A stretch of DNA of 64,000 bases from NCBI GenBank assembly GCA_030530485.1, contig JAUMUX010000002.1, positions 1-64,000 of the forward strand. Direction: 5' to 3'. Both the position numbers and the translations under genes were made by a program. Below the pieces are notes generated by a model. The model saw only the letters and a program-made list of their open reading frames with translations. It had not been told where the DNA came from and searched no databases. Numbering within the stretch: the first letter of the stretch is position 1; every line of letters starts with the position of its first letter. This DNA comes from a bacterium. Its GTDB lineage: Bacteria; Patescibacteriota; Saccharimonadia; Saccharimonadales; Saccharimonadaceae. This document shows positions 1 through 64,000 of this stretch, piece by piece.

Positions 1-352
1 CAGCTAAATAAAATCCGCCGCCAATCGCCAAAATATCCATCAAAAACTCATTTTTGAAATTTAGTTTTCGAAGTTCTTCGCTGGTAACGGCACGAATTAT
101 CGCGTTTCGAATGTCCAGATTGCGAATATCACGAAAAATTTCGCAGATTTCAAAGCTTGTATGATTTTGTCTTCTGTAAAAATCAATTCCGTCATCAGAA
201 TAAGTCCAAATTTTGCGCGAAAAAACCAAATCATAGCCCTTCTTCTCACCAAATTGGGGTTTCAAAATTCGCAAAGCTTGCTTGTAGCTTGACTGCAATT
301 TTTTACGAAAAATTTTGTTATATTTGAACTTTCCCAAGATTATTTTTCGCAT
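1..352 (-). CDS. Unknown protein, N-terminal part (cut by window edge)
   Basis: The first 117 codons are visible; the gene runs off the left edge. It starts at ATG 352-350, inside the last codons of the upstream metallopeptidase-like gene (13-nt overlap), and the AAGGAG before it lies in that gene, so translation is probably coupled. The start of the protein is basic (MRKIILGKFKYNK). Further on there is a charged stretch with DLVFSRKIWTYSDDG, and the visible part ends in a Gly-rich hydrophobic segment (LAIGGGFYLA). I do not recognise the family and see no signal peptide. Being an open frame without stops, overlapping its neighbour by a few codons, makes it very likely a real gene. Confidence 0.6.
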   Translation of the reverse strand, partial: MRKIILGKFKYNKIFRKKLQSSYKQALRILKPQFGEKKGYDLVFSRKIWTYSDDGIDFYRRQNHTSFEICEIFRDIRNLDIRNAIIRAVTSEELRKLNFKNEFLMDILAIGGGFYLA

Positions 353-1023
353 TTTAAAATCTCCTTTTTAGCGAATTTTATAAACTCCATCGTTGGAATT
401 CGCACCGCTTCAATTGGCTTAATATTGTGAAATTTACAATATTCACCCACTAAAAAATCGCCAATTTTATAGCCCAAATTGTGCGGAAAATCTGGATTTT
501 CACCGTCAAAATTATACATCCAAGCGTTAAAATTGTAATCTTTTTTATTTTCACAAATCTCAATCGCTTCATTAAGCCTTTTTAAAATCATTTCTTTTTC
601 ATCGTTGTTAAAATATAAAGACCTACCCTTCCATTGTATACCAGTTTCATTTCTAATTTGCTTTTCAAAATTCAAAGCCAAACCCTCTGGAATTATATTA
701 GCCATTAGCCACAAATCTCTCTCGTAAAATCCTCTATAAACGTGATTTAGCTCATGAAAAACCAACCATACAAAGTCTGATTCTGTAAAGTTATCGTCAT
801 AGATTTGAATTTCCGCGCAATTCTCATCAAGATAACCAACACCCATCAATAATTCATTCTCCTTACCTGAAATAGATGGTTTTTTCTCATGAGCAAAATA
901 GATATCAACATCGCACATTTCTGGAAAGTATTTTTTAAAAAATAGTTTATATTTTTTAAAAAATCTCTTAACTTTTGCGCGTATTTCCAACTCTATATCT
1001 GGATTAAAAATTAAATTAAACAA
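340..1023 (-). CDS. Putative zinc metallopeptidase-like protein (HExxH)
   Basis: 227 residues. About 90 residues in, the sequence VFHELNHVYRGFYERD carries an HExxH zinc-binding motif, as in gluzincin/zincin-type peptidases and in the DUF2268-like group. It has no signal peptide or membrane segment, so it is probably cytoplasmic. It is followed with a 13-nt overlap by another unknown gene, suggesting a two-gene operon that works together. Upstream is a hairpin terminator at 1042-1060, so the pair has its own promoter. The third zinc ligand is not certain; Glu of YERD, eight residues past the motif, is a candidate. Calling it a protease is an inference from the motif only. Confidence 0.55.
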   Translation of the reverse strand: MFNLIFNPDIELEIRAKVKRFFKKYKLFFKKYFPEMCDVDIYFAHEKKPSISGKENELLMGVGYLDENCAEIQIYDDNFTESDFVWLVFHELNHVYRGFYERDLWLMANIIPEGLALNFEKQIRNETGIQWKGRSLYFNNDEKEMILKRLNEAIEICENKKDYNFNAWMYNFDGENPDFPHNLGYKIGDFLVGEYCKFHNIKPIEAVRIPTMEFIKFAKKEILKCEK

Positions 1024-1041
1024 CTTTTCTCCTTAAAATTT

Positions 1042-1060
1042 AAAAGGGGCTTTCGCCCCG
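1042..1060 (-). terminator. Terminator after the 27-aa peptide gene
   Basis: Stem GGGGC (1046-1050) pairs with GCCCC (1055-1059) around a 4-nt loop, and on the minus strand it runs into TTTT. It separates the small peptide gene from the metallopeptidase-like gene. Confidence 0.7.
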
Positions 1061-1110
1061 AGCATAGAAAGAATTTCAGCTTTCAAGTTTCTCTGTTTTA
1101 TACAGCTATT

Positions 1111-1194
1111 TTATTTTCCGCGATTTCCGTTGCGTGGTCCAGTTCCGCCGGAATTATCCTTAGGTCCTGTTCCTCCTGCTGTATTTTTAGACAT
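1111..1194 (-). CDS. 27-aa Gly/Asn-rich microprotein
   Basis: A short frame coding 27 residues with two GGTGP repeats and a basic end (GPRNGNRGK). It lies between a perfect promoter (TTGACA at 1344-1349, 17-bp spacer, TATAAT at 1321-1326, minus strand) and a terminator (1042-1060), leaving a leader of about 120 nt. The Shine-Dalgarno site is weak (GGAAGG about 13 nt before ATG), so translation is not certain and the transcript could instead be a non-coding RNA of about 270 nt. The C-terminus resembles that of the 91-aa protein at 15191-15466 (GRNGDRGAYK). No family recognised. The strong promoter implies abundant expression. Confidence 0.45.
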   Translation of the reverse strand: MSKNTAGGTGPKDNSGGTGPRNGNRGK

Positions 1195-1320
1195 AGCAAG
1201 CTACCAACCTTCCATAAAAATTCAAATGAACTCTGATAAACATGTAGCTTTCTGTGTTTTATTTCACAACAATACCAGAAAACTACGCCAAGCACCTATC
1301 AGTATTGCTTAGTTCTTTAT

Positions 1321-1349
1321 ATTATATTAAACAATAGCGGTAATGTCAA
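1321..1349 (-). promoter_or_regulatory. Consensus promoter of the 27-aa peptide gene
   Basis: Minus strand TTGACA (1344-1349), exactly 17 bp, TATAAT (1321-1326). Both boxes match the sigma-70 consensus. The predicted start is near 1314. Confidence 0.75.
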
Positions 1350-1369
1350 TGGGTTTTTGCTGAAAAATT

Positions 1370-1395
1370 AAAAAGCCCTCGAAGTTTCGAAAGCT
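1370..1395 (-). terminator. yebC terminator
   Basis: Hairpin AGCTTTCGAA / TTCGAGGGCT (1374-1395, with G-T pairs) followed on the minus strand by a T-run, 10 nt after the yebC stop codon. Confidence 0.6.
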
Positions 1396-1405
1396 TTTGG
1401 TTTGA

Positions 1406-2116
1406 TTAATCTAACTTGGCGTTGGTGTGCACGTTTACCACGTCATCAACGTCATCGAGCGCGTCCATCAGTTTTTCAACCTTCGCCCGCGTTTCGTCAT
1501 CGGTGATTTCAACTTCCATATTTGGCACATACTGAAGCTCGGCTTCTTTCACGCTCAAACCTTTTTCAAGCAAATTAGCGCGAACTTTCATCAAATCTTT
1601 TTGGTCGGTATAAACCACCATTTCGCCATCTTCTTCAACCGCATCCTCTGCGCCAGCATCCAGGATTTCAAGCAAAGCGTCTTCGCCAGTCGCCTCAACC
1701 AAAATCACACCTTTGCGCGCAAATTGAAACATCACACTTCCTGCGTCAGCGATTCGCCCGCCGTTCTTCACCAAAGCAGTTTTCACTTCGGGCAAAGTTC
1801 GGTTGCGGTTGTCAGTTGCGGTTTCGATAATCAAGCCAATTCCATTTGGACCATAGCCTTCGTAAACAATTTCTTCAAGTGTAGCGGCATTTTTGTCGGC
1901 TGCGCGAGCAATCGCACGTTCGATATTCGCATTCGGCATATTCACCGCGCGCGCTTTTTCAATCGCCAGCGCCAAACTTGGGTTCATATCTGGGTCGGCG
2001 CCGCCACGTGCCGCAATCGCGATTTGATTTCCGATTCGCGTAAAAATCGCGCCTCGTTTCGCATCATTTACGCCTTTCTGTCGTTTAATTTTTGACCATT
2101 TATTATGACCAGCCAT
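1406..2116 (-). CDS. yebC: YebC/PmpR-family (TACO1-like) regulator
   Basis: 236 residues, the usual family length. It begins with the family signature MAGHNKWSKIKRQKG, followed by the conserved GGADPDMNP and the YEGYGPNGIG region near residue 85. The C-terminal half has the acidic domain (EDAVEEDGE) typical of the fold. Members act as transcription regulators or as translation factors that relieve stalling at proline-rich stretches. RBS AAAGGAG lies 4 nt before ATG. Promoter: TTGCTA (2179-2184), 17 bp, TACAAT (2156-2161), with an upstream TG. It is transcribed alone, ending at the hairpin at 1374-1395. Confidence 0.95.
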   Translation of the reverse strand: MAGHNKWSKIKRQKGVNDAKRGAIFTRIGNQIAIAARGGADPDMNPSLALAIEKARAVNMPNANIERAIARAADKNAATLEEIVYEGYGPNGIGLIIETATDNRNRTLPEVKTALVKNGGRIADAGSVMFQFARKGVILVEATGEDALLEILDAGAEDAVEEDGEMVVYTDQKDLMKVRANLLEKGLSVKEAELQYVPNMEVEITDDETRAKVEKLMDALDDVDDVVNVHTNAKLD

Positions 2117-2155
2117 AATTCTCCTTTTTAGGTTTCAATCTGTAATTCTAAAAAT

Positions 2156-2184
2156 ATTGTAGCATTTTTTTATAAAATTAGCAA
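2156..2184 (-). promoter_or_regulatory. yebC promoter
   Basis: Minus strand TTGCTA, 17-bp spacer, TG-C-TACAAT (extended -10). The start site would be near 2149, giving a leader of about 30 nt that contains the AAAGGAG site. Confidence 0.6.
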
Positions 2185-2257
2185 ATTAAACCGAACCCTT
2201 AGTAGACTCGTTTTGGATTTTACCCGAATAAAATGATGACTGCGGGTTTACGGTGTT

Positions 2258-2286
2258 TTGACTTTTGTGTTCAGGTGTGTTAAAAT
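2258..2286 (+). promoter_or_regulatory. Promoter of small RNA
   Basis: TTGACT (2258-2263), exactly 17 bp, TAAAAT (2281-2286). It points rightwards into a stretch without any plausible reading frame, ending at a terminator at 2377-2409. Confidence 0.7.
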
Positions 2287-2292
2287 AGCGAT

Positions 2293-2406
2293 GAACTGTT
2301 ATAAATCGACAGTTCAAATAGGTTAGTGTAAAGTTTAATAATCCTTCTAAGTGTGGATTTTAAACATTTACGTTTTGCGTCAACTGTCATTGGTTGGCGC
2401 TTTTTC
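2293..2406 (+). ncRNA. Structured small RNA, about 115 nt, unknown class
   Basis: The RNA is bounded by the promoter at 2258-2286 and an intrinsic terminator. Three hairpins can be drawn. First, GAACTGT (2293-2299) with ACAGTTC (2309-2315). Second, a long stem where GTAAA-GTTTAA (2328-2338) and ATCC (2341-2344) pair with GGAT (2355-2358), TTAAAC (2360-2365) and TTTAC (2367-2371). Third, GCGTCAAC (2377-2384) with GTTGGCGC (2393-2400), one G-T pair, followed by TTTTT. The single-stranded link 2316-2327 contains AAATAGGTTAGT. It lacks the GGAA apical loop of SRP RNA, the large bubble of 6S RNA, and tRNA-like ends of tmRNA. It lies convergent with lepA and divergent from yebC. Confidence 0.7.
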
Positions 2407-2409
2407 TTT
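2377..2409 (+). terminator. Terminator of small RNA
   Basis: An 8-bp stem (2377-2384 with 2393-2400) with an 8-nt loop, followed by TTTTTCTTT. Confidence 0.75.
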
Positions 2410-2432
2410 AGAAAAAATCAGGCAAAAGAAAA

Positions 2433-2454
2433 AAGAGGCTTTCGAAAACCTCTT
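2433..2454 (-). terminator. lepA operon terminator
   Basis: Stem AAGAGG/CCTCTT closing a loop containing TTTCGAAA, with a T-rich tract after it on the minus strand. It starts directly behind the stop codon of the lepA C-terminal cistron and faces the small-RNA terminator. Confidence 0.75.
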
Positions 2455-3681
2455 TTAGTCTCGCTTCAGCATTACCGTGAAAGCTTCGCTCGGAATTTCC
2501 ACATTGCCAAATTTTTTCATTCGCTTTTTACCGCGTTTCTGTTTAGCGAGGAGCTTTTTCTTGCGTGAAACGTCGCCACCGTAAAGATAGCCGGTTACAT
2601 CTTTACGATAAGCCGAAATATTCTCGCGCGCGATGAACTTTCCGCCAATCGCTGCCTGAATCGCCACCTGAAAATTCTGCCGCGGAATCACTTCTTTCAA
2701 TTTTGCCGTAATTTCGCGCCCCATTCGCACGCTCTCCGAACGGTGGCACATCACCGAAAGCGCATCCACCATTTCGCCCGCAACATAAAAATCCACGCGC
2801 ACCAAATCTTCTGCCAGATAATCCCAAAGTTCATAGTTAAACGAACCGTAGCCAGAAGTCACGCTTTTTAGCTGGTCGTAAAAATCAGTTAGCAGGTTCG
2901 CCAGCGGCGCTTCGAAAGAAATCAAAACGCGCTCGTCGATATAACTCAAATTTTTCTGCAAACCCCTTTTCGAAACAATCAGCTGAATCACCGCCCCGAC
3001 AAATTCTTGCGGAACCACAATTTCGCCTTTAATCCACGGCTCGCGGATTTCAGCAATTTTAGTTTGGTCAGGCAAATCCGCCGCACTTTTAATATCCAAT
3101 TCTTCACCAGTAGTCAAAAAAACGTGATAATCGGTTGAAGGATTGGTAATCACCAAATCTAAATCATATTCGCGCTCCAAACGCTCGCGCACAATATCCA
3201 TATGCAGAAGCCCGAGGAAGCCAATCCGCACGCCAAAACCTAAAACGGGCGAATTTTCTGGCTCGAATTGAAGTGCCGAATCACTCAAACTCAGCTTTTC
3301 GACCGCATCTTTCAAATCCTGATAATCCTCGTTCGAAACAGGGAAAAATCCCGCATAAACAAACGGCTGAACTTCCTTGTAGCCCGGCAAAGGCTCCGTG
3401 GCGGGAGTTTTCGCCAACGTGACGGTATCGCCAACTTTCGCCTCGCGCGTGGTTTTTAAATTGGTCACGATATAGCCGATTTCGCCTGCACTCATTTTTT
3501 CGAAAGAAGTCATTTTGGGCTGAAGTTTACCAATTTCGAGCGCCAAGCCTTTCGAATCTGTCGCCATCATTTTAATTTCATCGCCTTTTTTTAGTTCGCC
3601 CGAAAAAATCCGCACATATAAAATCACGCCGCGGTAATCGTCATAATAACTATCAAAAATCAAAGCTTTTAGCGGCTTCAT
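2455..3681 (-). CDS. lepA: Elongation factor 4 (LepA), C-terminal part as separate cistron
   Basis: 408 residues covering LepA from domain 2 to the end: PLKALIFDS at the start, the translation-factor beta-barrel, EF-G-like domains III and V (VLGFGVRIGFLGLLHMDIV), and the LepA-specific C-terminal domain with the conserved GGDVSRKKKLLAKQKRGKKRMK stretch (22 residues at about 370-391, basic). There is no GTPase domain: that is encoded by the gene directly upstream, in the same frame, separated by a single TAA. The start ATG (3681-3679) follows that TAA at once and has an ideal AAAGGAGG five nt before TTTAA-ATG spacing. LepA back-translocates or remodels ribosomes. The two proteins together are 591 residues, close to a normal LepA of about 600. 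Confidence 0.85.
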   Translation of the reverse strand: MKPLKALIFDSYYDDYRGVILYVRIFSGELKKGDEIKMMATDSKGLALEIGKLQPKMTSFEKMSAGEIGYIVTNLKTTREAKVGDTVTLAKTPATEPLPGYKEVQPFVYAGFFPVSNEDYQDLKDAVEKLSLSDSALQFEPENSPVLGFGVRIGFLGLLHMDIVRERLEREYDLDLVITNPSTDYHVFLTTGEELDIKSAADLPDQTKIAEIREPWIKGEIVVPQEFVGAVIQLIVSKRGLQKNLSYIDERVLISFEAPLANLLTDFYDQLKSVTSGYGSFNYELWDYLAEDLVRVDFYVAGEMVDALSVMCHRSESVRMGREITAKLKEVIPRQNFQVAIQAAIGGKFIARENISAYRKDVTGYLYGGDVSRKKKLLAKQKRGKKRMKKFGNVEIPSEAFTVMLKRD

Positions 3682-4233
3682 TTAAACCTCCTTTGGCGCA
3701 GGAATTCGCGCTACCACCGCATCTAAAACCTGCTCCACATTCATACCCGTTTTGGCAGAAATGCCGATAATTTCGCTTTCGTCGCAACCCAAAAGATTGA
3801 TAACTTGCTTCGAAACGCGCGGAATATCCGCCGCGGGCAAATCGACCTTATTTAAAACTGGAATGATTCGCAAATCCTGCTCCATTGCCAAATAAACATT
3901 GGCGAGCGTTTGCGCCTGAATGCCCTGCGAAGCGTCGACCACCAAAATCGCCCCTTCACAAGCTTGCAACGAACGCGAAACTTCATAAGAAAAATCCACG
4001 TGCCCTGGCGTATCAATCAAATTTAGCTCAACGCCTTGCCAATTCATCGTCACTGGTGCGAGCTTAATCGTAATGCCTTTTTCGCGCTCCAAATCCATCG
4101 AATCCAAAAGTTGCGACTTCATATCGCGCCGCTGCACCGTCCCCGTAATTTCCATCATACGGTCGGCCAAAGTTGATTTTCCGTGGTCGATATGCGCAAT
4201 AATACAAAAATTTCTAATCTTTTCTAAATCCAT
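3682..4233 (-). CDS. lepA: Elongation factor 4 (LepA), GTPase domain as separate cistron
   Basis: 183 residues forming just the G domain: G1 AHIDHGKST, switch region [10 protein letters not shown]3 DTPGHVDF, G4 [10 protein letters not shown]5 GISAKTG. It stops at RIPAPKEV, exactly where intact LepA passes into domain 2 (…IPxPxGDPxxPLxAL). The start at 4233 was chosen over an upstream ATG at 4272 because [21 protein letters not shown] matches the family and because a promoter (TTGCGA 4267-4272, 17 bp, TATAAT 4244-4249) would start transcription about 4 nt before this ATG, giving a nearly leaderless mRNA. The stop codon TAA is not a reassigned codon in any known bacterial code. Confidence 0.85.
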
Positions 4234-4243
4234 ACTACTGTAA

Positions 4244-4272
4244 ATTATACCAAGAAAATGCCTTTGTCGCAA
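4244..4272 (-). promoter_or_regulatory. lepA promoter, near-leaderless
   Basis: Minus strand TTGCGA, 17-bp spacer, TATAAT; the ATG follows 10 nt after the -10 box, so the leader is about 3-4 nt and has no room for a Shine-Dalgarno site. Confidence 0.7.
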
Positions 4273-4317
4273 TGGTCGGTTTTCGAAAAGCCCAAAAGTT
4301 ATTTCGAATTCGAATTA

Positions 4318-5937
4318 TTAGCGAAAAAGAATTTTGTTGATTTGCTTTAAAATTGGCTCGACTTCGGGGATTTTTAGCATTTTCGCTGAAGCAAGATAAG
4401 TGATGCTGGCGCCAGCAACCATAATACAAAACTTCGGGAAGACCGAGAAAAAGCGAGCGTCAGTGCTGAGTAGCGGCATCATCGAAATCAAAACATAGCA
4501 AACCAAACTGGTGATAATCGAAGCAAAAAACATTTTCGAAAGCCCACTTAGCATTTCGCCATCGAATAGTTTGTCTACGCGCTTACTCATCAACGCCAAC
4601 AAAATAACGATTTCAAGCACTGCACCAATCACTTGCGCCCAAGCAAGACCAAACGGCCCAAGATTGAAAACCAAGCTAAACACAATCGCCAGTAGAATAT
4701 TCAAGCCAATCGCGATTAAAGAAACTCGCAGCGGCGTTTTAGTGTCTTCCATCGCATAAAAACCACGCGCGGCAATATGGTAAAGCGAGCGGCAAAAAAT
4801 AGAAATCACCAGCACGCCCAGCAACCCCGCCATCAAGCCATCGCCACCATTTTTGATGAAGCTCACCACATATCCGCGGAAGAAAAAGAACATAATCACC
4901 ACTGGCAAGCTTAAGAAAATAATCGTGCGCAACGCCCTTTGAATATCTTTTCGAAAAAGGTCTTTTCGACCAGAAGCCAGCCGCTCAGTGAGATTCGGGA
5001 AAAAAGCGGTTGAAATCGCCACGCCAATCAAATTGACTGGCATATTGTGAAGTGTCAACCCTTGCTGATAAGTTCGCACCACACCGGCGCCCATTCGACT
5101 CGCCATATTAGTTTCGACAATCGAATTTACATAGTCCAAGCCTTGGTCCATCGAACGCGTCGGCAGCATCCTCATTACTTGCAAAAAACCTTTATTCTTC
5201 CAATAAATTTTGAATTGATAATCCACGCCAACACCAATCAACCCAATTACCGCAATCAAAAATTGCAGCACAGAACCAAACGCCACGCCCAGCGCAACGC
5301 CCATAATTCCGCCTTCGAAAATCTCAATACCAAAAATTCGAATACCGCCCGTAAAGAAAACCGTTCCGATAATAATTCCAATATTATAAACTGCTGGCGC
5401 GAGCGCCGAAAAAGTAAAGCGGCCAATCGCCTGCTGAATGCTGGTGATAACGGTGGTAATCGCAAATAAAAATGGGTTAATTGCAATCACACGCATCATC
5501 GAAACCGCCAAAGCTCGCGAAGCCTCGCTCAAACCTGGGCCTACCACATATTGAACCAACGGCTCAGCAAAAATAATAATCAAAACTGAAGTAATTAACG
5601 TAATTAGCGCTAATAAATTCAAAACGCTGGTGCTTAATTGCCAAGCTGATTTTTTGTTATTTTTAGCCATTCTTTGGTTGAATACAGGAATAAACGTCAC
5701 GCTCAACGCACCAGAAACCAAAATCATAAACATAAAATCAGGGATAGTGAACGCCACAGTGTAGGCATCAATTCCTGTTGGGTATGAATCAAGATAGTAG
5801 GAGTTCAAAAGGCGGTCGCGCAAAAAGCCCAGTAAGCTTGAAAGCAAAGTGGAACTCGCCAAGATGACGGCCGCAAATTGGACCGTCAATCTTGTATTCG
5901 CTTTTGAAACGATATTTCTAATTCTGCGCTTAAACAT
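4318..5937 (-). CDS. murJ: Lipid II flippase MurJ (MviN)
   Basis: 539 residues with about 14 membrane segments, the size and topology of MurJ, which flips lipid II across the membrane for peptidoglycan synthesis. Family landmarks visible are LLGFLRDRLL near the N-terminus, SGALSVTFIPVFN in the second helix pair, and RGFYAMEDTKTPL in the second half. Its start codon overlaps the ftsH stop by one base (TAATG), so it is translationally coupled to ftsH. The last residues LKQINKILFR end before lepA, which has its own promoter. The mix of a wall flippase with a protease in one operon suggests a general envelope-housekeeping transcript. Confidence 0.93.
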   Translation of the reverse strand: MFKRRIRNIVSKANTRLTVQFAAVILASSTLLSSLLGFLRDRLLNSYYLDSYPTGIDAYTVAFTIPDFMFMILVSGALSVTFIPVFNQRMAKNNKKSAWQLSTSVLNLLALITLITSVLIIIFAEPLVQYVVGPGLSEASRALAVSMMRVIAINPFLFAITTVITSIQQAIGRFTFSALAPAVYNIGIIIGTVFFTGGIRIFGIEIFEGGIMGVALGVAFGSVLQFLIAVIGLIGVGVDYQFKIYWKNKGFLQVMRMLPTRSMDQGLDYVNSIVETNMASRMGAGVVRTYQQGLTLHNMPVNLIGVAISTAFFPNLTERLASGRKDLFRKDIQRALRTIIFLSLPVVIMFFFFRGYVVSFIKNGGDGLMAGLLGVLVISIFCRSLYHIAARGFYAMEDTKTPLRVSLIAIGLNILLAIVFSLVFNLGPFGLAWAQVIGAVLEIVILLALMSKRVDKLFDGEMLSGLSKMFFASIITSLVCYVLISMMPLLSTDARFFSVFPKFCIMVAGASITYLASAKMLKIPEVEPILKQINKILFR

Positions 5938-7787
5938 TACTTATGAAGTTTCGCCTCTTTAGGCAATTTAGCATTTTTTAGAATTTCTTTAACTTCAGCT
6001 TCGTCGATAGTTTCTTTTTCGAGCAAAGCGTTGGTTAATTCTTCAAGCGGTTTTTTATTCGCTTTCAAAATCAATTCAGCGCGCAAGGAAGCTTCTTTAA
6101 TCAGCGCCGCAACTTCAGCGTCAATTTTTTCAGCAGTTTTTTCCGAGAAAGGTCGCTCGCGAGTCATACGGTCGAAGAACATTCCACCTTCTTCTTCGTG
6201 GAAGACTTGGTCGCGAAGTTCAACACCCATACCGTAGTCGCTAATCATCGAGCGAGCGATGTTTGTTGCGCTTCGAAGGTCGCTCGAAGCACCTGTCGAA
6301 ATTCCATTTTCGCCATAAATCAACATTTCAGCTTGACGTCCGCCCATTGCGCGCGCAAGAATATCTTTGTATTCGAAAATATTCGTGTAAGATTTATCTT
6401 CTGGCGGCAAGAACCAAGTTACGCCACCAGTTCGTCCGCGCGGAATGATAGTCACTTTGTGAACCGGGTCGGAATCTGGCAAAACGTGCCCAACCACCGC
6501 GTGACCAGCTTCGTGCCAAGCCGTCGTTTCGCGGTCGAGGTCGCTCATTACTTTCGATTTTCGTTCTGGACCAATCGCCACCTTTTCGAAAGCTTCAGTC
6601 AAATCTTTATTCGTAATTTTTTCACGACCATTTCGTGCCGCCAAAATCGCCGCTTCGTTGGCCATATTTGCAAGGTCAGCACCAGCCGAACCAGCCGTTT
6701 TCTTAGCTAATGAATTAAGGTCGAGATTTTCGACAGCTGGCTTATTCTTGAAATGAACCTTCAAAATTGCCAAACGGTCTTTACGCTCAGGCAACGAGAT
6801 TTCCACGCGACGGTCGAATCGGCCAGGTCGCAAAAGCGCTGGGTCAAGCACATCAGCGCGGTTGGTTGCCGCCAACACAATCACACCCGTATCTTTTTCG
6901 AAACCGTCCATTTCCACCAAAATCTGGTTCAAAGTTTGCTCGCGCTCGTCGTGTCCGCCGCCCATTCCCGAGCCACGTTTTCGACCAACCGCATCAATTT
7001 CATCAATAAAGATAATCGCAGGCGCGTTCTTTTTAGCTTTCGAAAAGAGGTCACGCACACGCGATGCACCCACGCCAACAAACATTTCCATAAATTCTGA
7101 ACCTGAAATCGAGAAAAACGGCACCTTCGCCTCGCCCGCAACCGCGCGCGCCAACATTGTTTTACCCGTTCCTGGATTTCCAACCATCAAAACGCCACTT
7201 GGGATTTTTGCGCCCATTTTTTGGTATTTTTTAGGGTCTTTCAAGAAATCCACTACTTCATACAAATCTTGCTTGGCGTTTTCGTTGCCCGCAATATCTT
7301 CGAATTTAACCTTCTTTTTATCTTCGCCATAAAGTTTAGCGCGTGATTTGCCAAAGCTCATCGCTTGCGAATTTTGCCCGTTCGCTTGGCGCATCATAAA
7401 CATAAAGAAAGCGATAATTGCAATAGTTGGCACAAAAATAATTGCCAAATTCCAAAATACTTCGCCAGAATTATCCGCTTCAACAATCTCCACGGTGGTG
7501 GCGCCTTGTTTCAAACCTTGCTCGTAAATCGTGCCGTTTTCTTTGGTCGATTCTTGGGTTGGTCGCTCTTCGTTCTTTGGCGTTACGCGCACATTATTGC
7601 CTTGAATTTCGAGCTTTTTGATTTCGCCGTTATTCGCACGCGAAATCACATTCGAAATCTCCACTTTTTCGAGCCTTCGATTCAATAATCCCGTGCTATA
7701 AACCATCAAAATCGCTAAAACGCCAAAAATAATCCAAAAAACGATATTTCCAGCCAGCTTTCCTAAATTATTTTTTCCTTTATTCAT
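5937..7787 (-). CDS. ftsH: ATP-dependent zinc metalloprotease FtsH
   Basis: 616 residues. Two N-terminal membrane helices (about 10-30 and 110-132) flank a short external domain. Then come the AAA module with Walker A GNPGTGKT, Walker [12 protein letters not shown] and the second region of homology [19 protein letters not shown], and the M41 peptidase with HEAGH. It degrades membrane and short-lived cytoplasmic proteins as a hexamer. I chose ATG 7787 because AAAGGATAGG lies directly before it; an upstream in-frame ATG at 7832 would add 15 residues. It sits between tilS and murJ, echoing the tilS-ftsH neighbourhood of Firmicutes. Confidence 0.96.
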
Positions 7788-7854
7788 CCTATCCTTTCTT
7801 TTCTGCCATTCAGTCTTATTTAATTTTAACATTTTTTTGCAGGGTTTTCAAATA

Positions 7855-8739
7855 TTAGTCTGTTTTGATTATCGTCCAATAATTTCGCGAAAATTTCACC
7901 TCGCGCCCGCCCAAAATTTGCGTTCGCGCGCCGTTTCGAAAAGTGCGAATTTTAGCCAAAAAACCCCAAACTTGTTTCGAAAGCGGAATTTCACCAGATT
8001 GCTCAATCATAATTTGGCGCAAAATTTCGAAACAAACTTCGTCTGCGTTTTCGAAAAAAAATCGCCTTTCGAATTGCCCATTTCGAAAAATCCCCGCCCG
8101 AATTTCGGCGCTCACCACCTCGATTTCGCGCTTTAATTTAATTTGCTTTTGCCAAATCGCAAAAATCGCGTCCAAATCTTCTTCGCTAAAATTGATTTTT
8201 TGGCGAATCCGATTACGCGTGTATTGCAGGCTAAAATTTGTCGAATCTTCGCGCCAAGTTAAACCTCGTTTTTTTGCCATTTCGAAAATCTGCGCTTTCG
8301 AAAACTTCAAAAAAGGTCGCTCAATATCTGGCGAATCAAACCCAGCCACCGCGCGCCAACCGCCACCGCGCGCCAAATTTAAAGCAAAAGTTTCCGCCAA
8401 GTCATTTTTGTGATGTGCTGTAAAAATTACAGCGTTTTCTTGCTTTGCCACTTTGCGCAAAAAAGCGTAGCGCGCATTTCGAGCGGTCGCCTCGCTGGCG
8501 TTTTTGCCCAAATTGCCAGATTCAAAAACGCAGCGCAAATGATTTTTTCGCGCCAAATCCTGCACAAATTCCAAATCTTTTTTACTTTCTTCGCCGCGGA
8601 TTCCGTGCTCAAAATGTGCCACAATTAAATTTTCGCGAGGCCATTTTTCGCCGTGCAATTTGCGAAATTTTTCCACCAAAAAATCCAGCAAAACCACCGA
8701 ATCCACACCGCCAGAAACCGCCACAAGAATTTTCTTCAT
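7855..8739 (-). CDS. tilS: tRNA(Ile)-lysidine synthase TilS
   Basis: 294 residues, on the short side for the family, with little beyond the catalytic N-terminal module. The PP-loop SGGVDS is at residues 9-14, followed by the family motifs HFEHGIRG and FTAHHKNDLAET and the STNFSLQYTRNRIR segment. It converts C34 of the CAU-anticodon tRNA-Ile to lysidine so that it reads AUA. The likely substrate tRNA is at 12297-12372. Promoter: TTGGCT (8769-8774), 17 bp, TAAAAT (8746-8751), then six nt to ATG, which makes transcription start at the A of ATG (leaderless). The promoter overlaps that of the divergent tRNA-Met. Confidence 0.93.
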   Translation of the reverse strand: MKKILVAVSGGVDSVVLLDFLVEKFRKLHGEKWPRENLIVAHFEHGIRGEESKKDLEFVQDLARKNHLRCVFESGNLGKNASEATARNARYAFLRKVAKQENAVIFTAHHKNDLAETFALNLARGGGWRAVAGFDSPDIERPFLKFSKAQIFEMAKKRGLTWREDSTNFSLQYTRNRIRQKINFSEEDLDAIFAIWQKQIKLKREIEVVSAEIRAGIFRNGQFERRFFFENADEVCFEILRQIMIEQSGEIPLSKQVWGFLAKIRTFRNGARTQILGGREVKFSRNYWTIIKTD

Positions 8740-8745
8740 AAAAAT

Positions 8746-8774
8746 ATTTTACCGAAAATCTTGAAAAAAGCCAA
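8746..8774 (-). promoter_or_regulatory. tilS promoter, leaderless
   Basis: TTGGCT, 17 bp, TAAAAT on the minus strand, six nt before ATG. Its -35 box and spacer overlap the tRNA-Met promoter on the other strand, so the two transcripts may compete for polymerase. Confidence 0.6.
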
Positions 8775-8789
8775 ATCGTGTGCTATAAT
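8761..8789 (+). promoter_or_regulatory. tRNA-Met promoter
   Basis: TTGAAA (8761-8766), 17 bp, TG-C-TATAAT (8784-8789), 11 nt before the mature tRNA. Confidence 0.75.
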
Positions 8790-8800
8790 TGGCGCATTGT

Positions 8801-8877
8801 GGTAGCGTAGCTCAGTTGGTTAGAGCGTAGGACTCATAAGCCTAAGGTCGCAGGTTCAATCCCTGCCGCTACTACCA
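8801..8877 (+). tRNA. tRNA-Met (CAU), elongator
   Basis: 77 nt including an encoded CCA. Acceptor GGTAGCG pairs with CGCTACT (one G-T pair), discriminator A. D-arm GCTCAGTTGGTTAGAGC, anticodon CAT at 8835-8837 in loop CTCATAA, T-arm GCAGG-TTCAATC-CCTGC. The first acceptor pair is intact, so it is not the initiator. The acceptor/D-arm pattern is close to bacterial elongator tRNA-Met. The last anticodon-stem pair is an A-G mismatch. The alternative, tRNA-Ile2, fits the gene at 12297 better. Confidence 0.85.
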
Positions 8878-8887
8878 GAAATTATTT

Positions 8888-8920
8888 CGCGCCTTGCTTG
8901 GCTGGGCGCGTTTTATTTTT
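8888..8920 (+). terminator. Terminator after tRNA-Met
   Basis: Stem CGCGCC (8888-8893) / GGCGCG (8905-8910) followed by TTTTATTTTT. Confidence 0.8.
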
Positions 8921-8927
8921 CGAAAAT

Positions 8928-8961
8928 AAAAATCGACCTTCGAATTTGAAAGCCGATTTTT
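8928..8961 (-). terminator. Terminator after 38-aa microprotein
   Basis: Stem AAAAATCG / CGATTTTT, with a T-rich tail on the minus strand; it follows the stop codon of the small gene at 8985-9101. Confidence 0.65.
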
Positions 8962-8984
8962 CGAAAATTAATTCGAAAACTTAA

Positions 8985-9101
8985 TTATAAATCGAGGTCG
9001 TCGAAATCGTCAAATGCCGAAATTCGCGCTTCGATAAAACTTCGTAATTCTTTTTTGGTGCGGTGGCGATCCCAAGATGCCATTCGTTCGTGTTGTGCCA
9101 T
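8985..9101 (-). CDS. 38-aa acidic-tailed microprotein
   Basis: A complete small gene: promoter TTGACT (9163-9168), 17 bp, TATTAT (9140-9145); Shine-Dalgarno AAGGA 7 nt before ATG; 38 codons; stop; terminator 8928-8961. The peptide begins MAQHERMASWDRHRTKKEL and ends in a strongly acidic tail (FDDFDDLDL). A basic amphipathic middle and an acidic end suggest it binds a protein or RNA partner, but I recognise no family. The complete gene architecture, rather than the short frame alone, is the reason for the call. Confidence 0.7.
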   Translation of the reverse strand: MAQHERMASWDRHRTKKELRSFIEARISAFDDFDDLDL

Positions 9102-9139
9102 TTATTTTCCTTTTTGTTTTATTTGATATTACGATATTT

Positions 9140-9168
9140 ATAATAGCATTTTTCGGCATAAAAGTCAA
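9140..9168 (-). promoter_or_regulatory. Promoter of 38-aa microprotein
   Basis: Minus strand TTGACT, 17 bp, TG-C-TATTAT. The start site would be near 9133, giving a leader of about 30 nt. Confidence 0.65.
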
Positions 9169-9241
9169 GGCTTTTGGCCAATTTTCTCCGCGATTTTTTC
9201 TTGCTTTTTGCTTGTGTTTATAATATAATTTTATAAAGGTT

Positions 9242-9955
9242 ATGGATATTTTGACGAGTTTTGCGATTATTGTTTTATGCGCGATGATTCACGCTAGTTT
9301 TCATTTGAGTATTAGCGTGCTTACTCTTCTTAGCGGACACACTTTGCGCCGTGAACGCTCGCATTTGAAGCTCGTAAAACTTTCTACAGCATTTGTTTTC
9401 GGTGTAATTGTTGCTACAATTTTGCTTTTCTGCGCTCTTGCACATTTGTTCGGAACATTTTATAATTCAGATTTTTACCGAATTATTTGGGCGATTCTAA
9501 TTGGCACGTCGGTCGGCACGGCGTTTTCGGTTTGGATTTTTTATTACAAGCGCAATTCGAAAAGCCTTGCGGGCACCGAAATGTGGATTCCGCGCGGATT
9601 TGCCAAATTCTTAAACGCGCGAGCGCGGAAAACTCGCCATTCGGCAGAGGCCTTTTCGCTTGGCATTTCAAGCGTGCTCAGCGAAGTCATCTTTATCGCC
9701 ACACCAATTATCGTCGCAATTCTCGCCACGCTTCATTTAACCGCCGATTTCAAATTTGTGGCGGTTGTGGTCTACGCTGCCATCGCTAATTTTCCGCTTT
9801 TTGTGCTTGCTTGTTTGATTTCTGGCGGAACTTCAATCGCTCAAATTCAAATTTGGCGCGAAAAAAACAAACGTTTTCTTCAATTTGTGGCTGGTTTTGG
9901 CTTGCTAATTTTGGCTTTTGTGGTTTTTGTAAATATTTTTGGAGCAAATTTATGA
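9242..9955 (+). CDS. Unknown polytopic membrane protein
   Basis: 237 residues with about six membrane helices, arranged as three, a cytoplasmic basic loop (residues about 100-135, with KRNSKSL and NARARKTRH), then three more. Conserved-looking polar positions within helices are the His of MIHASFH and Glu of SVLSEVIF. The fold is reminiscent of LysE/CcdA-type small transporters, but there is no Cys pair, so I do not assign one. Promoter TTGCTT (9201-9206), 17 bp, TATAAT (9224-9229) leaves a leader of about 6 nt containing AAAGG. Its stop overlaps the next start (ATGA), so it is the first gene of a three-gene operon with an ATP-cone protein and a flavoprotein. Confidence 0.8.
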   Translation: MDILTSFAIIVLCAMIHASFHLSISVLTLLSGHTLRRERSHLKLVKLSTAFVFGVIVATILLFCALAHLFGTFYNSDFYRIIWAILIGTSVGTAFSVWIFYYKRNSKSLAGTEMWIPRGFAKFLNARARKTRHSAEAFSLGISSVLSEVIFIATPIIVAILATLHLTADFKFVAVVVYAAIANFPLFVLACLISGGTSIAQIQIWREKNKRFLQFVAGFGLLILAFVVFVNIFGANL

Positions 9956-10218
9956 AAATCGTCAAGAAAAATGGGAGAATCGAGGATTTCGAACTTTCGA
10001 AATTGGTCGATAGCTTGATTGATACTTTCGAAATTACTCAAACACCCGAAGGTTTAAGCAACGATATGATTCGCCAAACCGTCAAAGATTTTCACACTTG
10101 GCAAATTGGCAAAAGCGAGATTACCAGCCAAGATATTCACCTGCAAATCGGCAAAATTCTCGAGAAAATCCACCCAGAAGCGTCGTATATTTATAAAAAT
10201 TTCAGGAACATAATTTAA
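9952..10218 (+). CDS. Stand-alone ATP-cone domain protein
   Basis: 88 residues that are almost entirely an ATP-cone: VKKNGRIEDFELSKLVDSL at the start, then the KSEITSQDIHLQIGKIL helix and the closing EASYIYKNF. ATP-cones bind ATP/dATP and normally control ribonucleotide reductase, either at the N-terminus of NrdA/NrdD or fused to a zinc ribbon in the repressor NrdR. Here neither partner is fused. The start at 9952 overlaps the previous stop (ATGA) and has GGAG upstream. A flavoprotein follows after 9 nt. It may be a nucleotide-sensing subunit for one of its neighbours; that is inference. Confidence 0.85.
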   Translation: MKIVKKNGRIEDFELSKLVDSLIDTFEITQTPEGLSNDMIRQTVKDFHTWQIGKSEITSQDIHLQIGKILEKIHPEASYIYKNFRNII

Positions 10219-10227
10219 GGAGTAAAA

Positions 10228-11601
10228 ATGGCAAAACGAAAATTTGAATTTGATTTAATTGTTCTTGGAACTGGTGCTGGCGGTAGCGCGGCGGCAAATA
10301 TCGCGGCGAAAAACGGGCTCAAAGTGGCGGTGGTTGAAAACGATTTGTTTGGCGGCGAATCACCAAATTACGGCGAAATTCCCGTTCGAGCGCTCGCTCA
10401 CGCCACCAAAATTATTTTCGAAGCTAAACAGGCTTCGCGCTTGGGCATTCGCGCGAGCATTTCGAGCTATAATTTCCAAAGCTTAAAGAAATGGAAAGAT
10501 TTAGCTATTCAGCGAACGGGCGCTCACGACAACAAAGCTTTTTATGAAAAATCCGGGATTACCACTTTTCGCGGCACCGCGCGCTTTATCAATCCGCACG
10601 AAATTTCAGTCAATCAAAAACATCTTTCGGCAGAAAAATTCCTCATTGCGACCGGTTCGAAATTCGAAATGCCCGAAATCGCAAATCTTCGAAATGTCGA
10701 ATTTTACACGCCGCGCACAATTTTGAATATCGACCGTCCGCCAAAAAGCATTTTTATCATTGGCGGTGGCGCGGAAGCAGTCGAAATTGCCCAAATTTTG
10801 GCGATTTTAGGCACCAAAGTTTATATTAGCGAAATTTCAGCGCGGCTTCTGCCCAAAGAAGACGAAGAAGTTGGCATTACGCTCGAAAATTTCATGGTAG
10901 AAAAAATGAAAATCTTTGTTTTGCCGCAAACTCGCGTGGTAGCGGTTGAAAAAGACCAGCTTAACTACAAGGTGGTTTTCCAGCGTGGCGGCAGCGAAAA
11001 ATTCATTCGGGTTGATGAAGTGATGGTGGCGGGTGTGCGAAAACCGAATCTCGATATTGGCTTAGAAAACGCAAATGTCGAATATTCCAGCGAAGGAATT
11101 ATTGTGAATGATTTTCTGCAAACGAGCGCAAAACATATTTTTGCCGCGGGTTCGGTGATTAGCGAAAAAATCAGCACCGCCGAAGCGCTACTTCAGAGTC
11201 GCATTGCCGCAAATAATATTCACAATCCACGCCGTAAAATTTCGCCACAATACAATTCAATTCCGCGCACTATTGCGACTATTCCTGAAATCGCCAGCGT
11301 CGGCTTAACCGAAGACGATTGCATTAAACGCGACCTGCCCATCAAAACGGCAATTGCACCGCTCAATCTTATCGCGCGCAGCAATACCGAAGGCTTCCAA
11401 AATGGTTTCGTGAAGCTGATTTGCGACCGCAAGGGCAAAATTCTTGGTGGAAGTATCGTTGCGCCAGAGGCTTCCAGCGCAATTCAAGAGATTAGTTTGA
11501 CGATTAAGCACGATTTAACTGCTCAAGATTTAGCGGAGCAGCCGCACGCTTTCCAGAGTTGGAGCGAGGCGATTCGAATTTGCGCCAGTCGAATTAAATA
11601 A
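10228..11601 (+). CDS. Pyridine nucleotide-disulfide oxidoreductase-like flavoprotein without the redox disulfide
   Basis: 457 residues, the full length of the dihydrolipoamide dehydrogenase/mercuric reductase family. FAD-binding GTGAGGSAAANIAA is near residue 15, the second nucleotide site IIGGGAEAVEIA near 180, and the FAD-contact motif HIFAAGSV near 300. The dimer domain ends with PHAFQSWSEAI. The active-site region reads GGESPNYGEIPVRAL where active enzymes have GGxCxxxGCIPxKAL: both cysteines of the CxxxxC pair are replaced, by Ser and Glu, and the following Lys by Arg. It can therefore bind FAD and NAD(P)H but cannot do disulfide chemistry. RBS AAGGAG before ATG. Last gene of the operon. 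Confidence 0.88.
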   Translation: MAKRKFEFDLIVLGTGAGGSAAANIAAKNGLKVAVVENDLFGGESPNYGEIPVRALAHATKIIFEAKQASRLGIRASISSYNFQSLKKWKDLAIQRTGAHDNKAFYEKSGITTFRGTARFINPHEISVNQKHLSAEKFLIATGSKFEMPEIANLRNVEFYTPRTILNIDRPPKSIFIIGGGAEAVEIAQILAILGTKVYISEISARLLPKEDEEVGITLENFMVEKMKIFVLPQTRVVAVEKDQLNYKVVFQRGGSEKFIRVDEVMVAGVRKPNLDIGLENANVEYSSEGIIVNDFLQTSAKHIFAAGSVISEKISTAEALLQSRIAANNIHNPRRKISPQYNSIPRTIATIPEIASVGLTEDDCIKRDLPIKTAIAPLNLIARSNTEGFQNGFVKLICDRKGKILGGSIVAPEASSAIQEISLTIKHDLTAQDLAEQPHAFQSWSEAIRICASRIK

Positions 11602-11671
11602 GCTTTCGAATTTTATTTTCGAAAGCTTTTCTCGGTAAAAAATAAAAAAGCCTTCTCGCATTAGGCTTTTT
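11600..11671 (+). terminator. Two consecutive terminator hairpins
   Basis: First AAGCTTTCGAA (11600-11610) with TTCGAAAGCTT (11618-11628), then TTTT. Second AAAAAGCC (11645-11652) with GGCTTTTT (11664-11671), which has T-runs in both directions and also ends the tRNA-fMet transcript on the minus strand. Confidence 0.75.
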
Positions 11672-11686
11672 CGGGAAATAATTTCT

Positions 11687-11764
11687 TGGTTGCGGGAGTA
11701 GGATTTGAACCTACGACCTCTTGGTTATGAGCCAAGCGAGCTGACCAGACTGCTCCATCCCGCG
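11687..11764 (-). tRNA. tRNA-fMet (CAU), initiator
   Basis: 78 nt with encoded CCA. The acceptor CGCGGGA / TCCCGCA leaves position 1-72 as a C-A mismatch, the hallmark of bacterial initiator tRNA. Anticodon CAT at 11727-11729 in loop CTCATAA. The anticodon stem is CTTGG/CCAAG, so only two of the three G-C pairs usual in initiators are present. T-arm GTAGG-TTCAAAT-CCTAC. Confidence 0.93.
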
Positions 11765-11811
11765 ATACAACTACAATTTTACAACACTTTTTTTAGAAAA
11801 GCAAGACTTTT

Positions 11812-12255
11812 TTAAGAATTTGTGATTTTCTTGGCATTTCCACCAAAAATAAAGTTCATCCACTGGGTAAAATTATTCAATTCAGTTCGGCTGGCTGTTT
11901 GTTTTTTCGGCTCTTCTGGGTAATTTGCCAAAATCAAAACATGCTCGCCATCCGCCACCAAGCCTAAATTTTTGCGCGCCGCCAACTCTTTGGCTTCGTC
12001 GCTCTGAAGATATTGATTTTCATATTGGAGCGTTTGGTATTCAATTTCCGCAATCAGTTTTTCGCGCGTTTTTTGCTCCAGCTGAGATTGCAAATTATAA
12101 TTTCGTTCCATCGCTGAAATACTGCCCCAAATCCAAGCCGCCGCAACAATCACCGAAACCACCAAAATCAAATTATCCAGATTAAAAATATTGCTCGAAA
12201 CGTGATATTTCGCCCGTCGAATTTTAGTTTGGATTTCGGTTAAGTTTACTTTCAC
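11812..12255 (-). CDS. FtsB/DivIC-like septum initiator
   Basis: 147 residues. A short cytoplasmic start is followed by one membrane helix (about 28-48, LDNLILVVSVIVAAAWIWG), a coiled coil (about 50-90), and the family's closing segment ARKNLGLVADGEHVLIL. This is the layout of FtsB/DivIC, which with FtsL and FtsQ/DivIB activates septal wall synthesis. The tail after residue 118 is polar and variable. It stands alone between two tRNA genes. Assignment to FtsB versus DivIC is not possible from sequence alone. Confidence 0.75.
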   Translation of the reverse strand: MKVNLTEIQTKIRRAKYHVSSNIFNLDNLILVVSVIVAAAWIWGSISAMERNYNLQSQLEQKTREKLIAEIEYQTLQYENQYLQSDEAKELAARKNLGLVADGEHVLILANYPEEPKKQTASRTELNNFTQWMNFIFGGNAKKITNS

Positions 12256-12296
12256 TATTTAATTTTAGCATATTTTTTGATATAATTGAAGAGTTC

Positions 12297-12372
12297 GGGG
12301 GATTAGCTCAGCGGTTAGAGCAGTCGTCTCATACACGATTGGTCGCTGGTTCGAACCCAGCATCCCCTACCA
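12297..12372 (+). tRNA. tRNA-Ile2 (CAU, predicted lysidine at C34)
   Basis: 76 nt with encoded CCA. Acceptor GGGGGAT / ATCCCCT (one G-T), discriminator A. Anticodon CAT at 12330-12332 in loop CTCATAC. The body (TTAGCTCAGCGGTTAGAGCA and TTGGTCGCTGGTTC) closely follows bacterial tRNA-Ile2, including the shorter D-loop, rather than tRNA-Met. It is therefore the probable substrate of TilS. Extended -10 TG-A-TATAAT at 12278-12286, 10 nt before the tRNA. Confidence 0.8.
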
Positions 12373-12376
12373 AATT

Positions 12377-12406
12377 CGCCTTTTCGAAACGGGGCGTTTT
12401 TATTTT
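12377..12406 (+). terminator. Terminator after tRNA-Ile2
   Basis: Short stem CGCC/GGCG extended by T-G pairs, followed by TTTTTATTTT. Confidence 0.55.
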
Positions 12407-12439
12407 GCTTTTTCGAAATTTGGCTTATTTTTCGAAAAC

Positions 12440-12475
12440 AAAAATCGCTCTCCACCTTTTAGCGAAAAGCGATTT
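12440..12475 (-). terminator. Terminator after 68-aa gene
   Basis: Stem AAAATCGCT / AGCGATTTT with a T-rich tail on the minus strand. Confidence 0.7.
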
Positions 12476-12494
12476 TCGAAAATCTATTCTCAGA

Positions 12495-12701
12495 TTATTT
12501 CTTTCGTGAAACTGTCAAAAATCCGTTGCGTGGATTTTCTTTTACAATTCGGTCTTCAGGAAGATCGCAAGGTTCACCCTTTTCGTTCTTTTCCTTTTTA
12601 GCGAAGAAATAAATTGTTTGTGGTTTTCCGCCACGCAAAGTTACTTCGCTTTTATGAAGATAATACATTACACCCTTTGAATTTTCTTGCTTGTAAGCCA
12701 T
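12495..12701 (-). CDS. Conserved 68-aa hypothetical protein
   Basis: 68 residues starting MAYKQENSKGVMYYLHKSEV, with TLRGGKPQTIYFFAKK in the middle and VKENPRNGFLTVSRKK at the end. Small proteins of this pattern (MAYKQxNSKGxxYYL…LRGGKxQxIYFF…DLPxxxxVxENPRNGxP) recur, as far as I recall, in CPR bacteria, Chloroflexi and Actinobacteria without a known role. The many aromatic and basic residues suggest nucleic-acid binding, but this is a guess. RBS AAAGGG is 8 nt before ATG. Promoter and an overlapping dyad lie at 12717-12764. Confidence 0.85.
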   Translation of the reverse strand: MAYKQENSKGVMYYLHKSEVTLRGGKPQTIYFFAKKEKNEKGEPCDLPEDRIVKENPRNGFLTVSRKK

Positions 12702-12716
12702 TAATTCCCTTTCATT

Positions 12717-12764
12717 ACAGTAGTATTATATTTTCATTTTACACCTTAAAACTACTGTTGTCAA
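12717..12764 (-). promoter_or_regulatory. Promoter with 8-bp dyad (possible operator)
   Basis: Minus strand TTGACA (12759-12764), 17 bp, TAAAAT (12736-12741). ACAGTAGT in the spacer next to the -35 box (12751-12758) is repeated inverted as ACTACTGT just downstream of the start site (12717-12724), so the dyad brackets the -10 box. Confidence 0.6.
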
Positions 12765-12790
12765 GCAATTATGTCATTTTTAGCTATTTT

Positions 12791-13423
12791 TTAGATAAAA
12801 GGCTTGTGTTTTTTCAACATCATTCGCAAAATAAAGGTGAAAATTAGCTTGCCGATGATGAAAATAATAATTAGCCCCGCCACCAAAATTGTCCAGCCCG
12901 CCAAATCAGGCGACCAAAAGGGCGAAGAAAATCGGTAAATATATAGGCTGGCTTCTGGGTATTTGATTTTATCGTTAATCTCACCACTGGCGCCGTATTT
13001 TTCAATTTCAGCCATCATACAAGCTTGATAGGCCGAAGAATATCCCGAATAGCGTGGGTCGCAAACTTCGGCAGCTTTTTTATAAATATTGCCGTTCGGA
13101 TTATTATTTGCCGATTCGCTGGCGGCCTGAAATGCTTTTTGCGAATCTCGCTCGTAGATTTTTTCAAGCTGAACAACCACTTCTGAATTCATATGCGCGC
13201 TGGCAAAATCACGCAGTTCAATCAGCCGCGCCTGCGCTTTATTTTCGTCAAGTTCGTTGTCGGCGGCAACCACTGCATCTCGGCGACGAATCATTTCAAC
13301 ATTATTTAACCGCAAAGCTGTAGCTGCCACAAAAATTGTCAAAACCAACAAAATCAGCAACTGCCAAGTTTTCAGCGCCTGAATCTGTTTGAGTCGTTTT
13401 TTGAGTAGACTTTTCCCCACCAT
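12791..13423 (-). CDS. Unknown membrane protein with two TM helices
   Basis: 210 residues. A basic cytoplasmic start (MVGKSLLKKRLKQ) precedes a helix at about 20-40; then an external helical domain of about 110 residues with two Cys (AAEVCDPRYS and AYQACMM, possibly a disulfide); then a second helix (about 178-203) and a basic end. ATG 13423 was chosen because a TAAAAT box lies 13 nt upstream and the extra 14 residues from ATG 13465 look unstructured. No family recognised. It lies just after uvrC, in the same direction. Confidence 0.7.
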   Translation of the reverse strand: MVGKSLLKKRLKQIQALKTWQLLILLVLTIFVAATALRLNNVEMIRRRDAVVAADNELDENKAQARLIELRDFASAHMNSEVVVQLEKIYERDSQKAFQAASESANNNPNGNIYKKAAEVCDPRYSGYSSAYQACMMAEIEKYGASGEINDKIKYPEASLYIYRFSSPFWSPDLAGWTILVAGLIIIFIIGKLIFTFILRMMLKKHKPFI

Positions 13424-13485
13424 AATCTTTATGTTTATTTTAACAAATTGCGCTTCGAATTTCAAGCTTCGAATTTCGAAAACTT

Positions 13486-15039
13486 TTATAGCTTTTGCTT
13501 AATTTTCTGGGCTAATTTTTCACTCACGACTTCAGAGATTTCTTCCACTGAAGCTTCACGGATTTTCTTTAGTGAGCCGAATTTTCGCAAAAGTTTCGCT
13601 CTGGTTTTCGCGCCCACGCCATCGATTTCTTCGAGCGCATTTTTGGTTTGATTTTTGGTGCGCAAATTGGAATGATAATTGATGGCAAAACGGTGCGATT
13701 CGTCGCGAATCCGTTGAAAAAGCTTGGTTAAATCGCTAAATTCCGAGTTATTTTCGCCCAGCAAATTGCGTGCATGACCGTGCGAATGAGTCTGACCGTG
13801 CAGATTTGCGACAAAATATTCGCCCTCTTTACGCACACGAAAATCGCTTTCGAAATTCGAAAGATTTTTTTCGAACCATTGCGCATTCACTGCCGAATTT
13901 TGCGCAACGATAATTTCTTCATCGCGCTTCGCAATACCAATCGCGGCAATCTCGCGCGGCAAGACTTCCAGCGCGGCGCTCAGTTGCCCTTTTCCGCCAT
14001 CAATCAGTACCAAATCTGGTCGCGCCCATTTTTGATTGCGCGGTGAGAATCTTCGCGTCAAAACTTCTTTCATATGCGCAAAATCATCATTTCCGCCAGT
14101 GTTCATTTTGAATTTTCGATACTCGCGCTTATCGCTCAAACCATTCGAAAAAACCACCATCGAAGCCACGTTATTTTCGCCGCCCGTGTGCGAAATATCA
14201 TAAGCCTCAATGCGGCGCGGCGGATTTTCGAGTGAAAGAATTTCAGCCAATTTCGCTAGCGCGTGGTCTTTCGAAATATCCAAAAACTCCTCATTCGAAA
14301 AAATAATTTGCCTGCCGAGCTCGCTCAAATTGCGCAGTTGATTGCGTTTTTTGGCTGCCATTTCAAAATTTTGCTCTTGCGCAAAATCCAACATTTCCTT
14401 CTCAATTTCCAGCTGAAGCATTTTTCGCTCGCCCTTTAAATAGCGTGCGAGCTGGCGCAAATTACGCTTATATTCCGTCATTTTTTGCTGATATTCAGGC
14501 GAATTTTGGGCGAAATTTTCCAGCCCAGGCGTCAAGCCAATCTGAAAATCCAAATTATTTTTAGCGGGCAATTTTTCATTCAAATAATACGGAAAGATTT
14601 TTCTTAGTAGTCGCACCGATTTTTTCACCGCATTTGAATTATAAAAAGGGCCAAAATATTCCGCCAAATCGTCGAGCGGATTTTTTGTGAAGCTAATATG
14701 CGGGATTTTATCACGAAAACCAATTCGCACATAGCTCGGCGATTTGTCGTCGCGCAAAAGAATATTATATTGCGGCTTGTAGCGCTTAATCATCTCGCTT
14801 TCCAAAAACAGCGCGTCAATTTCGGTTTCAACCTCAATCCAGTCGGTCATCGCGATTTCCGCCACCAAAGCTTGCGTTTTCGAATCCTTGCCGCGCGAAT
14901 TTTGAAAATATTGCCGCACCCGATTCTTCAAATTCGCAGCCTTGCCAACGTAAATAATCTCGTCTTTCGAATTTTTATGAAAATAAACGCCCGCAGAATT
15001 TGGCAGTTTTTTGAGCTTTTTCGAAAGATTTTCGTTCAT
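13486..15039 (-). CDS. uvrC: Excinuclease ABC subunit C
   Basis: 517 residues, about 80-100 shorter than typical UvrC. GIY-YIG nuclease at the N-terminus (GVYFHKN…IIYVGKA), UVR domain at about 200-230 (EKEMLDFAQEQNFEMAAKKRNQL), the RNase H-like nuclease with YDISHTGGENNVASMVVF and LVLIDGGKGQL, and one helix-hairpin-helix near the end (IDGVGAKTRAKLLRKFGS). It makes both incisions in nucleotide excision repair; uvrA is at 23739-26549. The promoter TTGCGA, 16 bp, TATAAT sits 7 nt before ATG (leaderless). Confidence 0.95.
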   Translation of the reverse strand: MNENLSKKLKKLPNSAGVYFHKNSKDEIIYVGKAANLKNRVRQYFQNSRGKDSKTQALVAEIAMTDWIEVETEIDALFLESEMIKRYKPQYNILLRDDKSPSYVRIGFRDKIPHISFTKNPLDDLAEYFGPFYNSNAVKKSVRLLRKIFPYYLNEKLPAKNNLDFQIGLTPGLENFAQNSPEYQQKMTEYKRNLRQLARYLKGERKMLQLEIEKEMLDFAQEQNFEMAAKKRNQLRNLSELGRQIIFSNEEFLDISKDHALAKLAEILSLENPPRRIEAYDISHTGGENNVASMVVFSNGLSDKREYRKFKMNTGGNDDFAHMKEVLTRRFSPRNQKWARPDLVLIDGGKGQLSAALEVLPREIAAIGIAKRDEEIIVAQNSAVNAQWFEKNLSNFESDFRVRKEGEYFVANLHGQTHSHGHARNLLGENNSEFSDLTKLFQRIRDESHRFAINYHSNLRTKNQTKNALEEIDGVGAKTRAKLLRKFGSLKKIREASVEEISEVVSEKLAQKIKQKL

Positions 15040-15081
15040 ATTTTATATTATAACATTTTTCGAAATATTCGCAAAAGATTA

Positions 15082-15111
15082 TTGACAAAATTATTATTAT
15101 TATTATATAAT
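15082..15111 (+). promoter_or_regulatory. Perfect-consensus promoter of 91-aa gene
   Basis: TTGACA (15082-15087), 18 bp made largely of TTA repeats, TATAAT (15106-15111). The leader of about 72 nt can form small hairpins, one of which (TCGTT/AACGA, about 15163-15180) abuts the GAGG ribosome site. Confidence 0.75.
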
Positions 15112-15190
15112 AGGGCTTAGAAATTATATTGTGTAGTTTCTCACATAATCGGGTGTGCCGATTCGTTCTTTACAGAAACGAGGTGGCAAA

Positions 15191-15466
15191 ATGCCAGTCG
15201 ACAACAATACTCGCGACACAAACTTTGGAATGGGTCAAGACGGTGGCTCCGGTGGCAATAATAGCTGGTCAGCTCCTGTTTATGGTTGTGATTCTGAAGG
15301 TAATGATGTTACGGTTTCATTTGGTCAAAATAACCATCAAGGCGAAACTCTAATATCTAGTGGACACAAAAGCTTCGACGATTTCTACAACAAAGATTCT
15401 GGGCATGACCATTATGGTCCAAATGGAGAAACTGGAAGAAATGGCGATCGTGGAGCCTACAAATAA
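15191..15466 (+). CDS. 91-aa Gly/Asn-rich protein
   Basis: 91 residues starting MPVDNNTRDTN at ATG 15191, which has GAGGTGG 6 nt upstream; earlier in-frame starts lack a site. It is rich in Gly, Asn, Ser and Asp (GMGQDGGSGGNNSW), with one Cys, a middle with VTVSFGQNNHQGETL, and ends in GPNGETGRNGDRGAYK. No signal peptide or membrane helix. The end resembles the 27-aa peptide at 1111-1194. It is expressed from a perfect promoter and closed by a terminator that partly insulates the next small gene. Possibly a structural or secreted small protein; function unknown. Confidence 0.75.
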   Translation: MPVDNNTRDTNFGMGQDGGSGGNNSWSAPVYGCDSEGNDVTVSFGQNNHQGETLISSGHKSFDDFYNKDSGHDHYGPNGETGRNGDRGAYK

Positions 15467-15472
15467 TCTAAG

Positions 15473-15492
15473 CCACCTTTTTGGTGGTTTTT
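15473..15492 (+). terminator. Terminator after 91-aa gene
   Basis: Stem CCACC/GGTGG with a T5 loop and T5 tail; a partial read-through would reach the 101-aa gene, which has its own RBS but no clear promoter. Confidence 0.65.
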
Positions 15493-15512
15493 AAGTTACG
15501 AGGAGTAGAAAA

Positions 15513-15818
15513 ATGAGCTTTTCATCAGAAAAAAACCCTAACCCAAGAAACCTCGCCGTAGACGTTTACCTAAGGTGGCTGAAAGATATTGAAGATTCAA
15601 TAATTACAAAAGATTTAGCTAAATTAAATTCAACTAGGGCGAAAATTTCAAAAGAAATCTCAGGAGCAATGTATCGATGGGATGCAAATCCAGGTATTAT
15701 TGATTTACTAGAGTTATCTATAGATAGTTACGCATACTTATCAAAACATTCAACAGATAATTCTTTTAGAGAAGAACTACTTACAGAATGTAAAAAACTC
15801 TACCCAGAGCAAGCTTAG
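15513..15818 (+). CDS. 101-aa helical hypothetical protein
   Basis: 101 residues, all predicted helical and soluble (DVYLRWLKDIEDSIITKDLAKLN at 17-39 then SKEISGAMYRWDANPGIIDLLELSID). Clear RBS GAGGAG 9 nt before ATG. It follows the 91-aa gene after a weak terminator and is closed by a strong one that overlaps its stop codon. The size, acidity and place after a small peptide gene resemble an immunity-like or partner protein, but no family could be recognised and this remains a guess. Confidence 0.7.
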   Translation: MSFSSEKNPNPRNLAVDVYLRWLKDIEDSIITKDLAKLNSTRAKISKEISGAMYRWDANPGIIDLLELSIDSYAYLSKHSTDNSFREELLTECKKLYPEQA

Positions 15819-15832
15819 TCTTGCTCTTTTTT
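15806..15832 (+). terminator. Terminator after 101-aa gene
   Basis: 8-bp perfect stem AGAGCAAG / CTTGCTCT with a 6-nt loop containing the stop codon, then T-run. Confidence 0.85.
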
Positions 15833-15856
15833 AATAAACTAAATTAAGGGATCTTT

Positions 15857-16097
15857 ATGTTAATAGAAAAGGCCAAATATCCAGATTATCATTACGAATT
15901 TTATTATTCGATTATTAAGGATGACACTGATTATTTTTTTAGAGTTCGATTTTTTCGGCCCAGAGATTGATTTTTCGAAAAATCCAGAAATCCAAAAAGA
16001 GGTTTTTGAAACAATTGGCGTTGATTTTATTGAATGGGGGCTTGAAAATAAGCTCGCGAAAATCAAAATTCAATTCCCAGAAAAAGCCTATAATTAA
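15857..16097 (+). pseudogene. Small hypothetical gene broken by a frameshift in a T7 run
   Basis: From ATG 15857 (RBS AAGGG 7 nt upstream) the frame reads 37 codons and stops at TGA 15968-15970. Shifting to the +1 frame at the T7 run (15934-15940) restores a coherent sequence, DYFLEFDFFGPEIDF and onward to TAA 16095-16097, giving a protein of 79 residues. The joined product begins MLIEKAKYPDYHYEFYYS and is acidic. One T too many would explain it: either a disabling mutation, a sequencing error, or transcriptional slippage. A ribosomal -1 shift is excluded because it meets TAG at once. Confidence 0.6.
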
Positions 16098-16254
16098 GCT
16101 ATATTTCATCAATGCAAGCAAATTTAACATAAATTCAATCTGTTTTGTTAAAAATATTAGCAGCAAAATTAGCAAATTTCAAGCAAACTTGGTGGTTGCA
16201 ATTAAGCATTTTTCATATAATTAGTGTATAATAATTAATATGAAAGGACAGAAT

Positions 16255-17157
16255 ATGTTTAGTCAAAATTTGCAAAAATTACGCAATTCAAAAAATATTT
16301 CACAAGAGCAACTCGCCGACAAAATTGGCGTTTCGCGTCAATCAATTTCAGCTTGGGAAAGTGGAAAATCCTCACCCGAACTCGAAAAATTGGTTGCCCT
16401 AAGTGAGCTTTTCGAAGTCAGCTTAGATGAACTAACTGGCGAAATTCGAAACACAAACTCAACTTTCGAAAAGAAAGAATATGAAAAAACTTACCAAAAA
16501 ATCGCTCTTTTGCGGGCGTCAGGAATGTTTATTTTATTCGCCGGAATTGCTTTGGCGGCTTATCTTTCGAATTTCAAAGTCGGCGAACCATTGGTTTCTT
16601 CAACTCCAACTTTTAGCGTGTTAGCTGGAATTTCCATAATGCTCGCGCTCGCAATTTCAATCCCTCTGCTCATTTTAGCCAACAACTTTGATAAACTATC
16701 GAATGAAGATTTAGCTGAATCCGGGCTAAAAATCGACCAAATCTTTTCGAAAAATGAAATCAAGAAGGCTGAAACAATTAAAAATAGCGGAGCTATCGCA
16801 TTGGTGGCAGTTCTATTCACCGCTCTCGCAACTCATCAAATAATTTATCACTTTTCAAATCTTGGCGAAAACACCGCCAGCGCCGTATTTATGATTTTGC
16901 TTGGTGCAGGAATCGCCGCCGCGACTTATGGCAATACGATTTTTGCGAAAATCAATAACTTCTACGAAATCGAAAACCGCAACGAAGAAAAAGACGCAAA
17001 AATCGGCACTTTTGCGGCCATCACAATGCTAGGAATCACCGCTACTTTCTTGGTTTATAGCTTTATCACTAGCGACTGGGCTTCAGCAAGAATTTTCTAT
17101 CCAGTCGGCGGAATCGCAATCGCAATCTTCGCCATTTTCGTGAATCGAAAAAAATAA
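16255..17157 (+). CDS. XRE-family regulator with C-terminal membrane domain
   Basis: 300 residues. Residues 1-65 are a Cro/CI-type HTH (NISQEQLADKIGVSRQSISAWESGKSSPEL), then a short linker and six hydrophobic helices between about 85 and 300. Such membrane-tied HTH proteins can sense envelope state or a ligand. ATG 16255 has AAAGGA at the right distance; but an in-frame ATG at 16240 lies 7 nt after a TATAAT box (16227-16232), so a leaderless start adding five residues is an alternative. It follows the small-gene cassette and could regulate it. Confidence 0.85.
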   Translation: MFSQNLQKLRNSKNISQEQLADKIGVSRQSISAWESGKSSPELEKLVALSELFEVSLDELTGEIRNTNSTFEKKEYEKTYQKIALLRASGMFILFAGIALAAYLSNFKVGEPLVSSTPTFSVLAGISIMLALAISIPLLILANNFDKLSNEDLAESGLKIDQIFSKNEIKKAETIKNSGAIALVAVLFTALATHQIIYHFSNLGENTASAVFMILLGAGIAAATYGNTIFAKINNFYEIENRNEEKDAKIGTFAAITMLGITATFLVYSFITSDWASARIFYPVGGIAIAIFAIFVNRKK

Positions 17158-17171
17158 TTAGCCAAAATAAA

Positions 17172-17202
17172 ACGCTCAGTGCAGAAATCCTGAGCGTTTT
17201 TT
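17172..17202. terminator. Bidirectional terminator
   Basis: 8-bp stem ACGCTCAG (17172-17179) / CTGAGCGT (17190-17197) with a T6 run on the plus side and a T-rich tract on the minus side, between the convergent XRE regulator and aldolase-fusion genes. Confidence 0.85.
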
Positions 17203-17206
17203 AATG

Positions 17207-19102
17207 CTAATTTTTATACAAGGCGTGCGAATTGGCCGAAACCCGCTCCATAAAAATCAATTGTGCTTGATGCAGATTTTCGTCTTTTCCAGCCCAAGCT
17301 TTCAGGGCTGGTTCTTGAAGCGCCCGCGCGAAGCTATAGGTTAAATTCCAATCATACGGCCCAAGATTAGTGATGGCTTGCAGATTATCCGTGGCTTGCG
17401 TTGGTGTTTGACCGCCCGATAAGAAAACAATTCCCGCCAGTTCTTTTGGCACCGTTTTGCGCAAAACATTCGCTGTTTCCGCCGCAACTTCTCTTGGCGA
17501 AGATTGAATTTCAAAATCTTTACCAGCCAAAACCATATTAACCTTCAAAATCGTAGCCGCTAAATCAACTTCGAAAAGTCGCAGCTCATCGAATAAATCC
17601 ATCAAAATTCGACCAGTCGCAATTCGACAATCTTTCGCCGAATGTTTGCCGCTATACACTACTTCAGGTTCAACAATCGGCACAATTCCGTATTTCTGGC
17701 AGGCCTTGGCGTATCGCGCCAAAATCTGCACATTCGCCGCAATCGCCGCCGCGCTAGGGTAATCTTTTTCTAAATCAATCGTGAAAGCAGCCCGCCATTT
17801 GGCAAAACTAATGCCCATTTGTGAATATTTGGCAAGCTTTTCTTCTAAAGAATCCAAACCTTTGGTGATGTTTTCGCCCTCAAAGCCAACCAAAGGCAGC
17901 AAACCTTCGTCCAGTTTCACGCCTGCTAAAATTCCGCGATGGTTAAGATATTCTACAAAATTTACACCTTGCGAAGTCTTTTGCCCAACTGTTTCTTCGA
18001 AAAGAATCACGCCGCTGAGGTAATTTTCGATGTCTGGCGTGGTGAAAAACATCTCGCGATACCGACGGCGATTTTCAGCCGTGTCTAAAATTCCCACATT
18101 TTCAAATTTTTGATGAATATTTCCACCCGATTCATCAGCCGCAAAAATCCCTTTCGGTCGCTTCATCAAATCCTGCGCCGTACGATACATCCGCTCGCTC
18201 AAATCTGGCGCATCTCGCAAAACCTCCACTTCATAAATTTTATCGTTCCTTTTAGCGATTTGTTCCGCAAAAATCGGCTTGATAATGCTATTAAAATCAG
18301 ATTCGTTCGCGATAGTCAGCGCAATTCGCAAATTCTTTTCGACATCTTTCGAATTAAACATTTCGCCAATATAAGCCGCTTGAAAAATCTGGTTTTGATA
18401 AAAACCGTTCAACTCAAAATTAGTTTTAACCGAGGCGATTTTTTCTTCATCGCCAACGATAATTTCATTCTTGCGCTTCAAAACAACACTTTTCACGCCC
18501 AAGCCAATAAACGAATCAATCGCGCTTTCTGGCGTCGAGTAATCAATCATATCGCCCAAAACTGGCTTTTCGAAATCGGCAAAAATCAAACTCGCGCGCC
18601 CAAAAAATTCTCGGGTTAGCTCAATCGGCAAATCGTTGAGCGAAAAAATCAAATCGATTTTCGAATTTGCTTGCAGATAATTTCGAAAAGCACTGATATA
18701 ACTTTTCGAAAAATTCGAATCAGCAATATAAATCGTGCCAGGGGTGAAAATCGGCGAAACCCACTCTAATTTGCGCGGCTTGTTAGTGAGCACAAAAGAA
18801 TTACCCTTGTAAGAAACAATGTAGCGCTCCAAAAATGGGAATTTTTCATTTTCAAAATCGTAATTCGCCAAACCGCGCGGATTGATATTCGAAAAACTCT
18901 TCAGATGTGCCGCCTGAAAAATCTTCTCGCTCAAAATTACACCGCCAAAAATGCCCGCTCGGCGTTGATATTCCAGCGTGGAATCGTCGAAAGTTAAATC
19001 ATAATGAAAAGAGTTTTGTTCATCTTGATAAATTTCTTGCTCGTCGATTTCCAAGAATATATCTTTTGTTGCGTTTCCGATTGATAAAATTGACGGATTC
19101 AT
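17207..19102 (-). CDS. PfkB-like domain fused to class I fructose-bisphosphate aldolase
   Basis: 631 residues. Residues 1 to about 285 follow the ribokinase/PfkB fold: ILSIGNATKDIFL at the start, GGVILSEK where the substrate GG sits, LIFADFEKPVL, and GVKSVVLKRKNEIIVGDEE. The catalytic GAGD motif is replaced by NGFYQNQ, so kinase activity looks lost. From about 300 on it is a class I aldolase: GIFAADESGGNI, GVILFEETV, GVKLDEGL, Schiff-base lysine in ILKVNMVLAGK, FLSGGQT, ending SANSHALYKN. It would cleave or form fructose-1,6-bisphosphate in glycolysis. ATG 19102 has AAGGTGGG just upstream; a longer frame exists but lacks a site. Confidence 0.88.
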   Translation of the reverse strand: MNPSILSIGNATKDIFLEIDEQEIYQDEQNSFHYDLTFDDSTLEYQRRAGIFGGVILSEKIFQAAHLKSFSNINPRGLANYDFENEKFPFLERYIVSYKGNSFVLTNKPRKLEWVSPIFTPGTIYIADSNFSKSYISAFRNYLQANSKIDLIFSLNDLPIELTREFFGRASLIFADFEKPVLGDMIDYSTPESAIDSFIGLGVKSVVLKRKNEIIVGDEEKIASVKTNFELNGFYQNQIFQAAYIGEMFNSKDVEKNLRIALTIANESDFNSIIKPIFAEQIAKRNDKIYEVEVLRDAPDLSERMYRTAQDLMKRPKGIFAADESGGNIHQKFENVGILDTAENRRRYREMFFTTPDIENYLSGVILFEETVGQKTSQGVNFVEYLNHRGILAGVKLDEGLLPLVGFEGENITKGLDSLEEKLAKYSQMGISFAKWRAAFTIDLEKDYPSAAAIAANVQILARYAKACQKYGIVPIVEPEVVYSGKHSAKDCRIATGRILMDLFDELRLFEVDLAATILKVNMVLAGKDFEIQSSPREVAAETANVLRKTVPKELAGIVFLSGGQTPTQATDNLQAITNLGPYDWNLTYSFARALQEPALKAWAGKDENLHQAQLIFMERVSANSHALYKN

Positions 19103-19173
19103 TTCCCACCTTTTCGCTTTATATTGCTTTTGCTTAATTGTATCATATTTCGGCATAAAATAAAAGCGCTAAG

Positions 19174-19202
19174 TTGGACTGCTCGCCGAGGTGTGCTATA
19201 AT
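19174..19202 (+). promoter_or_regulatory. Leaderless promoter of glycosyltransferase/gtrA operon
   Basis: TTGGAC (19174-19179), 17 bp, TG-C-TATAAT (19197-19202). Seven nt after the -10 box is the A of ATG 19209, so transcription starts on the start codon. Confidence 0.75.
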
Positions 19203-19208
19203 ATTACC

Positions 19209-20174
19209 ATGAAAACACTCATTACGATTATGATTCCTTGCTATAATGAGGAAAAGGCGCTGCCTTACTTGTTTAAGCGGCTTGAGGCTTTAGCCGACCA
19301 AAATGAAACTTACGATTTTGAATTTCTCTTTATCAATGACGGTTCGAAAGACCAAACTCTCGATTTTATTCGTCGAAAAGCGGTTGCCGACCGTCGAATT
19401 TCGTATATCGATTTGAGCCGTAATTTTGGCAAAGAAAATGCGATGCTCGCTGGTTTTGACTATGCCAAAGGCGACGCGCTGGTGATTATCGATGCCGACC
19501 TTCAAGACCCGCCAGAATTGATTCCTGAAATGATTCAGCTCTGGGAAGAGGGCTACGACGATGTTTATGCCAAGCGTGATTCGCGCGAGGGCGAAACTTG
19601 GGCAAAAAAGCAAACTTCGAAATGGTTTTATTCAGTGCTTGATTCGATTTCGAAAATCGAAATTCAGCGTGATACTGGCGATTTTCGCCTACTCGACCGC
19701 CGTGCAGTTGAGGCGCTAAAAACTCTGCGCGAAGCCAATCGCTATACCAAAGGGATGTTTTCGTGGGTTGGATTTAAGAAAAAAGAAATCACCTACAAAC
19801 GCAATCCACGCATTGCTGGCGAAACCAAATGGAATTATTGGAAATTGCTCAATCTGGCAATCGAGGGAATCACCAGCTTCACCACTTCGCCACTACGAAT
19901 TTCTTTGTGGGCTGGCGGAATTATCTCATTTTTCGCTTTCTTTTGGGCTGCATTTCTCATTTTGCGCAAAATCTTCTTCGGCGCCGATATGAGTGGCTAC
20001 ACTTCGCTGATGTCCGCAATTTTGCTGCTTGGCGGCATTCAGCTAATTTCAATTGGCATTATCGGCGAATATATCGGTCGAATTTTTACCGAAAGCAAAA
20101 ATCGCCCCGTTTATTTGGCACAAGAAATCAAGGAGTATCAGCGTGAAAAACCTGCCCGCAAAATTAAAAAATAG
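19209..20174 (+). CDS. GT2 polyprenyl-phosphate glycosyltransferase (GtrB/DPM-like)
   Basis: 321 residues. Family 2 catalytic domain at 1-220 (IMIPCYNEEKALPYL, FINDGSKDQTL, VIIDADLQDPPELI as the DxD region, GDFRLLDRRAVEAL), then two membrane helices at about 235-255 and 268-290. This matches enzymes that load a sugar onto undecaprenyl phosphate. The next gene, gtrA, overlaps by 32 nt and encodes the matching flippase, so the pair probably decorates a surface glycan or protein. The start 19209 follows from the promoter; six upstream codons in frame would lie in the -10 box. Confidence 0.92.
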   Translation: MKTLITIMIPCYNEEKALPYLFKRLEALADQNETYDFEFLFINDGSKDQTLDFIRRKAVADRRISYIDLSRNFGKENAMLAGFDYAKGDALVIIDADLQDPPELIPEMIQLWEEGYDDVYAKRDSREGETWAKKQTSKWFYSVLDSISKIEIQRDTGDFRLLDRRAVEALKTLREANRYTKGMFSWVGFKKKEITYKRNPRIAGETKWNYWKLLNLAIEGITSFTTSPLRISLWAGGIISFFAFFWAAFLILRKIFFGADMSGYTSLMSAILLLGGIQLISIGIIGEYIGRIFTESKNRPVYLAQEIKEYQREKPARKIKK

Positions 20175-20577
20175 CCAAGAATTAAACTTTGTCCTCATCG
20201 GCGGATTTAACACAATTTTAGATTTCGCTATTCTCTTTGGCTTAAAAATGCTCGGCGTGCCAGAGCTAATTTCTAATGGCTTTTCAACTGGAATTACCTT
20301 TTTGATTTCTTTTGTGCTAAATAAAAAAATCACTTTTCAATCGCAAGGAAAAACTAAAGAAGAGCTGGCGCGCGAAATTGTGCTCTTCACGATTTTCACA
20401 CTTTTTGGCTTGTGGGGAATCCAAACTGGCGTGATTTGGCTTACTAAACCCGTGATTCTGAATTTTATCGCTAACGAGCAAATTGCTCTGCTTTTCGCCA
20501 AAATTATCGCCACCGCTTTCAGTATGACTTGGAATTTTATCGCCTACAAGAAAGTGGTTTTTGCCGACAAAAAATAA
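20143..20577 (+). CDS. gtrA: GtrA-family membrane protein
   Basis: 144 residues with four membrane helices and the GtrA signature: FVLIGGFNTILDFAILFGL at the first helix, FLISFVLNKKITFQ after the second, and MTWNFIAYKKVVF at the end. GtrA proteins flip undecaprenyl-linked sugars. It begins with GTG 20143, preceded by AAGGAG inside the glycosyltransferase gene (32-nt overlap), so translation is coupled. Confidence 0.88.
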   Translation: MKNLPAKLKNSQELNFVLIGGFNTILDFAILFGLKMLGVPELISNGFSTGITFLISFVLNKKITFQSQGKTKEELAREIVLFTIFTLFGLWGIQTGVIWLTKPVILNFIANEQIALLFAKIIATAFSMTWNFIAYKKVVFADKK

Positions 20578-20604
20578 GCTCCCCGTGGGAAGCTTATTTT
20601 GTTT
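20573..20604. terminator. Bidirectional terminator
   Basis: Stem AATAAGCT (20573-20580) / AGCTTATT (20591-20598), extended inside by CCC/GGG. It lies between the convergent gtrA and jag genes. Confidence 0.85.
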
Positions 20605-20614
20605 TCGATGCAAA

Positions 20615-21070
20615 TTATTTTTTCGAAATAATCAGGAATCGGTCGCGACCCTCACCTTCAGAATGAGTTTCGATATTCGAATAATCTTGCGCTACTTTAT
20701 GCACGATTCGACGGTCAGCGGCATTTAGATTTACCTGAAAATCTTTACCCGTTTCGCGAACCTTAGCGATCCAGCCTTCGGCCTTTTTAGCAATTCGGTC
20801 GGCGCGCTGTTTTTTATAATCCGCCACGTCCACGTTCACCCGAACCAACTCACCATTTCGCATCATCAAAGCAGAAGTGATGAGATGTTGAATAGAGCGC
20901 AGATTTTCAGCATTTCGACCAATCAAAATCGAATTTAGTTCGCTTGATGGCACCGAAAGTTGAATCACTTCTTCGTCAGCCGTCGAATAAACCGCCAAAT
21001 TTACCCCGTAAAAACTCAAAATATCTTCCAAGAATTTTTGCGCAAAAACAATCGATTCTTCACGGTTCAT
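20615..21070 (-). CDS. jag: Jag/KhpB-like RNA-binding protein (KH + R3H)
   Basis: 151 residues. Residues about 30-80 form a type II KH domain with the loop SILIGRNAENLRSIQHLI (IGRNA in place of GKHG), and residues about 85-150 an R3H domain (NAADRRIVHKVAQDY … THSEGEGRDRFLII). The N-terminal Jag-N domain is missing, giving a short form. It binds RNA and in other bacteria pairs with KhpA to control division and wall growth. The start overlaps the yidC stop by one base, keeping the classical rnpA-yidC-jag order. Confidence 0.92.
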   Translation of the reverse strand: MNREESIVFAQKFLEDILSFYGVNLAVYSTADEEVIQLSVPSSELNSILIGRNAENLRSIQHLITSALMMRNGELVRVNVDVADYKKQRADRIAKKAEGWIAKVRETGKDFQVNLNAADRRIVHKVAQDYSNIETHSEGEGRDRFLIISKK

Positions 21071-22002
21071 TATTTTTTCCTCCTGTCGTCTTTTGCCTTA
21101 ATTCGCCGCACTTTGCCTGCGGTTTTTTTCGAATTCGAAATAATTTTGGCTTCTTTTGCGTTTTTAGTTTTCGAATCTGCCTTAGCGATTTCTTCGAGCT
21201 CTTTTTTATCCAAATCGAAGATGTATTTCTGCTGCAAAGCTTGAATTACGTTCGAAACAAAGTAGTAAAAAGCCAGCGCGCCGTAAAGATTCGCCATAAT
21301 GAAGAACATCATCACGGGCATCATAAAGCTCATTTGGCTGGAAACAATCTGGTTGATTTCGGTTTGGTCGGCCTCTTTGCCTTGTGCCGCTTCGTTCATA
21401 ATATCGCGCAGTTTGCGTTTTTTCTTTTCGCCCTGAGTTTGTCGCACCAAATACCATTGCAAAGCCGATGAAACCAACGCAATCAAAAAGAGGAAAAATG
21501 CCGATTTACTATTGATTGGCAGCGCCGTTTCAGAAAGTCGCACCACACCAAAAAGGGTTGGCTGGAAGCTTTCTGGGTTCGACATAATTTCAGAAACTCT
21601 CGAAAGTTGCGAAACTGGCTGATAAACAAATTTCGAAATTTCAGTTTGGTTCACTGCCACAATTCGAATCACGCTAAACAGAGTTAGCAAAATCGGAATC
21701 TGAATCAACATCGTCAACATCGAGCGAAACGGCTTCACGTTGTGCCGTTTGTAGAGCTCCATCATCTGAAGGCTCTCAACTTGGCGATTGCCATTTGAAT
21801 TTTGGCGGATTTTTTTCAACTCAGGTTGAATTTTTTTCATCACCTTAGTTTGGTGCAATTGGCTCTTGGTGAGCGGCCACAAAATCACCTTCGTAATAAT
21901 CGTAAAGATAATAATCGCCACACCAAAATCGCCAACAAAATTATAAATCACCAAAAGGAGATTGAAAATTGGTTGCGTAATAAACAAATCGAATAAATTC
22001 AT
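21070..22002 (-). CDS. yidC: Membrane protein insertase YidC
   Basis: 310 residues, a short Gram-positive-type YidC with five membrane helices. Landmarks: FGVAIIIFTIITKVILWPLTK, the coiled hairpin KKIQPELKKIRQ, MLTMLIQIPILLTLFSVI, and MSFMMPVMMFFIMANLYGALAFYYFVSN near the end (key positions 245-272), followed by a basic cytoplasmic tail with KKTAGKVRRIKAKDDRRKK. The first residues lack a lipobox. It inserts membrane proteins alone or with Sec. Middle gene of rnpA-yidC-jag. Confidence 0.95.
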   Translation of the reverse strand: MNLFDLFITQPIFNLLLVIYNFVGDFGVAIIIFTIITKVILWPLTKSQLHQTKVMKKIQPELKKIRQNSNGNRQVESLQMMELYKRHNVKPFRSMLTMLIQIPILLTLFSVIRIVAVNQTEISKFVYQPVSQLSRVSEIMSNPESFQPTLFGVVRLSETALPINSKSAFFLFLIALVSSALQWYLVRQTQGEKKKRKLRDIMNEAAQGKEADQTEINQIVSSQMSFMMPVMMFFIMANLYGALAFYYFVSNVIQALQQKYIFDLDKKELEEIAKADSKTKNAKEAKIISNSKKTAGKVRRIKAKDDRRKK

Positions 22003-22024
22003 ACTTCGATTATATCAAATATCA

Positions 22025-22378
22025 CTACTTATTACAATAAAAATCGGCTTCTTTGAAAATATCCACCAGCGCCGCGCGCAGTTCTTCGTGGGGCATTTCT
22101 TTGACTGATTTATGAAAAATCATCACCGCCACATCAAAAGTGCCGTCAAAACGAGGCAATTCACGGCGAATAATTTCATAAACTCGCCTACGAACTCGAT
22201 TGCGACCCACCGCACTCTTCAAAACTTTTTTCGAAATCACCACTGCGAATCGCGAGTCTTTTCGAAAAGGATTTCGCGTAAATTTAACCACGATTTTTTG
22301 CGTGCGAATAGATTCTCCGTTCGCATAAACATAACGCAGACTACCGTGACCATGAAATCGGTTTTTTTGAGCTAACAT
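22025..22378 (-). CDS. rnpA: Ribonuclease P protein component
   Basis: 117 residues with the family core RFAVVISKKVLKSAVGRNRVRRRVYEIIR, which carries the RNA-contacting RNR motif, and a conserved hydrophobic strand before it. It assists the catalytic RNA in trimming tRNA 5-prime ends. Promoter-like TAGAAT ends 7 nt before ATG, again a leaderless arrangement. rpmH, which usually precedes rnpA, is absent: only 83 nt separate it from the divergent PilB-like gene. Confidence 0.95.
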   Translation of the reverse strand: MLAQKNRFHGHGSLRYVYANGESIRTQKIVVKFTRNPFRKDSRFAVVISKKVLKSAVGRNRVRRRVYEIIRRELPRFDGTFDVAVMIFHKSVKEMPHEELRAALVDIFKEADFYCNK

Positions 22379-22425
22379 TAACCATATTCTACACTATTTT
22401 AGCTGAAAAGTAAAATTCGCCCTTA

Positions 22426-22454
22426 TTGAAAAAGCAAAATGTTTATGCTATAAT
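22426..22454 (+). promoter_or_regulatory. Leaderless promoter of PilB-like gene
   Basis: TTGAAA (22426-22431), 17 bp, TG-C-TATAAT (22449-22454); ATG begins at 22462, 7 nt after the -10 box. Confidence 0.75.
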
Positions 22455-22461
22455 TTTATCA

Positions 22462-23727
22462 ATGAAAAATGGTGGGAAAAAATCGAAACAAAAGGGCTAC
22501 CAGCCAGAAAAAGCGGTGAAATTCGAAGCGGAAAAAATCATCGAAAACGCGCTTAATTTGCGCGCGACTGATGTGCATATCGAACCGAACGAAGCTTTCA
22601 CTCTGGTGCGTTTTCGAATTAACGGCGTGTTGCAAAAATTCGAAGAACTGCCTGCGAATTTTGCACCCAAGTTGGCTAAATATTTTAAATTTTTAGGCGA
22701 GCTTGATTTTAGTGAAAAAATCTTTGCCCAAACCGCCACAATTCCGCACGGCAAAACGCAAATTCGGATTTCTGTGACGCCAACTTTTCTCGGCGAAAAA
22801 ACCACTCTGCGCTTGCTTTCTTCGAAAAATCGAATTCGAAAATTAGAAGAAATTGGACTTTGGGGCGAAAATTTGCGGTTGGTTAAGCAAGCTCTTCGCC
22901 AGCCAAACGGTATTATTTTTACGCTTGGGCGCGGCAAAAATAACACCAACTTCGCGCTTTTGAATGAACTCATTTCCAGCGAAAAAAACATCATCACGGT
23001 AGAAAATCGTGTTGAAAAAGCCATCGCTAATATTCACCAAACAGAGGTTAAAGCGCGAATCGGCCTTGATTATTACCACGCGACCAAAGCGGCACTCAAC
23101 CAAAATCCAGATGTTATTTTGATTGATGATTTGCGCGATGCCAAAACCGCCGAGCTAATTTTCGACGCTTCTTCACGCGGCAAGCTGCTCATCGTTTCGC
23201 TGCCGATTCACAAAACCAGCGACGTAATTCCTTATCTTGAATTTCTCGGCGTGCCCAGCTTTATGCTCGCCACCAATATTTTGGCGATTATTGCCCAAAA
23301 TTTGATTCGCACAACTTCGAAAAATGCTATCGATTTTCGAAAAATCAGCAAAACTGAGTCGAACGTGCTACTTAATGAATTCGAAATTGCAGCCACCAAA
23401 TTAAACACGCTCGAAAAAGCCGCTCGAAAAGAATTTGGCGCAAAACTTCGCACTTCAGATAATGCCATTCTCGAAATTCCTCAGCTTAAAGCGGGTTTCG
23501 AAGAAATTGGTTTTACTAGCGCAACTGCTATTTTTGAAGTCGCCAGCTTGCTTGATGGCAAATTCGGCCGCGATTTTAAAAACTTAATCGCGCACCTGCC
23601 AAATTCCGCCGAAATTGAAGATTTCTTAGATGAAAATAATTTCACCAAAATGAAAATCGATGGCTTGATTAAAGCATTGCAAAACCAAACCACCGTCAAA
23701 GAAGTCATTTATCGAACGGGCTATTAA
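22462..23727 (+). CDS. PilB/GspE-like ATPase with degenerate nucleotide site
   Basis: 421 residues aligned to the C-terminal half of type IV pilus/type II secretion ATPases. The N2 domain has ATDVHIEP…VRFRINGVLQK, and the core has ALLNELISSEKNIITVENRVE and PDVILIDDLRDAKTAEL. The Walker A region reads LGRGKNNTNF where active enzymes have PTGSGKTTT, so the P-loop Lys-Thr pair is not in place; the Asp box and the C-terminal CxxC zinc site are also altered (IRTTSKNAI). It may be a regulatory or assembly partner of an active PilB elsewhere. The start 22462 is set by the promoter. Confidence 0.8.
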   Translation: MKNGGKKSKQKGYQPEKAVKFEAEKIIENALNLRATDVHIEPNEAFTLVRFRINGVLQKFEELPANFAPKLAKYFKFLGELDFSEKIFAQTATIPHGKTQIRISVTPTFLGEKTTLRLLSSKNRIRKLEEIGLWGENLRLVKQALRQPNGIIFTLGRGKNNTNFALLNELISSEKNIITVENRVEKAIANIHQTEVKARIGLDYYHATKAALNQNPDVILIDDLRDAKTAELIFDASSRGKLLIVSLPIHKTSDVIPYLEFLGVPSFMLATNILAIIAQNLIRTTSKNAIDFRKISKTESNVLLNEFEIAATKLNTLEKAARKEFGAKLRTSDNAILEIPQLKAGFEEIGFTSATAIFEVASLLDGKFGRDFKNLIAHLPNSAEIEDFLDENNFTKMKIDGLIKALQNQTTVKEVIYRTGY

Positions 23728-23738
23728 GCCTAAAATTA

Positions 23739-26549
23739 CTACAGATATTTCGCCAAATATTTTCCTGTCCAGCTTTCGGGAGTTTTGGCGATTGCTTCTG
23801 GCGTACCAGAAGCTACCACCGTACCACCGCCATTGCCGCCCTCTGGACCCATATCAATCAACCAGTCGGCACTTTTTACCACATCTAAATTGTGCTCGAT
23901 AATCACCATCGAATTTCCGCCATCAACTAACCGATTCAAGATCGAAAGCAACCGCTTCACATCCGAATTGTGCAAGCCCGTAGTTGGCTCGTCCAAAATA
24001 TACATCGTTTTGCCTGTTGAAGCGCGCGCAAGTTCGGTTGCAAGCTTGATGCGCTGTGCTTCGCCACCCGAAAAAGTTGTGGCTGGCTGACCAAGCTTGA
24101 TGTAGCCCAAGCCCACTTCTTGAATGGTTTTTAGTTTTCGAAAAATCGCTGGAATATTTTCGAAAAATTCCGTCGCTTCATCAATCGTCATTTCAAGCAC
24201 ATCTGAAATCGTTTTGCCTTTATACAAAATTTCCAACGCCTCACGATTATAGCGCTTACCGTGGCAAACATCACACTCCACATAGACATCGGGCAAGAAA
24301 TGCATTTCAATTTTCTTGACGCCATCGCCCTGACAAGATTCACAGCGACCGCCTTTAACATTAAAACTAAACCGACCAGCCTTATAACCGCGAATATTCG
24401 CTTCTGGCGTGCCCGCAAAAAGCTCGCGAATTTGAGTAAAGACGCCCGTGTAGGTGGCAGGGTTCGAGCGAGGCGTGCGACCAATTGCGCTTTGGTCAAT
24501 CACAATCGCCTTATCAAGTTTTTCCAGCCCCAAAATTTCATCGTGTGCACCAGGCACCGCCTGCGCGCGATGTTTCCGCGTCAGTAATTCTTTGCTCAAA
24601 ATTTCATTCACCAAAGTCGATTTTCCACTGCCAGAAACGCCCGAAACCACCGTCATCACGCCCAGTGGAATTTCAACATCAATATTTTTAAGATTATTTT
24701 CGCGCGCATTTTTAACCACCAATTTTGCGTCTTTTTGAATTTTACGGCGCTTCTTGGGTGTTGGAATTTTATCTTGCCCGCTTAAAAATTGCCCCGTTAG
24801 CGATTTTGGATTTTTCGCCACTTCTTCAGGTGTACCAGCCGCCACAATCATACCGCCATTCACGCCCGCACCAGGTCCAACATCAACCAAAAAATCTGCC
24901 GCGCGAATCGTATCTTCGTCGTGTTCCACCACCAAAACCGTATTGTTTAGGTCGCGCAAATTCTTCAGCGTATCAATCAATTTATCGTTATCGCGCTGGT
25001 GAAGCCCAATCGAAGGCTCGTCCAACACATAAAGCACGCCTTGCAGTCCCGAGCCAATCTGTGTCGCCAAGCGAATCCGCTGCGCCTCGCCGCCGCTAAG
25101 CGTATTTGCCGCACGCCCAAGTTCAAGATAGCTCAAGCCCACATTATTCATAAATTTCAGCCGCGCGATAATTTCCTTCAAAATCTGCTCAGAAATAAAT
25201 CGCTGGTTGGTGTCGAGATTCATATTTTCGAAAGCTTCTTGCGCGTCCGAAATCGAAAGTTCGGTAATTTCGACAATATTCAACCCCGCAACCGTAATCG
25301 CCAAAACTACTGGCTTCAACCTTTTTCCTTGGCAAGTCTGACATTTGCGCACCCGCATAAATCGCTCAATATCTTTGCGCTGAAAATCGCTTTCGGTTTC
25401 GCGATGGCGCCGTTCGAGATTCGGAATCACACCTTCGAAAGTCATATTGTAGGTTCGACCATTCATTTCGAGCGGATATTTCTCATTCGTATTTGTACCA
25501 TAAAGGATAATCTCCAGAGCTTTTTTGGAAAGTTTTTTGGTGGGAACTTTAGTCGAAAATCCGTGTCGTTTTGCCACTTCTTCGAGAAGTTTAATGCGAT
25601 AACTCTTCTCCATTATGCGGTTATACGGGCGGATTGCGCCTTCCGAAATTGTAAGATTCGGGCTCATCACCAGCTCAGGGTCAATCTCCATTCGCGTGCC
25701 GAGGCCCGAACAAGTTTCGCAAGCACCTTGCGGCGCATTAAAAGAAAACAGACGCGGCTCAAGTTCTGGAATGTGGATTTCTGGGTGGTTGGGGCAGGCA
25801 AAATTTTGCGAAAACGCCGTAATTTCATCGGTTTCAGCATCTAAAACTTCAATCGTGCCGCCAGTCATATTGAGCGCCTGCTCAACGCTTTGCGCTAATC
25901 GCACTCGCATTTCTGGCGCGAGCACCACTCGGTCAACCACGATTTCGATATTGTGTTTGATATTTTTTTCGAGCTCAGGAAATTCATCCAAAGCGTAAAT
26001 CACTCCGTCTACGCGTGCCCGCGCAAAACCTTTTTTTGAAAATTCCTCAGGAATGTGCGCAAATTCACCTTTTTTCGCCTTAGCAATCGGTGCGAGCAAA
26101 ACCAATCGCTTGCCGTCTTCGAAATTCAAAATCGAATCAACAATATCTTGCGGCGTTCTTCGAATCACGTCTTTTCCGCAAATCGGGCAATGTGGCGTGC
26201 CAATTCGGGCGAAAAGCAAGCGTAAATAATCGTAAATTTCCGTAACCGTCGCAACAGTCGAGCGCGGGTTGCGGCTGGTGGATTTTTGGTCAATCGAAAT
26301 CGCTGGGCTCAAACCCGTGATTTGGTCGACATCTGGCTTATCCATCGTGCCCAAAAATTGGCGCGCGTAAGCGTTGATGCTTTCCATATAGCGCCTTTGA
26401 CCTTCGGCATAGATTGTGTCAAACGCCAAACTGGACTTACCGCTACCCGAAAGCCCTGTTATCACCACCAATTTATCGCGTGGGATTTTTAAATCCACAT
26501 CTTTTAGATTGTGCTCGCGCGCACCTTTGACCTCTATAAAATCTGCCAC
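23739..26549 (-). CDS. uvrA: Excinuclease ABC subunit A
   Basis: 936 residues, full length. Two ABC modules: the first has [20 protein letters not shown] (Walker A near residue 35) and the [19 protein letters not shown] signature; the second has [15 protein letters not shown] and [15 protein letters not shown]. Zinc modules CPICGK, and CESCQGDG with [10 protein letters not shown], are present. UvrA with UvrB finds DNA damage; uvrC is at 13486-15039 and uvrB is not in the window. The start is GTG 26549 (AAAGGGG 4 nt upstream). It converges tightly (11 nt) with the PilB-like gene with no visible terminator between. Confidence 0.97.
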
Positions 26550-26638
26550 ATCGCCCCTTTCGTTCTAAAAATAACTCATTATATTTTAACACAATTTAGC
26601 TTTTTTAGCAACTTCCCTAAGCTTTTATTTGACTAAAA

Positions 26639-26671
26639 GAAAACGAGCGATAATGTTTCACCGCTCATTTT
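26639..26671 (-). terminator. Terminator after LRR surface protein
   Basis: Interrupted stem GAAAA-GAGCG / CGCTC-TTTTC (26639-26649 with 26662-26671), T-rich after it on the minus strand. Confidence 0.65.
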
Positions 26672-26686
26672 CTAAATTGAAATTGA

Positions 26687-29017
26687 TTATTTTTTAAACG
26701 AAGTTTTCTTCTTCAAAGTCATCAAGATAGTTAAGCCAACAAGAACTACCGCTGCCGCCGAAATTCCCACTACTGGCAAAATCGAATCTTCACTCTTTTC
26801 GAAACCAGTATTTGGCGCATTTGCCCCATTTTGTTCACCGTTTTGGCTCTTATTTTCTTGCGCTTGCTGGTTGCCGCTCTGATTGTTATTCTGTTGATTA
26901 TTTTGCTGATTTTGGTTAGCCTCAATCAATTTTCTTTTTTCTTCAATTGCTTGTTTGATAGCCTCTAAGCGCTGAACCATTGGCGCGCGAGCGCTCGCAT
27001 CTTGAACCCTATCAATGATTTGCTGCAATACATTAACATCAACTTGAGGCATTTTGTCAGGCTGATTTTTATTTTGCGCAATTTCCGCCTCGGCGTCAGT
27101 TAATTCTTGCTTTGCCGCTTCTTGCGCATCAGCTTCAGTCTTTTGTGCCTTTTCTACCGCGTCAATCAAAGCTTGTCGCGCAGCTTTCACATCTTGCGGA
27201 GTTGCGTGCTCATTATCAATTACTTGCTGAGCGGCTGCTTTAGCTGCCACCACATCTGGGTCGTTAAGGATATATTCAGGCAGAGCGTTGACTTCACTTA
27301 ATTTGCTGGTTAGTGGAGTTTTATCAGCTCTTAGACGCGAAAATTCCTGTTCGATTCCTTCTACATAAGAATCAATATAAGGCTGATTTGCCCGATAATT
27401 ATTGTAGATTAGCATTGCTGCTTCTTTGAACGCCAAAAGTTCATCTGCGGATTCTTTAGTGTAGCCCTCAAGAAATTCATCAGTAATTTTATCAAGTTCA
27501 GCCTTTAGTTTATCAGCCGAAGCGATTTCTATATGCCTCTCAAAAGTTGCAGTATTACCCGCTTTATCTTTAGCAGTATAGGTAATAGTATAATTACCTG
27601 CAGCTGGATTATTAGAATCTAAACCTTGCTCGGAGGCGTTATTTGTAATACTTTCAATGCCACTTTCAGCATCCGTCGCTGTCACGTCATTTAAATCAAA
27701 CGGAATGCCCTTACGCCAAGTTATCCATTGCATATTGCTACTATCAAACACTGGTGGATTGCTATCAATATTATAATTAACTCTAAATTTACCGCTAAAG
27801 CTGCTGGTGCCCGAAATCGAGTTCCAAGATACCACCGTGTTGCCACTACCGTTCTTGAGGAGTTTGATATATCCACCGTTGCGGTCTGGGTTGCCGTTTG
27901 CGTCAACGTTGATAGCATCTTCGTTTTCATTGATTGGCACTACTTTGCCGTCAAAGCCGATTGCTGGATTGGCGATAATATTTTTATCGGTTGTAACCGT
28001 AGCAATAGTTTGGTTGCCCGCCAAAACTTGAAGACCGTTGCTTACCAAAGCACCAAATTTCGAAACATTCGAAAGTCCGTTGTTATCAATGCTTAGTCGA
28101 GTCAATTTTGGCATTGCCGCGATTTTATCGGTATCAAGGTCATTCACCTTCGCTGCACCCTTCATATTGTCGAGGTGAAGTGTGCGAAGATGATTGAGAT
28201 TATAAAGCGGGCTAAAATCTGCCACTGGGTTGTTCGAAAGGCGCAAGCTGGTGAGGCTATCGCTCAAATTATTCACCACCGAAACATCCGAGATTTTATT
28301 ATTTTCGGCTTGGAGCGAATTTAAGCTTGCCATATTCGAGAGCGCGTTAAGGCTTTCGATTTGGTTCGAATTTAAGCTCAAAGTCTGAACTTTTGTCAAA
28401 TTTTGCAACGCTGAAATATCTTCAATTTTGTTTGAATTTAGCGAAAGAACACTCAATTCAGTTAGATTCGCAATTGGTTGAAGATTCGTGATTTGGTTAT
28501 TGTCTAAAGTTAAAGTTTTAAGTGAAGTTAAAGAGGAAAGCGGTGAAATATCGGAAATTGTGTTGCGGCTGCCAACGATTGTGTCGAGCATAGTTAGATG
28601 TTTAAGCTGCTCGATTGAAGTGATTTTATTTGAAACGAAATAAATGCTGCGCATATTTTTGGCGAACTGGATTCCTTCCAAATTCTCGATATTTTTACTA
28701 TTGAGCGAATTTGGACCATAAAATAGCGAAACGTTCGAACGACGAAGTTCACCAGCGGTAATATTTTGGTCGTCAGTGCGCGTTGTATTCAAAATTCGCG
28801 CTAAGTTTTCATTCATCGCTTTTTTCAAGTTTTCATCTGGAAATTCCACTACATACGAATCGTCTGCGGTGGTTGGGTCGGCAGGATTTGCCGCGCTGGC
28901 CTGCAAAAGACTCGCTTTAGGATTATTTACCAAATTCAAAACGTAATAGCCACCACAAAAAACGGTGGCAAGCGCTATAAAGGCTGGTAAAATTCGATAT
29001 TTATTTTTTATATTCAT
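26687..29017 (-). CDS. Leucine-rich-repeat surface protein with sorting-like tail
   Basis: 776 residues. A signal/anchor helix (about 9-27) is followed by about ten internalin-like 22-residue LRRs (about 110-330: LTSLKTLTLDNNQITNL, LTELSVLSLNSNKIEDI and others), an Ig-like DUF5011 domain (about 430-500, ending YTAKDKAGNTATFERHI), a helical FIVAR-like region with Ala/Lys/Glu repeats (about 505-690) and a Gln/Asn-rich spacer. The C-terminus has NAPNTGF, a hydrophobic helix and KKK, the layout of an LPxTG-type sorting signal with a variant motif. It is a strong candidate for an adhesin that binds a host cell; that role is inference. Confidence 0.88.
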   Translation of the reverse strand: MNIKNKYRILPAFIALATVFCGGYYVLNLVNNPKASLLQASAANPADPTTADDSYVVEFPDENLKKAMNENLARILNTTRTDDQNITAGELRRSNVSLFYGPNSLNSKNIENLEGIQFAKNMRSIYFVSNKITSIEQLKHLTMLDTIVGSRNTISDISPLSSLTSLKTLTLDNNQITNLQPIANLTELSVLSLNSNKIEDISALQNLTKVQTLSLNSNQIESLNALSNMASLNSLQAENNKISDVSVVNNLSDSLTSLRLSNNPVADFSPLYNLNHLRTLHLDNMKGAAKVNDLDTDKIAAMPKLTRLSIDNNGLSNVSKFGALVSNGLQVLAGNQTIATVTTDKNIIANPAIGFDGKVVPINENEDAINVDANGNPDRNGGYIKLLKNGSGNTVVSWNSISGTSSFSGKFRVNYNIDSNPPVFDSSNMQWITWRKGIPFDLNDVTATDAESGIESITNNASEQGLDSNNPAAGNYTITYTAKDKAGNTATFERHIEIASADKLKAELDKITDEFLEGYTKESADELLAFKEAAMLIYNNYRANQPYIDSYVEGIEQEFSRLRADKTPLTSKLSEVNALPEYILNDPDVVAAKAAAQQVIDNEHATPQDVKAARQALIDAVEKAQKTEADAQEAAKQELTDAEAEIAQNKNQPDKMPQVDVNVLQQIIDRVQDASARAPMVQRLEAIKQAIEEKRKLIEANQNQQNNQQNNNQSGNQQAQENKSQNGEQNGANAPNTGFEKSEDSILPVVGISAAAVVLVGLTILMTLKKKTSFKK

Positions 29018-29081
29018 ATTCTTCCCCTGTTTAACTTATATGATTATATCATAAGCATTATAGAACATTTGCCTATATAAA

Positions 29082-29981
29082 TCAATACAAATCTCGCAGC
29101 AGACTATTCAACACCAAAACACCACTAAATTCACCTTTTCGATTAGTGGTAATTGCAAAATATTCACCTTTTCGAATCATTTTTTCGAAAACTTCCAGCG
29201 CACTTTTATCATTTCGAATCCGCATAAAATCACGCTCCATAATCGTGCGAACTCTTTTCGAATCACTGGCGATTTCACCAATTTTGCTCATTCGCACTAC
29301 GCCCAAAACTTCCGCATCGTCTTTATCCATCACCACAAAAACGGGCTGCTTGGTTTTATAAAGTTCGTCAATCACCAGCGGCGTGAGCAAATCTTTTTCG
29401 TGCAAAATATCCAAATCATTTTTCGAAAATTCGAAATCGGCCAGAGTTTTCTCGCTCAAATTCGAAATCTCCCGCACCCAGCTCATTTCCCGCTCGCCAA
29501 TCACCTGTTTTTGCCGACCTAAAAAATCAAGCATTTCGGCTTTCGAATAAATTTTCGCCATTTGGCGTTTATTGAGTTGTAAAATTCGACGGCGATTCTT
29601 CGGGCTTAAAAAATTCCACAAAATATAAAGTTTCGGTGTGATTTTTTGAAAAATTCGGCGTGAGAATTTCTTCATAAAATCGGTTCGCGAAAGTGTAAAA
29701 GCAAACAACATCAGCAAAAAAGTCGTGAGCATCGCTTCGAAAAACGGCAAAAATTGGGCGTTCGAAAGCGCTAAAGCTACTGCCACCAAAACGCTGGCGA
29801 AATTTCGAAAACGGTTGTAAATTGGCACGATTTGCTTCTTGAAAAGGGTTTTTTCGAAACGTTTTTCACCGTTCGAAATCCGCCGCTGAATTTCGAAATC
29901 CGAAAGTTCAACTTCCTTCTCTTTAATCGAAAGAATAAAAATCATCAATAAATAAATAATTGCTGAAAACACTAAAAACAT
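29082..29981 (-). CDS. CNNM/CorB-like membrane protein with CBS pair
   Basis: 299 residues: a first helix (1-19), two more (about 62-100), a linker, and two CBS domains (about 190-299: LTPLVIDELYKTKQPVFVVMDKDDAEVLGVVRMSKI and MERDFMRIRNDKSALEVFEKMI). The layout recalls CNNM/CorB-type ion transport proteins but the DUF21 part is short and the CorC_HlyC domain is missing, so a reduced or regulatory form is likely. CBS pairs usually bind adenine nucleotides. It is divergent from the DsbA-like gene. Confidence 0.75.
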   Translation of the reverse strand: MFLVFSAIIYLLMIFILSIKEKEVELSDFEIQRRISNGEKRFEKTLFKKQIVPIYNRFRNFASVLVAVALALSNAQFLPFFEAMLTTFLLMLFAFTLSRTDFMKKFSRRIFQKITPKLYILWNFLSPKNRRRILQLNKRQMAKIYSKAEMLDFLGRQKQVIGEREMSWVREISNLSEKTLADFEFSKNDLDILHEKDLLTPLVIDELYKTKQPVFVVMDKDDAEVLGVVRMSKIGEIASDSKRVRTIMERDFMRIRNDKSALEVFEKMIRKGEYFAITTNRKGEFSGVLVLNSLLRDLY

Positions 29982-30069
29982 ACTTAAAGTTTATCACATC
30001 TTGCAACTTTTAGCACTACCATAATTCAAAAAAGTGTGATATACTTGGAAGAGTTAATTAAGGAGGAAA

Positions 30070-30783
30070 ATGGCCAAAAAAGCTAAATTTAACTTGAAAA
30101 GTTTCTTGATTGAATATAAAACGCCGTTAATTATCGGCTTGGTAATTGTTGGGTTCTTTGGGTGGATGCTTTACCTTTCGAATCAAAATAAAATCAATTT
30201 GAACGGGGTTGATTCTTCGAAATTGATTGCCGCCAGCGAACAATCGGGTAACATCGAAGAACACGTTTATAGCGCTTCAAATGCGAACGCCAAAACCACT
30301 TTGGTGATGTATGGCGACTATCAATGCGGTAGCTGTTCGACAATCTCACCCCGCGTGAAAGCAATTTCTGAAAAATACGGCGATAAATTAAACATCGTCT
30401 TTCGAAATTACCCAATTTCTGGCCACGCAAATGCTCTAAGTGCCGCAGCCGCAGCCGAAGCCGCTGGTTTGCAGGGTAAATTCTGGGCAATGCACGATTC
30501 GCTCTACTCTCACCAAAACGAATGGGCAACCGCCAACGCCCAAGCGCGCACCGATTATTACAAAAAATACGCCGAAGAAGTTGGTGTAAGCGACATCAAT
30601 AAATTCGTCGAAGATATGAAAAGTTCTGCGGTTTCGAAAAAAATCAATTTTGACAAAGCTCTTGGCGCGGCAGATAAAATTACTGGTACACCAAGCTTGT
30701 TCCTAAATGGCGAAGAGCTCAAAAGCGATGTTTGGGGCAACGAAGAAGAATTCCACAAAGCAATTGAAAAAGTTATCAAATAG
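30070..30783 (+). CDS. Membrane-anchored DsbA-like thiol oxidoreductase
   Basis: 237 residues. An N-terminal anchor (about 19-38) is followed by a thioredoxin fold with insertion helices. The active site is QCGSCSTISP (CxxC = CGSC, about residue 92), and the cis-Pro loop is TGTPSLFLN. The middle contains FRNYPISGHANALSAAAAAEAA, matching the DsbA_4/BdbD group. It should make disulfides in exported proteins, such as the Cys pair of the membrane protein at 12791-13423. RBS AAGGAGG 4 nt before ATG. A partner DsbB/VKOR is not seen in the window. Confidence 0.92.
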   Translation: MAKKAKFNLKSFLIEYKTPLIIGLVIVGFFGWMLYLSNQNKINLNGVDSSKLIAASEQSGNIEEHVYSASNANAKTTLVMYGDYQCGSCSTISPRVKAISEKYGDKLNIVFRNYPISGHANALSAAAAAEAAGLQGKFWAMHDSLYSHQNEWATANAQARTDYYKKYAEEVGVSDINKFVEDMKSSAVSKKINFDKALGAADKITGTPSLFLNGEELKSDVWGNEEEFHKAIEKVIK

Positions 30784-30799
30784 ATTTTAAACCAAACTA

Positions 30800-30831
30800 A
30801 AACCTCGCTCAATCGAACGAGGTTTTATTTT
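30800..30831. terminator. Bidirectional terminator
   Basis: 8-bp stem AAACCTCG (30800-30807) / CGAGGTTT (30818-30825), with T-run on the plus side; it also ends the 30-aa gene on the minus strand. Confidence 0.85.
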
Positions 30832-30842
30832 TGCCATAATTT

Positions 30843-30935
30843 TTATTGTTCAATGTAGCGTTGCCATTCAGCAGGCACCACATCCACCGCAACGATTTTC
30901 TTCCTTGAAGGGAGAAAATTGATTTTGATTGGCAT
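30843..30935 (-). CDS. 30-aa microprotein
   Basis: A complete small gene: perfect promoter (31009-31037), a leader of about 67 nt with a GC stem (GCGC/GCGC with CTC/GAG), AAAGGAG 6 nt before ATG, 30 codons, and a terminator. The peptide is MPIKINFLPSRKKIVAVDVV followed by PAEWQRYIEQ: a basic first half and an amphipathic end with one Trp. No membrane helix or signal. No family recognised. The strong promoter and ideal RBS imply very high expression. Confidence 0.75.
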   Translation of the reverse strand: MPIKINFLPSRKKIVAVDVVPAEWQRYIEQ

Positions 30936-31008
30936 GTGTTCTCCTTTTTTAATGCAACTCACGCGCTTCGACCTATATTTTATATGCTTTGGCGCGAGCC
31001 TACATGAC

Positions 31009-31037
31009 ATTATATCAAAAAAATTAGACAATGTCAA
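31009..31037 (-). promoter_or_regulatory. Perfect-consensus promoter of 30-aa gene
   Basis: Minus strand TTGACA (31032-31037), 17 bp, TG-A-TATAAT (31009-31014). The region 31038-31119 holds nothing else that I can recognise. Confidence 0.8.
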
Positions 31038-31119
31038 TAGAATGCGCTTTTTTCGTTTCGTCCCAAAAACATAGCTTAAGCGCTTTATACTTAAATTATA
31101 ACGCAGTTTAAGCACAAGT

Positions 31120-31710
31120 TCAATAGCTTTTTTCGAAAATCGCCAAACTGGCTTCTACTTTTTTCGAAAGACCATATTTTGCGCACCATTCGTCGACAGC
31201 TTTCGAAGCGCCAGGCAAAGCTTCGTTGCCATAATCATCAACCACCACAATCGCACCCTTTTCGAGATTTTCCCAAATCAGCTCAAGCGGGTCTAAAATC
31301 GAACGATAATAATCGCCGTCTAAAAAAGCAAACGAAATTTTTTCGGGAATTTGCTCTTTCGAAAGTTCATCAAACCAGCCTTTGGTGATTTTTGGCATTT
31401 TTCGAATTCCTGATTTTTTCAAATTCGAAATCAATTGTTTTTTCGAAGCCAAAAGTTCGCCTTTTTTGAAGTTTTCGCCTAAAGAATTAACATCTTCGGC
31501 GGTTTTTTCGGGCAATCCCGCAAAAGAATCATACAGCCAAAGTTGCTTCGCGCCGCCCCATTTTTCAAGTTCACGTGCCAAAAAAACACTGGTCGTGCCG
31601 ACAAAACAGCCAAACTCCACCACATCGCCCGCCAAGCTGCGGGTGCGCAAAAGCTCGCGCAAAATCACGCTTATTTCTTTTTCGTCAACTTGTTCGCTCA
31701 ATAATTTCAT
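31120..31710 (-). CDS. TylF-like SAM-dependent methyltransferase
   Basis: 196 residues. The Rossmann motif I is GDVVEFGCFVGTTSVFLA (about 30-47), the adenosine-binding acidic strand is LWLYDSFAGLPE, and the metal/catalytic region is ISFAFLDGDYYRSI followed by VVDDYGNEALPGASKAVDEW. This matches the TylF/macrocin O-methyltransferase family, which methylates sugars; the target may be a surface glycan. The -10 box TATAAT (31718-31723) overlaps an upstream ATG (31719), and transcription would start next to ATG 31710, so I take the second Met as start (leaderless). Confidence 0.85.
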   Translation of the reverse strand: MKLLSEQVDEKEISVILRELLRTRSLAGDVVEFGCFVGTTSVFLARELEKWGGAKQLWLYDSFAGLPEKTAEDVNSLGENFKKGELLASKKQLISNLKKSGIRKMPKITKGWFDELSKEQIPEKISFAFLDGDYYRSILDPLELIWENLEKGAIVVVDDYGNEALPGASKAVDEWCAKYGLSKKVEASLAIFEKSY

Positions 31711-31744
31711 TAGCTCCATTATACCACGTCTTTTAAGTAAAAAT

Positions 31745-31777
31745 AAAATAGCCGAGACTTCTCAATCTCGACTATTT
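31745..31777 (-). terminator. Terminator of arginine deiminase operon
   Basis: Long stem AAAATAG-C-CGAGA / TCTCG-A-CTATTTT, closing the arcA-argF-yfcC operon on the minus strand. Confidence 0.8.
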
Positions 31778-31788
31778 TGGTGTTTGAA

Positions 31789-32232
31789 TTATTTATTTGG
31801 CGTAATCGTGCCAACAATATCGTATTTTTCTTTTTCTCCTGCAGGGGTTAATTCACCCGTAATCTCTACGCCTTCTGCACTACCTGCTTCGCCATAAAGG
31901 TTAATTGGGTTGTTGCCAGAATTGGTGAGAGCATAATATTTGCCTTCGGAGGTTCTGATACCATACTCACAATGCGTAGTCTCTTCGCCACTTTTTAGTT
32001 TTAGGCAGCTCGGAACCCCCGCAATCGTCACAACTTCTCGCTTTGAGTTTTCGGCGGCTTTATGGAAAATTATTCCGCGAATAAAGGCTAAATCGCTAAA
32101 TTTTGCCACGATTCCAACCCCCGAAATAAGGAGAATTCCTAATATTATCACCAGTAAAAAGCTAATTTTGCGATGAATTGCTTCAATCTGAAAATCTTTT
32201 AAGGCACGAATTTCTTTTTTCTGTTTAGCCAT
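31789..32232 (-). CDS. Unknown single-pass membrane protein of ADI operon
   Basis: 147 residues starting MAKQKKEIRALKDFQIEAI, with one helix at about 27-48 and an external domain of about 95 residues. The domain has a Cys pair (SCLKL and HCEYG), probably a disulfide, then GIRTSEGKYYALTNSG and a C-terminal GVEITGELTP strand, suggesting a small OB-like beta barrel. Its ATG overlaps the end of the yfcC gene (ATGGCTAA), so it is coupled to the transporter. The role in arginine use is unknown. Confidence 0.75.
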   Translation of the reverse strand: MAKQKKEIRALKDFQIEAIHRKISFLLVIILGILLISGVGIVAKFSDLAFIRGIIFHKAAENSKREVVTIAGVPSCLKLKSGEETTHCEYGIRTSEGKYYALTNSGNNPINLYGEAGSAEGVEITGELTPAGEKEKYDIVGTITPNK

Positions 32233-33880
32233 GCAACATTCCCATCGCAACAATCACTACGATGCTAATTGCAGCAAATACAGCCATAATTGGCGCGGTT
32301 CGTTTGAGCCATTTTCGGTAAGATACACCAGAAAGTGCCAAACCTGCCATCAGCGAAGCAATTGTTGGAGCCATCATATTCAAAAGTCCCGATGCAGTCG
32401 CGAAGGCAACCACAACCACTTCTTTTCCAGCTCCCACCAATTCAGCAACTGGTGCCATAATTGGCATTGTTGCGGCAGCAAGACCTGAAGATGAAGGAAT
32501 GATGAATGTCATTGGTAGGTAGAAAATATAAGCAATTACGCCTACTACGCCTGAATTGACATTCTTCAAGAGCGATTCACCCCAGCTAACAATCGTATCT
32601 TGGATTCCACCAGCTTGCATCAACACGCCGATTCCTGCGGCTACGGCGATAATCAAAGCCACGCTCAACAAATCTCCCACACCCGCGATAAAGGTATCGA
32701 CAATTGAGACTTCTTCTTCAGCGAATTTTTCCTTATAAACAATCGCAATAAGCACTGTTGAGATAAGGAAGAGGGCCGAAATTTCGTTAAAGTACCAGTC
32801 GCCAAAAGGCACACCGTGTTCAAAACCAAAGATATTACCTACTACTGGCAAACCAACGAGCCATTCGTGCATATCGTTGAACAAGCTGATATTCGCATTA
32901 CCCCAAGGGATTAGCGAAATCACCATCAACAAGAAGGTTACGCTGAAAATACCTACAACAAATTTTCGTTCAAGGGTATTTTCTGGAATGTTCTTCATAT
33001 CCAGAGTTTTAACTGCGGCTTTACCTTCTGTATCTTCTTGATATTTACCAGCTTTTACTTTAGCTGCATAGCGCATAGTAAAGATAATCGCTGCGGCCAA
33101 CGAAAGAACCAAGATAATCAACTGTGGCAAAATCACATTTCCCAGCTGAATATCCGCAGCTTTAGCTGCAATTCCAGTTGAGAATGGGTTTACAGTTGAA
33201 GCCATCACACCAGAACCAGCACCCAGCACGATTATCATCACTGCGGTCATTGAGTTATAGCCAGCTGCCAACATAATTGGCACAACCAGCGCGTAAAATG
33301 CCACTGTTTCCTCTTGCATTCCGTAAGTTGTTCCACCGATTGCAAAAAGAATCATCAAAGCTGGAATCAACCATTTCTCTTTGCCTTTCATCTTTATCAA
33401 AAGGCTACCAAGAGCAGCGTCGAGCGCACCAGTCTTCATCACTACTCCGAGGAATCCACCAAGGATTAGCACGAAGATAATCACGTCGAGCTTTTCGCTC
33501 ATACCTTTAATTGGCGAAAGGAAAGCGTCCCAAAAGCCCTGCTGTAAGTAAATTTTGTCGCCAGCTTTAGGGTCAGAAGAATATTTCTTCGCTTGAGCGT
33601 CGGCAATCGAAATCTCCGAATCTTTCGCCCCGTCTTTCGAATATTCTTCGACTACTGTGAGTTCTTTAGTTGTGTGGCTATAACTGCCCGCCTGAATTAC
33701 TGAATCGCCAGCTTCGTTTTCAACATATTGATAACGTCCGCTAGGAATCAGCCAAGTCAAGCCCGCCATAATAGCGATGATGATAAACAAAACGCTAAAA
33801 GCTGACGGCGACTTGAATTTCTTTTTGGTTTTTTTTGATTCTTCACCACCCTTTTTAGAATTTAACTTTTTCAAAGTCAT
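32225..33880 (-). CDS. YfcC-family transporter, probable arginine/ornithine exchanger
   Basis: 551 residues with about 12-13 membrane helices in the DcuC/YfcC (C4-dicarboxylate carrier-like) family. Signature stretches are PSAFSVLFIIIAIMAGLTWLIPSGRY at the start (about 25-50), GGTTYGMQEETVAFYALVVPIM in the middle and FIIPSSSGLAAATMPIMAPVAELVG near the end. Between helices 1 and 2 is a polar loop of about 80 residues. Members found in arc operons (called ArcD2 or YfcC) import arginine in exchange for ornithine; placement right after arcA and argF supports that here. RBS AGGAGAAGAGAG before ATG. Confidence 0.88.
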   Translation of the reverse strand: MTLKKLNSKKGGEESKKTKKKFKSPSAFSVLFIIIAIMAGLTWLIPSGRYQYVENEAGDSVIQAGSYSHTTKELTVVEEYSKDGAKDSEISIADAQAKKYSSDPKAGDKIYLQQGFWDAFLSPIKGMSEKLDVIIFVLILGGFLGVVMKTGALDAALGSLLIKMKGKEKWLIPALMILFAIGGTTYGMQEETVAFYALVVPIMLAAGYNSMTAVMIIVLGAGSGVMASTVNPFSTGIAAKAADIQLGNVILPQLIILVLSLAAAIIFTMRYAAKVKAGKYQEDTEGKAAVKTLDMKNIPENTLERKFVVGIFSVTFLLMVISLIPWGNANISLFNDMHEWLVGLPVVGNIFGFEHGVPFGDWYFNEISALFLISTVLIAIVYKEKFAEEEVSIVDTFIAGVGDLLSVALIIAVAAGIGVLMQAGGIQDTIVSWGESLLKNVNSGVVGVIAYIFYLPMTFIIPSSSGLAAATMPIMAPVAELVGAGKEVVVVAFATASGLLNMMAPTIASLMAGLALSGVSYRKWLKRTAPIMAVFAAISIVVIVAMGMLHG

Positions 33881-33896
33881 CTCTCTTCTCCTAAAA

Positions 33897-34886
33897 TTAC
33901 AAAGTTAATGCAATCACAGCTTTAATTGTGTGCATTCGATTTTCTGCTTCATCAAATACTACTGAAGCCTGAGAACTGAATACCTCGTCGGTTACCTCCA
34001 TTTCAGTTAAGCCAAATTTAGCGTAGATATCTTTCATCGTAGCAGTGTTTAAATCGTGGAATGCAGGCAGACAGTGCATGAATTTAACATTCGGATTGCC
34101 AGTAGCGTTGAGCAGATTGCGGTTAACTTGGAAGCCGCGCAACTGGTGAATGCGCTCTTCGTATTTATCTTCTTCACCCATCGAAACCCAAACATCGGTA
34201 TAGACAAAATCTGCACCGCGAGCTGCGCCGTATAAATCATCAGTAATAGTGAATTTTGCACCAGTTTCACGAGCGATTTCGCGGCATTTTTCAACCAAAG
34301 CAGGGTCTGGTTGTAGGTCGTGCGGAGCAGCAATTCGAAAATCAACGCCCATTTTTGCTGAGCCAATCATCAAACTGTTGGCCATATTGTTGCGACCATC
34401 ACCCACGAAAACCAATTTCGCGCCTTTTAGGTAGCCCAAATGCTCTTCGATAGTCATGAAGTCGGCCAAAATTTGCGTTGGGTGATAGAGGTCGGTTAAA
34501 CCATTCCAAACTGGAACTCCCGCGTGTTTCGCCAATTCTTCGACTGTCGAATGTTCGAAACCACGAAATTCGATACCGTCGAAAGAGCGACCAAGCACAA
34601 TCGCAGTATCCGCCACTGATTCTTTCTTGCCTAACTGAATATCGTCTTTGCCCAAAAATTCTGGAGCAATTCCCAAGTCACGCGCCGCTACTGTAAAAGC
34701 GGTTCGCGTGCGGGTTGAAGTTTTTTCGAAAAGCAGAGCAATTTGCTTGCCTTCGTGGATGCGGTGCGGAATACCTGCTCGCTTCAAGCGTTTGTATTCG
34801 TGCGCCACATCCAGCATTAGCCGAATTTCTTCAGGTGTAAAATCTAATAGTGTCAAAAAATGACGATTTTTTAAATTTTGTGCCAT
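33897..34886 (-). CDS. argF: Ornithine carbamoyltransferase, catabolic type by context
   Basis: 329 residues. Carbamoyl phosphate site [12 protein letters not shown] near residue 52, [12 protein letters not shown] near 130, ornithine-side MHCLPAFHD near 268 and SMGEE. In the deiminase pathway it splits citrulline into ornithine and carbamoyl phosphate (arcB role); the sequence cannot separate that from the anabolic enzyme, but it lies 3 nt behind arcA and directly before the YfcC transporter. RBS GGAGA before ATG. Confidence 0.95.
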
Positions 34887-34889
34887 TAA

Positions 34890-36140
34890 TTAAATCTCCT
34901 CTCGTACGATTGGCATCGACATACAACGTGGGCCGCCTCGTCCACGACCAAGCTCAGCGCCTTCAATCTCGATAACTTCTATACCAGCTTCACGCAAAGC
35001 TTTGTTGGTGACGTAGTTGCGGTCGTAAGTTACCACCACACCAGGGGCAATCGCCAAGGTGTTCGAACCATCATTCCATTGCTCGCGAGCGGCAGCGATT
35101 GGGTCGCCATCACCACATTGAATCAAAATTGCGTTTTCGATACCCAAAACTTCTTCCAAAGTTTCTTTCAAATTAGTTCGGTGATGAATATTTGGTTGTC
35201 CTGGCACGCCAGAATCTTCCAAAATATAGATATTCATTTCGCCGTTGTGATTCATAATTTCAGGGTGAACGGTGAATTTGTCGTGGTCAATCATCGTGAA
35301 AACAGTGTCGAGGTGCATAAATGCGTGCGAAACTGGAATTTCGATTGCCAAAACCTTGTTGAAATCTGAAAATTCGAAAAGTTTAGCGGCAGTTTTTTCG
35401 ATTGCTTCAGGTGTCGAACGTTGCGAAACGCCCACTGCCAAAACATTTTTCGAAAGAACCAATTCATCTCCACCTTCCATCGCGAACTTATTGTAGCGGT
35501 CATACCAAACTGGCACTTCATCACCTGGAGTTTTTGCAGCAAATCGTGGGTGATAGCGCATAATGTATTCCATAAACAAACTCTCACGGCGGCGCGCAGC
35601 AAATTTCATTTTATTGATAGTTAAACCATTACCAATCGCCGCAGCTGGGTCGCGCGTGAAGTAAAGATTTGGCATTGGGTCGAGCAAGAATGGGTAATTG
35701 TCTCGGAAATAATAATTTAATTGCCGAGTTTCGTCTTGGTCGATTTCCACTTCGCCTTTTCGAACACCCGCCATAATTTTTCGAACCAATTCGAGCGGTT
35801 CGAATTGTCCAAGATAGCGCATTAAAGCGTGCGTGATGTGGCGCTCACCCTGCTTTGAAGCGCGAACGAAGTCAGAGATAAATCGCCATTTAATTTCTTC
35901 ATTATAAAGCGATTCTGCTGCTAATTGGTCAAGATAAAGCACTTCAACACCACGGCTGCGCAAAACATCCGCGAATTTATCGTGCTCTTCTTGCGCTTTT
36001 TCGAGATATGGAATATCGTCAAAAAGCAATCGCTCCAAATAGTCTGGTGTCAAGCCTTCTAACTCTTTACCAGGACGATGAAGAATTACGGTTTTTAGTT
36101 TGCCAATTTCACTATTATTTCGAATCGGCTTTTCGTTCAT
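34890..36140 (-). CDS. arcA: Arginine deiminase
   Basis: 416 residues, full length. Guanidino-group-modifying fold: start [21 protein letters not shown], the [18 protein letters not shown] region with the substrate Asp, [10 protein letters not shown] with the catalytic His, and near the C-terminus [17 protein letters not shown] with the nucleophilic Cys. It converts arginine to citrulline and ammonia, the first step of the deiminase pathway, giving energy and raising pH. ATG 36140 has AGGAGGG 4 nt upstream, preferred to an earlier in-frame Met. First gene of the operon. Confidence 0.97.
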
Positions 36141-36166
36141 ATGCCCTCCTATATGTTTATGCTTTA

Positions 36167-36195
36167 ATTTTAGCACATTTTCAAAAGTTTAGCAA
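36167..36195 (-). promoter_or_regulatory. arcA operon promoter
   Basis: Minus strand TTGCTA (36190-36195), 17 bp, TG-C-TAAAAT (36167-36172). The leader of about 20 nt carries the RBS. No ArgR/ARC box could be recognised with confidence. Confidence 0.7.
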
Positions 36196-36211
36196 AGCCT
36201 TTTCCTTTTCC

Positions 36212-36240
36212 TTGCTTTTTTAGGTAAAAAATGTTATAAT
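36212..36240 (+). promoter_or_regulatory. Promoter of 151-aa gene
   Basis: TTGCTT (36212-36217), 17 bp, TATAAT (36235-36240), divergent from arcA and 16 bp away from its -35 box. Confidence 0.7.
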
Positions 36241-36274
36241 ATGGTCATATTAGTACTTTTGGAGGTTAGAAAAA

Positions 36275-36730
36275 ATGGCCCAATATAAAATCGTCCATCC
36301 CTTGACGGGATGGAAAACTCAGTTTCACATCAACGAAGAGCAGTTAAAAATGGCTGCTCATGGAGACCGCTTTGAACAGGAAATGCTCGCAGAACGATTT
36401 ATGGTTGTTCTACACAAGAGAAAACAGATTACGCGGCAAAAAACCCAAATCCCGCAAGATGTAAAATACGCGGATTTGGTGTTTATACCGCTGGCACCAC
36501 GCTGGGCTTACACTCCCTCACGTGAACCACGCAAAGAGCAAATCGCTGAAGCTTCGAAAGACTTCCTTGCAAAATTCGAAGAAGCCAAAGCAGCTAAAGA
36601 GTTGCGCCGCGACCGCGATTCAAAGCTTATGCACCATTGTGGGCTCGAAAATTGCGAGTATTGCGACGCTGAGCAATTCGAATATTGCCCTCGCAATAAC
36701 GAAGTGGATAGCTACCTCGATTTCAATTAG
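36275..36730 (+). CDS. Unknown protein with Cys-rich tail
   Basis: 151 residues, RBS GGAGG 9 nt before ATG. The first half is mixed alpha/beta (YKIVHPLTGWKTQFHINEEQ), with a helical Lys/Glu/Ala stretch at about 85-115. The tail has MHHCGLENCEYC and FEYCP: four Cys and two His that could bind one zinc ion. It is transcribed divergently from arcA from a strong promoter. No family recognised. Confidence 0.8.
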   Translation: MAQYKIVHPLTGWKTQFHINEEQLKMAAHGDRFEQEMLAERFMVVLHKRKQITRQKTQIPQDVKYADLVFIPLAPRWAYTPSREPRKEQIAEASKDFLAKFEEAKAAKELRRDRDSKLMHHCGLENCEYCDAEQFEYCPRNNEVDSYLDFN

Positions 36731-36751
36731 CTCTTTTGAGCTAATTTTTCT
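36725..36751. terminator. Bidirectional terminator overlapping two stop codons
   Basis: Perfect 9-bp stem AATTAGCTC (36725-36733) / GAGCTAATT (36738-36746) with a T4 loop. It includes the stop codons of both the 151-aa gene and mscS, and is followed by T-rich sequence on the plus side. Confidence 0.85.
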
Positions 36752-37676
36752 TTTTCTTTTTAGCTTGCCTTAGCGCCTCAGAAGCAGCGGCGGCTTTTTC
36801 AGAAATTGCCTTCGAAACCGAAGCTTGGTCATGCACCACCACTTGCGGAAAAGGAAATTCAATACCGTTTTGGTCGAAAGCCTTTTTCAACATACGGCGA
36901 AAATGCCCCGTAATGTCCCACTGCTGACCAGCTCGTACCCGACCGATACAGTTAATTTCAATTTCGCTATCCAAAAAACCATTCACGCGCGCAAAATGAA
37001 TCGGCTCGATAATTTGCTTGGCATAAGGTTCGCCTTCTTCAATCATCTTGAGCCCAACTTCATTCACCACTTTTTCGAGTTTATCGATGTCAGTTGCATA
37101 AGCCACACCAACCGTAAAATTAATATTCGCATAGCGGAAAGACATATTCGTTACCGATTGAGTAGCGCCGTTGCGAATAGTGTGCAGTTTTCCGTCGCGG
37201 TCGCGCATTTGGGTGATTCGCAGCGAGATATTTTCAACTTTACCCGAAAGCAAACGGCTATCGACGTAGATTTCGATATTATCGCCAACTCGATATTGGT
37301 TTTCGAGCACGATAAAAACCCCCGCCAAAACATCACGAATCGTATTTTGTGCGCCAAAACCAATCAACGCACCCAAAATTCCCGCACCCGTCATCAAAGT
37401 TGCCACATTCACGCCAAAAATTTCCAAAACGTGCAAAATCGCATATAGCCAATAAAAAACATCCAGCGCGGTTTTAATCATTTTGCCAATGGTGTAAGAA
37501 CGCTTGCGCAAATCCTCCGACCGCTGATATTTACTCAAGCGGCGTTGATAATGAAAAATCAAATCAATCACGCGGTGCGAAATAAAGCAAACCAAAATCA
37601 CCACGAGGAAGGTCGTCGCAGCATTGACAATATTATTTCTAAAAAAATCAGTTAGTATTTCAATCATAAAATCCAT
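36741..37676 (-). CDS. mscS: Small-conductance mechanosensitive channel MscS
   Basis: 311 residues. Three membrane helices, the third carrying the pore pattern GAGILGALIGFGAQNTIRDVLAGVFI, then the beta domain starting NQYRVGDNIEI and a C-terminal alpha/beta domain. It releases solutes on osmotic down-shock. The C-terminal tail is Ala/Lys-rich (KAAAASEALRQAKKKKKN). A TAAAAT box (37685-37690) 8 nt before ATG suggests a leaderless mRNA. Confidence 0.93.
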   Translation of the reverse strand: MDFMIEILTDFFRNNIVNAATTFLVVILVCFISHRVIDLIFHYQRRLSKYQRSEDLRKRSYTIGKMIKTALDVFYWLYAILHVLEIFGVNVATLMTGAGILGALIGFGAQNTIRDVLAGVFIVLENQYRVGDNIEIYVDSRLLSGKVENISLRITQMRDRDGKLHTIRNGATQSVTNMSFRYANINFTVGVAYATDIDKLEKVVNEVGLKMIEEGEPYAKQIIEPIHFARVNGFLDSEIEINCIGRVRAGQQWDITGHFRRMLKKAFDQNGIEFPFPQVVVHDQASVSKAISEKAAAASEALRQAKKKKKN

Positions 37677-37715
37677 ATAGTTTTATTTTACCATAATTAT
37701 TTTGATTATCAACTT

Positions 37716-38726
37716 TTAACGTGGAATTTTGAGTATAAATTTGGCGCCTTTTTGCGGCTCGCTCTCCACTAAAAGCTGGAAGTTATTTCGCTCGGCTAAA
37801 TTTTGAGCAATCGCCAAGCCCAAGCCGTAGCCAGAATTTTCACCCCGAGTGCGCGCTGAATCCGAACGATAAAATCTTTCGAAAATCCGCCGTTGGTCAG
37901 TTTTCGAAATTCCTTCGCCAAAATCCTGAATTTCGAAAATCACCGCCTTTTTCGATTTTCGCGCCGTGATTTCAACCTCCTTTTGCGCGGGCGAATATTT
38001 TATCGCATTTTCGGCAAAGATGGTTAAAATTTGCTCCGCCACCGCTTGATTTGCCGTAATCGCAAAATCCTCGCCCTTAAATTTGAGGCTGATTTCTTTT
38101 GCTTCAGCGCGCGGAAGAAGTTTTTCGAAAACCGCAAGAATTAAATCTTTCGAATTAAATTTCGAAGGCGCGATTTTCGATTTTTCATTTTTCGAAAGCG
38201 CCAATAGGTTCTCGGTGAGCGTGGTTAATTTTTGAATTTCTTCAATATTTTTAGCTAAAACCTCGCGCGATTTTGGCTCGGTGAGCTGTTTTTTACGCAA
38301 GGCAACTTCATTCGAAAGCAACATCGCCGCCAGAGGTGTGCGAATTTCGTGGCTCGCATCGCTCACGAATTGGGCTTGAAGCGCCATATTTTGCTCAATC
38401 GGCCGCAAAGTCCAGCGCGCCAAAAGCCAACTCGCCCAAGCGCCCGCCAGCAAAATTACACCATTAAAAGCGATTAGAGAAATCAGAATTGTCGAAAGCG
38501 TCTCGTGATTGCGGTTTTCGACTTGCTTTTCGAAATTACGCCGAGCTTCGCGCCATTCTTCGCTTACTTCGTTCGAAAAATCTTTCTGGCGCATTGGTCG
38601 ATTCAAATTATTCGCAAAAATTCCAAATATCGCCGCCGAAAAAACCAGCGAAAAAAGCATCATCACCGCCAGATAAGTTGCGGCAAGGCGCAAAGTTTGG
38701 CGACGGCTGGTGAATTTATTTTTCAT
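37716..38726 (-). CDS. Sensor histidine kinase
   Basis: 336 residues. Two membrane helices (about 15-38 and 78-100) enclose a short external segment of about 40 residues. Then HisKA with phospho-acceptor DASHEIRTPLAAM (His near 145) and the ATP domain with FAENAIKYSPAQ (N box), FEIQDFGEGISK (G1) and GYGLGLAIAQNLA (G2). ATG 38726 has GAGG upstream and lies inside the regulator gene (11-nt overlap). The signal is unknown; the small external loop suggests sensing at the membrane. Confidence 0.92.
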   Translation of the reverse strand: MKNKFTSRRQTLRLAATYLAVMMLFSLVFSAAIFGIFANNLNRPMRQKDFSNEVSEEWREARRNFEKQVENRNHETLSTILISLIAFNGVILLAGAWASWLLARWTLRPIEQNMALQAQFVSDASHEIRTPLAAMLLSNEVALRKKQLTEPKSREVLAKNIEEIQKLTTLTENLLALSKNEKSKIAPSKFNSKDLILAVFEKLLPRAEAKEISLKFKGEDFAITANQAVAEQILTIFAENAIKYSPAQKEVEITARKSKKAVIFEIQDFGEGISKTDQRRIFERFYRSDSARTRGENSGYGLGLAIAQNLAERNNFQLLVESEPQKGAKFILKIPR

Positions 38727-39396
38727 CTTGAACCTCGATTTTATAGCCAAAACCCGAAACGGTGTGAATCAATTTTCGCTCAAAAGGTTTGTCAATTTTA
38801 CGGCGCAAAAACATAATGAATAGCTCCACATTATTTGGCAAAACATCCGCCTCAAACGGCCAGCAATTCGCAATAATCGCATCCTTGCTCTTGACCCGAC
38901 CCGCATTGCGCATTAAAAATTCAAGCACCGCAAATTCTTTATTCGTCAAAATAATTTCTTGACCCGCACGCGAAACCTGCTTGTTTGCTGGGTTCATTTC
39001 TAAATCACCCACGCGCAAAATTTCGCCAATTTTTTCTTTCGGGCGGCGCAAAAGAGCCCGAATCCGCGCCAAGAGAACATCAAAATTAAACGGCTTCGCG
39101 AGATAATCATCGGCGCCAAAATCCAGCCCGTCGATAATATCCTCTTCGGCAGTTTTGGCGGTTAGCATCAAAATTGGTGTCGAATTTCCCTCATTGCGTA
39201 ACTTTTGGCAAACCTCAAAGCCGTTCATTTCAGGCAACATCACATCGAGAATAATCACGTCATATTCTTCCGCCGTCGCCGCCAAATAGCCACTTTGCCC
39301 GTCTTCTTCAACATCCACCGCATAAGCTTCGTCTTCCAGCCCTTCTTTGAGCGCCTCTCGAATCGCGCGGTCGTCTTCAATCACTAAAATCTTCAT
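38716..39396 (-). CDS. OmpR/PhoB-family response regulator
   Basis: 226 residues. Receiver domain with the acidic pair EDD near the start, phospho-Asp in VIILDVMLPEMNG (about residue 52), and LMLTAKTAEED and Lys in YLAKPF. Then a winged helix with ILTNKEFAVLEFLMRNAGRV and the closing IHTVSGFGYKI. It overlaps and pairs with the histidine kinase downstream. Targets are unknown; the 104-aa membrane protein and the small RNA just upstream are candidates by position. Confidence 0.94.
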   Translation of the reverse strand: MKILVIEDDRAIREALKEGLEDEAYAVDVEEDGQSGYLAATAEEYDVIILDVMLPEMNGFEVCQKLRNEGNSTPILMLTAKTAEEDIIDGLDFGADDYLAKPFNFDVLLARIRALLRRPKEKIGEILRVGDLEMNPANKQVSRAGQEIILTNKEFAVLEFLMRNAGRVKSKDAIIANCWPFEADVLPNNVELFIMFLRRKIDKPFERKLIHTVSGFGYKIEVQDEK

Positions 39397-39442
39397 AATT
39401 CTATTTTATCACGCCGTTCTTGAATTTTTCTTTAAAATCGCC

Positions 39443-39519
39443 CAAAAAGAAATCTCCCAAGGCGGGAGATTCTGTGGAGATGAGAGATTTGTTTGAAGGT
39501 TGTAGCCCTTCCGAGCTAT
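39443..39519 (-). ncRNA. Possible small RNA, about 75 nt
   Basis: On the minus strand a TATAAT box (39526-39531) is followed after the expected distance by an untranslated stretch with hairpin GAAGG-GCTACAA-CCTTC, an unpaired pyrimidine-rich segment (AAATCTCTCATCTCCACAG) and an intrinsic terminator AATCTCCC/GGGAGATT (39451-39471) ending in TTTCTTTTT. No -35 box is clear. The pyrimidine segment could pair with purine-rich ribosome sites. It may alternatively be the tail of the 104-aa gene transcript. Confidence 0.4.
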
Positions 39520-39573
39520 GTTTTAATTATACAAAGTTATGCTTTAATTTTTCTTAAAATTTACATTTCGAAA

Positions 39574-39888
39574 TTAATTTTGGTTCGAATTCGAAGATTC
39601 TTCGGTTTTCGAATTGCGCGAAGAATTATTCGAAGGCGTTTTATTCGGTTTTTCGCTCGAATTCGAATTGCTTGTGTTATCTGGCGGCGCCATTTCGCCT
39701 TGCATTTGCGGCGGTCGATTCATTTCGCTCTGATTTTGCTGCGAATCGCTTCTGCTTTGCGCTTTGCCGATGAAAAATCCGCTAGCAAAACTCGCCATTG
39801 CCGAAATTATCACCGCCATTGAAAACATCAAAGCCGTTCTTCCTGCTTGATTGTTCGTAGATTTAATCTGTTTCACTTCTTTTGTCAT
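39574..39888 (-). CDS. 104-aa membrane-anchored protein with disordered tail
   Basis: 104 residues from ATG 39888 (GAGGAGG 5 nt upstream; an earlier in-frame Met has no site). One membrane helix at about 19-40 (ALMFSMAVIISAMASFASGFF), then about 60 residues of low complexity, rich in Ser, Asn, Gln, Pro and Glu with four Met. The tail probably faces out and is unstructured. Located next to a two-component system in the same direction. Function unknown. Confidence 0.75.
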   Translation of the reverse strand: MTKEVKQIKSTNNQAGRTALMFSMAVIISAMASFASGFFIGKAQSRSDSQQNQSEMNRPPQMQGEMAPPDNTSNSNSSEKPNKTPSNNSSRNSKTEESSNSNQN

Positions 39889-39938
39889 TTTTCCTCCTCG
39901 ATTAAATCCTATCAAGCTAAACTTTAATTTTGCTTTAA

Positions 39939-40658
39939 CTATTCTTTGCCCAAAAATTGTTTAACTCGCTCAGTTTTTGGATTTTCGAAAAATTCTTGCG
40001 GATTCGAATCTTCAATAATACGCCCCTTATCCAAAAAAATCACGCGGCTGGCAACTTCACGGGCAAATTTCATCTCGTGCGTCACAATCAGCATCGTCAT
40101 TCCGCCTTCAGCCACTTTTTTAATCACGTCCAGAACTTCGCCAATCACCTCTGGGTCGAGCGCCGAAGTTGGCTCGTCGAAAAGCATAATCTTCGGGTTC
40201 ATCGCCAGTGCCCGCGCAATCGCCACCCGCTGCTTCTGCCCGCCCGAAAGATTTTTCGGAAATTCATCCGCTTTGTCTTTCAAGCCCACTTGTTCAAGCA
40301 GTTTTTTAGCGATTTTAGTCGCTTGCTTATCGTTCATTTTGTGGAGTTTTTTTGGCGCAAGTTTAATATTTTCGATAACGCTCAGGTTTTCGAAAAGATT
40401 AAATTGCTGAAAAACCATCCCGACATTTTCTCGAAATTTATTGAGATTGATTTTTGGTGAAGTTAAATCCACGCCGTCGATGATAATTTTCCCGCTGGTT
40501 GGCTCTTCCAACAAATTCAAACAGCGCAAAAAAGTTGATTTACCGCTGCCGCTTGAGCCCAAAATCGCCACCACTTCGCCTTGATTAATTTCAATATCCA
40601 CATCGCGCAAAACTTTATTTTCGCCAAAGTTTTTCTTCAAATTCTTAACGCTAATCAT
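39939..40658 (-). CDS. Polar amino-acid ABC transporter ATPase (GlnQ-like)
   Basis: 239 residues. Walker [15 protein letters not shown]-loop [13 protein letters not shown], signature [17 protein letters not shown], Walker [12 protein letters not shown], and switch His in VTHEM, all as in GlnQ/HisP. It powers import by the permease (8-nt overlap) and binding protein encoded upstream. In an organism with a deiminase operon and few biosynthetic genes, arginine, glutamine or glutamate are plausible cargoes. Confidence 0.95.
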
Positions 40659-41349
40659 TTTTTAATTTCCTTTCAACGCGTGCCATAATTTGGGTAAAAA
40701 TTGCCGTCAAACAGAGGTAAATCAGCGCTGCCGCAAACAGCGACTGAAATGCGGTAGCAGTCTGATAGCGAATATTGTCCGCGCCGCGCATAATGTCGTT
40801 CAAGCCAATCCAGCCAACCACCGAAGTTTCCTTCAGCAGTGCAATAAATTCTGAAATCAAGGCTGGCAAAGAATTGCGCAAGGCTTGCGGCAAAATCACA
40901 TAGCGCATCGCGCGCGCGTGGCTCAAACCCAGCGAACGCGCCGCTTCCATCTGACCTTTATCGATACTTTCAATTCCACCACGAATAATTTCGCAAATAT
41001 ACGCGCCAGCATTGATGCCAAAAGCAATCGCCGCCACCAAAATCTTGGGCATAAATTGATACGAGCCAAAAACCACATAATACATAATCAAAAGTTGCAC
41101 CAAAAGCGGCGTGCCGCGAATAATTTCGACGTATAATTTACCCAGCAGCGCCAACGGATTAAAGTTACGCAGTTTTTCGAACTTCGAATTTCGAAAAGGC
41201 TCGATTTTCGAAGTTCGCATCAGCGCCAAAATCAAGCCGATAATTGTGCCTAAAATTAGCGAAAGCACTGTCAAAACCAACGTAACTTCTAAACCTTGCC
41301 AAAAATAGACCCAGCGACCGCCACCAAAAATCACTTCAAAAAAATTCAT
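40651..41349 (-). CDS. Polar amino-acid ABC transporter permease
   Basis: 232 residues with five membrane helices in the HisM/GlnP family. The EAA loop reads [24 protein letters not shown], and the start has [27 protein letters not shown] (about 20-46). The N-terminus overlaps the binding-protein gene by 4 nt (ATGA). Confidence 0.95.
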
Positions 41350-42155
41350 TTACTCAACTCCATTTCGCGCGCGACATTTTCGCCAAAATATTTCACCACT
41401 AAACCATAGTATCGTCCGTCTTGCTTGATTTTTTCCAGTGCGGCGTTAATCTTTTTTTGTAAATCTTGATTATCTTTTCGAATCGCAATCGCATAATTTT
41501 CATCGCTCAGGCTGCCCGCCAAAATTTCCAGATTTTCGAAATTCGAAACATATTGCGAAGCGGGTGCGTCGTCTAAAATCACCGCATCAACACCGCCAGC
41601 CGCAAGTTCCTGCAAAACGCTCGGCGCATTCGGAAATTGCGAGATATTAACATTTTCGATTTTACTGGCTAAAGTGTCACCCGTCGTGCCCAATTGCACG
41701 CCAATTTTATTGCCCGATAACTGATATTTATTGCGAATTTTGCCATCGCGCCGCACGATAAGCCTTTGCGAAGCGGTAAAATAGGGGTCGGAAAAAAGCG
41801 CATTATGCCTGCGCTCCTCGGTTTCAGTCATTCCTGCCACCACCATATCAACCTGTCCAGATTCCAGCGCCGGCAAAAGCCCATCGAAAGACATATCCGA
41901 AATCTTCAATTCTTTGCCCAATTCTTTAGCGATTTCTTTAGCTAAATCCACGTCGAAACCGATAATTTTGCCGTTCTCTTGATATTCAAAAGGCTTAAAC
42001 CCAGCGTTGGTACCCATCACCAAATAATTTTCATTGTTCGCAAAAATTCCTTCGCGCGACATAATATCATAAAACATCCAGCCAATCATGGCAATAAAAA
42101 GGCTTAGCCCAATCAGCCAGCTCCAGCCAAAGCTCCGTTTTTTCATTTTAACCAT
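41346..42155 (-). CDS. Polar amino-acid ABC transporter binding protein
   Basis: 269 residues. An uncleaved-looking N-terminal helix (about 11-30) anchors it, with no lipobox Cys. The solute-binding domain has the SBP_bac_3 pattern VMGTNAGFKPFEYQENGKIIGFDVDLAKEIAKEL (positions about 46-79) and MSFDGLLPALESGQVDMVVAGMTETEER, with the substrate-carboxylate Arg in the latter part. Promoter TTGCGA, 17 bp, TATAAT, then 6 nt to ATG (leaderless). First gene of the import operon. Confidence 0.94.
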   Translation of the reverse strand: MVKMKKRSFGWSWLIGLSLFIAMIGWMFYDIMSREGIFANNENYLVMGTNAGFKPFEYQENGKIIGFDVDLAKEIAKELGKELKISDMSFDGLLPALESGQVDMVVAGMTETEERRHNALFSDPYFTASQRLIVRRDGKIRNKYQLSGNKIGVQLGTTGDTLASKIENVNISQFPNAPSVLQELAAGGVDAVILDDAPASQYVSNFENLEILAGSLSDENYAIAIRKDNQDLQKKINAALEKIKQDGRYYGLVVKYFGENVAREMELSK

Positions 42156-42191
42156 AAGCTTATTATATAACGTTTTGGATTTTTTCGCAAA

Positions 42192-42212
42192 ATAAAAAAC
42201 CTCGCGTGAGGT
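42192..42212 (-). terminator. Terminator after tRNA-Asn
   Basis: Hairpin ACCTC-ACGC-GAGGT (42199-42212) followed on the minus strand by TTTTTTATTTT. Confidence 0.8.
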
Positions 42213-42228
42213 CTTTTGAAATCAAATT

Positions 42229-42303
42229 TGGCTCCGGCAGCTGGGCTCGAACCAGCGACCTATTGGTTAACAGCCAACCGCTCTACCACTGAGCTATGCC
42301 GGA
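42229..42303 (-). tRNA. tRNA-Asn (GUU)
   Basis: 75 nt with encoded CCA. Acceptor TCCGGCA / TGCCGGA, discriminator G, D-arm GCTCAGTGGTAGAGC, anticodon GTT at 42269-42271 in loop CTGTTAA, T-arm GCTGG-TTCGAGC-CCAGC. Confidence 0.95.
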
Positions 42304-42358
42304 ATAATAACTTTATTATACCGTATTGTTTTCGAAAATTCAAGCTTTTTTCGAAAAA

Positions 42359-42706
42359 TTATCCCCAAATCTCATCAATTGCAGACTGGATTTTCTTCGC
42401 CGCTGCCAAATCGCCGTTTTTCGAAAAATCGTTTTGTTTCTTTTTTAAAAATTCGAAAACAAATTTTTCATCATCTTGAAATTCGCTGCGTGGCAAAATT
42501 TTTAAGCCCACCGAGCGCGCTTCGCCACGGTCTGATTTTTCCAGTTTGCCAAGAATTACTAAATTATCGATATGTTTCGCCACCGTCGCCACCGATTTAT
42601 AGCCCAAAGCGGATTGAATTTCGCGGTAAGTTGGGCTATAGCCAGTTTTCGAAATGAAGTTTTCGATATATTCGAGCACTTCGGCTTGCTTTTTAGTTAA
42701 ATTCAT
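42359..42706 (-). CDS. LexA-type HTH protein lacking the autoprotease domain
   Basis: 115 residues. Residues 1-65 match the LexA winged helix: LTKKQAEVLEYIENFISKTGYSPTYREI, then ALGYKSVATVAKHIDNLVILGKL. The rest is a short charged helical tail instead of the S24 peptidase with its Ser-Lys dyad, so it cannot be cleaved in response to RecA. Its start overlaps the stop of the LCP gene (TAATG), with AAGGA just upstream, so it is made from the surface-polysaccharide transcript. It may regulate that locus or SOS-like genes. Confidence 0.85.
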   Translation of the reverse strand: MNLTKKQAEVLEYIENFISKTGYSPTYREIQSALGYKSVATVAKHIDNLVILGKLEKSDRGEARSVGLKILPRSEFQDDEKFVFEFLKKKQNDFSKNGDLAAAKKIQSAIDEIWG

Positions 42707-44400
42707 TATTTCCTTCCCAGCACAATGATTATATCGGCGTCTTCGGCATATTCTGAAAGTCGATTTGGCAAACTGTTTTGGGCTTTTACACCATATTTCT
42801 TTTCTAATTTTGTGATTGTTGCGCTTTTGTTTGAATTGACAGCATAAATTTCATCCACTTCATAATCTGAAGTTGGCGCCGAATCAATTTTCGTCACATT
42901 ATAGCCTTCATCTTCTAAAATATCTTTTTGCTCAGCCGCCAAACCAGAAATCGAAGTGCCGTTTAAAACCACAATTTTGGCATTTTCTTGCGAAACTTCA
43001 TCGCTCAAGGTGGTTTTTTTGATGTGCGCGCGAATATCGCTATAATCGTAGGTTCCCGCTTTTGGAATCACCGCGCTAATGGCGCCAATCGAGCCCGTGG
43101 TGAAGTAGCTTTTCGAAGAATCTTCGTCGTTAATTAGCGGAATCGAAGTCATCGAATTGCCGTTGAATTTTTCAGCCAAATTCGCCGCAGTTTGAAGTTC
43201 GGAATATTCAAAAGAAGTTTTGATATTATTGCCGAGACTGGTGATAATACCAATCAAAGCCGCAGGGCTAAATTTCTGCTCGTTTACTTTCGAAAGTGTC
43301 GCTTTGATGACTTTTTGTTGATTGCGTTCACGGTCGAAATTCGAATTACTCAAGCCGATTCCACCTTCCGAGCCGCGCGCTCGTGAAAACGCCAAGGCAG
43401 TTTCGCCATCCATATGATAAGTTTTGCCACTTTGGTAATCGATTTTTGTCGCGACATCATAAACCCGCGAAGCGCCGTCGTAAGCTTCCACCAAAACATC
43501 AATACCGCCAACCGCGTTGACCGAATCGATCACCACTTGCCAATTACCGTGAACCACATATTGAATATCTAAGCCCAAAACTTCTTTGGCAGTTTGCGCA
43601 AGCGCATTTTGGCCAGCTTTTTCAGCATCTTCTTTGCTTGAGCCAGAATTTAAGGCGTCATAATATCCACAGCCATAAGTTTCGTTAAGCTTACCAGCGG
43701 TTGTTCCCAGCCAGCTTGAGCAAGTGTGGCGCACGTAAAGGTCGCGCGGTAATGAAATCGTATAGGTTTTGCCCGTTTCTTGGTTAGCTGAAATAACCAT
43801 AATCGAATCGGCCAATTCTTGCCCGTCCCAGCCTTCTGGAGATGTACCAAAAATCAGAATATTCGTGCGACCTTGTTCGTCAGTTTTAAGCTTACCTTTT
43901 GAGCTCAAAATATCCAATAAATTACCGTTGGCTATTCCCGACCTCTGGAGATAATCATAAATTTTCCAGCCACCAAAAAGCACCAAAGCTAAAAAGATTA
44001 AACCAAAAATCCGACCAATCTTTCGCTTTCGCTTCAACTGTTGGAGCGAAAGTGGCTTGCGACCTTTTCTAGTTCGCTTTTGGTTGATTTTTTCGAGTTT
44101 TTTGCGTAGTTTTAGTTCTTTTTTATTAGCTCGATTTTTGCTTGAAACTGGTGTATCAGCTTGAAAATCATCCTCAATTTCTAAATTTGCAATCGCATCG
44201 TTAAGATTGGTGTAGGGGTTTTCCACAGGTTTAATCGACCTGCGATTTTCCATTCTTTGCAAATTTTTTTCAACTTTTTTGTGTCGCGATGAAACCGCCG
44301 CCGAGTTTTGCTTAGGCGCATTTAAATTTCCCTTCTCGACCGACTGAGTTGTTCTTCTGCGTGGCTTAAAACCATCGATTGACTGCTGATTTTTTTTCAT
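42706..44400 (-). CDS. LytR-CpsA-Psr (LCP) family glycopolymer ligase
   Basis: 564 residues. A long basic cytoplasmic start (about 1-135), one membrane helix (about 136-156, IFGLIFLALVLFGGWKIYDYL), then the LCP domain with TNILIFGT, ADSIMVIS, SLPRDLYV, HMDGETALAFSRAR and DRERNQQKVI, and a C-terminal LytR_C domain (IVVLNGTSISGLAAEQ). LCP enzymes move glycopolymers from lipid carriers to peptidoglycan. As the end gene of the polysaccharide cluster it is the likely attachment enzyme. Extended -10 TG-A-TACAAT and AAAGG before ATG. Confidence 0.95.
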   Translation of the reverse strand: MKKNQQSIDGFKPRRRTTQSVEKGNLNAPKQNSAAVSSRHKKVEKNLQRMENRRSIKPVENPYTNLNDAIANLEIEDDFQADTPVSSKNRANKKELKLRKKLEKINQKRTRKGRKPLSLQQLKRKRKIGRIFGLIFLALVLFGGWKIYDYLQRSGIANGNLLDILSSKGKLKTDEQGRTNILIFGTSPEGWDGQELADSIMVISANQETGKTYTISLPRDLYVRHTCSSWLGTTAGKLNETYGCGYYDALNSGSSKEDAEKAGQNALAQTAKEVLGLDIQYVVHGNWQVVIDSVNAVGGIDVLVEAYDGASRVYDVATKIDYQSGKTYHMDGETALAFSRARGSEGGIGLSNSNFDRERNQQKVIKATLSKVNEQKFSPAALIGIITSLGNNIKTSFEYSELQTAANLAEKFNGNSMTSIPLINDEDSSKSYFTTGSIGAISAVIPKAGTYDYSDIRAHIKKTTLSDEVSQENAKIVVLNGTSISGLAAEQKDILEDEGYNVTKIDSAPTSDYEVDEIYAVNSNKSATITKLEKKYGVKAQNSLPNRLSEYAEDADIIIVLGRK

Positions 44401-44436
44401 AACCTTTTTCTATTGTATCAAATAGCGCGTTTTATT

Positions 44437-45822
44437 TCAATTTTTATCAGCAAAAATAATCGCTAAAATTAAGTAAATATGAAGCGCGTTCGGTAAGCCG
44501 CCAAAGAAAATCCATTGCACCAAAAAAGCCGCCAAAATCGCCCATTTCCACTTTTTATCCTTAGTAGAATAAATAAAACCGCAAATAATTGCCGCAAAAA
44601 CCGCCAAGCCAATCGCGCCCAGCTCCAGCAAAATCGAAAGATATTCGTTCTGAACAATTTCCGCCGAGCTGGAAGTTTCGCCCGTGGTTTTATAAATTGC
44701 CATGCCCGCGCCGCCCGCGCCCGCGCCAAAAACGGTTGTGAATGGATTTCGTAGCCAAGTTCGAATCGCCAAATTCGAAAGTTTAGTGCGCTCGTCGGTA
44801 GATTTTTCGACATAACCATCAAAAGCGGCTTCTTTTGGCTGATTTTCGTTTTCTGAATTTTCCGCTTTTTTCTCTGTTTCTGTCACTTCACTTTCAGAAT
44901 TTTCCACAGGTTTTTCCACAGATTTTGGCAATTCAATTTTGCCCAGACTCATCTGATTAACACTTTTCGCGATTGAATCATAAAATCCATCCGTCACGCG
45001 CGGATTTAGCTCCGTAAAAATGGCGTGCCAAATCATTCCGCTCAAAAAAGCACTCGCCACCAAAGCCACGCTCACCACCAAATTTCGCCAAATTTTAATT
45101 TTCGAAAACTTTTGATTAGCGAAAATCAACACTAAAATCGCCACGCCAAGCGCAAAAATTGCGCCACGCGAAAGGGTTAAATATAGCGCCAGTAAATCAA
45201 GCCACAATATCCAACTTTCGAATTTCGAAGCGGTTTTCGAAAATTGTTTATGTAGCAAAATCAAGATTGGCGCAAGCAGCAGGCTGCCAAAAAATTGCGG
45301 TTCGATAGCAAAAACGCTCGGGCGCACAAAGCCGAAACCGCTCGCCACGCAGCCTCTGCACAATCCCCAATCAAACCAAGCGCCATAAGCCACCTGCAAA
45401 ATTACCAAAATTGCCATCGCGAGTGAACTGATGAAGAATATTTTTGCAAGTTTCGGCATAATTTTTGATAAATTTTTGAAGCTCAAAATTGCCAAAAAAT
45501 CCAACCAAAGCACAAACCAAACTCCGCCGGTCAAAACGGTGCGTAGTGGATTTTCAGAGCCAATAATCGAGAAAATATTCCATAAAATGAAGATTTCAGT
45601 CAGCCAAACTGCGCGGCTCGCAAATAATTTCTCGCGATTTTGCCAGATGTGCGGCAAGCCCACCAGCGCCAAAACCACGATGTAAATCATCGGTAAAGAA
45701 AACTCCAGATTTGCGCCTTCCGCTTGACCAAAATGAAAATTCGGCAAATATGAAAACCACACCACAACTGGCGCCAAAAGTAAAACTCGCTCCAGCCAAG
45801 TGGCTTTTTTATTTTTTGGCAT
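44437..45822 (-). CDS. O-antigen polymerase/ligase-like (Wzy/WaaL) membrane protein
   Basis: 461 residues with about 11 membrane helices and one long external loop (about 300-385) rich in Glu, Lys and Asn, followed by NPFTTVFGAGAGGAGMAIYK and QNEYLSILLELGAIGL, which are typical of the Wzy_C family. It would join repeat units or ligate the glycan. ATG 45822 has GAGGAAAAAT upstream, preferred over a longer frame that runs back across the neighbouring glycosyltransferase gene (14-nt overlap remains). Confidence 0.88.
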   Translation of the reverse strand: MPKNKKATWLERVLLLAPVVVWFSYLPNFHFGQAEGANLEFSLPMIYIVVLALVGLPHIWQNREKLFASRAVWLTEIFILWNIFSIIGSENPLRTVLTGGVWFVLWLDFLAILSFKNLSKIMPKLAKIFFISSLAMAILVILQVAYGAWFDWGLCRGCVASGFGFVRPSVFAIEPQFFGSLLLAPILILLHKQFSKTASKFESWILWLDLLALYLTLSRGAIFALGVAILVLIFANQKFSKIKIWRNLVVSVALVASAFLSGMIWHAIFTELNPRVTDGFYDSIAKSVNQMSLGKIELPKSVEKPVENSESEVTETEKKAENSENENQPKEAAFDGYVEKSTDERTKLSNLAIRTWLRNPFTTVFGAGAGGAGMAIYKTTGETSSSAEIVQNEYLSILLELGAIGLAVFAAIICGFIYSTKDKKWKWAILAAFLVQWIFFGGLPNALHIYLILAIIFADKN

Positions 45823-46930
45823 ATTTTTCCTCGATAAATTCGGCAAATATTTGCTTGAAATTTTGCTCACTAAACTGATGAGCGGTTTTCGAAATCGCCC
45901 GTGCTTCGAAATGCGTATTTTCGAAATTCGAAAGCGCTTTTTCGAGTGCCTCAGCGGTTTGTTCGTCGAAAAAAATGCCATTTTTGCCTTCAATAATATA
46001 ATCGAGAGCGCCACCCTTTCGCAAAGCTACCACAGGCGTGCCCGCCGCCAGCGCTTCAATCGGCGCGATACCAAAAGGCTCCAAACTCGGAAAAATAAAA
46101 CCGCGGGCGCCTTCAACCAATTTCGCCAGCTCGCTCACATCTTGAATTGGCGGAATAAATTCGATATTTTCAGCGCCTTCCGCCATTTTGACCAGTTTTT
46201 GATGCTCCGCACCACCGCCGACTAACTTCAATTTTAGACCATTCTTCTTAAAAACTTCAACCGCCAAATCGAGCCGTTTCCAATTGACTTGACGTGAAGT
46301 TGAGATAAAATAATCCTCTTTTTTCTCTTCTAATTTGAATTTTTCGATTTCGACGGGCGGAAAAATCACACTCGATTCGCGCTGATAATATTTGGTAATC
46401 TCATCTTGAGAATAACTTGAATTAGCAATTAAAAAATCTGGCATTTGCGCAATTTTATAATCTTTTTTACGCATTGGATTGATTAACAGCTTAAAAAAGA
46501 ATCGCACCAAAAAATTCAATTTGCCAAAACCTGAATTTGTGATGTAATCATCATACATTCCCCAATAATACTGAGTTGGCGGACCTTGCAAATAGCTGAC
46601 GTGAAGCTGATTTGAATTAGTTTTTACACCTTTACTTTCGGCGCAACAAATCGAAATTACCACATCAAATTCGCTTAAATCCAGCCGCGAAAAATAGATA
46701 TTTCGAAGCGGACCAAGAATTTTTCGAAAACGACTCGGGAAGAAATTCAGCCAGCCCGTGCGAACATCTTTGCCCACAAACCAGCTAACCTCCTTTTCGG
46801 AATATTGCGAAGTAAAAATTGGCGCTTTAGGAAAAATATCACTGATGTTTTTCACTACTTTTTCGGCGCCACCGTAAGTGGTTAGCCAATCTGTTACGAT
46901 GGCGATTTTCGCCTGATTTAGCCTGCTCAT
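45809..46930 (-). CDS. GT4-family glycosyltransferase
   Basis: 373 residues in the GT-B fold. N-terminal domain with TDWLTTYGGAEKVVKNI; C-terminal donor-binding domain with FISTSRQVNWKRLDLAVEVF, and FPSLEPFGIAPIEALAAGTPVVALRKGG containing the retaining E-x7-E motif. It should transfer an early sugar of the polysaccharide. It begins one base after the stop of the initiating sugar transferase. Confidence 0.92.
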   Translation of the reverse strand: MSRLNQAKIAIVTDWLTTYGGAEKVVKNISDIFPKAPIFTSQYSEKEVSWFVGKDVRTGWLNFFPSRFRKILGPLRNIYFSRLDLSEFDVVISICCAESKGVKTNSNQLHVSYLQGPPTQYYWGMYDDYITNSGFGKLNFLVRFFFKLLINPMRKKDYKIAQMPDFLIANSSYSQDEITKYYQRESSVIFPPVEIEKFKLEEKKEDYFISTSRQVNWKRLDLAVEVFKKNGLKLKLVGGGAEHQKLVKMAEGAENIEFIPPIQDVSELAKLVEGARGFIFPSLEPFGIAPIEALAAGTPVVALRKGGALDYIIEGKNGIFFDEQTAEALEKALSNFENTHFEARAISKTAHQFSEQNFKQIFAEFIEEKYAKK

Positions 46931-48349
46931 TTATTTAGCTCCTCGGCGAAAAAGCACACTCGCCACGGTTTTGAAAAGAATCTGAATATCCAAAAGAATC
47001 GACCAGTTTTGCACATAATAAACGTCCAGTCGGCGGCGCTCTTCAAAGCTAATATCGCGCCGTCCAGAAACCTGAGCCAAACCCGTCACGCCCGATTTAA
47101 CCGCCAAAATAATATCCTTCTTTTTGTGCTGATTGATTTCTTGCGGAATCAGCGCACGCGGACCGACCAGCGAAATATCACCCCGAACCACATTGAAGAG
47201 CTGCGGCAATTCGTCAATCGAAGAAGCGCGCAAAAATTTGCCGATTTTTGTCACACGTGGGTCGTCTTTGAGCTGGTCGCCGTTTTGGCGGTAGATTTTC
47301 GAAAGTTCAGGCTTGCCCATTTTTTCGAAAGCCTCTTCAGGCGTTAAGCCATCGAATTCCGCCTTTTGCGAACGGAATTTATAGATGTAAAATTCCCGAT
47401 TAAAGCGGGTTAAACGCACTTGACGAAAGAAAATCGATTCGCGCGGTGCGGTGATTTTCATCAAAATCGCCACCAAAATCATCACTGGGCTGGCTAAAAT
47501 TAAGCCCAAAACGCCCAAAATCAAATCCATTGCTCGCTTGTAAAATTGCCCAATGCCAAAAAGTTTAGTAACTTTAATATCAATTATCGGCAAACCACCC
47601 ACGATTTCAACCGTATTTAACTGCGAAAGCAAGCGGTCTTGCTGCGGCACAAACATATACGAAATATGCTTTTCAATCGCAAAATTATAAATTTCTTCGC
47701 TTCGAAGATTGTCGGTGTGAATAATAATTTCGGGTTTAGTTTTCGAAATCGCTTCTTTAAAACTGGCAAAATGGCGCGGGCAATCTTTTTTTGGCAAAAA
47801 TTCTGGCTTCGAAACCATCCCGATTAAATCGTATCCATAATCAATATTATTGATGAAAAATTCCGCCAGCTCGGTTGAGCGTGAATTACTACCCACCAGC
47901 AAAACTTTGTTTCGCCCAATACCGCCACGAAGCAACATTCGGTTTAAAATTCGCACCAATTCGCGACCAGCAATCATCGTCATAAAGTTGATAATCACAA
48001 AATAAACTGGAATAATTCGCGCTGGAAAAACTTGCTCATCGGCAAAATAACCAAAGGTGATTAGCGCCATAATGGTGATAATCGAAGCGATAAAAACGCG
48101 CCCATATTCGCGCGGGCGATAGAGATAAATTGCGCGGTCATAGAGCCCGGAAATCCGATTCACCACCAGCCAAATCGGCACAAAAGAAATCGCCATAATC
48201 AAAAAGTTAATCGTATGTGCTTCGAAATAAAATAGTCGGCTGTCGAAATTGATTCGAAAATAATAAGCCAAAAATAATGAAAAAACTACCGCCAAGACAT
48301 CTGTGATAATCATTGCGATTCGCAAGAAAAATGATTTATCGTATTTCAT
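46931..48349 (-). CDS. Polyprenyl-phosphate sugar-1-phosphate transferase (WbaP/WcaJ-like)
   Basis: 472 residues. Four N-terminal membrane helices (about 10-125), a nucleotide-binding-like region (KVLLVGSNSRSTELAEFF), a fifth helix, and the catalytic domain with FRQVRLTRFNREFYIYKFRS, LRASSIDELPQLFNVVRGDISLVGPR and SGRRDISFEERRRLDVYY. It starts the glycan by putting the first sugar phosphate on undecaprenyl phosphate. Leaderless promoter TTGCAC (48379-48384), 17 bp, TAAAAT (48356-48361), 6 nt before ATG. The first 134 codons and this promoter are repeated at 57269 onward; this copy is the intact one. Confidence 0.95.
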   Translation of the reverse strand: MKYDKSFFLRIAMIITDVLAVVFSLFLAYYFRINFDSRLFYFEAHTINFLIMAISFVPIWLVVNRISGLYDRAIYLYRPREYGRVFIASIITIMALITFGYFADEQVFPARIIPVYFVIINFMTMIAGRELVRILNRMLLRGGIGRNKVLLVGSNSRSTELAEFFINNIDYGYDLIGMVSKPEFLPKKDCPRHFASFKEAISKTKPEIIIHTDNLRSEEIYNFAIEKHISYMFVPQQDRLLSQLNTVEIVGGLPIIDIKVTKLFGIGQFYKRAMDLILGVLGLILASPVMILVAILMKITAPRESIFFRQVRLTRFNREFYIYKFRSQKAEFDGLTPEEAFEKMGKPELSKIYRQNGDQLKDDPRVTKIGKFLRASSIDELPQLFNVVRGDISLVGPRALIPQEINQHKKKDIILAVKSGVTGLAQVSGRRDISFEERRRLDVYYVQNWSILLDIQILFKTVASVLFRRGAK

Positions 48350-48469
48350 GATTATATTTTAACAAGAAAAAGCTACTGGTGCAAGGTGGAATAATAAACT
48401 GTCCAAAATAGCTAATTATTTCGTAAAATGTTATAATAAATCCACAGCCAAAATGCTGAAAGGAAATCA

Positions 48470-49066
48470 ATGGAAAAGGAAATTAAGCTTGAATATGGCG
48501 GAATTGCTCAAAGCATCGCCCCTATGGGAATTGTGATGGCGTGTTTTTCGCTTGTTTATTCAATTTGGTTTGGTTTCGCCTGGGGAGAAATCGGCTGGCT
48601 GGTTTTTACAGTAATCATTCTCTGTAATTTTTATATCGTTGTAAAAAGTATAAAAAATATCCAGCACGCAAATCAATTCGAAGCTCATGAAACCGCAGAT
48701 GGGCTGCGAATCACCAAACAGATGGGAATATTGAGCGGAACCAGCTATTCCGTTATTTGGATTTTAGTTTTCATATTATTCTTTTCTAAACAAGAAAGGA
48801 TTATTTTCCCGATGGTAACTTTGATTATTGGCTTACATTTTCTGCCGCAAGCCAAAATTATGCGGCGAAAAATCGATTATTTCGTGGCACCTTTTCCGAT
48901 ATTTTCTGCAGGTTTAGCTCTTTATCTGGCTTTTAATAGCGATATAAATTGGATTTTTCTTGGTGCAGTCGCTGGAATTGGCGGCTCAATCGCTACAACT
49001 ATTTACGGTTTTTATTTATTAGCTGTTTACAAAAAGATTGCAAATAAATTTAATATTCCTTATTAA
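48470..49066 (+). CDS. Unknown six-helix membrane protein
   Basis: 198 residues with six predicted helices in pairs (about 16-32, 40-60, 90-110, 116-130, 140-158, 162-185). Between helices 2 and 3 there is a soluble piece (NIQHANQFEAHETADGLRITKQ). A TATAAT box and AAAGGA before ATG are present. It is transcribed opposite to the glycan genes around it. No family recognised; no active-site pattern obvious. Confidence 0.8.
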   Translation: MEKEIKLEYGGIAQSIAPMGIVMACFSLVYSIWFGFAWGEIGWLVFTVIILCNFYIVVKSIKNIQHANQFEAHETADGLRITKQMGILSGTSYSVIWILVFILFFSKQERIIFPMVTLIIGLHFLPQAKIMRRKIDYFVAPFPIFSAGLALYLAFNSDINWIFLGAVAGIGGSIATTIYGFYLLAVYKKIANKFNIPY

Positions 49067-49098
49067 AATAAAACGCACTCAATAAAGAGCGCGTCAGA

Positions 49099-49974
49099 TT
49101 ATTTGAGCAGGCGCAGCAAATACTTACCATACTCATTTTTACAAAGAGGCTCTGCCAGCTTTTCCAGCTTTTCTTTCGAAATCCAGCCTTTTCGAAAGGC
49201 GATTTCTTCGAGATTCGCCACCTGAACATTTTGCAGACGCTGCACGGTTTCGATATATTGCGAAGCTTCGAGCAGACTTTCATGCGTGCCCGTATCCAGC
49301 CAAGCAAAACCGCGACCAAGCAATTCAACCGACAAGTTATTTTGCTCCAGATAAGCTTTATTCACATCGGTAATTTCCAATTCACCGCGCGGACTTGGTT
49401 TAATATTTTTGGCAATTTCTACAACTTTATTATTGTAGAAATACAAGCCTGTCGCCGCGTAATTCGAGCGAGGATACTCTGGCTTTTCTTCAACCGAAAT
49501 CGCATTCATATCCTCGTCAAATTCAATCACGCCAAAGCGCTCTGGGTCTTTGACTTGGTAGCCAAAAATTACCGCTCCAGCTTTTTTGCGCTCGATTTTA
49601 GTGCGAGCGCTCCGCAGCTTATCGGTAAATCCCTGTCCGTGGAAGACATTGTCTCCCAGAATCAAAGCCACATTGTCATCACCGATAAATTCCTCACCGA
49701 TGATAAAGGCCTGCGCCAATCCGTCGGGACTCGGCTGCTCCGCATAAGAAAGCTCAATTCCAAATTCAGAACCGTCTTGGAGCAATTCTTTAAAGCGTGG
49801 CAAATCCTGCGGCGTAGAAATAATCAAAATTTCACGAACACCCGCCAGCATAAGCGTCGAAAGCGGATAATAAATCATCGGCTTGTCGTAAATCGGCATA
49901 AGCTGCTTGGAAGCAGCGCGAGTTAGCGGATACAGACGTGTGCCCGACCCGCCCGCAAGAATGATTCCTTTCAT
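49099..49974 (-). CDS. rmlA: Glucose-1-phosphate thymidylyltransferase (RmlA)
   Basis: 291 residues, standard length. Nucleotidyltransferase motif [38 protein letters not shown] and the substrate region [19 protein letters not shown], ending in [13 protein letters not shown]. It makes dTDP-glucose, the first step to dTDP-rhamnose and related sugars. rmlBCD are not in the window. Extended -10 TG-A-TATAAT near 50023-50028 and AAGGAGG 7 nt before ATG. Confidence 0.96.
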
Positions 49975-50067
49975 TTTGGAACCTCCTTATAAAATTACTA
50001 ATAGTTAAACTATCGTTTTTTAATTATATCATAAAAAACGAATATTTTCAATTATTATAACATAATC

Positions 50068-51063
50068 CTAATGTTTAATTTTGAGCAAATCTTTAATTCG
50101 ATTTACTTGCTTTAGTGGCAAACCGTGGTATAAAATGCTTGAAATATACTGGTTCGAAACAGCTTTCGAAGCTTGAATTCGACGGCGCTTTTTGAGCGAT
50201 TTCGGCATTAAAACTAAACTCTGCCCCAAACCTTTTAGCGCAAATTTTAGTCCGCCTTTTGGAATTTGATAGAAAATAAACGCCGTATAAACCAACATAA
50301 ATTTTGGCAACATCCACCAAATCATCGGCGAAGGCACATTTTTCCAAAAAACTTGCGGTAAATTTTTGAAAACTTGATTGATAGTGAAACCTGGGATTTT
50401 CGAACTCGTTGCTGAATGTTTATGCCAAACTACTGCCGATTTTTCATACCAAACCTTAAATCCCGCCAGTTGCATTCGCCAATCAATATCGACATCTTCG
50501 TTGTAAGCGAAAAAATCTTCGTCGAAAAAGCCAATCGTTTCGAAAACCTTCGCGCGGTAAAGTGTGGCGCCACCCGTAGCACCAAAAACCAGCCCGCTTT
50601 CTGGCGCGTTAGCTTTTGGTCCGTTTTCGTTGCGTAACATCGGAATGCCCCAAGTTGAATAAACATCGCCCGCATCATCAATCAATTCGCCAGTTTTATC
50701 CAGCATTAAACTGGTTACCGCACCAATTTCTGGCGATTTTTCGAGCGGCTTCAATAAATTTTCCAGCCATTCAGGCTCAGCATTCGCGTCATTATTTAAC
50801 AAAACGATATTTTCGAAATTATTTTCGAGCGCCCATTTGATACCAATATTCACGCCACCAGTAAAGCCCGTATTCTTTTTTTCTTTTCGAAAATGCAGAT
50901 TCGGTATTTCGATTTTCGAAAGTTCTTCAATCGAATTATCCTGCGAACCGTTATCAATCAAATAAATTTCGAAATCTTGAACCGTCTGTTTCGAAAGCGC
51001 CGCTAAGCATTTTTTGGTGTCTCGCCAACCGTTATAATTTAAAATTACGATTGCCGTTTTCAT
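50068..51063 (-). CDS. GT2 glycosyltransferase (rhamnosyltransferase-like)
   Basis: 331 residues. GT-A fold with AIVILNYNGWRDTKKCL, the donor DxD region VLLNNDANAEPEWL, GATGGATLYRAKVFETIGFFDEDFFAYNEDVDIDWRMQLAGF (positions about 180-221, with the catalytic Glu-Asp), then a C-terminal amphipathic or membrane segment around 250-270. The pattern suits WbbL-type dTDP-rhamnosyltransferases, in line with nearby rmlA. It overlaps the preceding GT2 gene by 4 nt (ATGA). Confidence 0.92.
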   Translation of the reverse strand: MKTAIVILNYNGWRDTKKCLAALSKQTVQDFEIYLIDNGSQDNSIEELSKIEIPNLHFRKEKKNTGFTGGVNIGIKWALENNFENIVLLNNDANAEPEWLENLLKPLEKSPEIGAVTSLMLDKTGELIDDAGDVYSTWGIPMLRNENGPKANAPESGLVFGATGGATLYRAKVFETIGFFDEDFFAYNEDVDIDWRMQLAGFKVWYEKSAVVWHKHSATSSKIPGFTINQVFKNLPQVFWKNVPSPMIWWMLPKFMLVYTAFIFYQIPKGGLKFALKGLGQSLVLMPKSLKKRRRIQASKAVSNQYISSILYHGLPLKQVNRIKDLLKIKH

Positions 51064-51983
51064 TTTTTATTGCTTAAAAGGTTGTTTAGGTTGATTTCAA
51101 ATAATTGGCGGTGTTTTTTGGCGATTAAGCTCGACAACAGCCCCGTGATAATCATTAGCACCGAAATCGCAAAAAAGACCAATCCAACCACCAAACTTGG
51201 CATATAAGTTACCATTCCTGTGGCGAAAAATTCAATCACCGCGCGACCCGCCAAAATTGCGGAAGCCACGAAAGAAATTCCGCTCAAAATACCATAAACC
51301 AACCGCGGTTTAAATTCGCGTAGCATATTAAAAATCGTCAAAAGAACCTTGAAGCCGTCTGAATAAGTGCTCAATTTTGATTCGCTGCCTTCTGGCCTAT
51401 CTCGATAACTGACTGGGATTTCATGAATTCGCATCATTTTGTCCAGCGCGTGAATCGTCATTTCCGTTTCAACCTGAAAGCCTTCGCTCAAAACCGGAAA
51501 AGTTTTAACAAATCCATACGAAAATACTCGCTGACCCGTCATAATATCTTTAACTTCAGATTTAAACAGCCAGTTGATAAGATTACGCACTAATTTATTG
51601 CCAAAATTATGCCCGAAACGGTCGTTTTCGGTGAAATAAGTTGAGCTTAAACGGTCGCCAATCAGCATATCAGATTGATTCTCGATAGCGAAATCAATCA
51701 TTCGGCGCGAATCTTCCGCTGGATAAGTGTCGTCGCCATCAATCATTAAGTAATAATCAGCGTCAATATCACGAAACATCGAGCGAATCACATTTCCTTT
51801 ACCTTGTCGATTTTCGAATCGCACAATCGCACCATTTTTCTTGGCGATTTTGGCGGTATCGTCGGTTGAATTATTGTCGTAAACGTAAATATCTGCTTCA
51901 GGAATCAGTTTTTTGTGGTCTTTTACCACTTTACCAATCGTTTTTTCCTCGTTATAACATGGTATCAAAATAGCAATCTTCAT
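51060..51983 (-). CDS. GT2 polyprenyl-phosphate sugar transferase (DPM-like)
   Basis: 307 residues. Catalytic domain with AILIPCYNEEKTIGKVV, VYDNNSTDDTAKIA, YYLMIDGDDTYPAED (DxD) and ISYRDRPEGSESKL-like VSYRDRPEGSESKLS, then two membrane helices (about 237-257 and 263-288). It probably makes a lipid-linked sugar for a GT-C enzyme; the YfhO-like protein encoded 7 nt upstream is a natural user. Confidence 0.93.
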   Translation of the reverse strand: MKIAILIPCYNEEKTIGKVVKDHKKLIPEADIYVYDNNSTDDTAKIAKKNGAIVRFENRQGKGNVIRSMFRDIDADYYLMIDGDDTYPAEDSRRMIDFAIENQSDMLIGDRLSSTYFTENDRFGHNFGNKLVRNLINWLFKSEVKDIMTGQRVFSYGFVKTFPVLSEGFQVETEMTIHALDKMMRIHEIPVSYRDRPEGSESKLSTYSDGFKVLLTIFNMLREFKPRLVYGILSGISFVASAILAGRAVIEFFATGMVTYMPSLVVGLVFFAISVLMIITGLLSSLIAKKHRQLFEINLNNLLSNKK

Positions 51984-51990
51984 AATTAAA

Positions 51991-54261
51991 TTATACTTTC
52001 TTTCCTTTAAATGTCAAATTAGCGTAAAGCTGATGAATAATAATTCCCAGCCAAGCCGTAATCGATAAAATCATCACTGGCGTGAGATATTTTGGCCAAA
52101 AAGTGAACTTAACTTTTGACTTGCCAGCGGGCAGATTTACAGCTTGGAAAATATCATTTTTTTGCGTTATCTCGGTTTGAGCGCCATTCACCTCAGCGCG
52201 CCAACCATCGAAATACAATTCCAGCCTTTCCAGAGTTGTGGGCTTTTCGCAATCAGCCGAAATTTCATCACGGCTAACAACCTCAATCTTACAACCTTCC
52301 GCCGTAAAATAGTTTTTATAATCTGGAATTTGGTAAATGATTGTGTTGTTTTTTTCGCTCGAATAAACAATCTTCGCGCCCCGTTTCGTCATCTGCTCTC
52401 GGCTAACCGCAAATTCACCCTTAATTTCACTAACCAAATATTTTACGCCAACCGATTTGAATTTTTCGATATTTTTATAAAACTCGGTTTCAGCTGGGTC
52501 GCGCAACCAATCTTCTCGATGAGCGCCCGAAAAACTAATTGTATCGGTGTTGTTGTCGAGATTTTCTTTCACAAAGTCATCCCAAGCCAGCGGTGTTGGT
52601 AAGTTTTCGTTATTGATTGAAGAAATGCCAAAATACGAAGCATAGTTAGTTTTCAAACCATATTTACCGCCGATATAATAAAATCTCTGATTACCGATAT
52701 TCTCTTGCAAAAATTCCACGGCAGAAGTATCAACTTTAGCTTTCGAACGGATTGGCGCGGCTAATTGCGGCAACCAAAACGAGCCGAGCGTTTCGAAAAT
52801 CGCAATTACTGCGAAAATTAGCGCGAATCTCTTTCGAACTCTTTTCGAAAAAGCCAGCCAGCTCGCCAAAGCAAGCAAAATTAAGGATAAAATCACGTAA
52901 AAAAGGTAATATTTATTCACGCCGCTTTTGTCTGTAAAATTCTCTTCAATAAAAAGCCGCGCAATCACTAATCCACCAGCGATAAAAATCAGGCTAATTA
53001 TAACTGGCAAAAAAGCAGTTTTTGATTTTTTCGCAAGTTGGTTTTTCTGCAAGCAATATTCTAAACCAAAGCAAGCTAAAACGATTACCGAAAGTATCAA
53101 AACTGGTGGCAAATATCTAAACGCCGCCGCCGAACTCATCAACGGTAAAATATCCACGATATGCGTAATTACTGGCACCGCCGCAATTCGCGCTGCCGCA
53201 AGTAGCGCCGCCAGGGAGAAAAATAGCCTAATTTTAAGCTTTATTTGCGAATTAAAAGCACCAAAGCCCGCCAAAATCATCGCGGTTAAGCCGATAAATC
53301 CGCCCAATTGACCCCATACGCGCGAAGTAATTTCTGGATTCTGAAAAATCAAGCCATAAATATACGGGAAAATCAACATCGGCAAAGTTTCACTTTTCGC
53401 TCCCTTATGCAAGAAAGAACCGTCGTGCCCACCAATGTGCGCCCCACTTTGAAGATAATGTAAGAAAAGATAAATCGCGGGTAGCGAAAGAATAATCCCT
53501 AAAATTCCCGCCACCAAAACGTGAATGATATATTTCTTTATTTTTTTGCGGTCGTTTTTCATTTCAAAAGCGCTGAAAACAAACCACGCAAACACCAAAA
53601 GGCCGTTCAAGTAAGCCGTTTCTGGAAATCCCGCGTTTATCGAAAAAGCTAAGCTGATGGCGAAAATTGCATAACCACTTTTTCGCCGATTCGAAACATC
53701 TTCTTTGATTTTTTCGAGGCCAAAAAGTATCCACGGGAAAAAAGCAATTGGGTTAAAAATAGCGTTACCTAAAATCGCAAAAGTGCCGTTCAGCGCAAAT
53801 AAAATTCCACCAAAAATCGCCAAATTATTGCGAATTTTTAGTTTGCGCAAAAATAGGAACATTCCTACGCCCGCAACAAATTCTAAAACTATCCGAAAAA
53901 TCAAAAATCCGTTCGGTAAAGCCAGTAACAAATTAAACGGCAAAAATAGCGAGGCTGGTTGCATTCCGCCCGCCAGTGGTGCGCCAACTCCTTCGTGATG
54001 ATTCCAAAGGGGCAATTTTCCGCTCAAAATTTGATTAACCGAAGCCACGCCCAAAGCCTGCGAAACCGCACCATCATTCACCTCAGTTCCGTTGTAATTA
54101 CCCAGAATTGTCTCTTTCCAAACTCCCAAACCAGAGCGCGTAATCAGCGGGTCGGGGTTTGTCAAGAAAATATTGATAAAATTCCCAGCCAAAACAAAAG
54201 CCAGAATAATCAAAACCCCTCTAAAACATTCATTTGCCCAAAAAAGTCTCTTTTTTTCCAT
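51991..54261 (-). CDS. YfhO-like multi-pass membrane protein (putative GT-C)
   Basis: 756 residues. About 13 helices fill the first 520 residues, with an early external loop (about 35-95: SRSGLGVWKETILGNYNG-like ITRSGLGVWKETILGNYNG). Residues about 525-725 form an external beta domain (STDARF-type sequence absent; contains FYYIGGKYGLKTNYASYFG and LELYFDGWRAEVNGAQTEI), then a last helix and a basic end. YfhO proteins add sugars from polyprenyl phosphate to surface polymers. Followed after 7 nt by the DPM-like gene that may supply its donor. Confidence 0.88.
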   Translation of the reverse strand: MEKKRLFWANECFRGVLIILAFVLAGNFINIFLTNPDPLITRSGLGVWKETILGNYNGTEVNDGAVSQALGVASVNQILSGKLPLWNHHEGVGAPLAGGMQPASLFLPFNLLLALPNGFLIFRIVLEFVAGVGMFLFLRKLKIRNNLAIFGGILFALNGTFAILGNAIFNPIAFFPWILFGLEKIKEDVSNRRKSGYAIFAISLAFSINAGFPETAYLNGLLVFAWFVFSAFEMKNDRKKIKKYIIHVLVAGILGIILSLPAIYLFLHYLQSGAHIGGHDGSFLHKGAKSETLPMLIFPYIYGLIFQNPEITSRVWGQLGGFIGLTAMILAGFGAFNSQIKLKIRLFFSLAALLAAARIAAVPVITHIVDILPLMSSAAAFRYLPPVLILSVIVLACFGLEYCLQKNQLAKKSKTAFLPVIISLIFIAGGLVIARLFIEENFTDKSGVNKYYLFYVILSLILLALASWLAFSKRVRKRFALIFAVIAIFETLGSFWLPQLAAPIRSKAKVDTSAVEFLQENIGNQRFYYIGGKYGLKTNYASYFGISSINNENLPTPLAWDDFVKENLDNNTDTISFSGAHREDWLRDPAETEFYKNIEKFKSVGVKYLVSEIKGEFAVSREQMTKRGAKIVYSSEKNNTIIYQIPDYKNYFTAEGCKIEVVSRDEISADCEKPTTLERLELYFDGWRAEVNGAQTEITQKNDIFQAVNLPAGKSKVKFTFWPKYLTPVMILSITAWLGIIIHQLYANLTFKGKKV

Positions 54262-54327
54262 ATTTTCATTTTACTATACTTATTTGAAAGGTTCAATATT
54301 TAATAAGTTTCTATCTGGCAGAAGATG

Positions 54328-54336
54328 TGTTATAAT
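54328..54336 (+). promoter_or_regulatory. Extended -10 promoter, leaderless
   Basis: TG-T-TATAAT, 7 nt before ATG 54344. The -35 region (TTTCTA at 17 bp) is weak, as often with an extended -10. Repeated at 63651-63659. Confidence 0.6.
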
Positions 54337-54343
54337 TATGTGT

Positions 54344-55162
54344 ATGAAACAGCTTGATATATCAGTAATCATCCCTTTCAAGGACCATTCAAAAATGACA
54401 ATCGCCTGTCTTGAATCCTTGAAAAAAATCAACTTAAAAGAGATTTTATTGGTCGATAACGGTTCGAAAAAAGAAACCATCGATGAAATCAAGAATTATC
54501 TCAAAGATTTTTCGAAAACAGTTAAATTACTTAATTACCCTTTTAAATTTAATTATCAAAAAATCAATAACTGGGCAGCAAATCAAGCAAAAGGCAAGGT
54601 ACTTTGGCTCTTGAATAATGACGTTGAGGCTCAAAATCCTGAGTTGATTGAAGCGATGTATCAGCAAGCTCAACAAAAAGATGCTGGCGCAACGGGCTGC
54701 GTGTTGCTTTATGAAGACGGCAAAACCATTCAGCACGCTGGCGTTTATTTGGTTCCTGGCCAAACCGCCGACCATCTTTATATTCGAAAAAAGGTTTCGA
54801 AACTCCTCGCAGCCGAAAATCTTCCTTACGATTTTCGAAAAAATCTCGATTTAGCGGCGGTTACGGCAGCTTCGCTAATGGTTAAAAAATCAAAATTCGA
54901 AAAAATCGGTGGTTTCAATGAAGATTTCATTATCACTGGTGGCGACGTTGATTTATGCCTTCGCCTTGCCGAAAAGGGCTGGGGTACAAAATTAATCGGT
55001 TTCGAAAAAGGTTTTATGCTACACAAAGAATCGATTTCGCGTTCTCATTTGGGAATTCCGTATGTTGATTTTATCGAAAGCTACAAGATTTATTCGAAGC
55101 ATTTCAATACCGAAAACGGCGATGGATTTATTGATATAAGAAAGTTGAAAGGATTTTTATAA
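54344..55162 (+). CDS. GT2 glycosyltransferase
   Basis: 272 residues. GT-A core with DISVIIPFKDHSKMTIACL, ILLVDNGSKKETI, LWLLNNDVEAQNPELI (DxD region), GGFNEDFIITGGDVDLCLRLAEKGW. It extends the surface glycan. ATG 54344 follows from the leaderless promoter; a much longer frame opening at 54173 would begin inside the divergent YfhO gene and is not credible. An ATG six nt earlier (54338) is a possible alternative. First gene of a four-gene operon. Confidence 0.9.
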   Translation: MKQLDISVIIPFKDHSKMTIACLESLKKINLKEILLVDNGSKKETIDEIKNYLKDFSKTVKLLNYPFKFNYQKINNWAANQAKGKVLWLLNNDVEAQNPELIEAMYQQAQQKDAGATGCVLLYEDGKTIQHAGVYLVPGQTADHLYIRKKVSKLLAAENLPYDFRKNLDLAAVTAASLMVKKSKFEKIGGFNEDFIITGGDVDLCLRLAEKGWGTKLIGFEKGFMLHKESISRSHLGIPYVDFIESYKIYSKHFNTENGDGFIDIRKLKGFL

Positions 55163-55163
55163 A

Positions 55164-56477
55164 ATGAGAAAAACTACTTTGCGCGCGATTCGCAAAACCA
55201 GCCACATTACCAAAAATATTGGACTTCGAGGTGTTAATTTTCTGGGAAAAGTTGAAAATAAAGCCACTTTTCTTATCAATAATGGTATTTTGAACGATTC
55301 GGTAAAGGTTGACGATGTTTTTTATGCCAAATATCCGCACCTAACACCAATCTATCCATCTCTGCCAGAACTTGGGCAAAAACCTTCGGTGACCGTTTTC
55401 GCTTTTCTTCATCCTGCTGGATTTTTTGGCGGAATTGCTACGCTTCTTTTCACTGCCGCTAAATTAGCCAACGAGCTCAACTACGATTTACGCGTGGTGC
55501 AAACTACTGGCTATAGCGATAAAGTTGATGTTGTTAAATTCCTCAACGAAAATGGCATTGAATTTTCGAAAGAACGCTATTCGACACTCAACCTTTCGAA
55601 TCGCAGCAATTACAACTACGGTTATTTACCACTCCACGAAGACGATGTTGTGATGGTGAGCGCTTGGTGGGACGCGCGCATTGCTTCAGAATTGCCGCTC
55701 AAAAATAAATTCGTTTATTTGATTCAAGATTTTGAGCCAATTTTTTACAACAACAGCGATGCTTTCACTCTTTCGGACGAAACCTATCGCACTGAAAAAT
55801 TCTTGCCAATTACCAATACCGAGATTCTACTCGAATACTTCAAGAAAAATAAGTATACTTATATTTCGAAAAACGCGGTATTTTTCGAACCAGCACCTTC
55901 GCCAAATGTTAAATTGAAGAAGTTTTCGAAAACTAAAAAATCGAAAAAAATCTTCCTTTATGGTCGCCCAAATGTTGACCGAAATATGTTCTACACTGCG
56001 ATTAAAGCGCTGGATTTGGCGGTTAATGACGAACGCTTGGCTGATTACAATATCGAGATTTACAGCGCAGGTTCGGCGGAAGTGCCAAATATTGAGCTTT
56101 CGAATGGTTCGAAAATCAAAAATCAAGGCAAAATGCCGCTCGACGAATATTACAAATTCGTGCAAACTGTTGATGTGGCGGTTTCGCCAATGTTGGCGCC
56201 ACACCCAAATTATCCAACTCTCGAATTTTCAAGCGTTGGCGCAACCGTCGTAACCACCAAATGGGAAACCAAACAAAATCTCGACCGCTATTCGAAAAAT
56301 ATCTTTATGTGCGAACCAACCATTTCTGATATGGCGGATAAAATCGTGCAGGCGATAATCAAGCCAGTTGATGAAGTCAAAAAAGACGCTCAAGAAAATA
56401 ATCTCAATAAAGATTGGAATGTTGCCTTGAACGAACCAATCAAAAAATTAGCTAAAAAGCTCCAAATTAAAAAATAA
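55164..56477 (+). CDS. GT4 glycosyltransferase (WsaF/rhamnan-type)
   Basis: 437 residues. N-terminal part with VFAFLHPAGFFGGIATLLF and YLIQDFEPIFYNNSDAF; the latter D-FEP motif is typical of WsaF-like rhamnosyltransferases. The C-terminal donor domain has KIFLYGRPNVDRNMFYTAIKAL and VAVSPMLAPHPNYPTLEFSSVGATVVTT. With RmlA and the WbbL-like GT2 this points to a rhamnose-containing polymer. GAAAGGA lies before the start, one base after the previous stop. Confidence 0.9.
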   Translation: MRKTTLRAIRKTSHITKNIGLRGVNFLGKVENKATFLINNGILNDSVKVDDVFYAKYPHLTPIYPSLPELGQKPSVTVFAFLHPAGFFGGIATLLFTAAKLANELNYDLRVVQTTGYSDKVDVVKFLNENGIEFSKERYSTLNLSNRSNYNYGYLPLHEDDVVMVSAWWDARIASELPLKNKFVYLIQDFEPIFYNNSDAFTLSDETYRTEKFLPITNTEILLEYFKKNKYTYISKNAVFFEPAPSPNVKLKKFSKTKKSKKIFLYGRPNVDRNMFYTAIKALDLAVNDERLADYNIEIYSAGSAEVPNIELSNGSKIKNQGKMPLDEYYKFVQTVDVAVSPMLAPHPNYPTLEFSSVGATVVTTKWETKQNLDRYSKNIFMCEPTISDMADKIVQAIIKPVDEVKKDAQENNLNKDWNVALNEPIKKLAKKLQIKK

Positions 56478-56491
56478 AGCTTAATCAAACC

Positions 56492-56539
56492 TATGCGCTA
56501 TCTGGAAGTTTGACTTTTAGATAGCGCATATGTTAAAAT
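56492..56539 (+). promoter_or_regulatory. Promoter inside a perfect 12-bp inverted repeat
   Basis: TATGCGCTATCT (56492-56503) is repeated inverted as AGATAGCGCATA (56519-56530). The -35 box TTGACT (56510-56515) lies in the loop and the right arm fills the 18-bp spacer before TG-T-TAAAAT (56534-56539). As RNA it could be a terminator-like stem for the upstream gene, but no T-run follows; as DNA it is a good operator. Confidence 0.6.
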
Positions 56540-56555
56540 ATTTTTGAGGTAATTT

Positions 56556-57128
56556 ATGAAAACAAAAAACAAAAAAAATAACAAAACTAAAATTATTATT
56601 ATATCTGCCGCAGTTTTAATTGTGGCGATTTTTAGTGGTGCATATTTCTTTTTTTGGAATAATCATCAATCAACCGAAAATAAAATTTCATCTTCAAACG
56701 AGCAGAAAACTGAAAATTCCACCAAAGAAGAAAAAACCGAAAAGCCTGCCGAAAACTCACCTTCGCAAACCAAAACAACCCAAACTAATTCCGACAAACC
56801 AAACGCGCCAACTTTAGACCAATCGGTCAATAAATATCGCGTGGGTATTTCAACATCAGTCGACCAAGATAATACAAACGAGATTGTCATTCGCGGCTTA
56901 ATCAGCTTATCAATCGAAAGCGGCAATTGCGATGTGATTCTCACCAGCCCATCTGGGAATACTCAAACCAAAAAAACCGAAATCTTAATGTCGCCAACAA
57001 CATCAAGCTGCAAAACCCTCAGCTTACCGAAAAATAGCCTCGAAAAAGGTCTTTGGAAATATAAAATTAAATATGAAACTTCTGAAATTATAGGAGAATC
57101 GAATGAAAATACTTTCGAAATCAAATAA
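56556..57128 (+). CDS. Unknown membrane-anchored protein with Glu/Lys/Thr linker
   Basis: 190 residues. Basic start (KTKNKKNNKTK), membrane helix at about 14-34, then a 50-residue linker of Glu, Lys, Thr, Ser and Asn, and an external beta-rich domain (about 88-190) with two Cys (SGNCDVILTS and TSSCKTLSL) likely in a disulfide, consistent with the DsbA-like enzyme. RBS GAGG before ATG. It overlaps the next gene by 26 nt. No family recognised. Confidence 0.8.
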   Translation: MKTKNKKNNKTKIIIISAAVLIVAIFSGAYFFFWNNHQSTENKISSSNEQKTENSTKEEKTEKPAENSPSQTKTTQTNSDKPNAPTLDQSVNKYRVGISTSVDQDNTNEIVIRGLISLSIESGNCDVILTSPSGNTQTKKTEILMSPTTSSCKTLSLPKNSLEKGLWKYKIKYETSEIIGESNENTFEIK

Positions 57129-57387
57129 AACTCTCAAGTTTTTTGCTTTAGTTCTGACGATTGGCGTTTTAGGTTTTAGTGTGGTTAAATTAATCGAAAA
57201 TGCCAAGGCGATTAAAGCTACTGATTTCGATGCGGGTCGAATTATTGATGACGAAATTTTCTACAATAAAAATTCGCACCAATTCGCGACCAGCAATCAT
57301 CGTCATAAAGTTGATAATCACAAAATAAACTGGAATAATTCGCGCTGGAAAAACTTGCTCATCGGCAAAATAACCAAAGGTGATTAG
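57103..57387 (+). pseudogene. 5-prime end of a secreted-protein gene, cut by the duplication junction
   Basis: From ATG 57103 (RBS ATAGGAG) the first 55 codons give a signal peptide-like helix (about 12-30, FFALVLTIGVLGFSVVKLI) and DFDAGRIIDDEIFYN. At 57268/57269 the sequence switches to the antisense of the sugar transferase gene, so the remaining 39 codons are meaningless read-through. The full gene should follow the second unit, beyond the window. FDxGxIIxDxxFYN is, from memory, a start seen in secreted wall-associated proteins of related bacteria. Confidence 0.75.
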
Positions 57388-57672
57388 CGCCATAATGGTG
57401 ATAATCGAAGCGATAAAAACGCGCCCATATTCGCGCGGGCGATAGAGATAAATTGCGCGGTCATAGAGCCCGGAAATCCGATTCACCACCAGCCAAATCG
57501 GCACAAAAGAAATCGCCATAATCAAAAAGTTAATCGTATGTGCTTCGAAATAAAATAGTCGGCTGTCGAAATTGATTCGAAAATAATAAGCCAAAAATAA
57601 TGAAAAAACTACCGCCAAGACATCTGTGATAATCATTGCGATTCGCAAGAAAAATGATTTATCGTATTTCAT
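57190..57672 (-). pseudogene. Truncated second copy of the sugar transferase gene
   Basis: The first 134 residues are identical to the enzyme at 46931-48349 and contain only its four membrane helices. After LVRI the frame enters unit 1 sequence and adds 26 unrelated residues before stopping at 57190. The catalytic domain is missing, so it cannot transfer sugars, but the promoter is duplicated and the fragment could be made as a membrane peptide. Confidence 0.85.
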
Positions 57673-57792
57673 GATTATATTTTAACAAGAAAAAGCTACT
57701 GGTGCAAGGTGGAATAATAAACTGTCCAAAATAGCTAATTATTTCGTAAAATGTTATAATAAATCCACAGCCAAAATGCTGAAAGGAAATCA

Positions 57793-58389
57793 ATGGAAAA
57801 GGAAATTAAGCTTGAATATGGCGGAATTGCTCAAAGCATCGCCCCTATGGGAATTGTGATGGCGTGTTTTTCGCTTGTTTATTCAATTTGGTTTGGTTTC
57901 GCCTGGGGAGAAATCGGCTGGCTGGTTTTTACAGTAATCATTCTCTGTAATTTTTATATCGTTGTAAAAAGTATAAAAAATATCCAGCACGCAAATCAAT
58001 TCGAAGCTCATGAAACCGCAGATGGGCTGCGAATCACCAAACAGATGGGAATATTGAGCGGAACCAGCTATTCCGTTATTTGGATTTTAGTTTTCATATT
58101 ATTCTTTTCTAAACAAGAAAGGATTATTTTCCCGATGGTAACTTTGATTATTGGCTTACATTTTCTGCCGCAAGCCAAAATTATGCGGCGAAAAATCGAT
58201 TATTTCGTGGCACCTTTTCCGATATTTTCTGCAGGTTTAGCTCTTTATCTGGCTTTTAATAGCGATATAAATTGGATTTTTCTTGGTGCAGTCGCTGGAA
58301 TTGGCGGCTCAATCGCTACAACTATTTACGGTTTTTATTTATTAGCTGTTTACAAAAAGATTGCAAATAAATTTAATATTCCTTATTAA
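57793..58389 (+). CDS. Unknown six-helix membrane protein, second copy
   Basis: Identical to the 198-residue protein at 48470-49066, with the same promoter and RBS. See that entry for topology. Confidence 0.8.
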   Translation: MEKEIKLEYGGIAQSIAPMGIVMACFSLVYSIWFGFAWGEIGWLVFTVIILCNFYIVVKSIKNIQHANQFEAHETADGLRITKQMGILSGTSYSVIWILVFILFFSKQERIIFPMVTLIIGLHFLPQAKIMRRKIDYFVAPFPIFSAGLALYLAFNSDINWIFLGAVAGIGGSIATTIYGFYLLAVYKKIANKFNIPY

Positions 58390-58421
58390 AATAAAACGCA
58401 CTCAATAAAGAGCGCGTCAGA

Positions 58422-59297
58422 TTATTTGAGCAGGCGCAGCAAATACTTACCATACTCATTTTTACAAAGAGGCTCTGCCAGCTTTTCCAGCTTTTCTTTC
58501 GAAATCCAGCCTTTTCGAAAGGCGATTTCTTCGAGATTCGCCACCTGAACATTTTGCAGACGCTGCACGGTTTCGATATATTGCGAAGCTTCGAGCAGAC
58601 TTTCATGCGTGCCCGTATCCAGCCAAGCAAAACCGCGACCAAGCAATTCAACCGACAAGTTATTTTGCTCCAGATAAGCTTTATTCACATCGGTAATTTC
58701 CAATTCACCGCGCGGACTTGGTTTAATATTTTTGGCAATTTCTACAACTTTATTATTGTAGAAATACAAGCCTGTCGCCGCGTAATTCGAGCGAGGATAC
58801 TCTGGCTTTTCTTCAACCGAAATCGCATTCATATCCTCGTCAAATTCAATCACGCCAAAGCGCTCTGGGTCTTTGACTTGGTAGCCAAAAATTACCGCTC
58901 CAGCTTTTTTGCGCTCGATTTTAGTGCGAGCGCTCCGCAGCTTATCGGTAAATCCCTGTCCGTGGAAGACATTGTCTCCCAGAATCAAAGCCACATTGTC
59001 ATCACCGATAAATTCCTCACCGATGATAAAGGCCTGCGCCAATCCGTCGGGACTCGGCTGCTCCGCATAAGAAAGCTCAATTCCAAATTCAGAACCGTCT
59101 TGGAGCAATTCTTTAAAGCGTGGCAAATCCTGCGGCGTAGAAATAATCAAAATTTCACGAACACCCGCCAGCATAAGCGTCGAAAGCGGATAATAAATCA
59201 TCGGCTTGTCGTAAATCGGCATAAGCTGCTTGGAAGCAGCGCGAGTTAGCGGATACAGACGTGTGCCCGACCCGCCCGCAAGAATGATTCCTTTCAT
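58422..59297 (-). CDS. rmlA: RmlA, second copy
   Basis: Identical 291-residue glucose-1-phosphate thymidylyltransferase with its own copied promoter, so dTDP-glucose capacity may be doubled if the duplication is real. Confidence 0.94.
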
Positions 59298-59390
59298 TTT
59301 GGAACCTCCTTATAAAATTACTAATAGTTAAACTATCGTTTTTTAATTATATCATAAAAAACGAATATTTTCAATTATTATAACATAATC

Positions 59391-60386
59391 CTAATGTTTA
59401 ATTTTGAGCAAATCTTTAATTCGATTTACTTGCTTTAGTGGCAAACCGTGGTATAAAATGCTTGAAATATACTGGTTCGAAACAGCTTTCGAAGCTTGAA
59501 TTCGACGGCGCTTTTTGAGCGATTTCGGCATTAAAACTAAACTCTGCCCCAAACCTTTTAGCGCAAATTTTAGTCCGCCTTTTGGAATTTGATAGAAAAT
59601 AAACGCCGTATAAACCAACATAAATTTTGGCAACATCCACCAAATCATCGGCGAAGGCACATTTTTCCAAAAAACTTGCGGTAAATTTTTGAAAACTTGA
59701 TTGATAGTGAAACCTGGGATTTTCGAACTCGTTGCTGAATGTTTATGCCAAACTACTGCCGATTTTTCATACCAAACCTTAAATCCCGCCAGTTGCATTC
59801 GCCAATCAATATCGACATCTTCGTTGTAAGCGAAAAAATCTTCGTCGAAAAAGCCAATCGTTTCGAAAACCTTCGCGCGGTAAAGTGTGGCGCCACCCGT
59901 AGCACCAAAAACCAGCCCGCTTTCTGGCGCGTTAGCTTTTGGTCCGTTTTCGTTGCGTAACATCGGAATGCCCCAAGTTGAATAAACATCGCCCGCATCA
60001 TCAATCAATTCGCCAGTTTTATCCAGCATTAAACTGGTTACCGCACCAATTTCTGGCGATTTTTCGAGCGGCTTCAATAAATTTTCCAGCCATTCAGGCT
60101 CAGCATTCGCGTCATTATTTAACAAAACGATATTTTCGAAATTATTTTCGAGCGCCCATTTGATACCAATATTCACGCCACCAGTAAAGCCCGTATTCTT
60201 TTTTTCTTTTCGAAAATGCAGATTCGGTATTTCGATTTTCGAAAGTTCTTCAATCGAATTATCCTGCGAACCGTTATCAATCAAATAAATTTCGAAATCT
60301 TGAACCGTCTGTTTCGAAAGCGCCGCTAAGCATTTTTTGGTGTCTCGCCAACCGTTATAATTTAAAATTACGATTGCCGTTTTCAT
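59391..60386 (-). CDS. GT2 glycosyltransferase (rhamnosyltransferase-like), second copy
   Basis: Identical to 50068-51063, with the same 4-nt overlap with the gene before it. Confidence 0.92.
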   Translation of the reverse strand: MKTAIVILNYNGWRDTKKCLAALSKQTVQDFEIYLIDNGSQDNSIEELSKIEIPNLHFRKEKKNTGFTGGVNIGIKWALENNFENIVLLNNDANAEPEWLENLLKPLEKSPEIGAVTSLMLDKTGELIDDAGDVYSTWGIPMLRNENGPKANAPESGLVFGATGGATLYRAKVFETIGFFDEDFFAYNEDVDIDWRMQLAGFKVWYEKSAVVWHKHSATSSKIPGFTINQVFKNLPQVFWKNVPSPMIWWMLPKFMLVYTAFIFYQIPKGGLKFALKGLGQSLVLMPKSLKKRRRIQASKAVSNQYISSILYHGLPLKQVNRIKDLLKIKH

Positions 60387-61306
60387 TTTTTATTGCTTAA
60401 AAGGTTGTTTAGGTTGATTTCAAATAATTGGCGGTGTTTTTTGGCGATTAAGCTCGACAACAGCCCCGTGATAATCATTAGCACCGAAATCGCAAAAAAG
60501 ACCAATCCAACCACCAAACTTGGCATATAAGTTACCATTCCTGTGGCGAAAAATTCAATCACCGCGCGACCCGCCAAAATTGCGGAAGCCACGAAAGAAA
60601 TTCCGCTCAAAATACCATAAACCAACCGCGGTTTAAATTCGCGTAGCATATTAAAAATCGTCAAAAGAACCTTGAAGCCGTCTGAATAAGTGCTCAATTT
60701 TGATTCGCTGCCTTCTGGCCTATCTCGATAACTGACTGGGATTTCATGAATTCGCATCATTTTGTCCAGCGCGTGAATCGTCATTTCCGTTTCAACCTGA
60801 AAGCCTTCGCTCAAAACCGGAAAAGTTTTAACAAATCCATACGAAAATACTCGCTGACCCGTCATAATATCTTTAACTTCAGATTTAAACAGCCAGTTGA
60901 TAAGATTACGCACTAATTTATTGCCAAAATTATGCCCGAAACGGTCGTTTTCGGTGAAATAAGTTGAGCTTAAACGGTCGCCAATCAGCATATCAGATTG
61001 ATTCTCGATAGCGAAATCAATCATTCGGCGCGAATCTTCCGCTGGATAAGTGTCGTCGCCATCAATCATTAAGTAATAATCAGCGTCAATATCACGAAAC
61101 ATCGAGCGAATCACATTTCCTTTACCTTGTCGATTTTCGAATCGCACAATCGCACCATTTTTCTTGGCGATTTTGGCGGTATCGTCGGTTGAATTATTGT
61201 CGTAAACGTAAATATCTGCTTCAGGAATCAGTTTTTTGTGGTCTTTTACCACTTTACCAATCGTTTTTTCCTCGTTATAACATGGTATCAAAATAGCAAT
61301 CTTCAT
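60383..61306 (-). CDS. GT2 DPM-like transferase, second copy
   Basis: Identical to 51060-51983, two C-terminal membrane helices included. Confidence 0.92.
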   Translation of the reverse strand: MKIAILIPCYNEEKTIGKVVKDHKKLIPEADIYVYDNNSTDDTAKIAKKNGAIVRFENRQGKGNVIRSMFRDIDADYYLMIDGDDTYPAEDSRRMIDFAIENQSDMLIGDRLSSTYFTENDRFGHNFGNKLVRNLINWLFKSEVKDIMTGQRVFSYGFVKTFPVLSEGFQVETEMTIHALDKMMRIHEIPVSYRDRPEGSESKLSTYSDGFKVLLTIFNMLREFKPRLVYGILSGISFVASAILAGRAVIEFFATGMVTYMPSLVVGLVFFAISVLMIITGLLSSLIAKKHRQLFEINLNNLLSNKK

Positions 61307-61313
61307 AATTAAA

Positions 61314-63584
61314 TTATACTTTCTTTCCTTTAAATGTCAAATTAGCGTAAAGCTGATGAATAATAATTCCCAGCCAAGCCGTAATCGATAAAATCATCAC
61401 TGGCGTGAGATATTTTGGCCAAAAAGTGAACTTAACTTTTGACTTGCCAGCGGGCAGATTTACAGCTTGGAAAATATCATTTTTTTGCGTTATCTCGGTT
61501 TGAGCGCCATTCACCTCAGCGCGCCAACCATCGAAATACAATTCCAGCCTTTCCAGAGTTGTGGGCTTTTCGCAATCAGCCGAAATTTCATCACGGCTAA
61601 CAACCTCAATCTTACAACCTTCCGCCGTAAAATAGTTTTTATAATCTGGAATTTGGTAAATGATTGTGTTGTTTTTTTCGCTCGAATAAACAATCTTCGC
61701 GCCCCGTTTCGTCATCTGCTCTCGGCTAACCGCAAATTCACCCTTAATTTCACTAACCAAATATTTTACGCCAACCGATTTGAATTTTTCGATATTTTTA
61801 TAAAACTCGGTTTCAGCTGGGTCGCGCAACCAATCTTCTCGATGAGCGCCCGAAAAACTAATTGTATCGGTGTTGTTGTCGAGATTTTCTTTCACAAAGT
61901 CATCCCAAGCCAGCGGTGTTGGTAAGTTTTCGTTATTGATTGAAGAAATGCCAAAATACGAAGCATAGTTAGTTTTCAAACCATATTTACCGCCGATATA
62001 ATAAAATCTCTGATTACCGATATTCTCTTGCAAAAATTCCACGGCAGAAGTATCAACTTTAGCTTTCGAACGGATTGGCGCGGCTAATTGCGGCAACCAA
62101 AACGAGCCGAGCGTTTCGAAAATCGCAATTACTGCGAAAATTAGCGCGAATCTCTTTCGAACTCTTTTCGAAAAAGCCAGCCAGCTCGCCAAAGCAAGCA
62201 AAATTAAGGATAAAATCACGTAAAAAAGGTAATATTTATTCACGCCGCTTTTGTCTGTAAAATTCTCTTCAATAAAAAGCCGCGCAATCACTAATCCACC
62301 AGCGATAAAAATCAGGCTAATTATAACTGGCAAAAAAGCAGTTTTTGATTTTTTCGCAAGTTGGTTTTTCTGCAAGCAATATTCTAAACCAAAGCAAGCT
62401 AAAACGATTACCGAAAGTATCAAAACTGGTGGCAAATATCTAAACGCCGCCGCCGAACTCATCAACGGTAAAATATCCACGATATGCGTAATTACTGGCA
62501 CCGCCGCAATTCGCGCTGCCGCAAGTAGCGCCGCCAGGGAGAAAAATAGCCTAATTTTAAGCTTTATTTGCGAATTAAAAGCACCAAAGCCCGCCAAAAT
62601 CATCGCGGTTAAGCCGATAAATCCGCCCAATTGACCCCATACGCGCGAAGTAATTTCTGGATTCTGAAAAATCAAGCCATAAATATACGGGAAAATCAAC
62701 ATCGGCAAAGTTTCACTTTTCGCTCCCTTATGCAAGAAAGAACCGTCGTGCCCACCAATGTGCGCCCCACTTTGAAGATAATGTAAGAAAAGATAAATCG
62801 CGGGTAGCGAAAGAATAATCCCTAAAATTCCCGCCACCAAAACGTGAATGATATATTTCTTTATTTTTTTGCGGTCGTTTTTCATTTCAAAAGCGCTGAA
62901 AACAAACCACGCAAACACCAAAAGGCCGTTCAAGTAAGCCGTTTCTGGAAATCCCGCGTTTATCGAAAAAGCTAAGCTGATGGCGAAAATTGCATAACCA
63001 CTTTTTCGCCGATTCGAAACATCTTCTTTGATTTTTTCGAGGCCAAAAAGTATCCACGGGAAAAAAGCAATTGGGTTAAAAATAGCGTTACCTAAAATCG
63101 CAAAAGTGCCGTTCAGCGCAAATAAAATTCCACCAAAAATCGCCAAATTATTGCGAATTTTTAGTTTGCGCAAAAATAGGAACATTCCTACGCCCGCAAC
63201 AAATTCTAAAACTATCCGAAAAATCAAAAATCCGTTCGGTAAAGCCAGTAACAAATTAAACGGCAAAAATAGCGAGGCTGGTTGCATTCCGCCCGCCAGT
63301 GGTGCGCCAACTCCTTCGTGATGATTCCAAAGGGGCAATTTTCCGCTCAAAATTTGATTAACCGAAGCCACGCCCAAAGCCTGCGAAACCGCACCATCAT
63401 TCACCTCAGTTCCGTTGTAATTACCCAGAATTGTCTCTTTCCAAACTCCCAAACCAGAGCGCGTAATCAGCGGGTCGGGGTTTGTCAAGAAAATATTGAT
63501 AAAATTCCCAGCCAAAACAAAAGCCAGAATAATCAAAACCCCTCTAAAACATTCATTTGCCCAAAAAAGTCTCTTTTTTTCCAT
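61314..63584 (-). CDS. YfhO-like membrane protein, second copy
   Basis: Identical to the 756-residue protein at 51991-54261. Confidence 0.88.
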   Translation of the reverse strand: MEKKRLFWANECFRGVLIILAFVLAGNFINIFLTNPDPLITRSGLGVWKETILGNYNGTEVNDGAVSQALGVASVNQILSGKLPLWNHHEGVGAPLAGGMQPASLFLPFNLLLALPNGFLIFRIVLEFVAGVGMFLFLRKLKIRNNLAIFGGILFALNGTFAILGNAIFNPIAFFPWILFGLEKIKEDVSNRRKSGYAIFAISLAFSINAGFPETAYLNGLLVFAWFVFSAFEMKNDRKKIKKYIIHVLVAGILGIILSLPAIYLFLHYLQSGAHIGGHDGSFLHKGAKSETLPMLIFPYIYGLIFQNPEITSRVWGQLGGFIGLTAMILAGFGAFNSQIKLKIRLFFSLAALLAAARIAAVPVITHIVDILPLMSSAAAFRYLPPVLILSVIVLACFGLEYCLQKNQLAKKSKTAFLPVIISLIFIAGGLVIARLFIEENFTDKSGVNKYYLFYVILSLILLALASWLAFSKRVRKRFALIFAVIAIFETLGSFWLPQLAAPIRSKAKVDTSAVEFLQENIGNQRFYYIGGKYGLKTNYASYFGISSINNENLPTPLAWDDFVKENLDNNTDTISFSGAHREDWLRDPAETEFYKNIEKFKSVGVKYLVSEIKGEFAVSREQMTKRGAKIVYSSEKNNTIIYQIPDYKNYFTAEGCKIEVVSRDEISADCEKPTTLERLELYFDGWRAEVNGAQTEITQKNDIFQAVNLPAGKSKVKFTFWPKYLTPVMILSITAWLGIIIHQLYANLTFKGKKV

Positions 63585-63666
63585 ATTTTCATTTTACTAT
63601 ACTTATTTGAAAGGTTCAATATTTAATAAGTTTCTATCTGGCAGAAGATGTGTTATAATTATGTGT

Positions 63667-64000
63667 ATGAAACAGCTTGATATATCAGTAATCATCCCTT
63701 TCAAGGACCATTCAAAAATGACAATCGCCTGTCTTGAATCCTTGAAAAAAATCAACTTAAAAGAGATTTTATTGGTCGATAACGGTTCGAAAAAAGAAAC
63801 CATCGATGAAATCAAGAATTATCTCAAAGATTTTTCGAAAACAGTTAAATTACTTAATTACCCTTTTAAATTTAATTATCAAAAAATCAATAACTGGGCA
63901 GCAAATCAAGCAAAAGGCAAGGTACTTTGGCTCTTGAATAATGACGTTGAGGCTCAAAATCCTGAGTTGATTGAAGCGATGTATCAGCAAGCTCAACAAA
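63667..64000 (+). CDS. GT2 glycosyltransferase, second copy (cut by window edge)
   Basis: The first 111 codons of the gene at 54344-55162, with the same extended -10 box (63651-63659) 7 nt before ATG. The rest lies beyond the window. Confidence 0.9.
   Translation, partial: MKQLDISVIIPFKDHSKMTIACLESLKKINLKEILLVDNGSKKETIDEIKNYLKDFSKTVKLLNYPFKFNYQKINNWAANQAKGKVLWLLNNDVEAQNPELIEAMYQQAQQ

Follow-up and report, generated by a model that had tools for sequence, protein, structure and literature searches.

Does the gap between yebC and lepA in this Saccharibacteria genome hold a gene for a small RNA, and, if it does, does that RNA belong to a conserved family? The gap is 338 bp long and lies in the window, the 64,000-nucleotide stretch that we analyzed at the start of contig C2 of the 656-kb genome (G000). 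An earlier note on this DNA had described a new structured small RNA here, at 2258-2409. That unit is on the + strand and both flanking genes are on the - strand, and these opposed orientations mean that it is neither a leader nor the 3' UTR of a neighbor. There is also no + strand gene downstream for the RNA to regulate, so that a riboswitch, attenuator or leader could be ruled out.

A promoter, folded RNA and terminator between yebC and lepA

The promoter is present as the earlier note had read it, with its -35 hexamer TTGACT at 2258-2263, its -10 hexamer TAAAAT at 2281-2286 and a spacer of 17 nt, and a TG one base ahead of the -10 adds an extended -10 element. The tRNA-Gln (C1:48994) and tRNA-Glu (C7:167067) genes of the same genome carry identical hexamers, spacer and TG, which makes this sequence credible as a housekeeping promoter. 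Its ranking among the best promoters in the window was generous, since at least four sites score 12/12 and several score 11/12.

Folding of the 119 nt from position 2290 gave -35 kcal/mol and a z score of -5.05, with none of 200 shuffles as good, and the fold without the terminator still had z = -3.97. Where three hairpins had been proposed, including an interrupted stem of about 15 bp, we found two hairpins plus the terminator stem, with 16 to 17 bp in the interrupted stem (Table 1). The 10-bp stem of the terminator (2377-2400) closes a TCAT loop and is followed by a T run, TTTTTCTTT. There is no credible ORF: an 11-codon ATG frame begins at 2292, approximately at the predicted transcript start, and leaves no room upstream for a ribosome-binding site. 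The description of a full transcription unit that lacks a reading frame is therefore upheld. We also considered and rejected an antiterminator pairing of GACAGTT (2308-2314) with AACTGTC (2382-2388), as chance could quite readily produce a 7-mer match over such a length and both of the hairpins that would have to be broken are stronger.

Table 1. Features of the yebC-lepA region (positions in the window)
Feature	Positions	Strand	Remarks
yebC	1406-2116	-	
Extra DNA compared with same-genus G003 and G004	~2185-2454		borders fuzzy; from comparison of gap lengths
Sigma-70-type promoter, TTGACT-N17-TAAAAT, extended -10	2258-2286	+	start predicted near 2293
Predicted small RNA	2293-2406	+	~113 nt, no reading frame
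Hairpin 1 (SL1), 9 bp	2292-2316	+	at predicted 5' end; z = -4.65 alone
Linker AATAGGTTAG, single-stranded	2317-2326	+	unpaired in minimum-energy and centroid structures
Hairpin 2 (SL2), interrupted stem of 16-17 bp, loop region CCTTCTAAGTGT	2327-2372	+	z = -3.80 alone
Intrinsic terminator, 10-bp stem and T run	2377-2409	+	
Terminator-like hairpin at lepA 3' end	2431-2456	-	overlaps lepA stop codon
lepA, 3' part	2455-3681	-	

The arrangement is rare in shuffled DNA. When the complete 338-bp gap was shuffled 2,000 times with its dinucleotides preserved, 10 of the shuffled sequences had such a promoter on either strand, and none had a promoter and terminator in register. The promoter, the terminator, the fold, the lack of an ORF and the absence from relatives described below were computed directly, whereas transcription is what we infer: this is probably a real, transcribed small-RNA gene.

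Several other features of the window were recorded. The lepA (EF4) gene is read in two frames, 2455-3681 and 3682-4272 (-), of about 408 and 196 amino acids, respectively, split near the end of the GTPase domain; a separate C-terminal frame (408-418 amino acids) is also found in G001, G003, G004 and G005, and 11 other relatives have a single frame of about 600 amino acids. On the other side of yebC there is a second insertion, 1029-1349 (-), in a gap of 382 bp here compared to 41 bp in G004. Its promoter, TTGACA-N17-TATAAT, is perfect; a 27-codon frame, MSKNTAGGTGPKDNSGGTGPRNGNRGK, and a terminator are also present, and no counterpart of this unit was found in G004. Farther along, a 9,331-bp tandem repeat of 100% identity (47946-57276 and 57269-64000, running on to C2:66599) spans a polysaccharide-synthesis (glycosyltransferase) cluster and is either an artefact of the assembly or a duplication that took place very recently.

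The unit was found in this lineage only

Searches with blastn of the small-RNA element against 60 relatives, and of a wider query against the genus, returned matches at chance level only. The weak matches at G003:C1:28220 and G000:C7:44555 look like coding sequence that matches the terminator by chance, and one in G028 covers only the promoter, apparently that of a protein gene. A covariance model built from the single sequence matched only itself across 61 genomes and gave nothing convincing elsewhere in its own genome, although the reach of a one-sequence model is limited and a strongly diverged homologue could escape it. No second copy of the small RNA was found within the genome.

The gap itself gives a more direct comparison. 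Two genomes of the same genus, G004 and G003, keep the yebC-lepA pair, with 69 bp and about 84 bp between the genes, respectively, and neither gap contains the unit. Only 3 of the 291 gene pairs that are directly adjacent both here and in G004 are separated by at least 120 bp of additional non-coding DNA in this genome, and the yebC-lepA gap is the longest of these. YebC is 95% identical to its G004 counterpart and 86% identical to that of G003; since G004 is thus the nearer of the two and both are without the segment, its history is most simply explained by gain in this lineage. Orthologues in G004 have a median identity of 75%, so the gain need not be recent. The proposal of a new structured RNA, if a conserved family is meant, is therefore not supported, with no sequence or structural homologue found and the unit absent from the syntenic gaps of G003 and G004. 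The covariance search and gap alignment that the earlier note had suggested as a check point the same way, as far as they go: Rfam was negative, the gaps of these two relatives are without the element, and a single sequence of it is known. With no sign of conservation in the relatives searched, the small RNA is thus, as far as sequence comparison goes, a lineage-specific orphan.

An insertion of this kind could itself be the functional object, an insulator whose hairpins and opposed promoter block read-through from lepA into yebC, with the RNA as a by-product. The inserted segment does hold a strong lepA terminator (2456-2431), a hairpin that we assign by inference to lepA and not to the small RNA, and a unit like this would not fit into the shorter gaps of G003 and G004. 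However, that terminator alone would suffice, leaving two additional hairpins and the opposed promoter to be accounted for, and we consider an insulator improbable.

Comparison with known RNAs and with mobile elements

A search of the element against Rfam 15 found no family at or above its gathering cut-off, and the best sub-threshold matches were far below theirs, in agreement with the earlier statement that the RNA fits no known class. The Rfam scan of the genome recovered tRNAs, rRNA fragments, class A RNase P, tmRNA and one lysM-TM7 motif (RF03005; C1:6925-7052 on the - strand, 83 bits); no other lineage-specific Rfam RNA turned up there. Neither 6S RNA (RF00013) nor the bacterial small SRP RNA (RF00169) had a match in the element or in this genome. 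Like the element, 6S RNA is small and structured and has a housekeeping-type promoter, but it forms one long stem with a central bubble over about 180 nt, in contrast to three separate hairpins over about 113 nt. SRP RNA resembles the element in its size near 100 nt; it differs in forming one hairpin only, the apical part of which is conserved. A diverged housekeeping RNA is unlikely, because such an RNA should not be absent from sister species.

These searches also bear on the two families themselves. No 6S RNA was found above the cut-off in 21 genomes examined. RF00169 had no match at E ≤ 1 in 13 Saccharibacteria genomes, four of which are in one contig with 98 to 99% completeness, and it matched 13 of 14 control genomes; in those 13 genomes SRP RNA has either been lost or become too diverged for the model. 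In the literature collection searched, no paper mentions both Saccharibacteria and SRP RNA.

Among plasmid antisense RNAs, ColE1 RNA I is about 108 nt long and has three stem-loops and a strong promoter. The element, at about 110 nt, shares these features, a likeness that we take as a lead only, and its location in an insertion would also fit an RNA that arrived on a mobile element (a plasmid copy-number antisense RNA of the RNA I type, a small transposable element or an RNA of phage origin) and acting on its original replicon instead of the host. In contrast to RNA I, the element has no plasmid context, no opposing transcript and no Rfam match, and the gap holds neither an opposing primer transcript nor a replication gene. 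No copy of the small RNA was found in phage and plasmid collections or by three pattern scans of viral contigs, and the insertion is without terminal repeats, the sole direct repeat found being 9 nt. Together with the lack of a second genomic copy, these results make a mobile-element RNA quite unlikely.

The closest likeness is to a kind of RNA, not to a homologous family: the intergenic bacterial small RNAs that are transcribed from a sigma-70 promoter of their own and end at an intrinsic terminator. The element is like them in its size of about 110 nt, its hairpins, its lack of an ORF and its restriction to a lineage. It differs in that Hfq was not detected in its genome (93% complete) or in 12 relatives.

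A conserved RNA beside tmRNA and other units of the same design

The same promoter and terminator scan identified a unit outside the window, at C9:49669-49853 (-), convergent with tmRNA (C9:49273-49649). It consists of a promoter, a 5' hairpin, an invariant AACUCCAC that is anti-Shine-Dalgarno-like, and a terminator hairpin. By blastn, it was found in all five genomes of the genus and in 25 of the 61 genomes overall. In an alignment of ten sequences, compensatory changes were seen at 7 of 22 pairs in two stems, and both AACUCCAC and CUCGCAG in the terminator loop were invariant. A covariance model of this RNA (R2) matched 147 of 195 genomes of the class and, by our count, 111 of 114 searched genomes of the family; the matches outside the family are weaker, at about 28 to 60 bits, and need checking because the background in this genome reaches 34 bits. 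No Rfam family reached threshold at this locus. As a possible new family of conserved RNA, the tmRNA-adjacent RNA is a stronger candidate than the 2258-2409 element. The two have in common a 5' hairpin, a single-stranded middle, a terminator hairpin and a similar promoter, but the element is without AACUCCAC and CUCGCAG. A paralogous relationship was rejected, as the element scores 10.3 bits with R2, which is background; 55 places in the genome score at least 14 bits. The tmRNA-adjacent RNA serves as a positive control for the conservation test, and recovery of a conserved RNA elsewhere in the genome by the same test makes the negative result for the element informative.

In all 656 kb, the scan found 24 intergenic promoter and terminator units, 10 of them at tRNA genes. 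Several fold as well as or better than the unit at 2258-2409; a few are ORF-less like it, and some contain small reading frames, such as the unit at C2:79402, which we take to hold a frame for ribosomal protein L34. Several are also non-conserved. One ORF-less unit lies in a lineage-specific non-coding insertion, C5:4169-4396 (+), of 228 bp here compared to 41 bp in G004. Two more, at C7:149652-149786 (+) and C9:34636-34817 (+), have z = -7.3 and -6.9, respectively, and show little or no conservation in G004.

A serious rival explanation is that the unit is transcribed but functionless: inserted DNA, or what is left of it, in which a promoter and a terminator occur by accident and which is tolerated between two genes. 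It would account for a lineage-specific unit with no homologue and no predictable target, and, given the other non-conserved units in the same genome, neutral turnover fits as well. Nevertheless, the promoter, the terminator and two more hairpins are intact and far beyond chance, and the genome is small, with about 9% intergenic DNA. We regard this explanation as less likely than not.

A candidate function for an orphan small RNA

The explanation that we prefer, with a confidence no better than even, is that an independent, lineage-specific orphan small-RNA gene occupies a local insertion, its function being a candidate only. A housekeeping-type promoter, like those of the host tRNA genes, would start transcription near 2293, and the short RNA would fold into two hairpins, with an intrinsic terminator of its own to end it; stability should come from this terminator and the 5' hairpin. 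Leader, riboswitch and UTR roles do not apply to this unit. Any function that the RNA has should be exerted in trans, and the likeliest mode would then be Hfq-independent base pairing with mRNAs. One site for such pairing might be the single-stranded linker, AAUAGGUUAG, and another the hairpin-2 loop region, CCUUCUAAGUGU, which includes the anti-Shine-Dalgarno-like CCUUCU. Duplex energies against the start regions of 666 predicted genes, whose starts are only roughly predicted, were at best equal to those of shuffled segments, and no target can therefore be named. We consider a trans-pairing function speculative and rather doubtful. A broader idea is a long shot: that Saccharibacteria acquire and lose small self-contained units of promoter, folded RNA and terminator, as cassettes placed between conserved genes, with the element as a functional, species-specific regulator in a bacterium with no detectable Hfq.

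A literature search that combined TM7x with small RNAs returned only work on faecal vesicles in dementia, and little seems to have been published on the regulatory RNAs of Saccharibacteria. If the orphan small RNA is indeed reliably transcribed, it would be a small addition to them.
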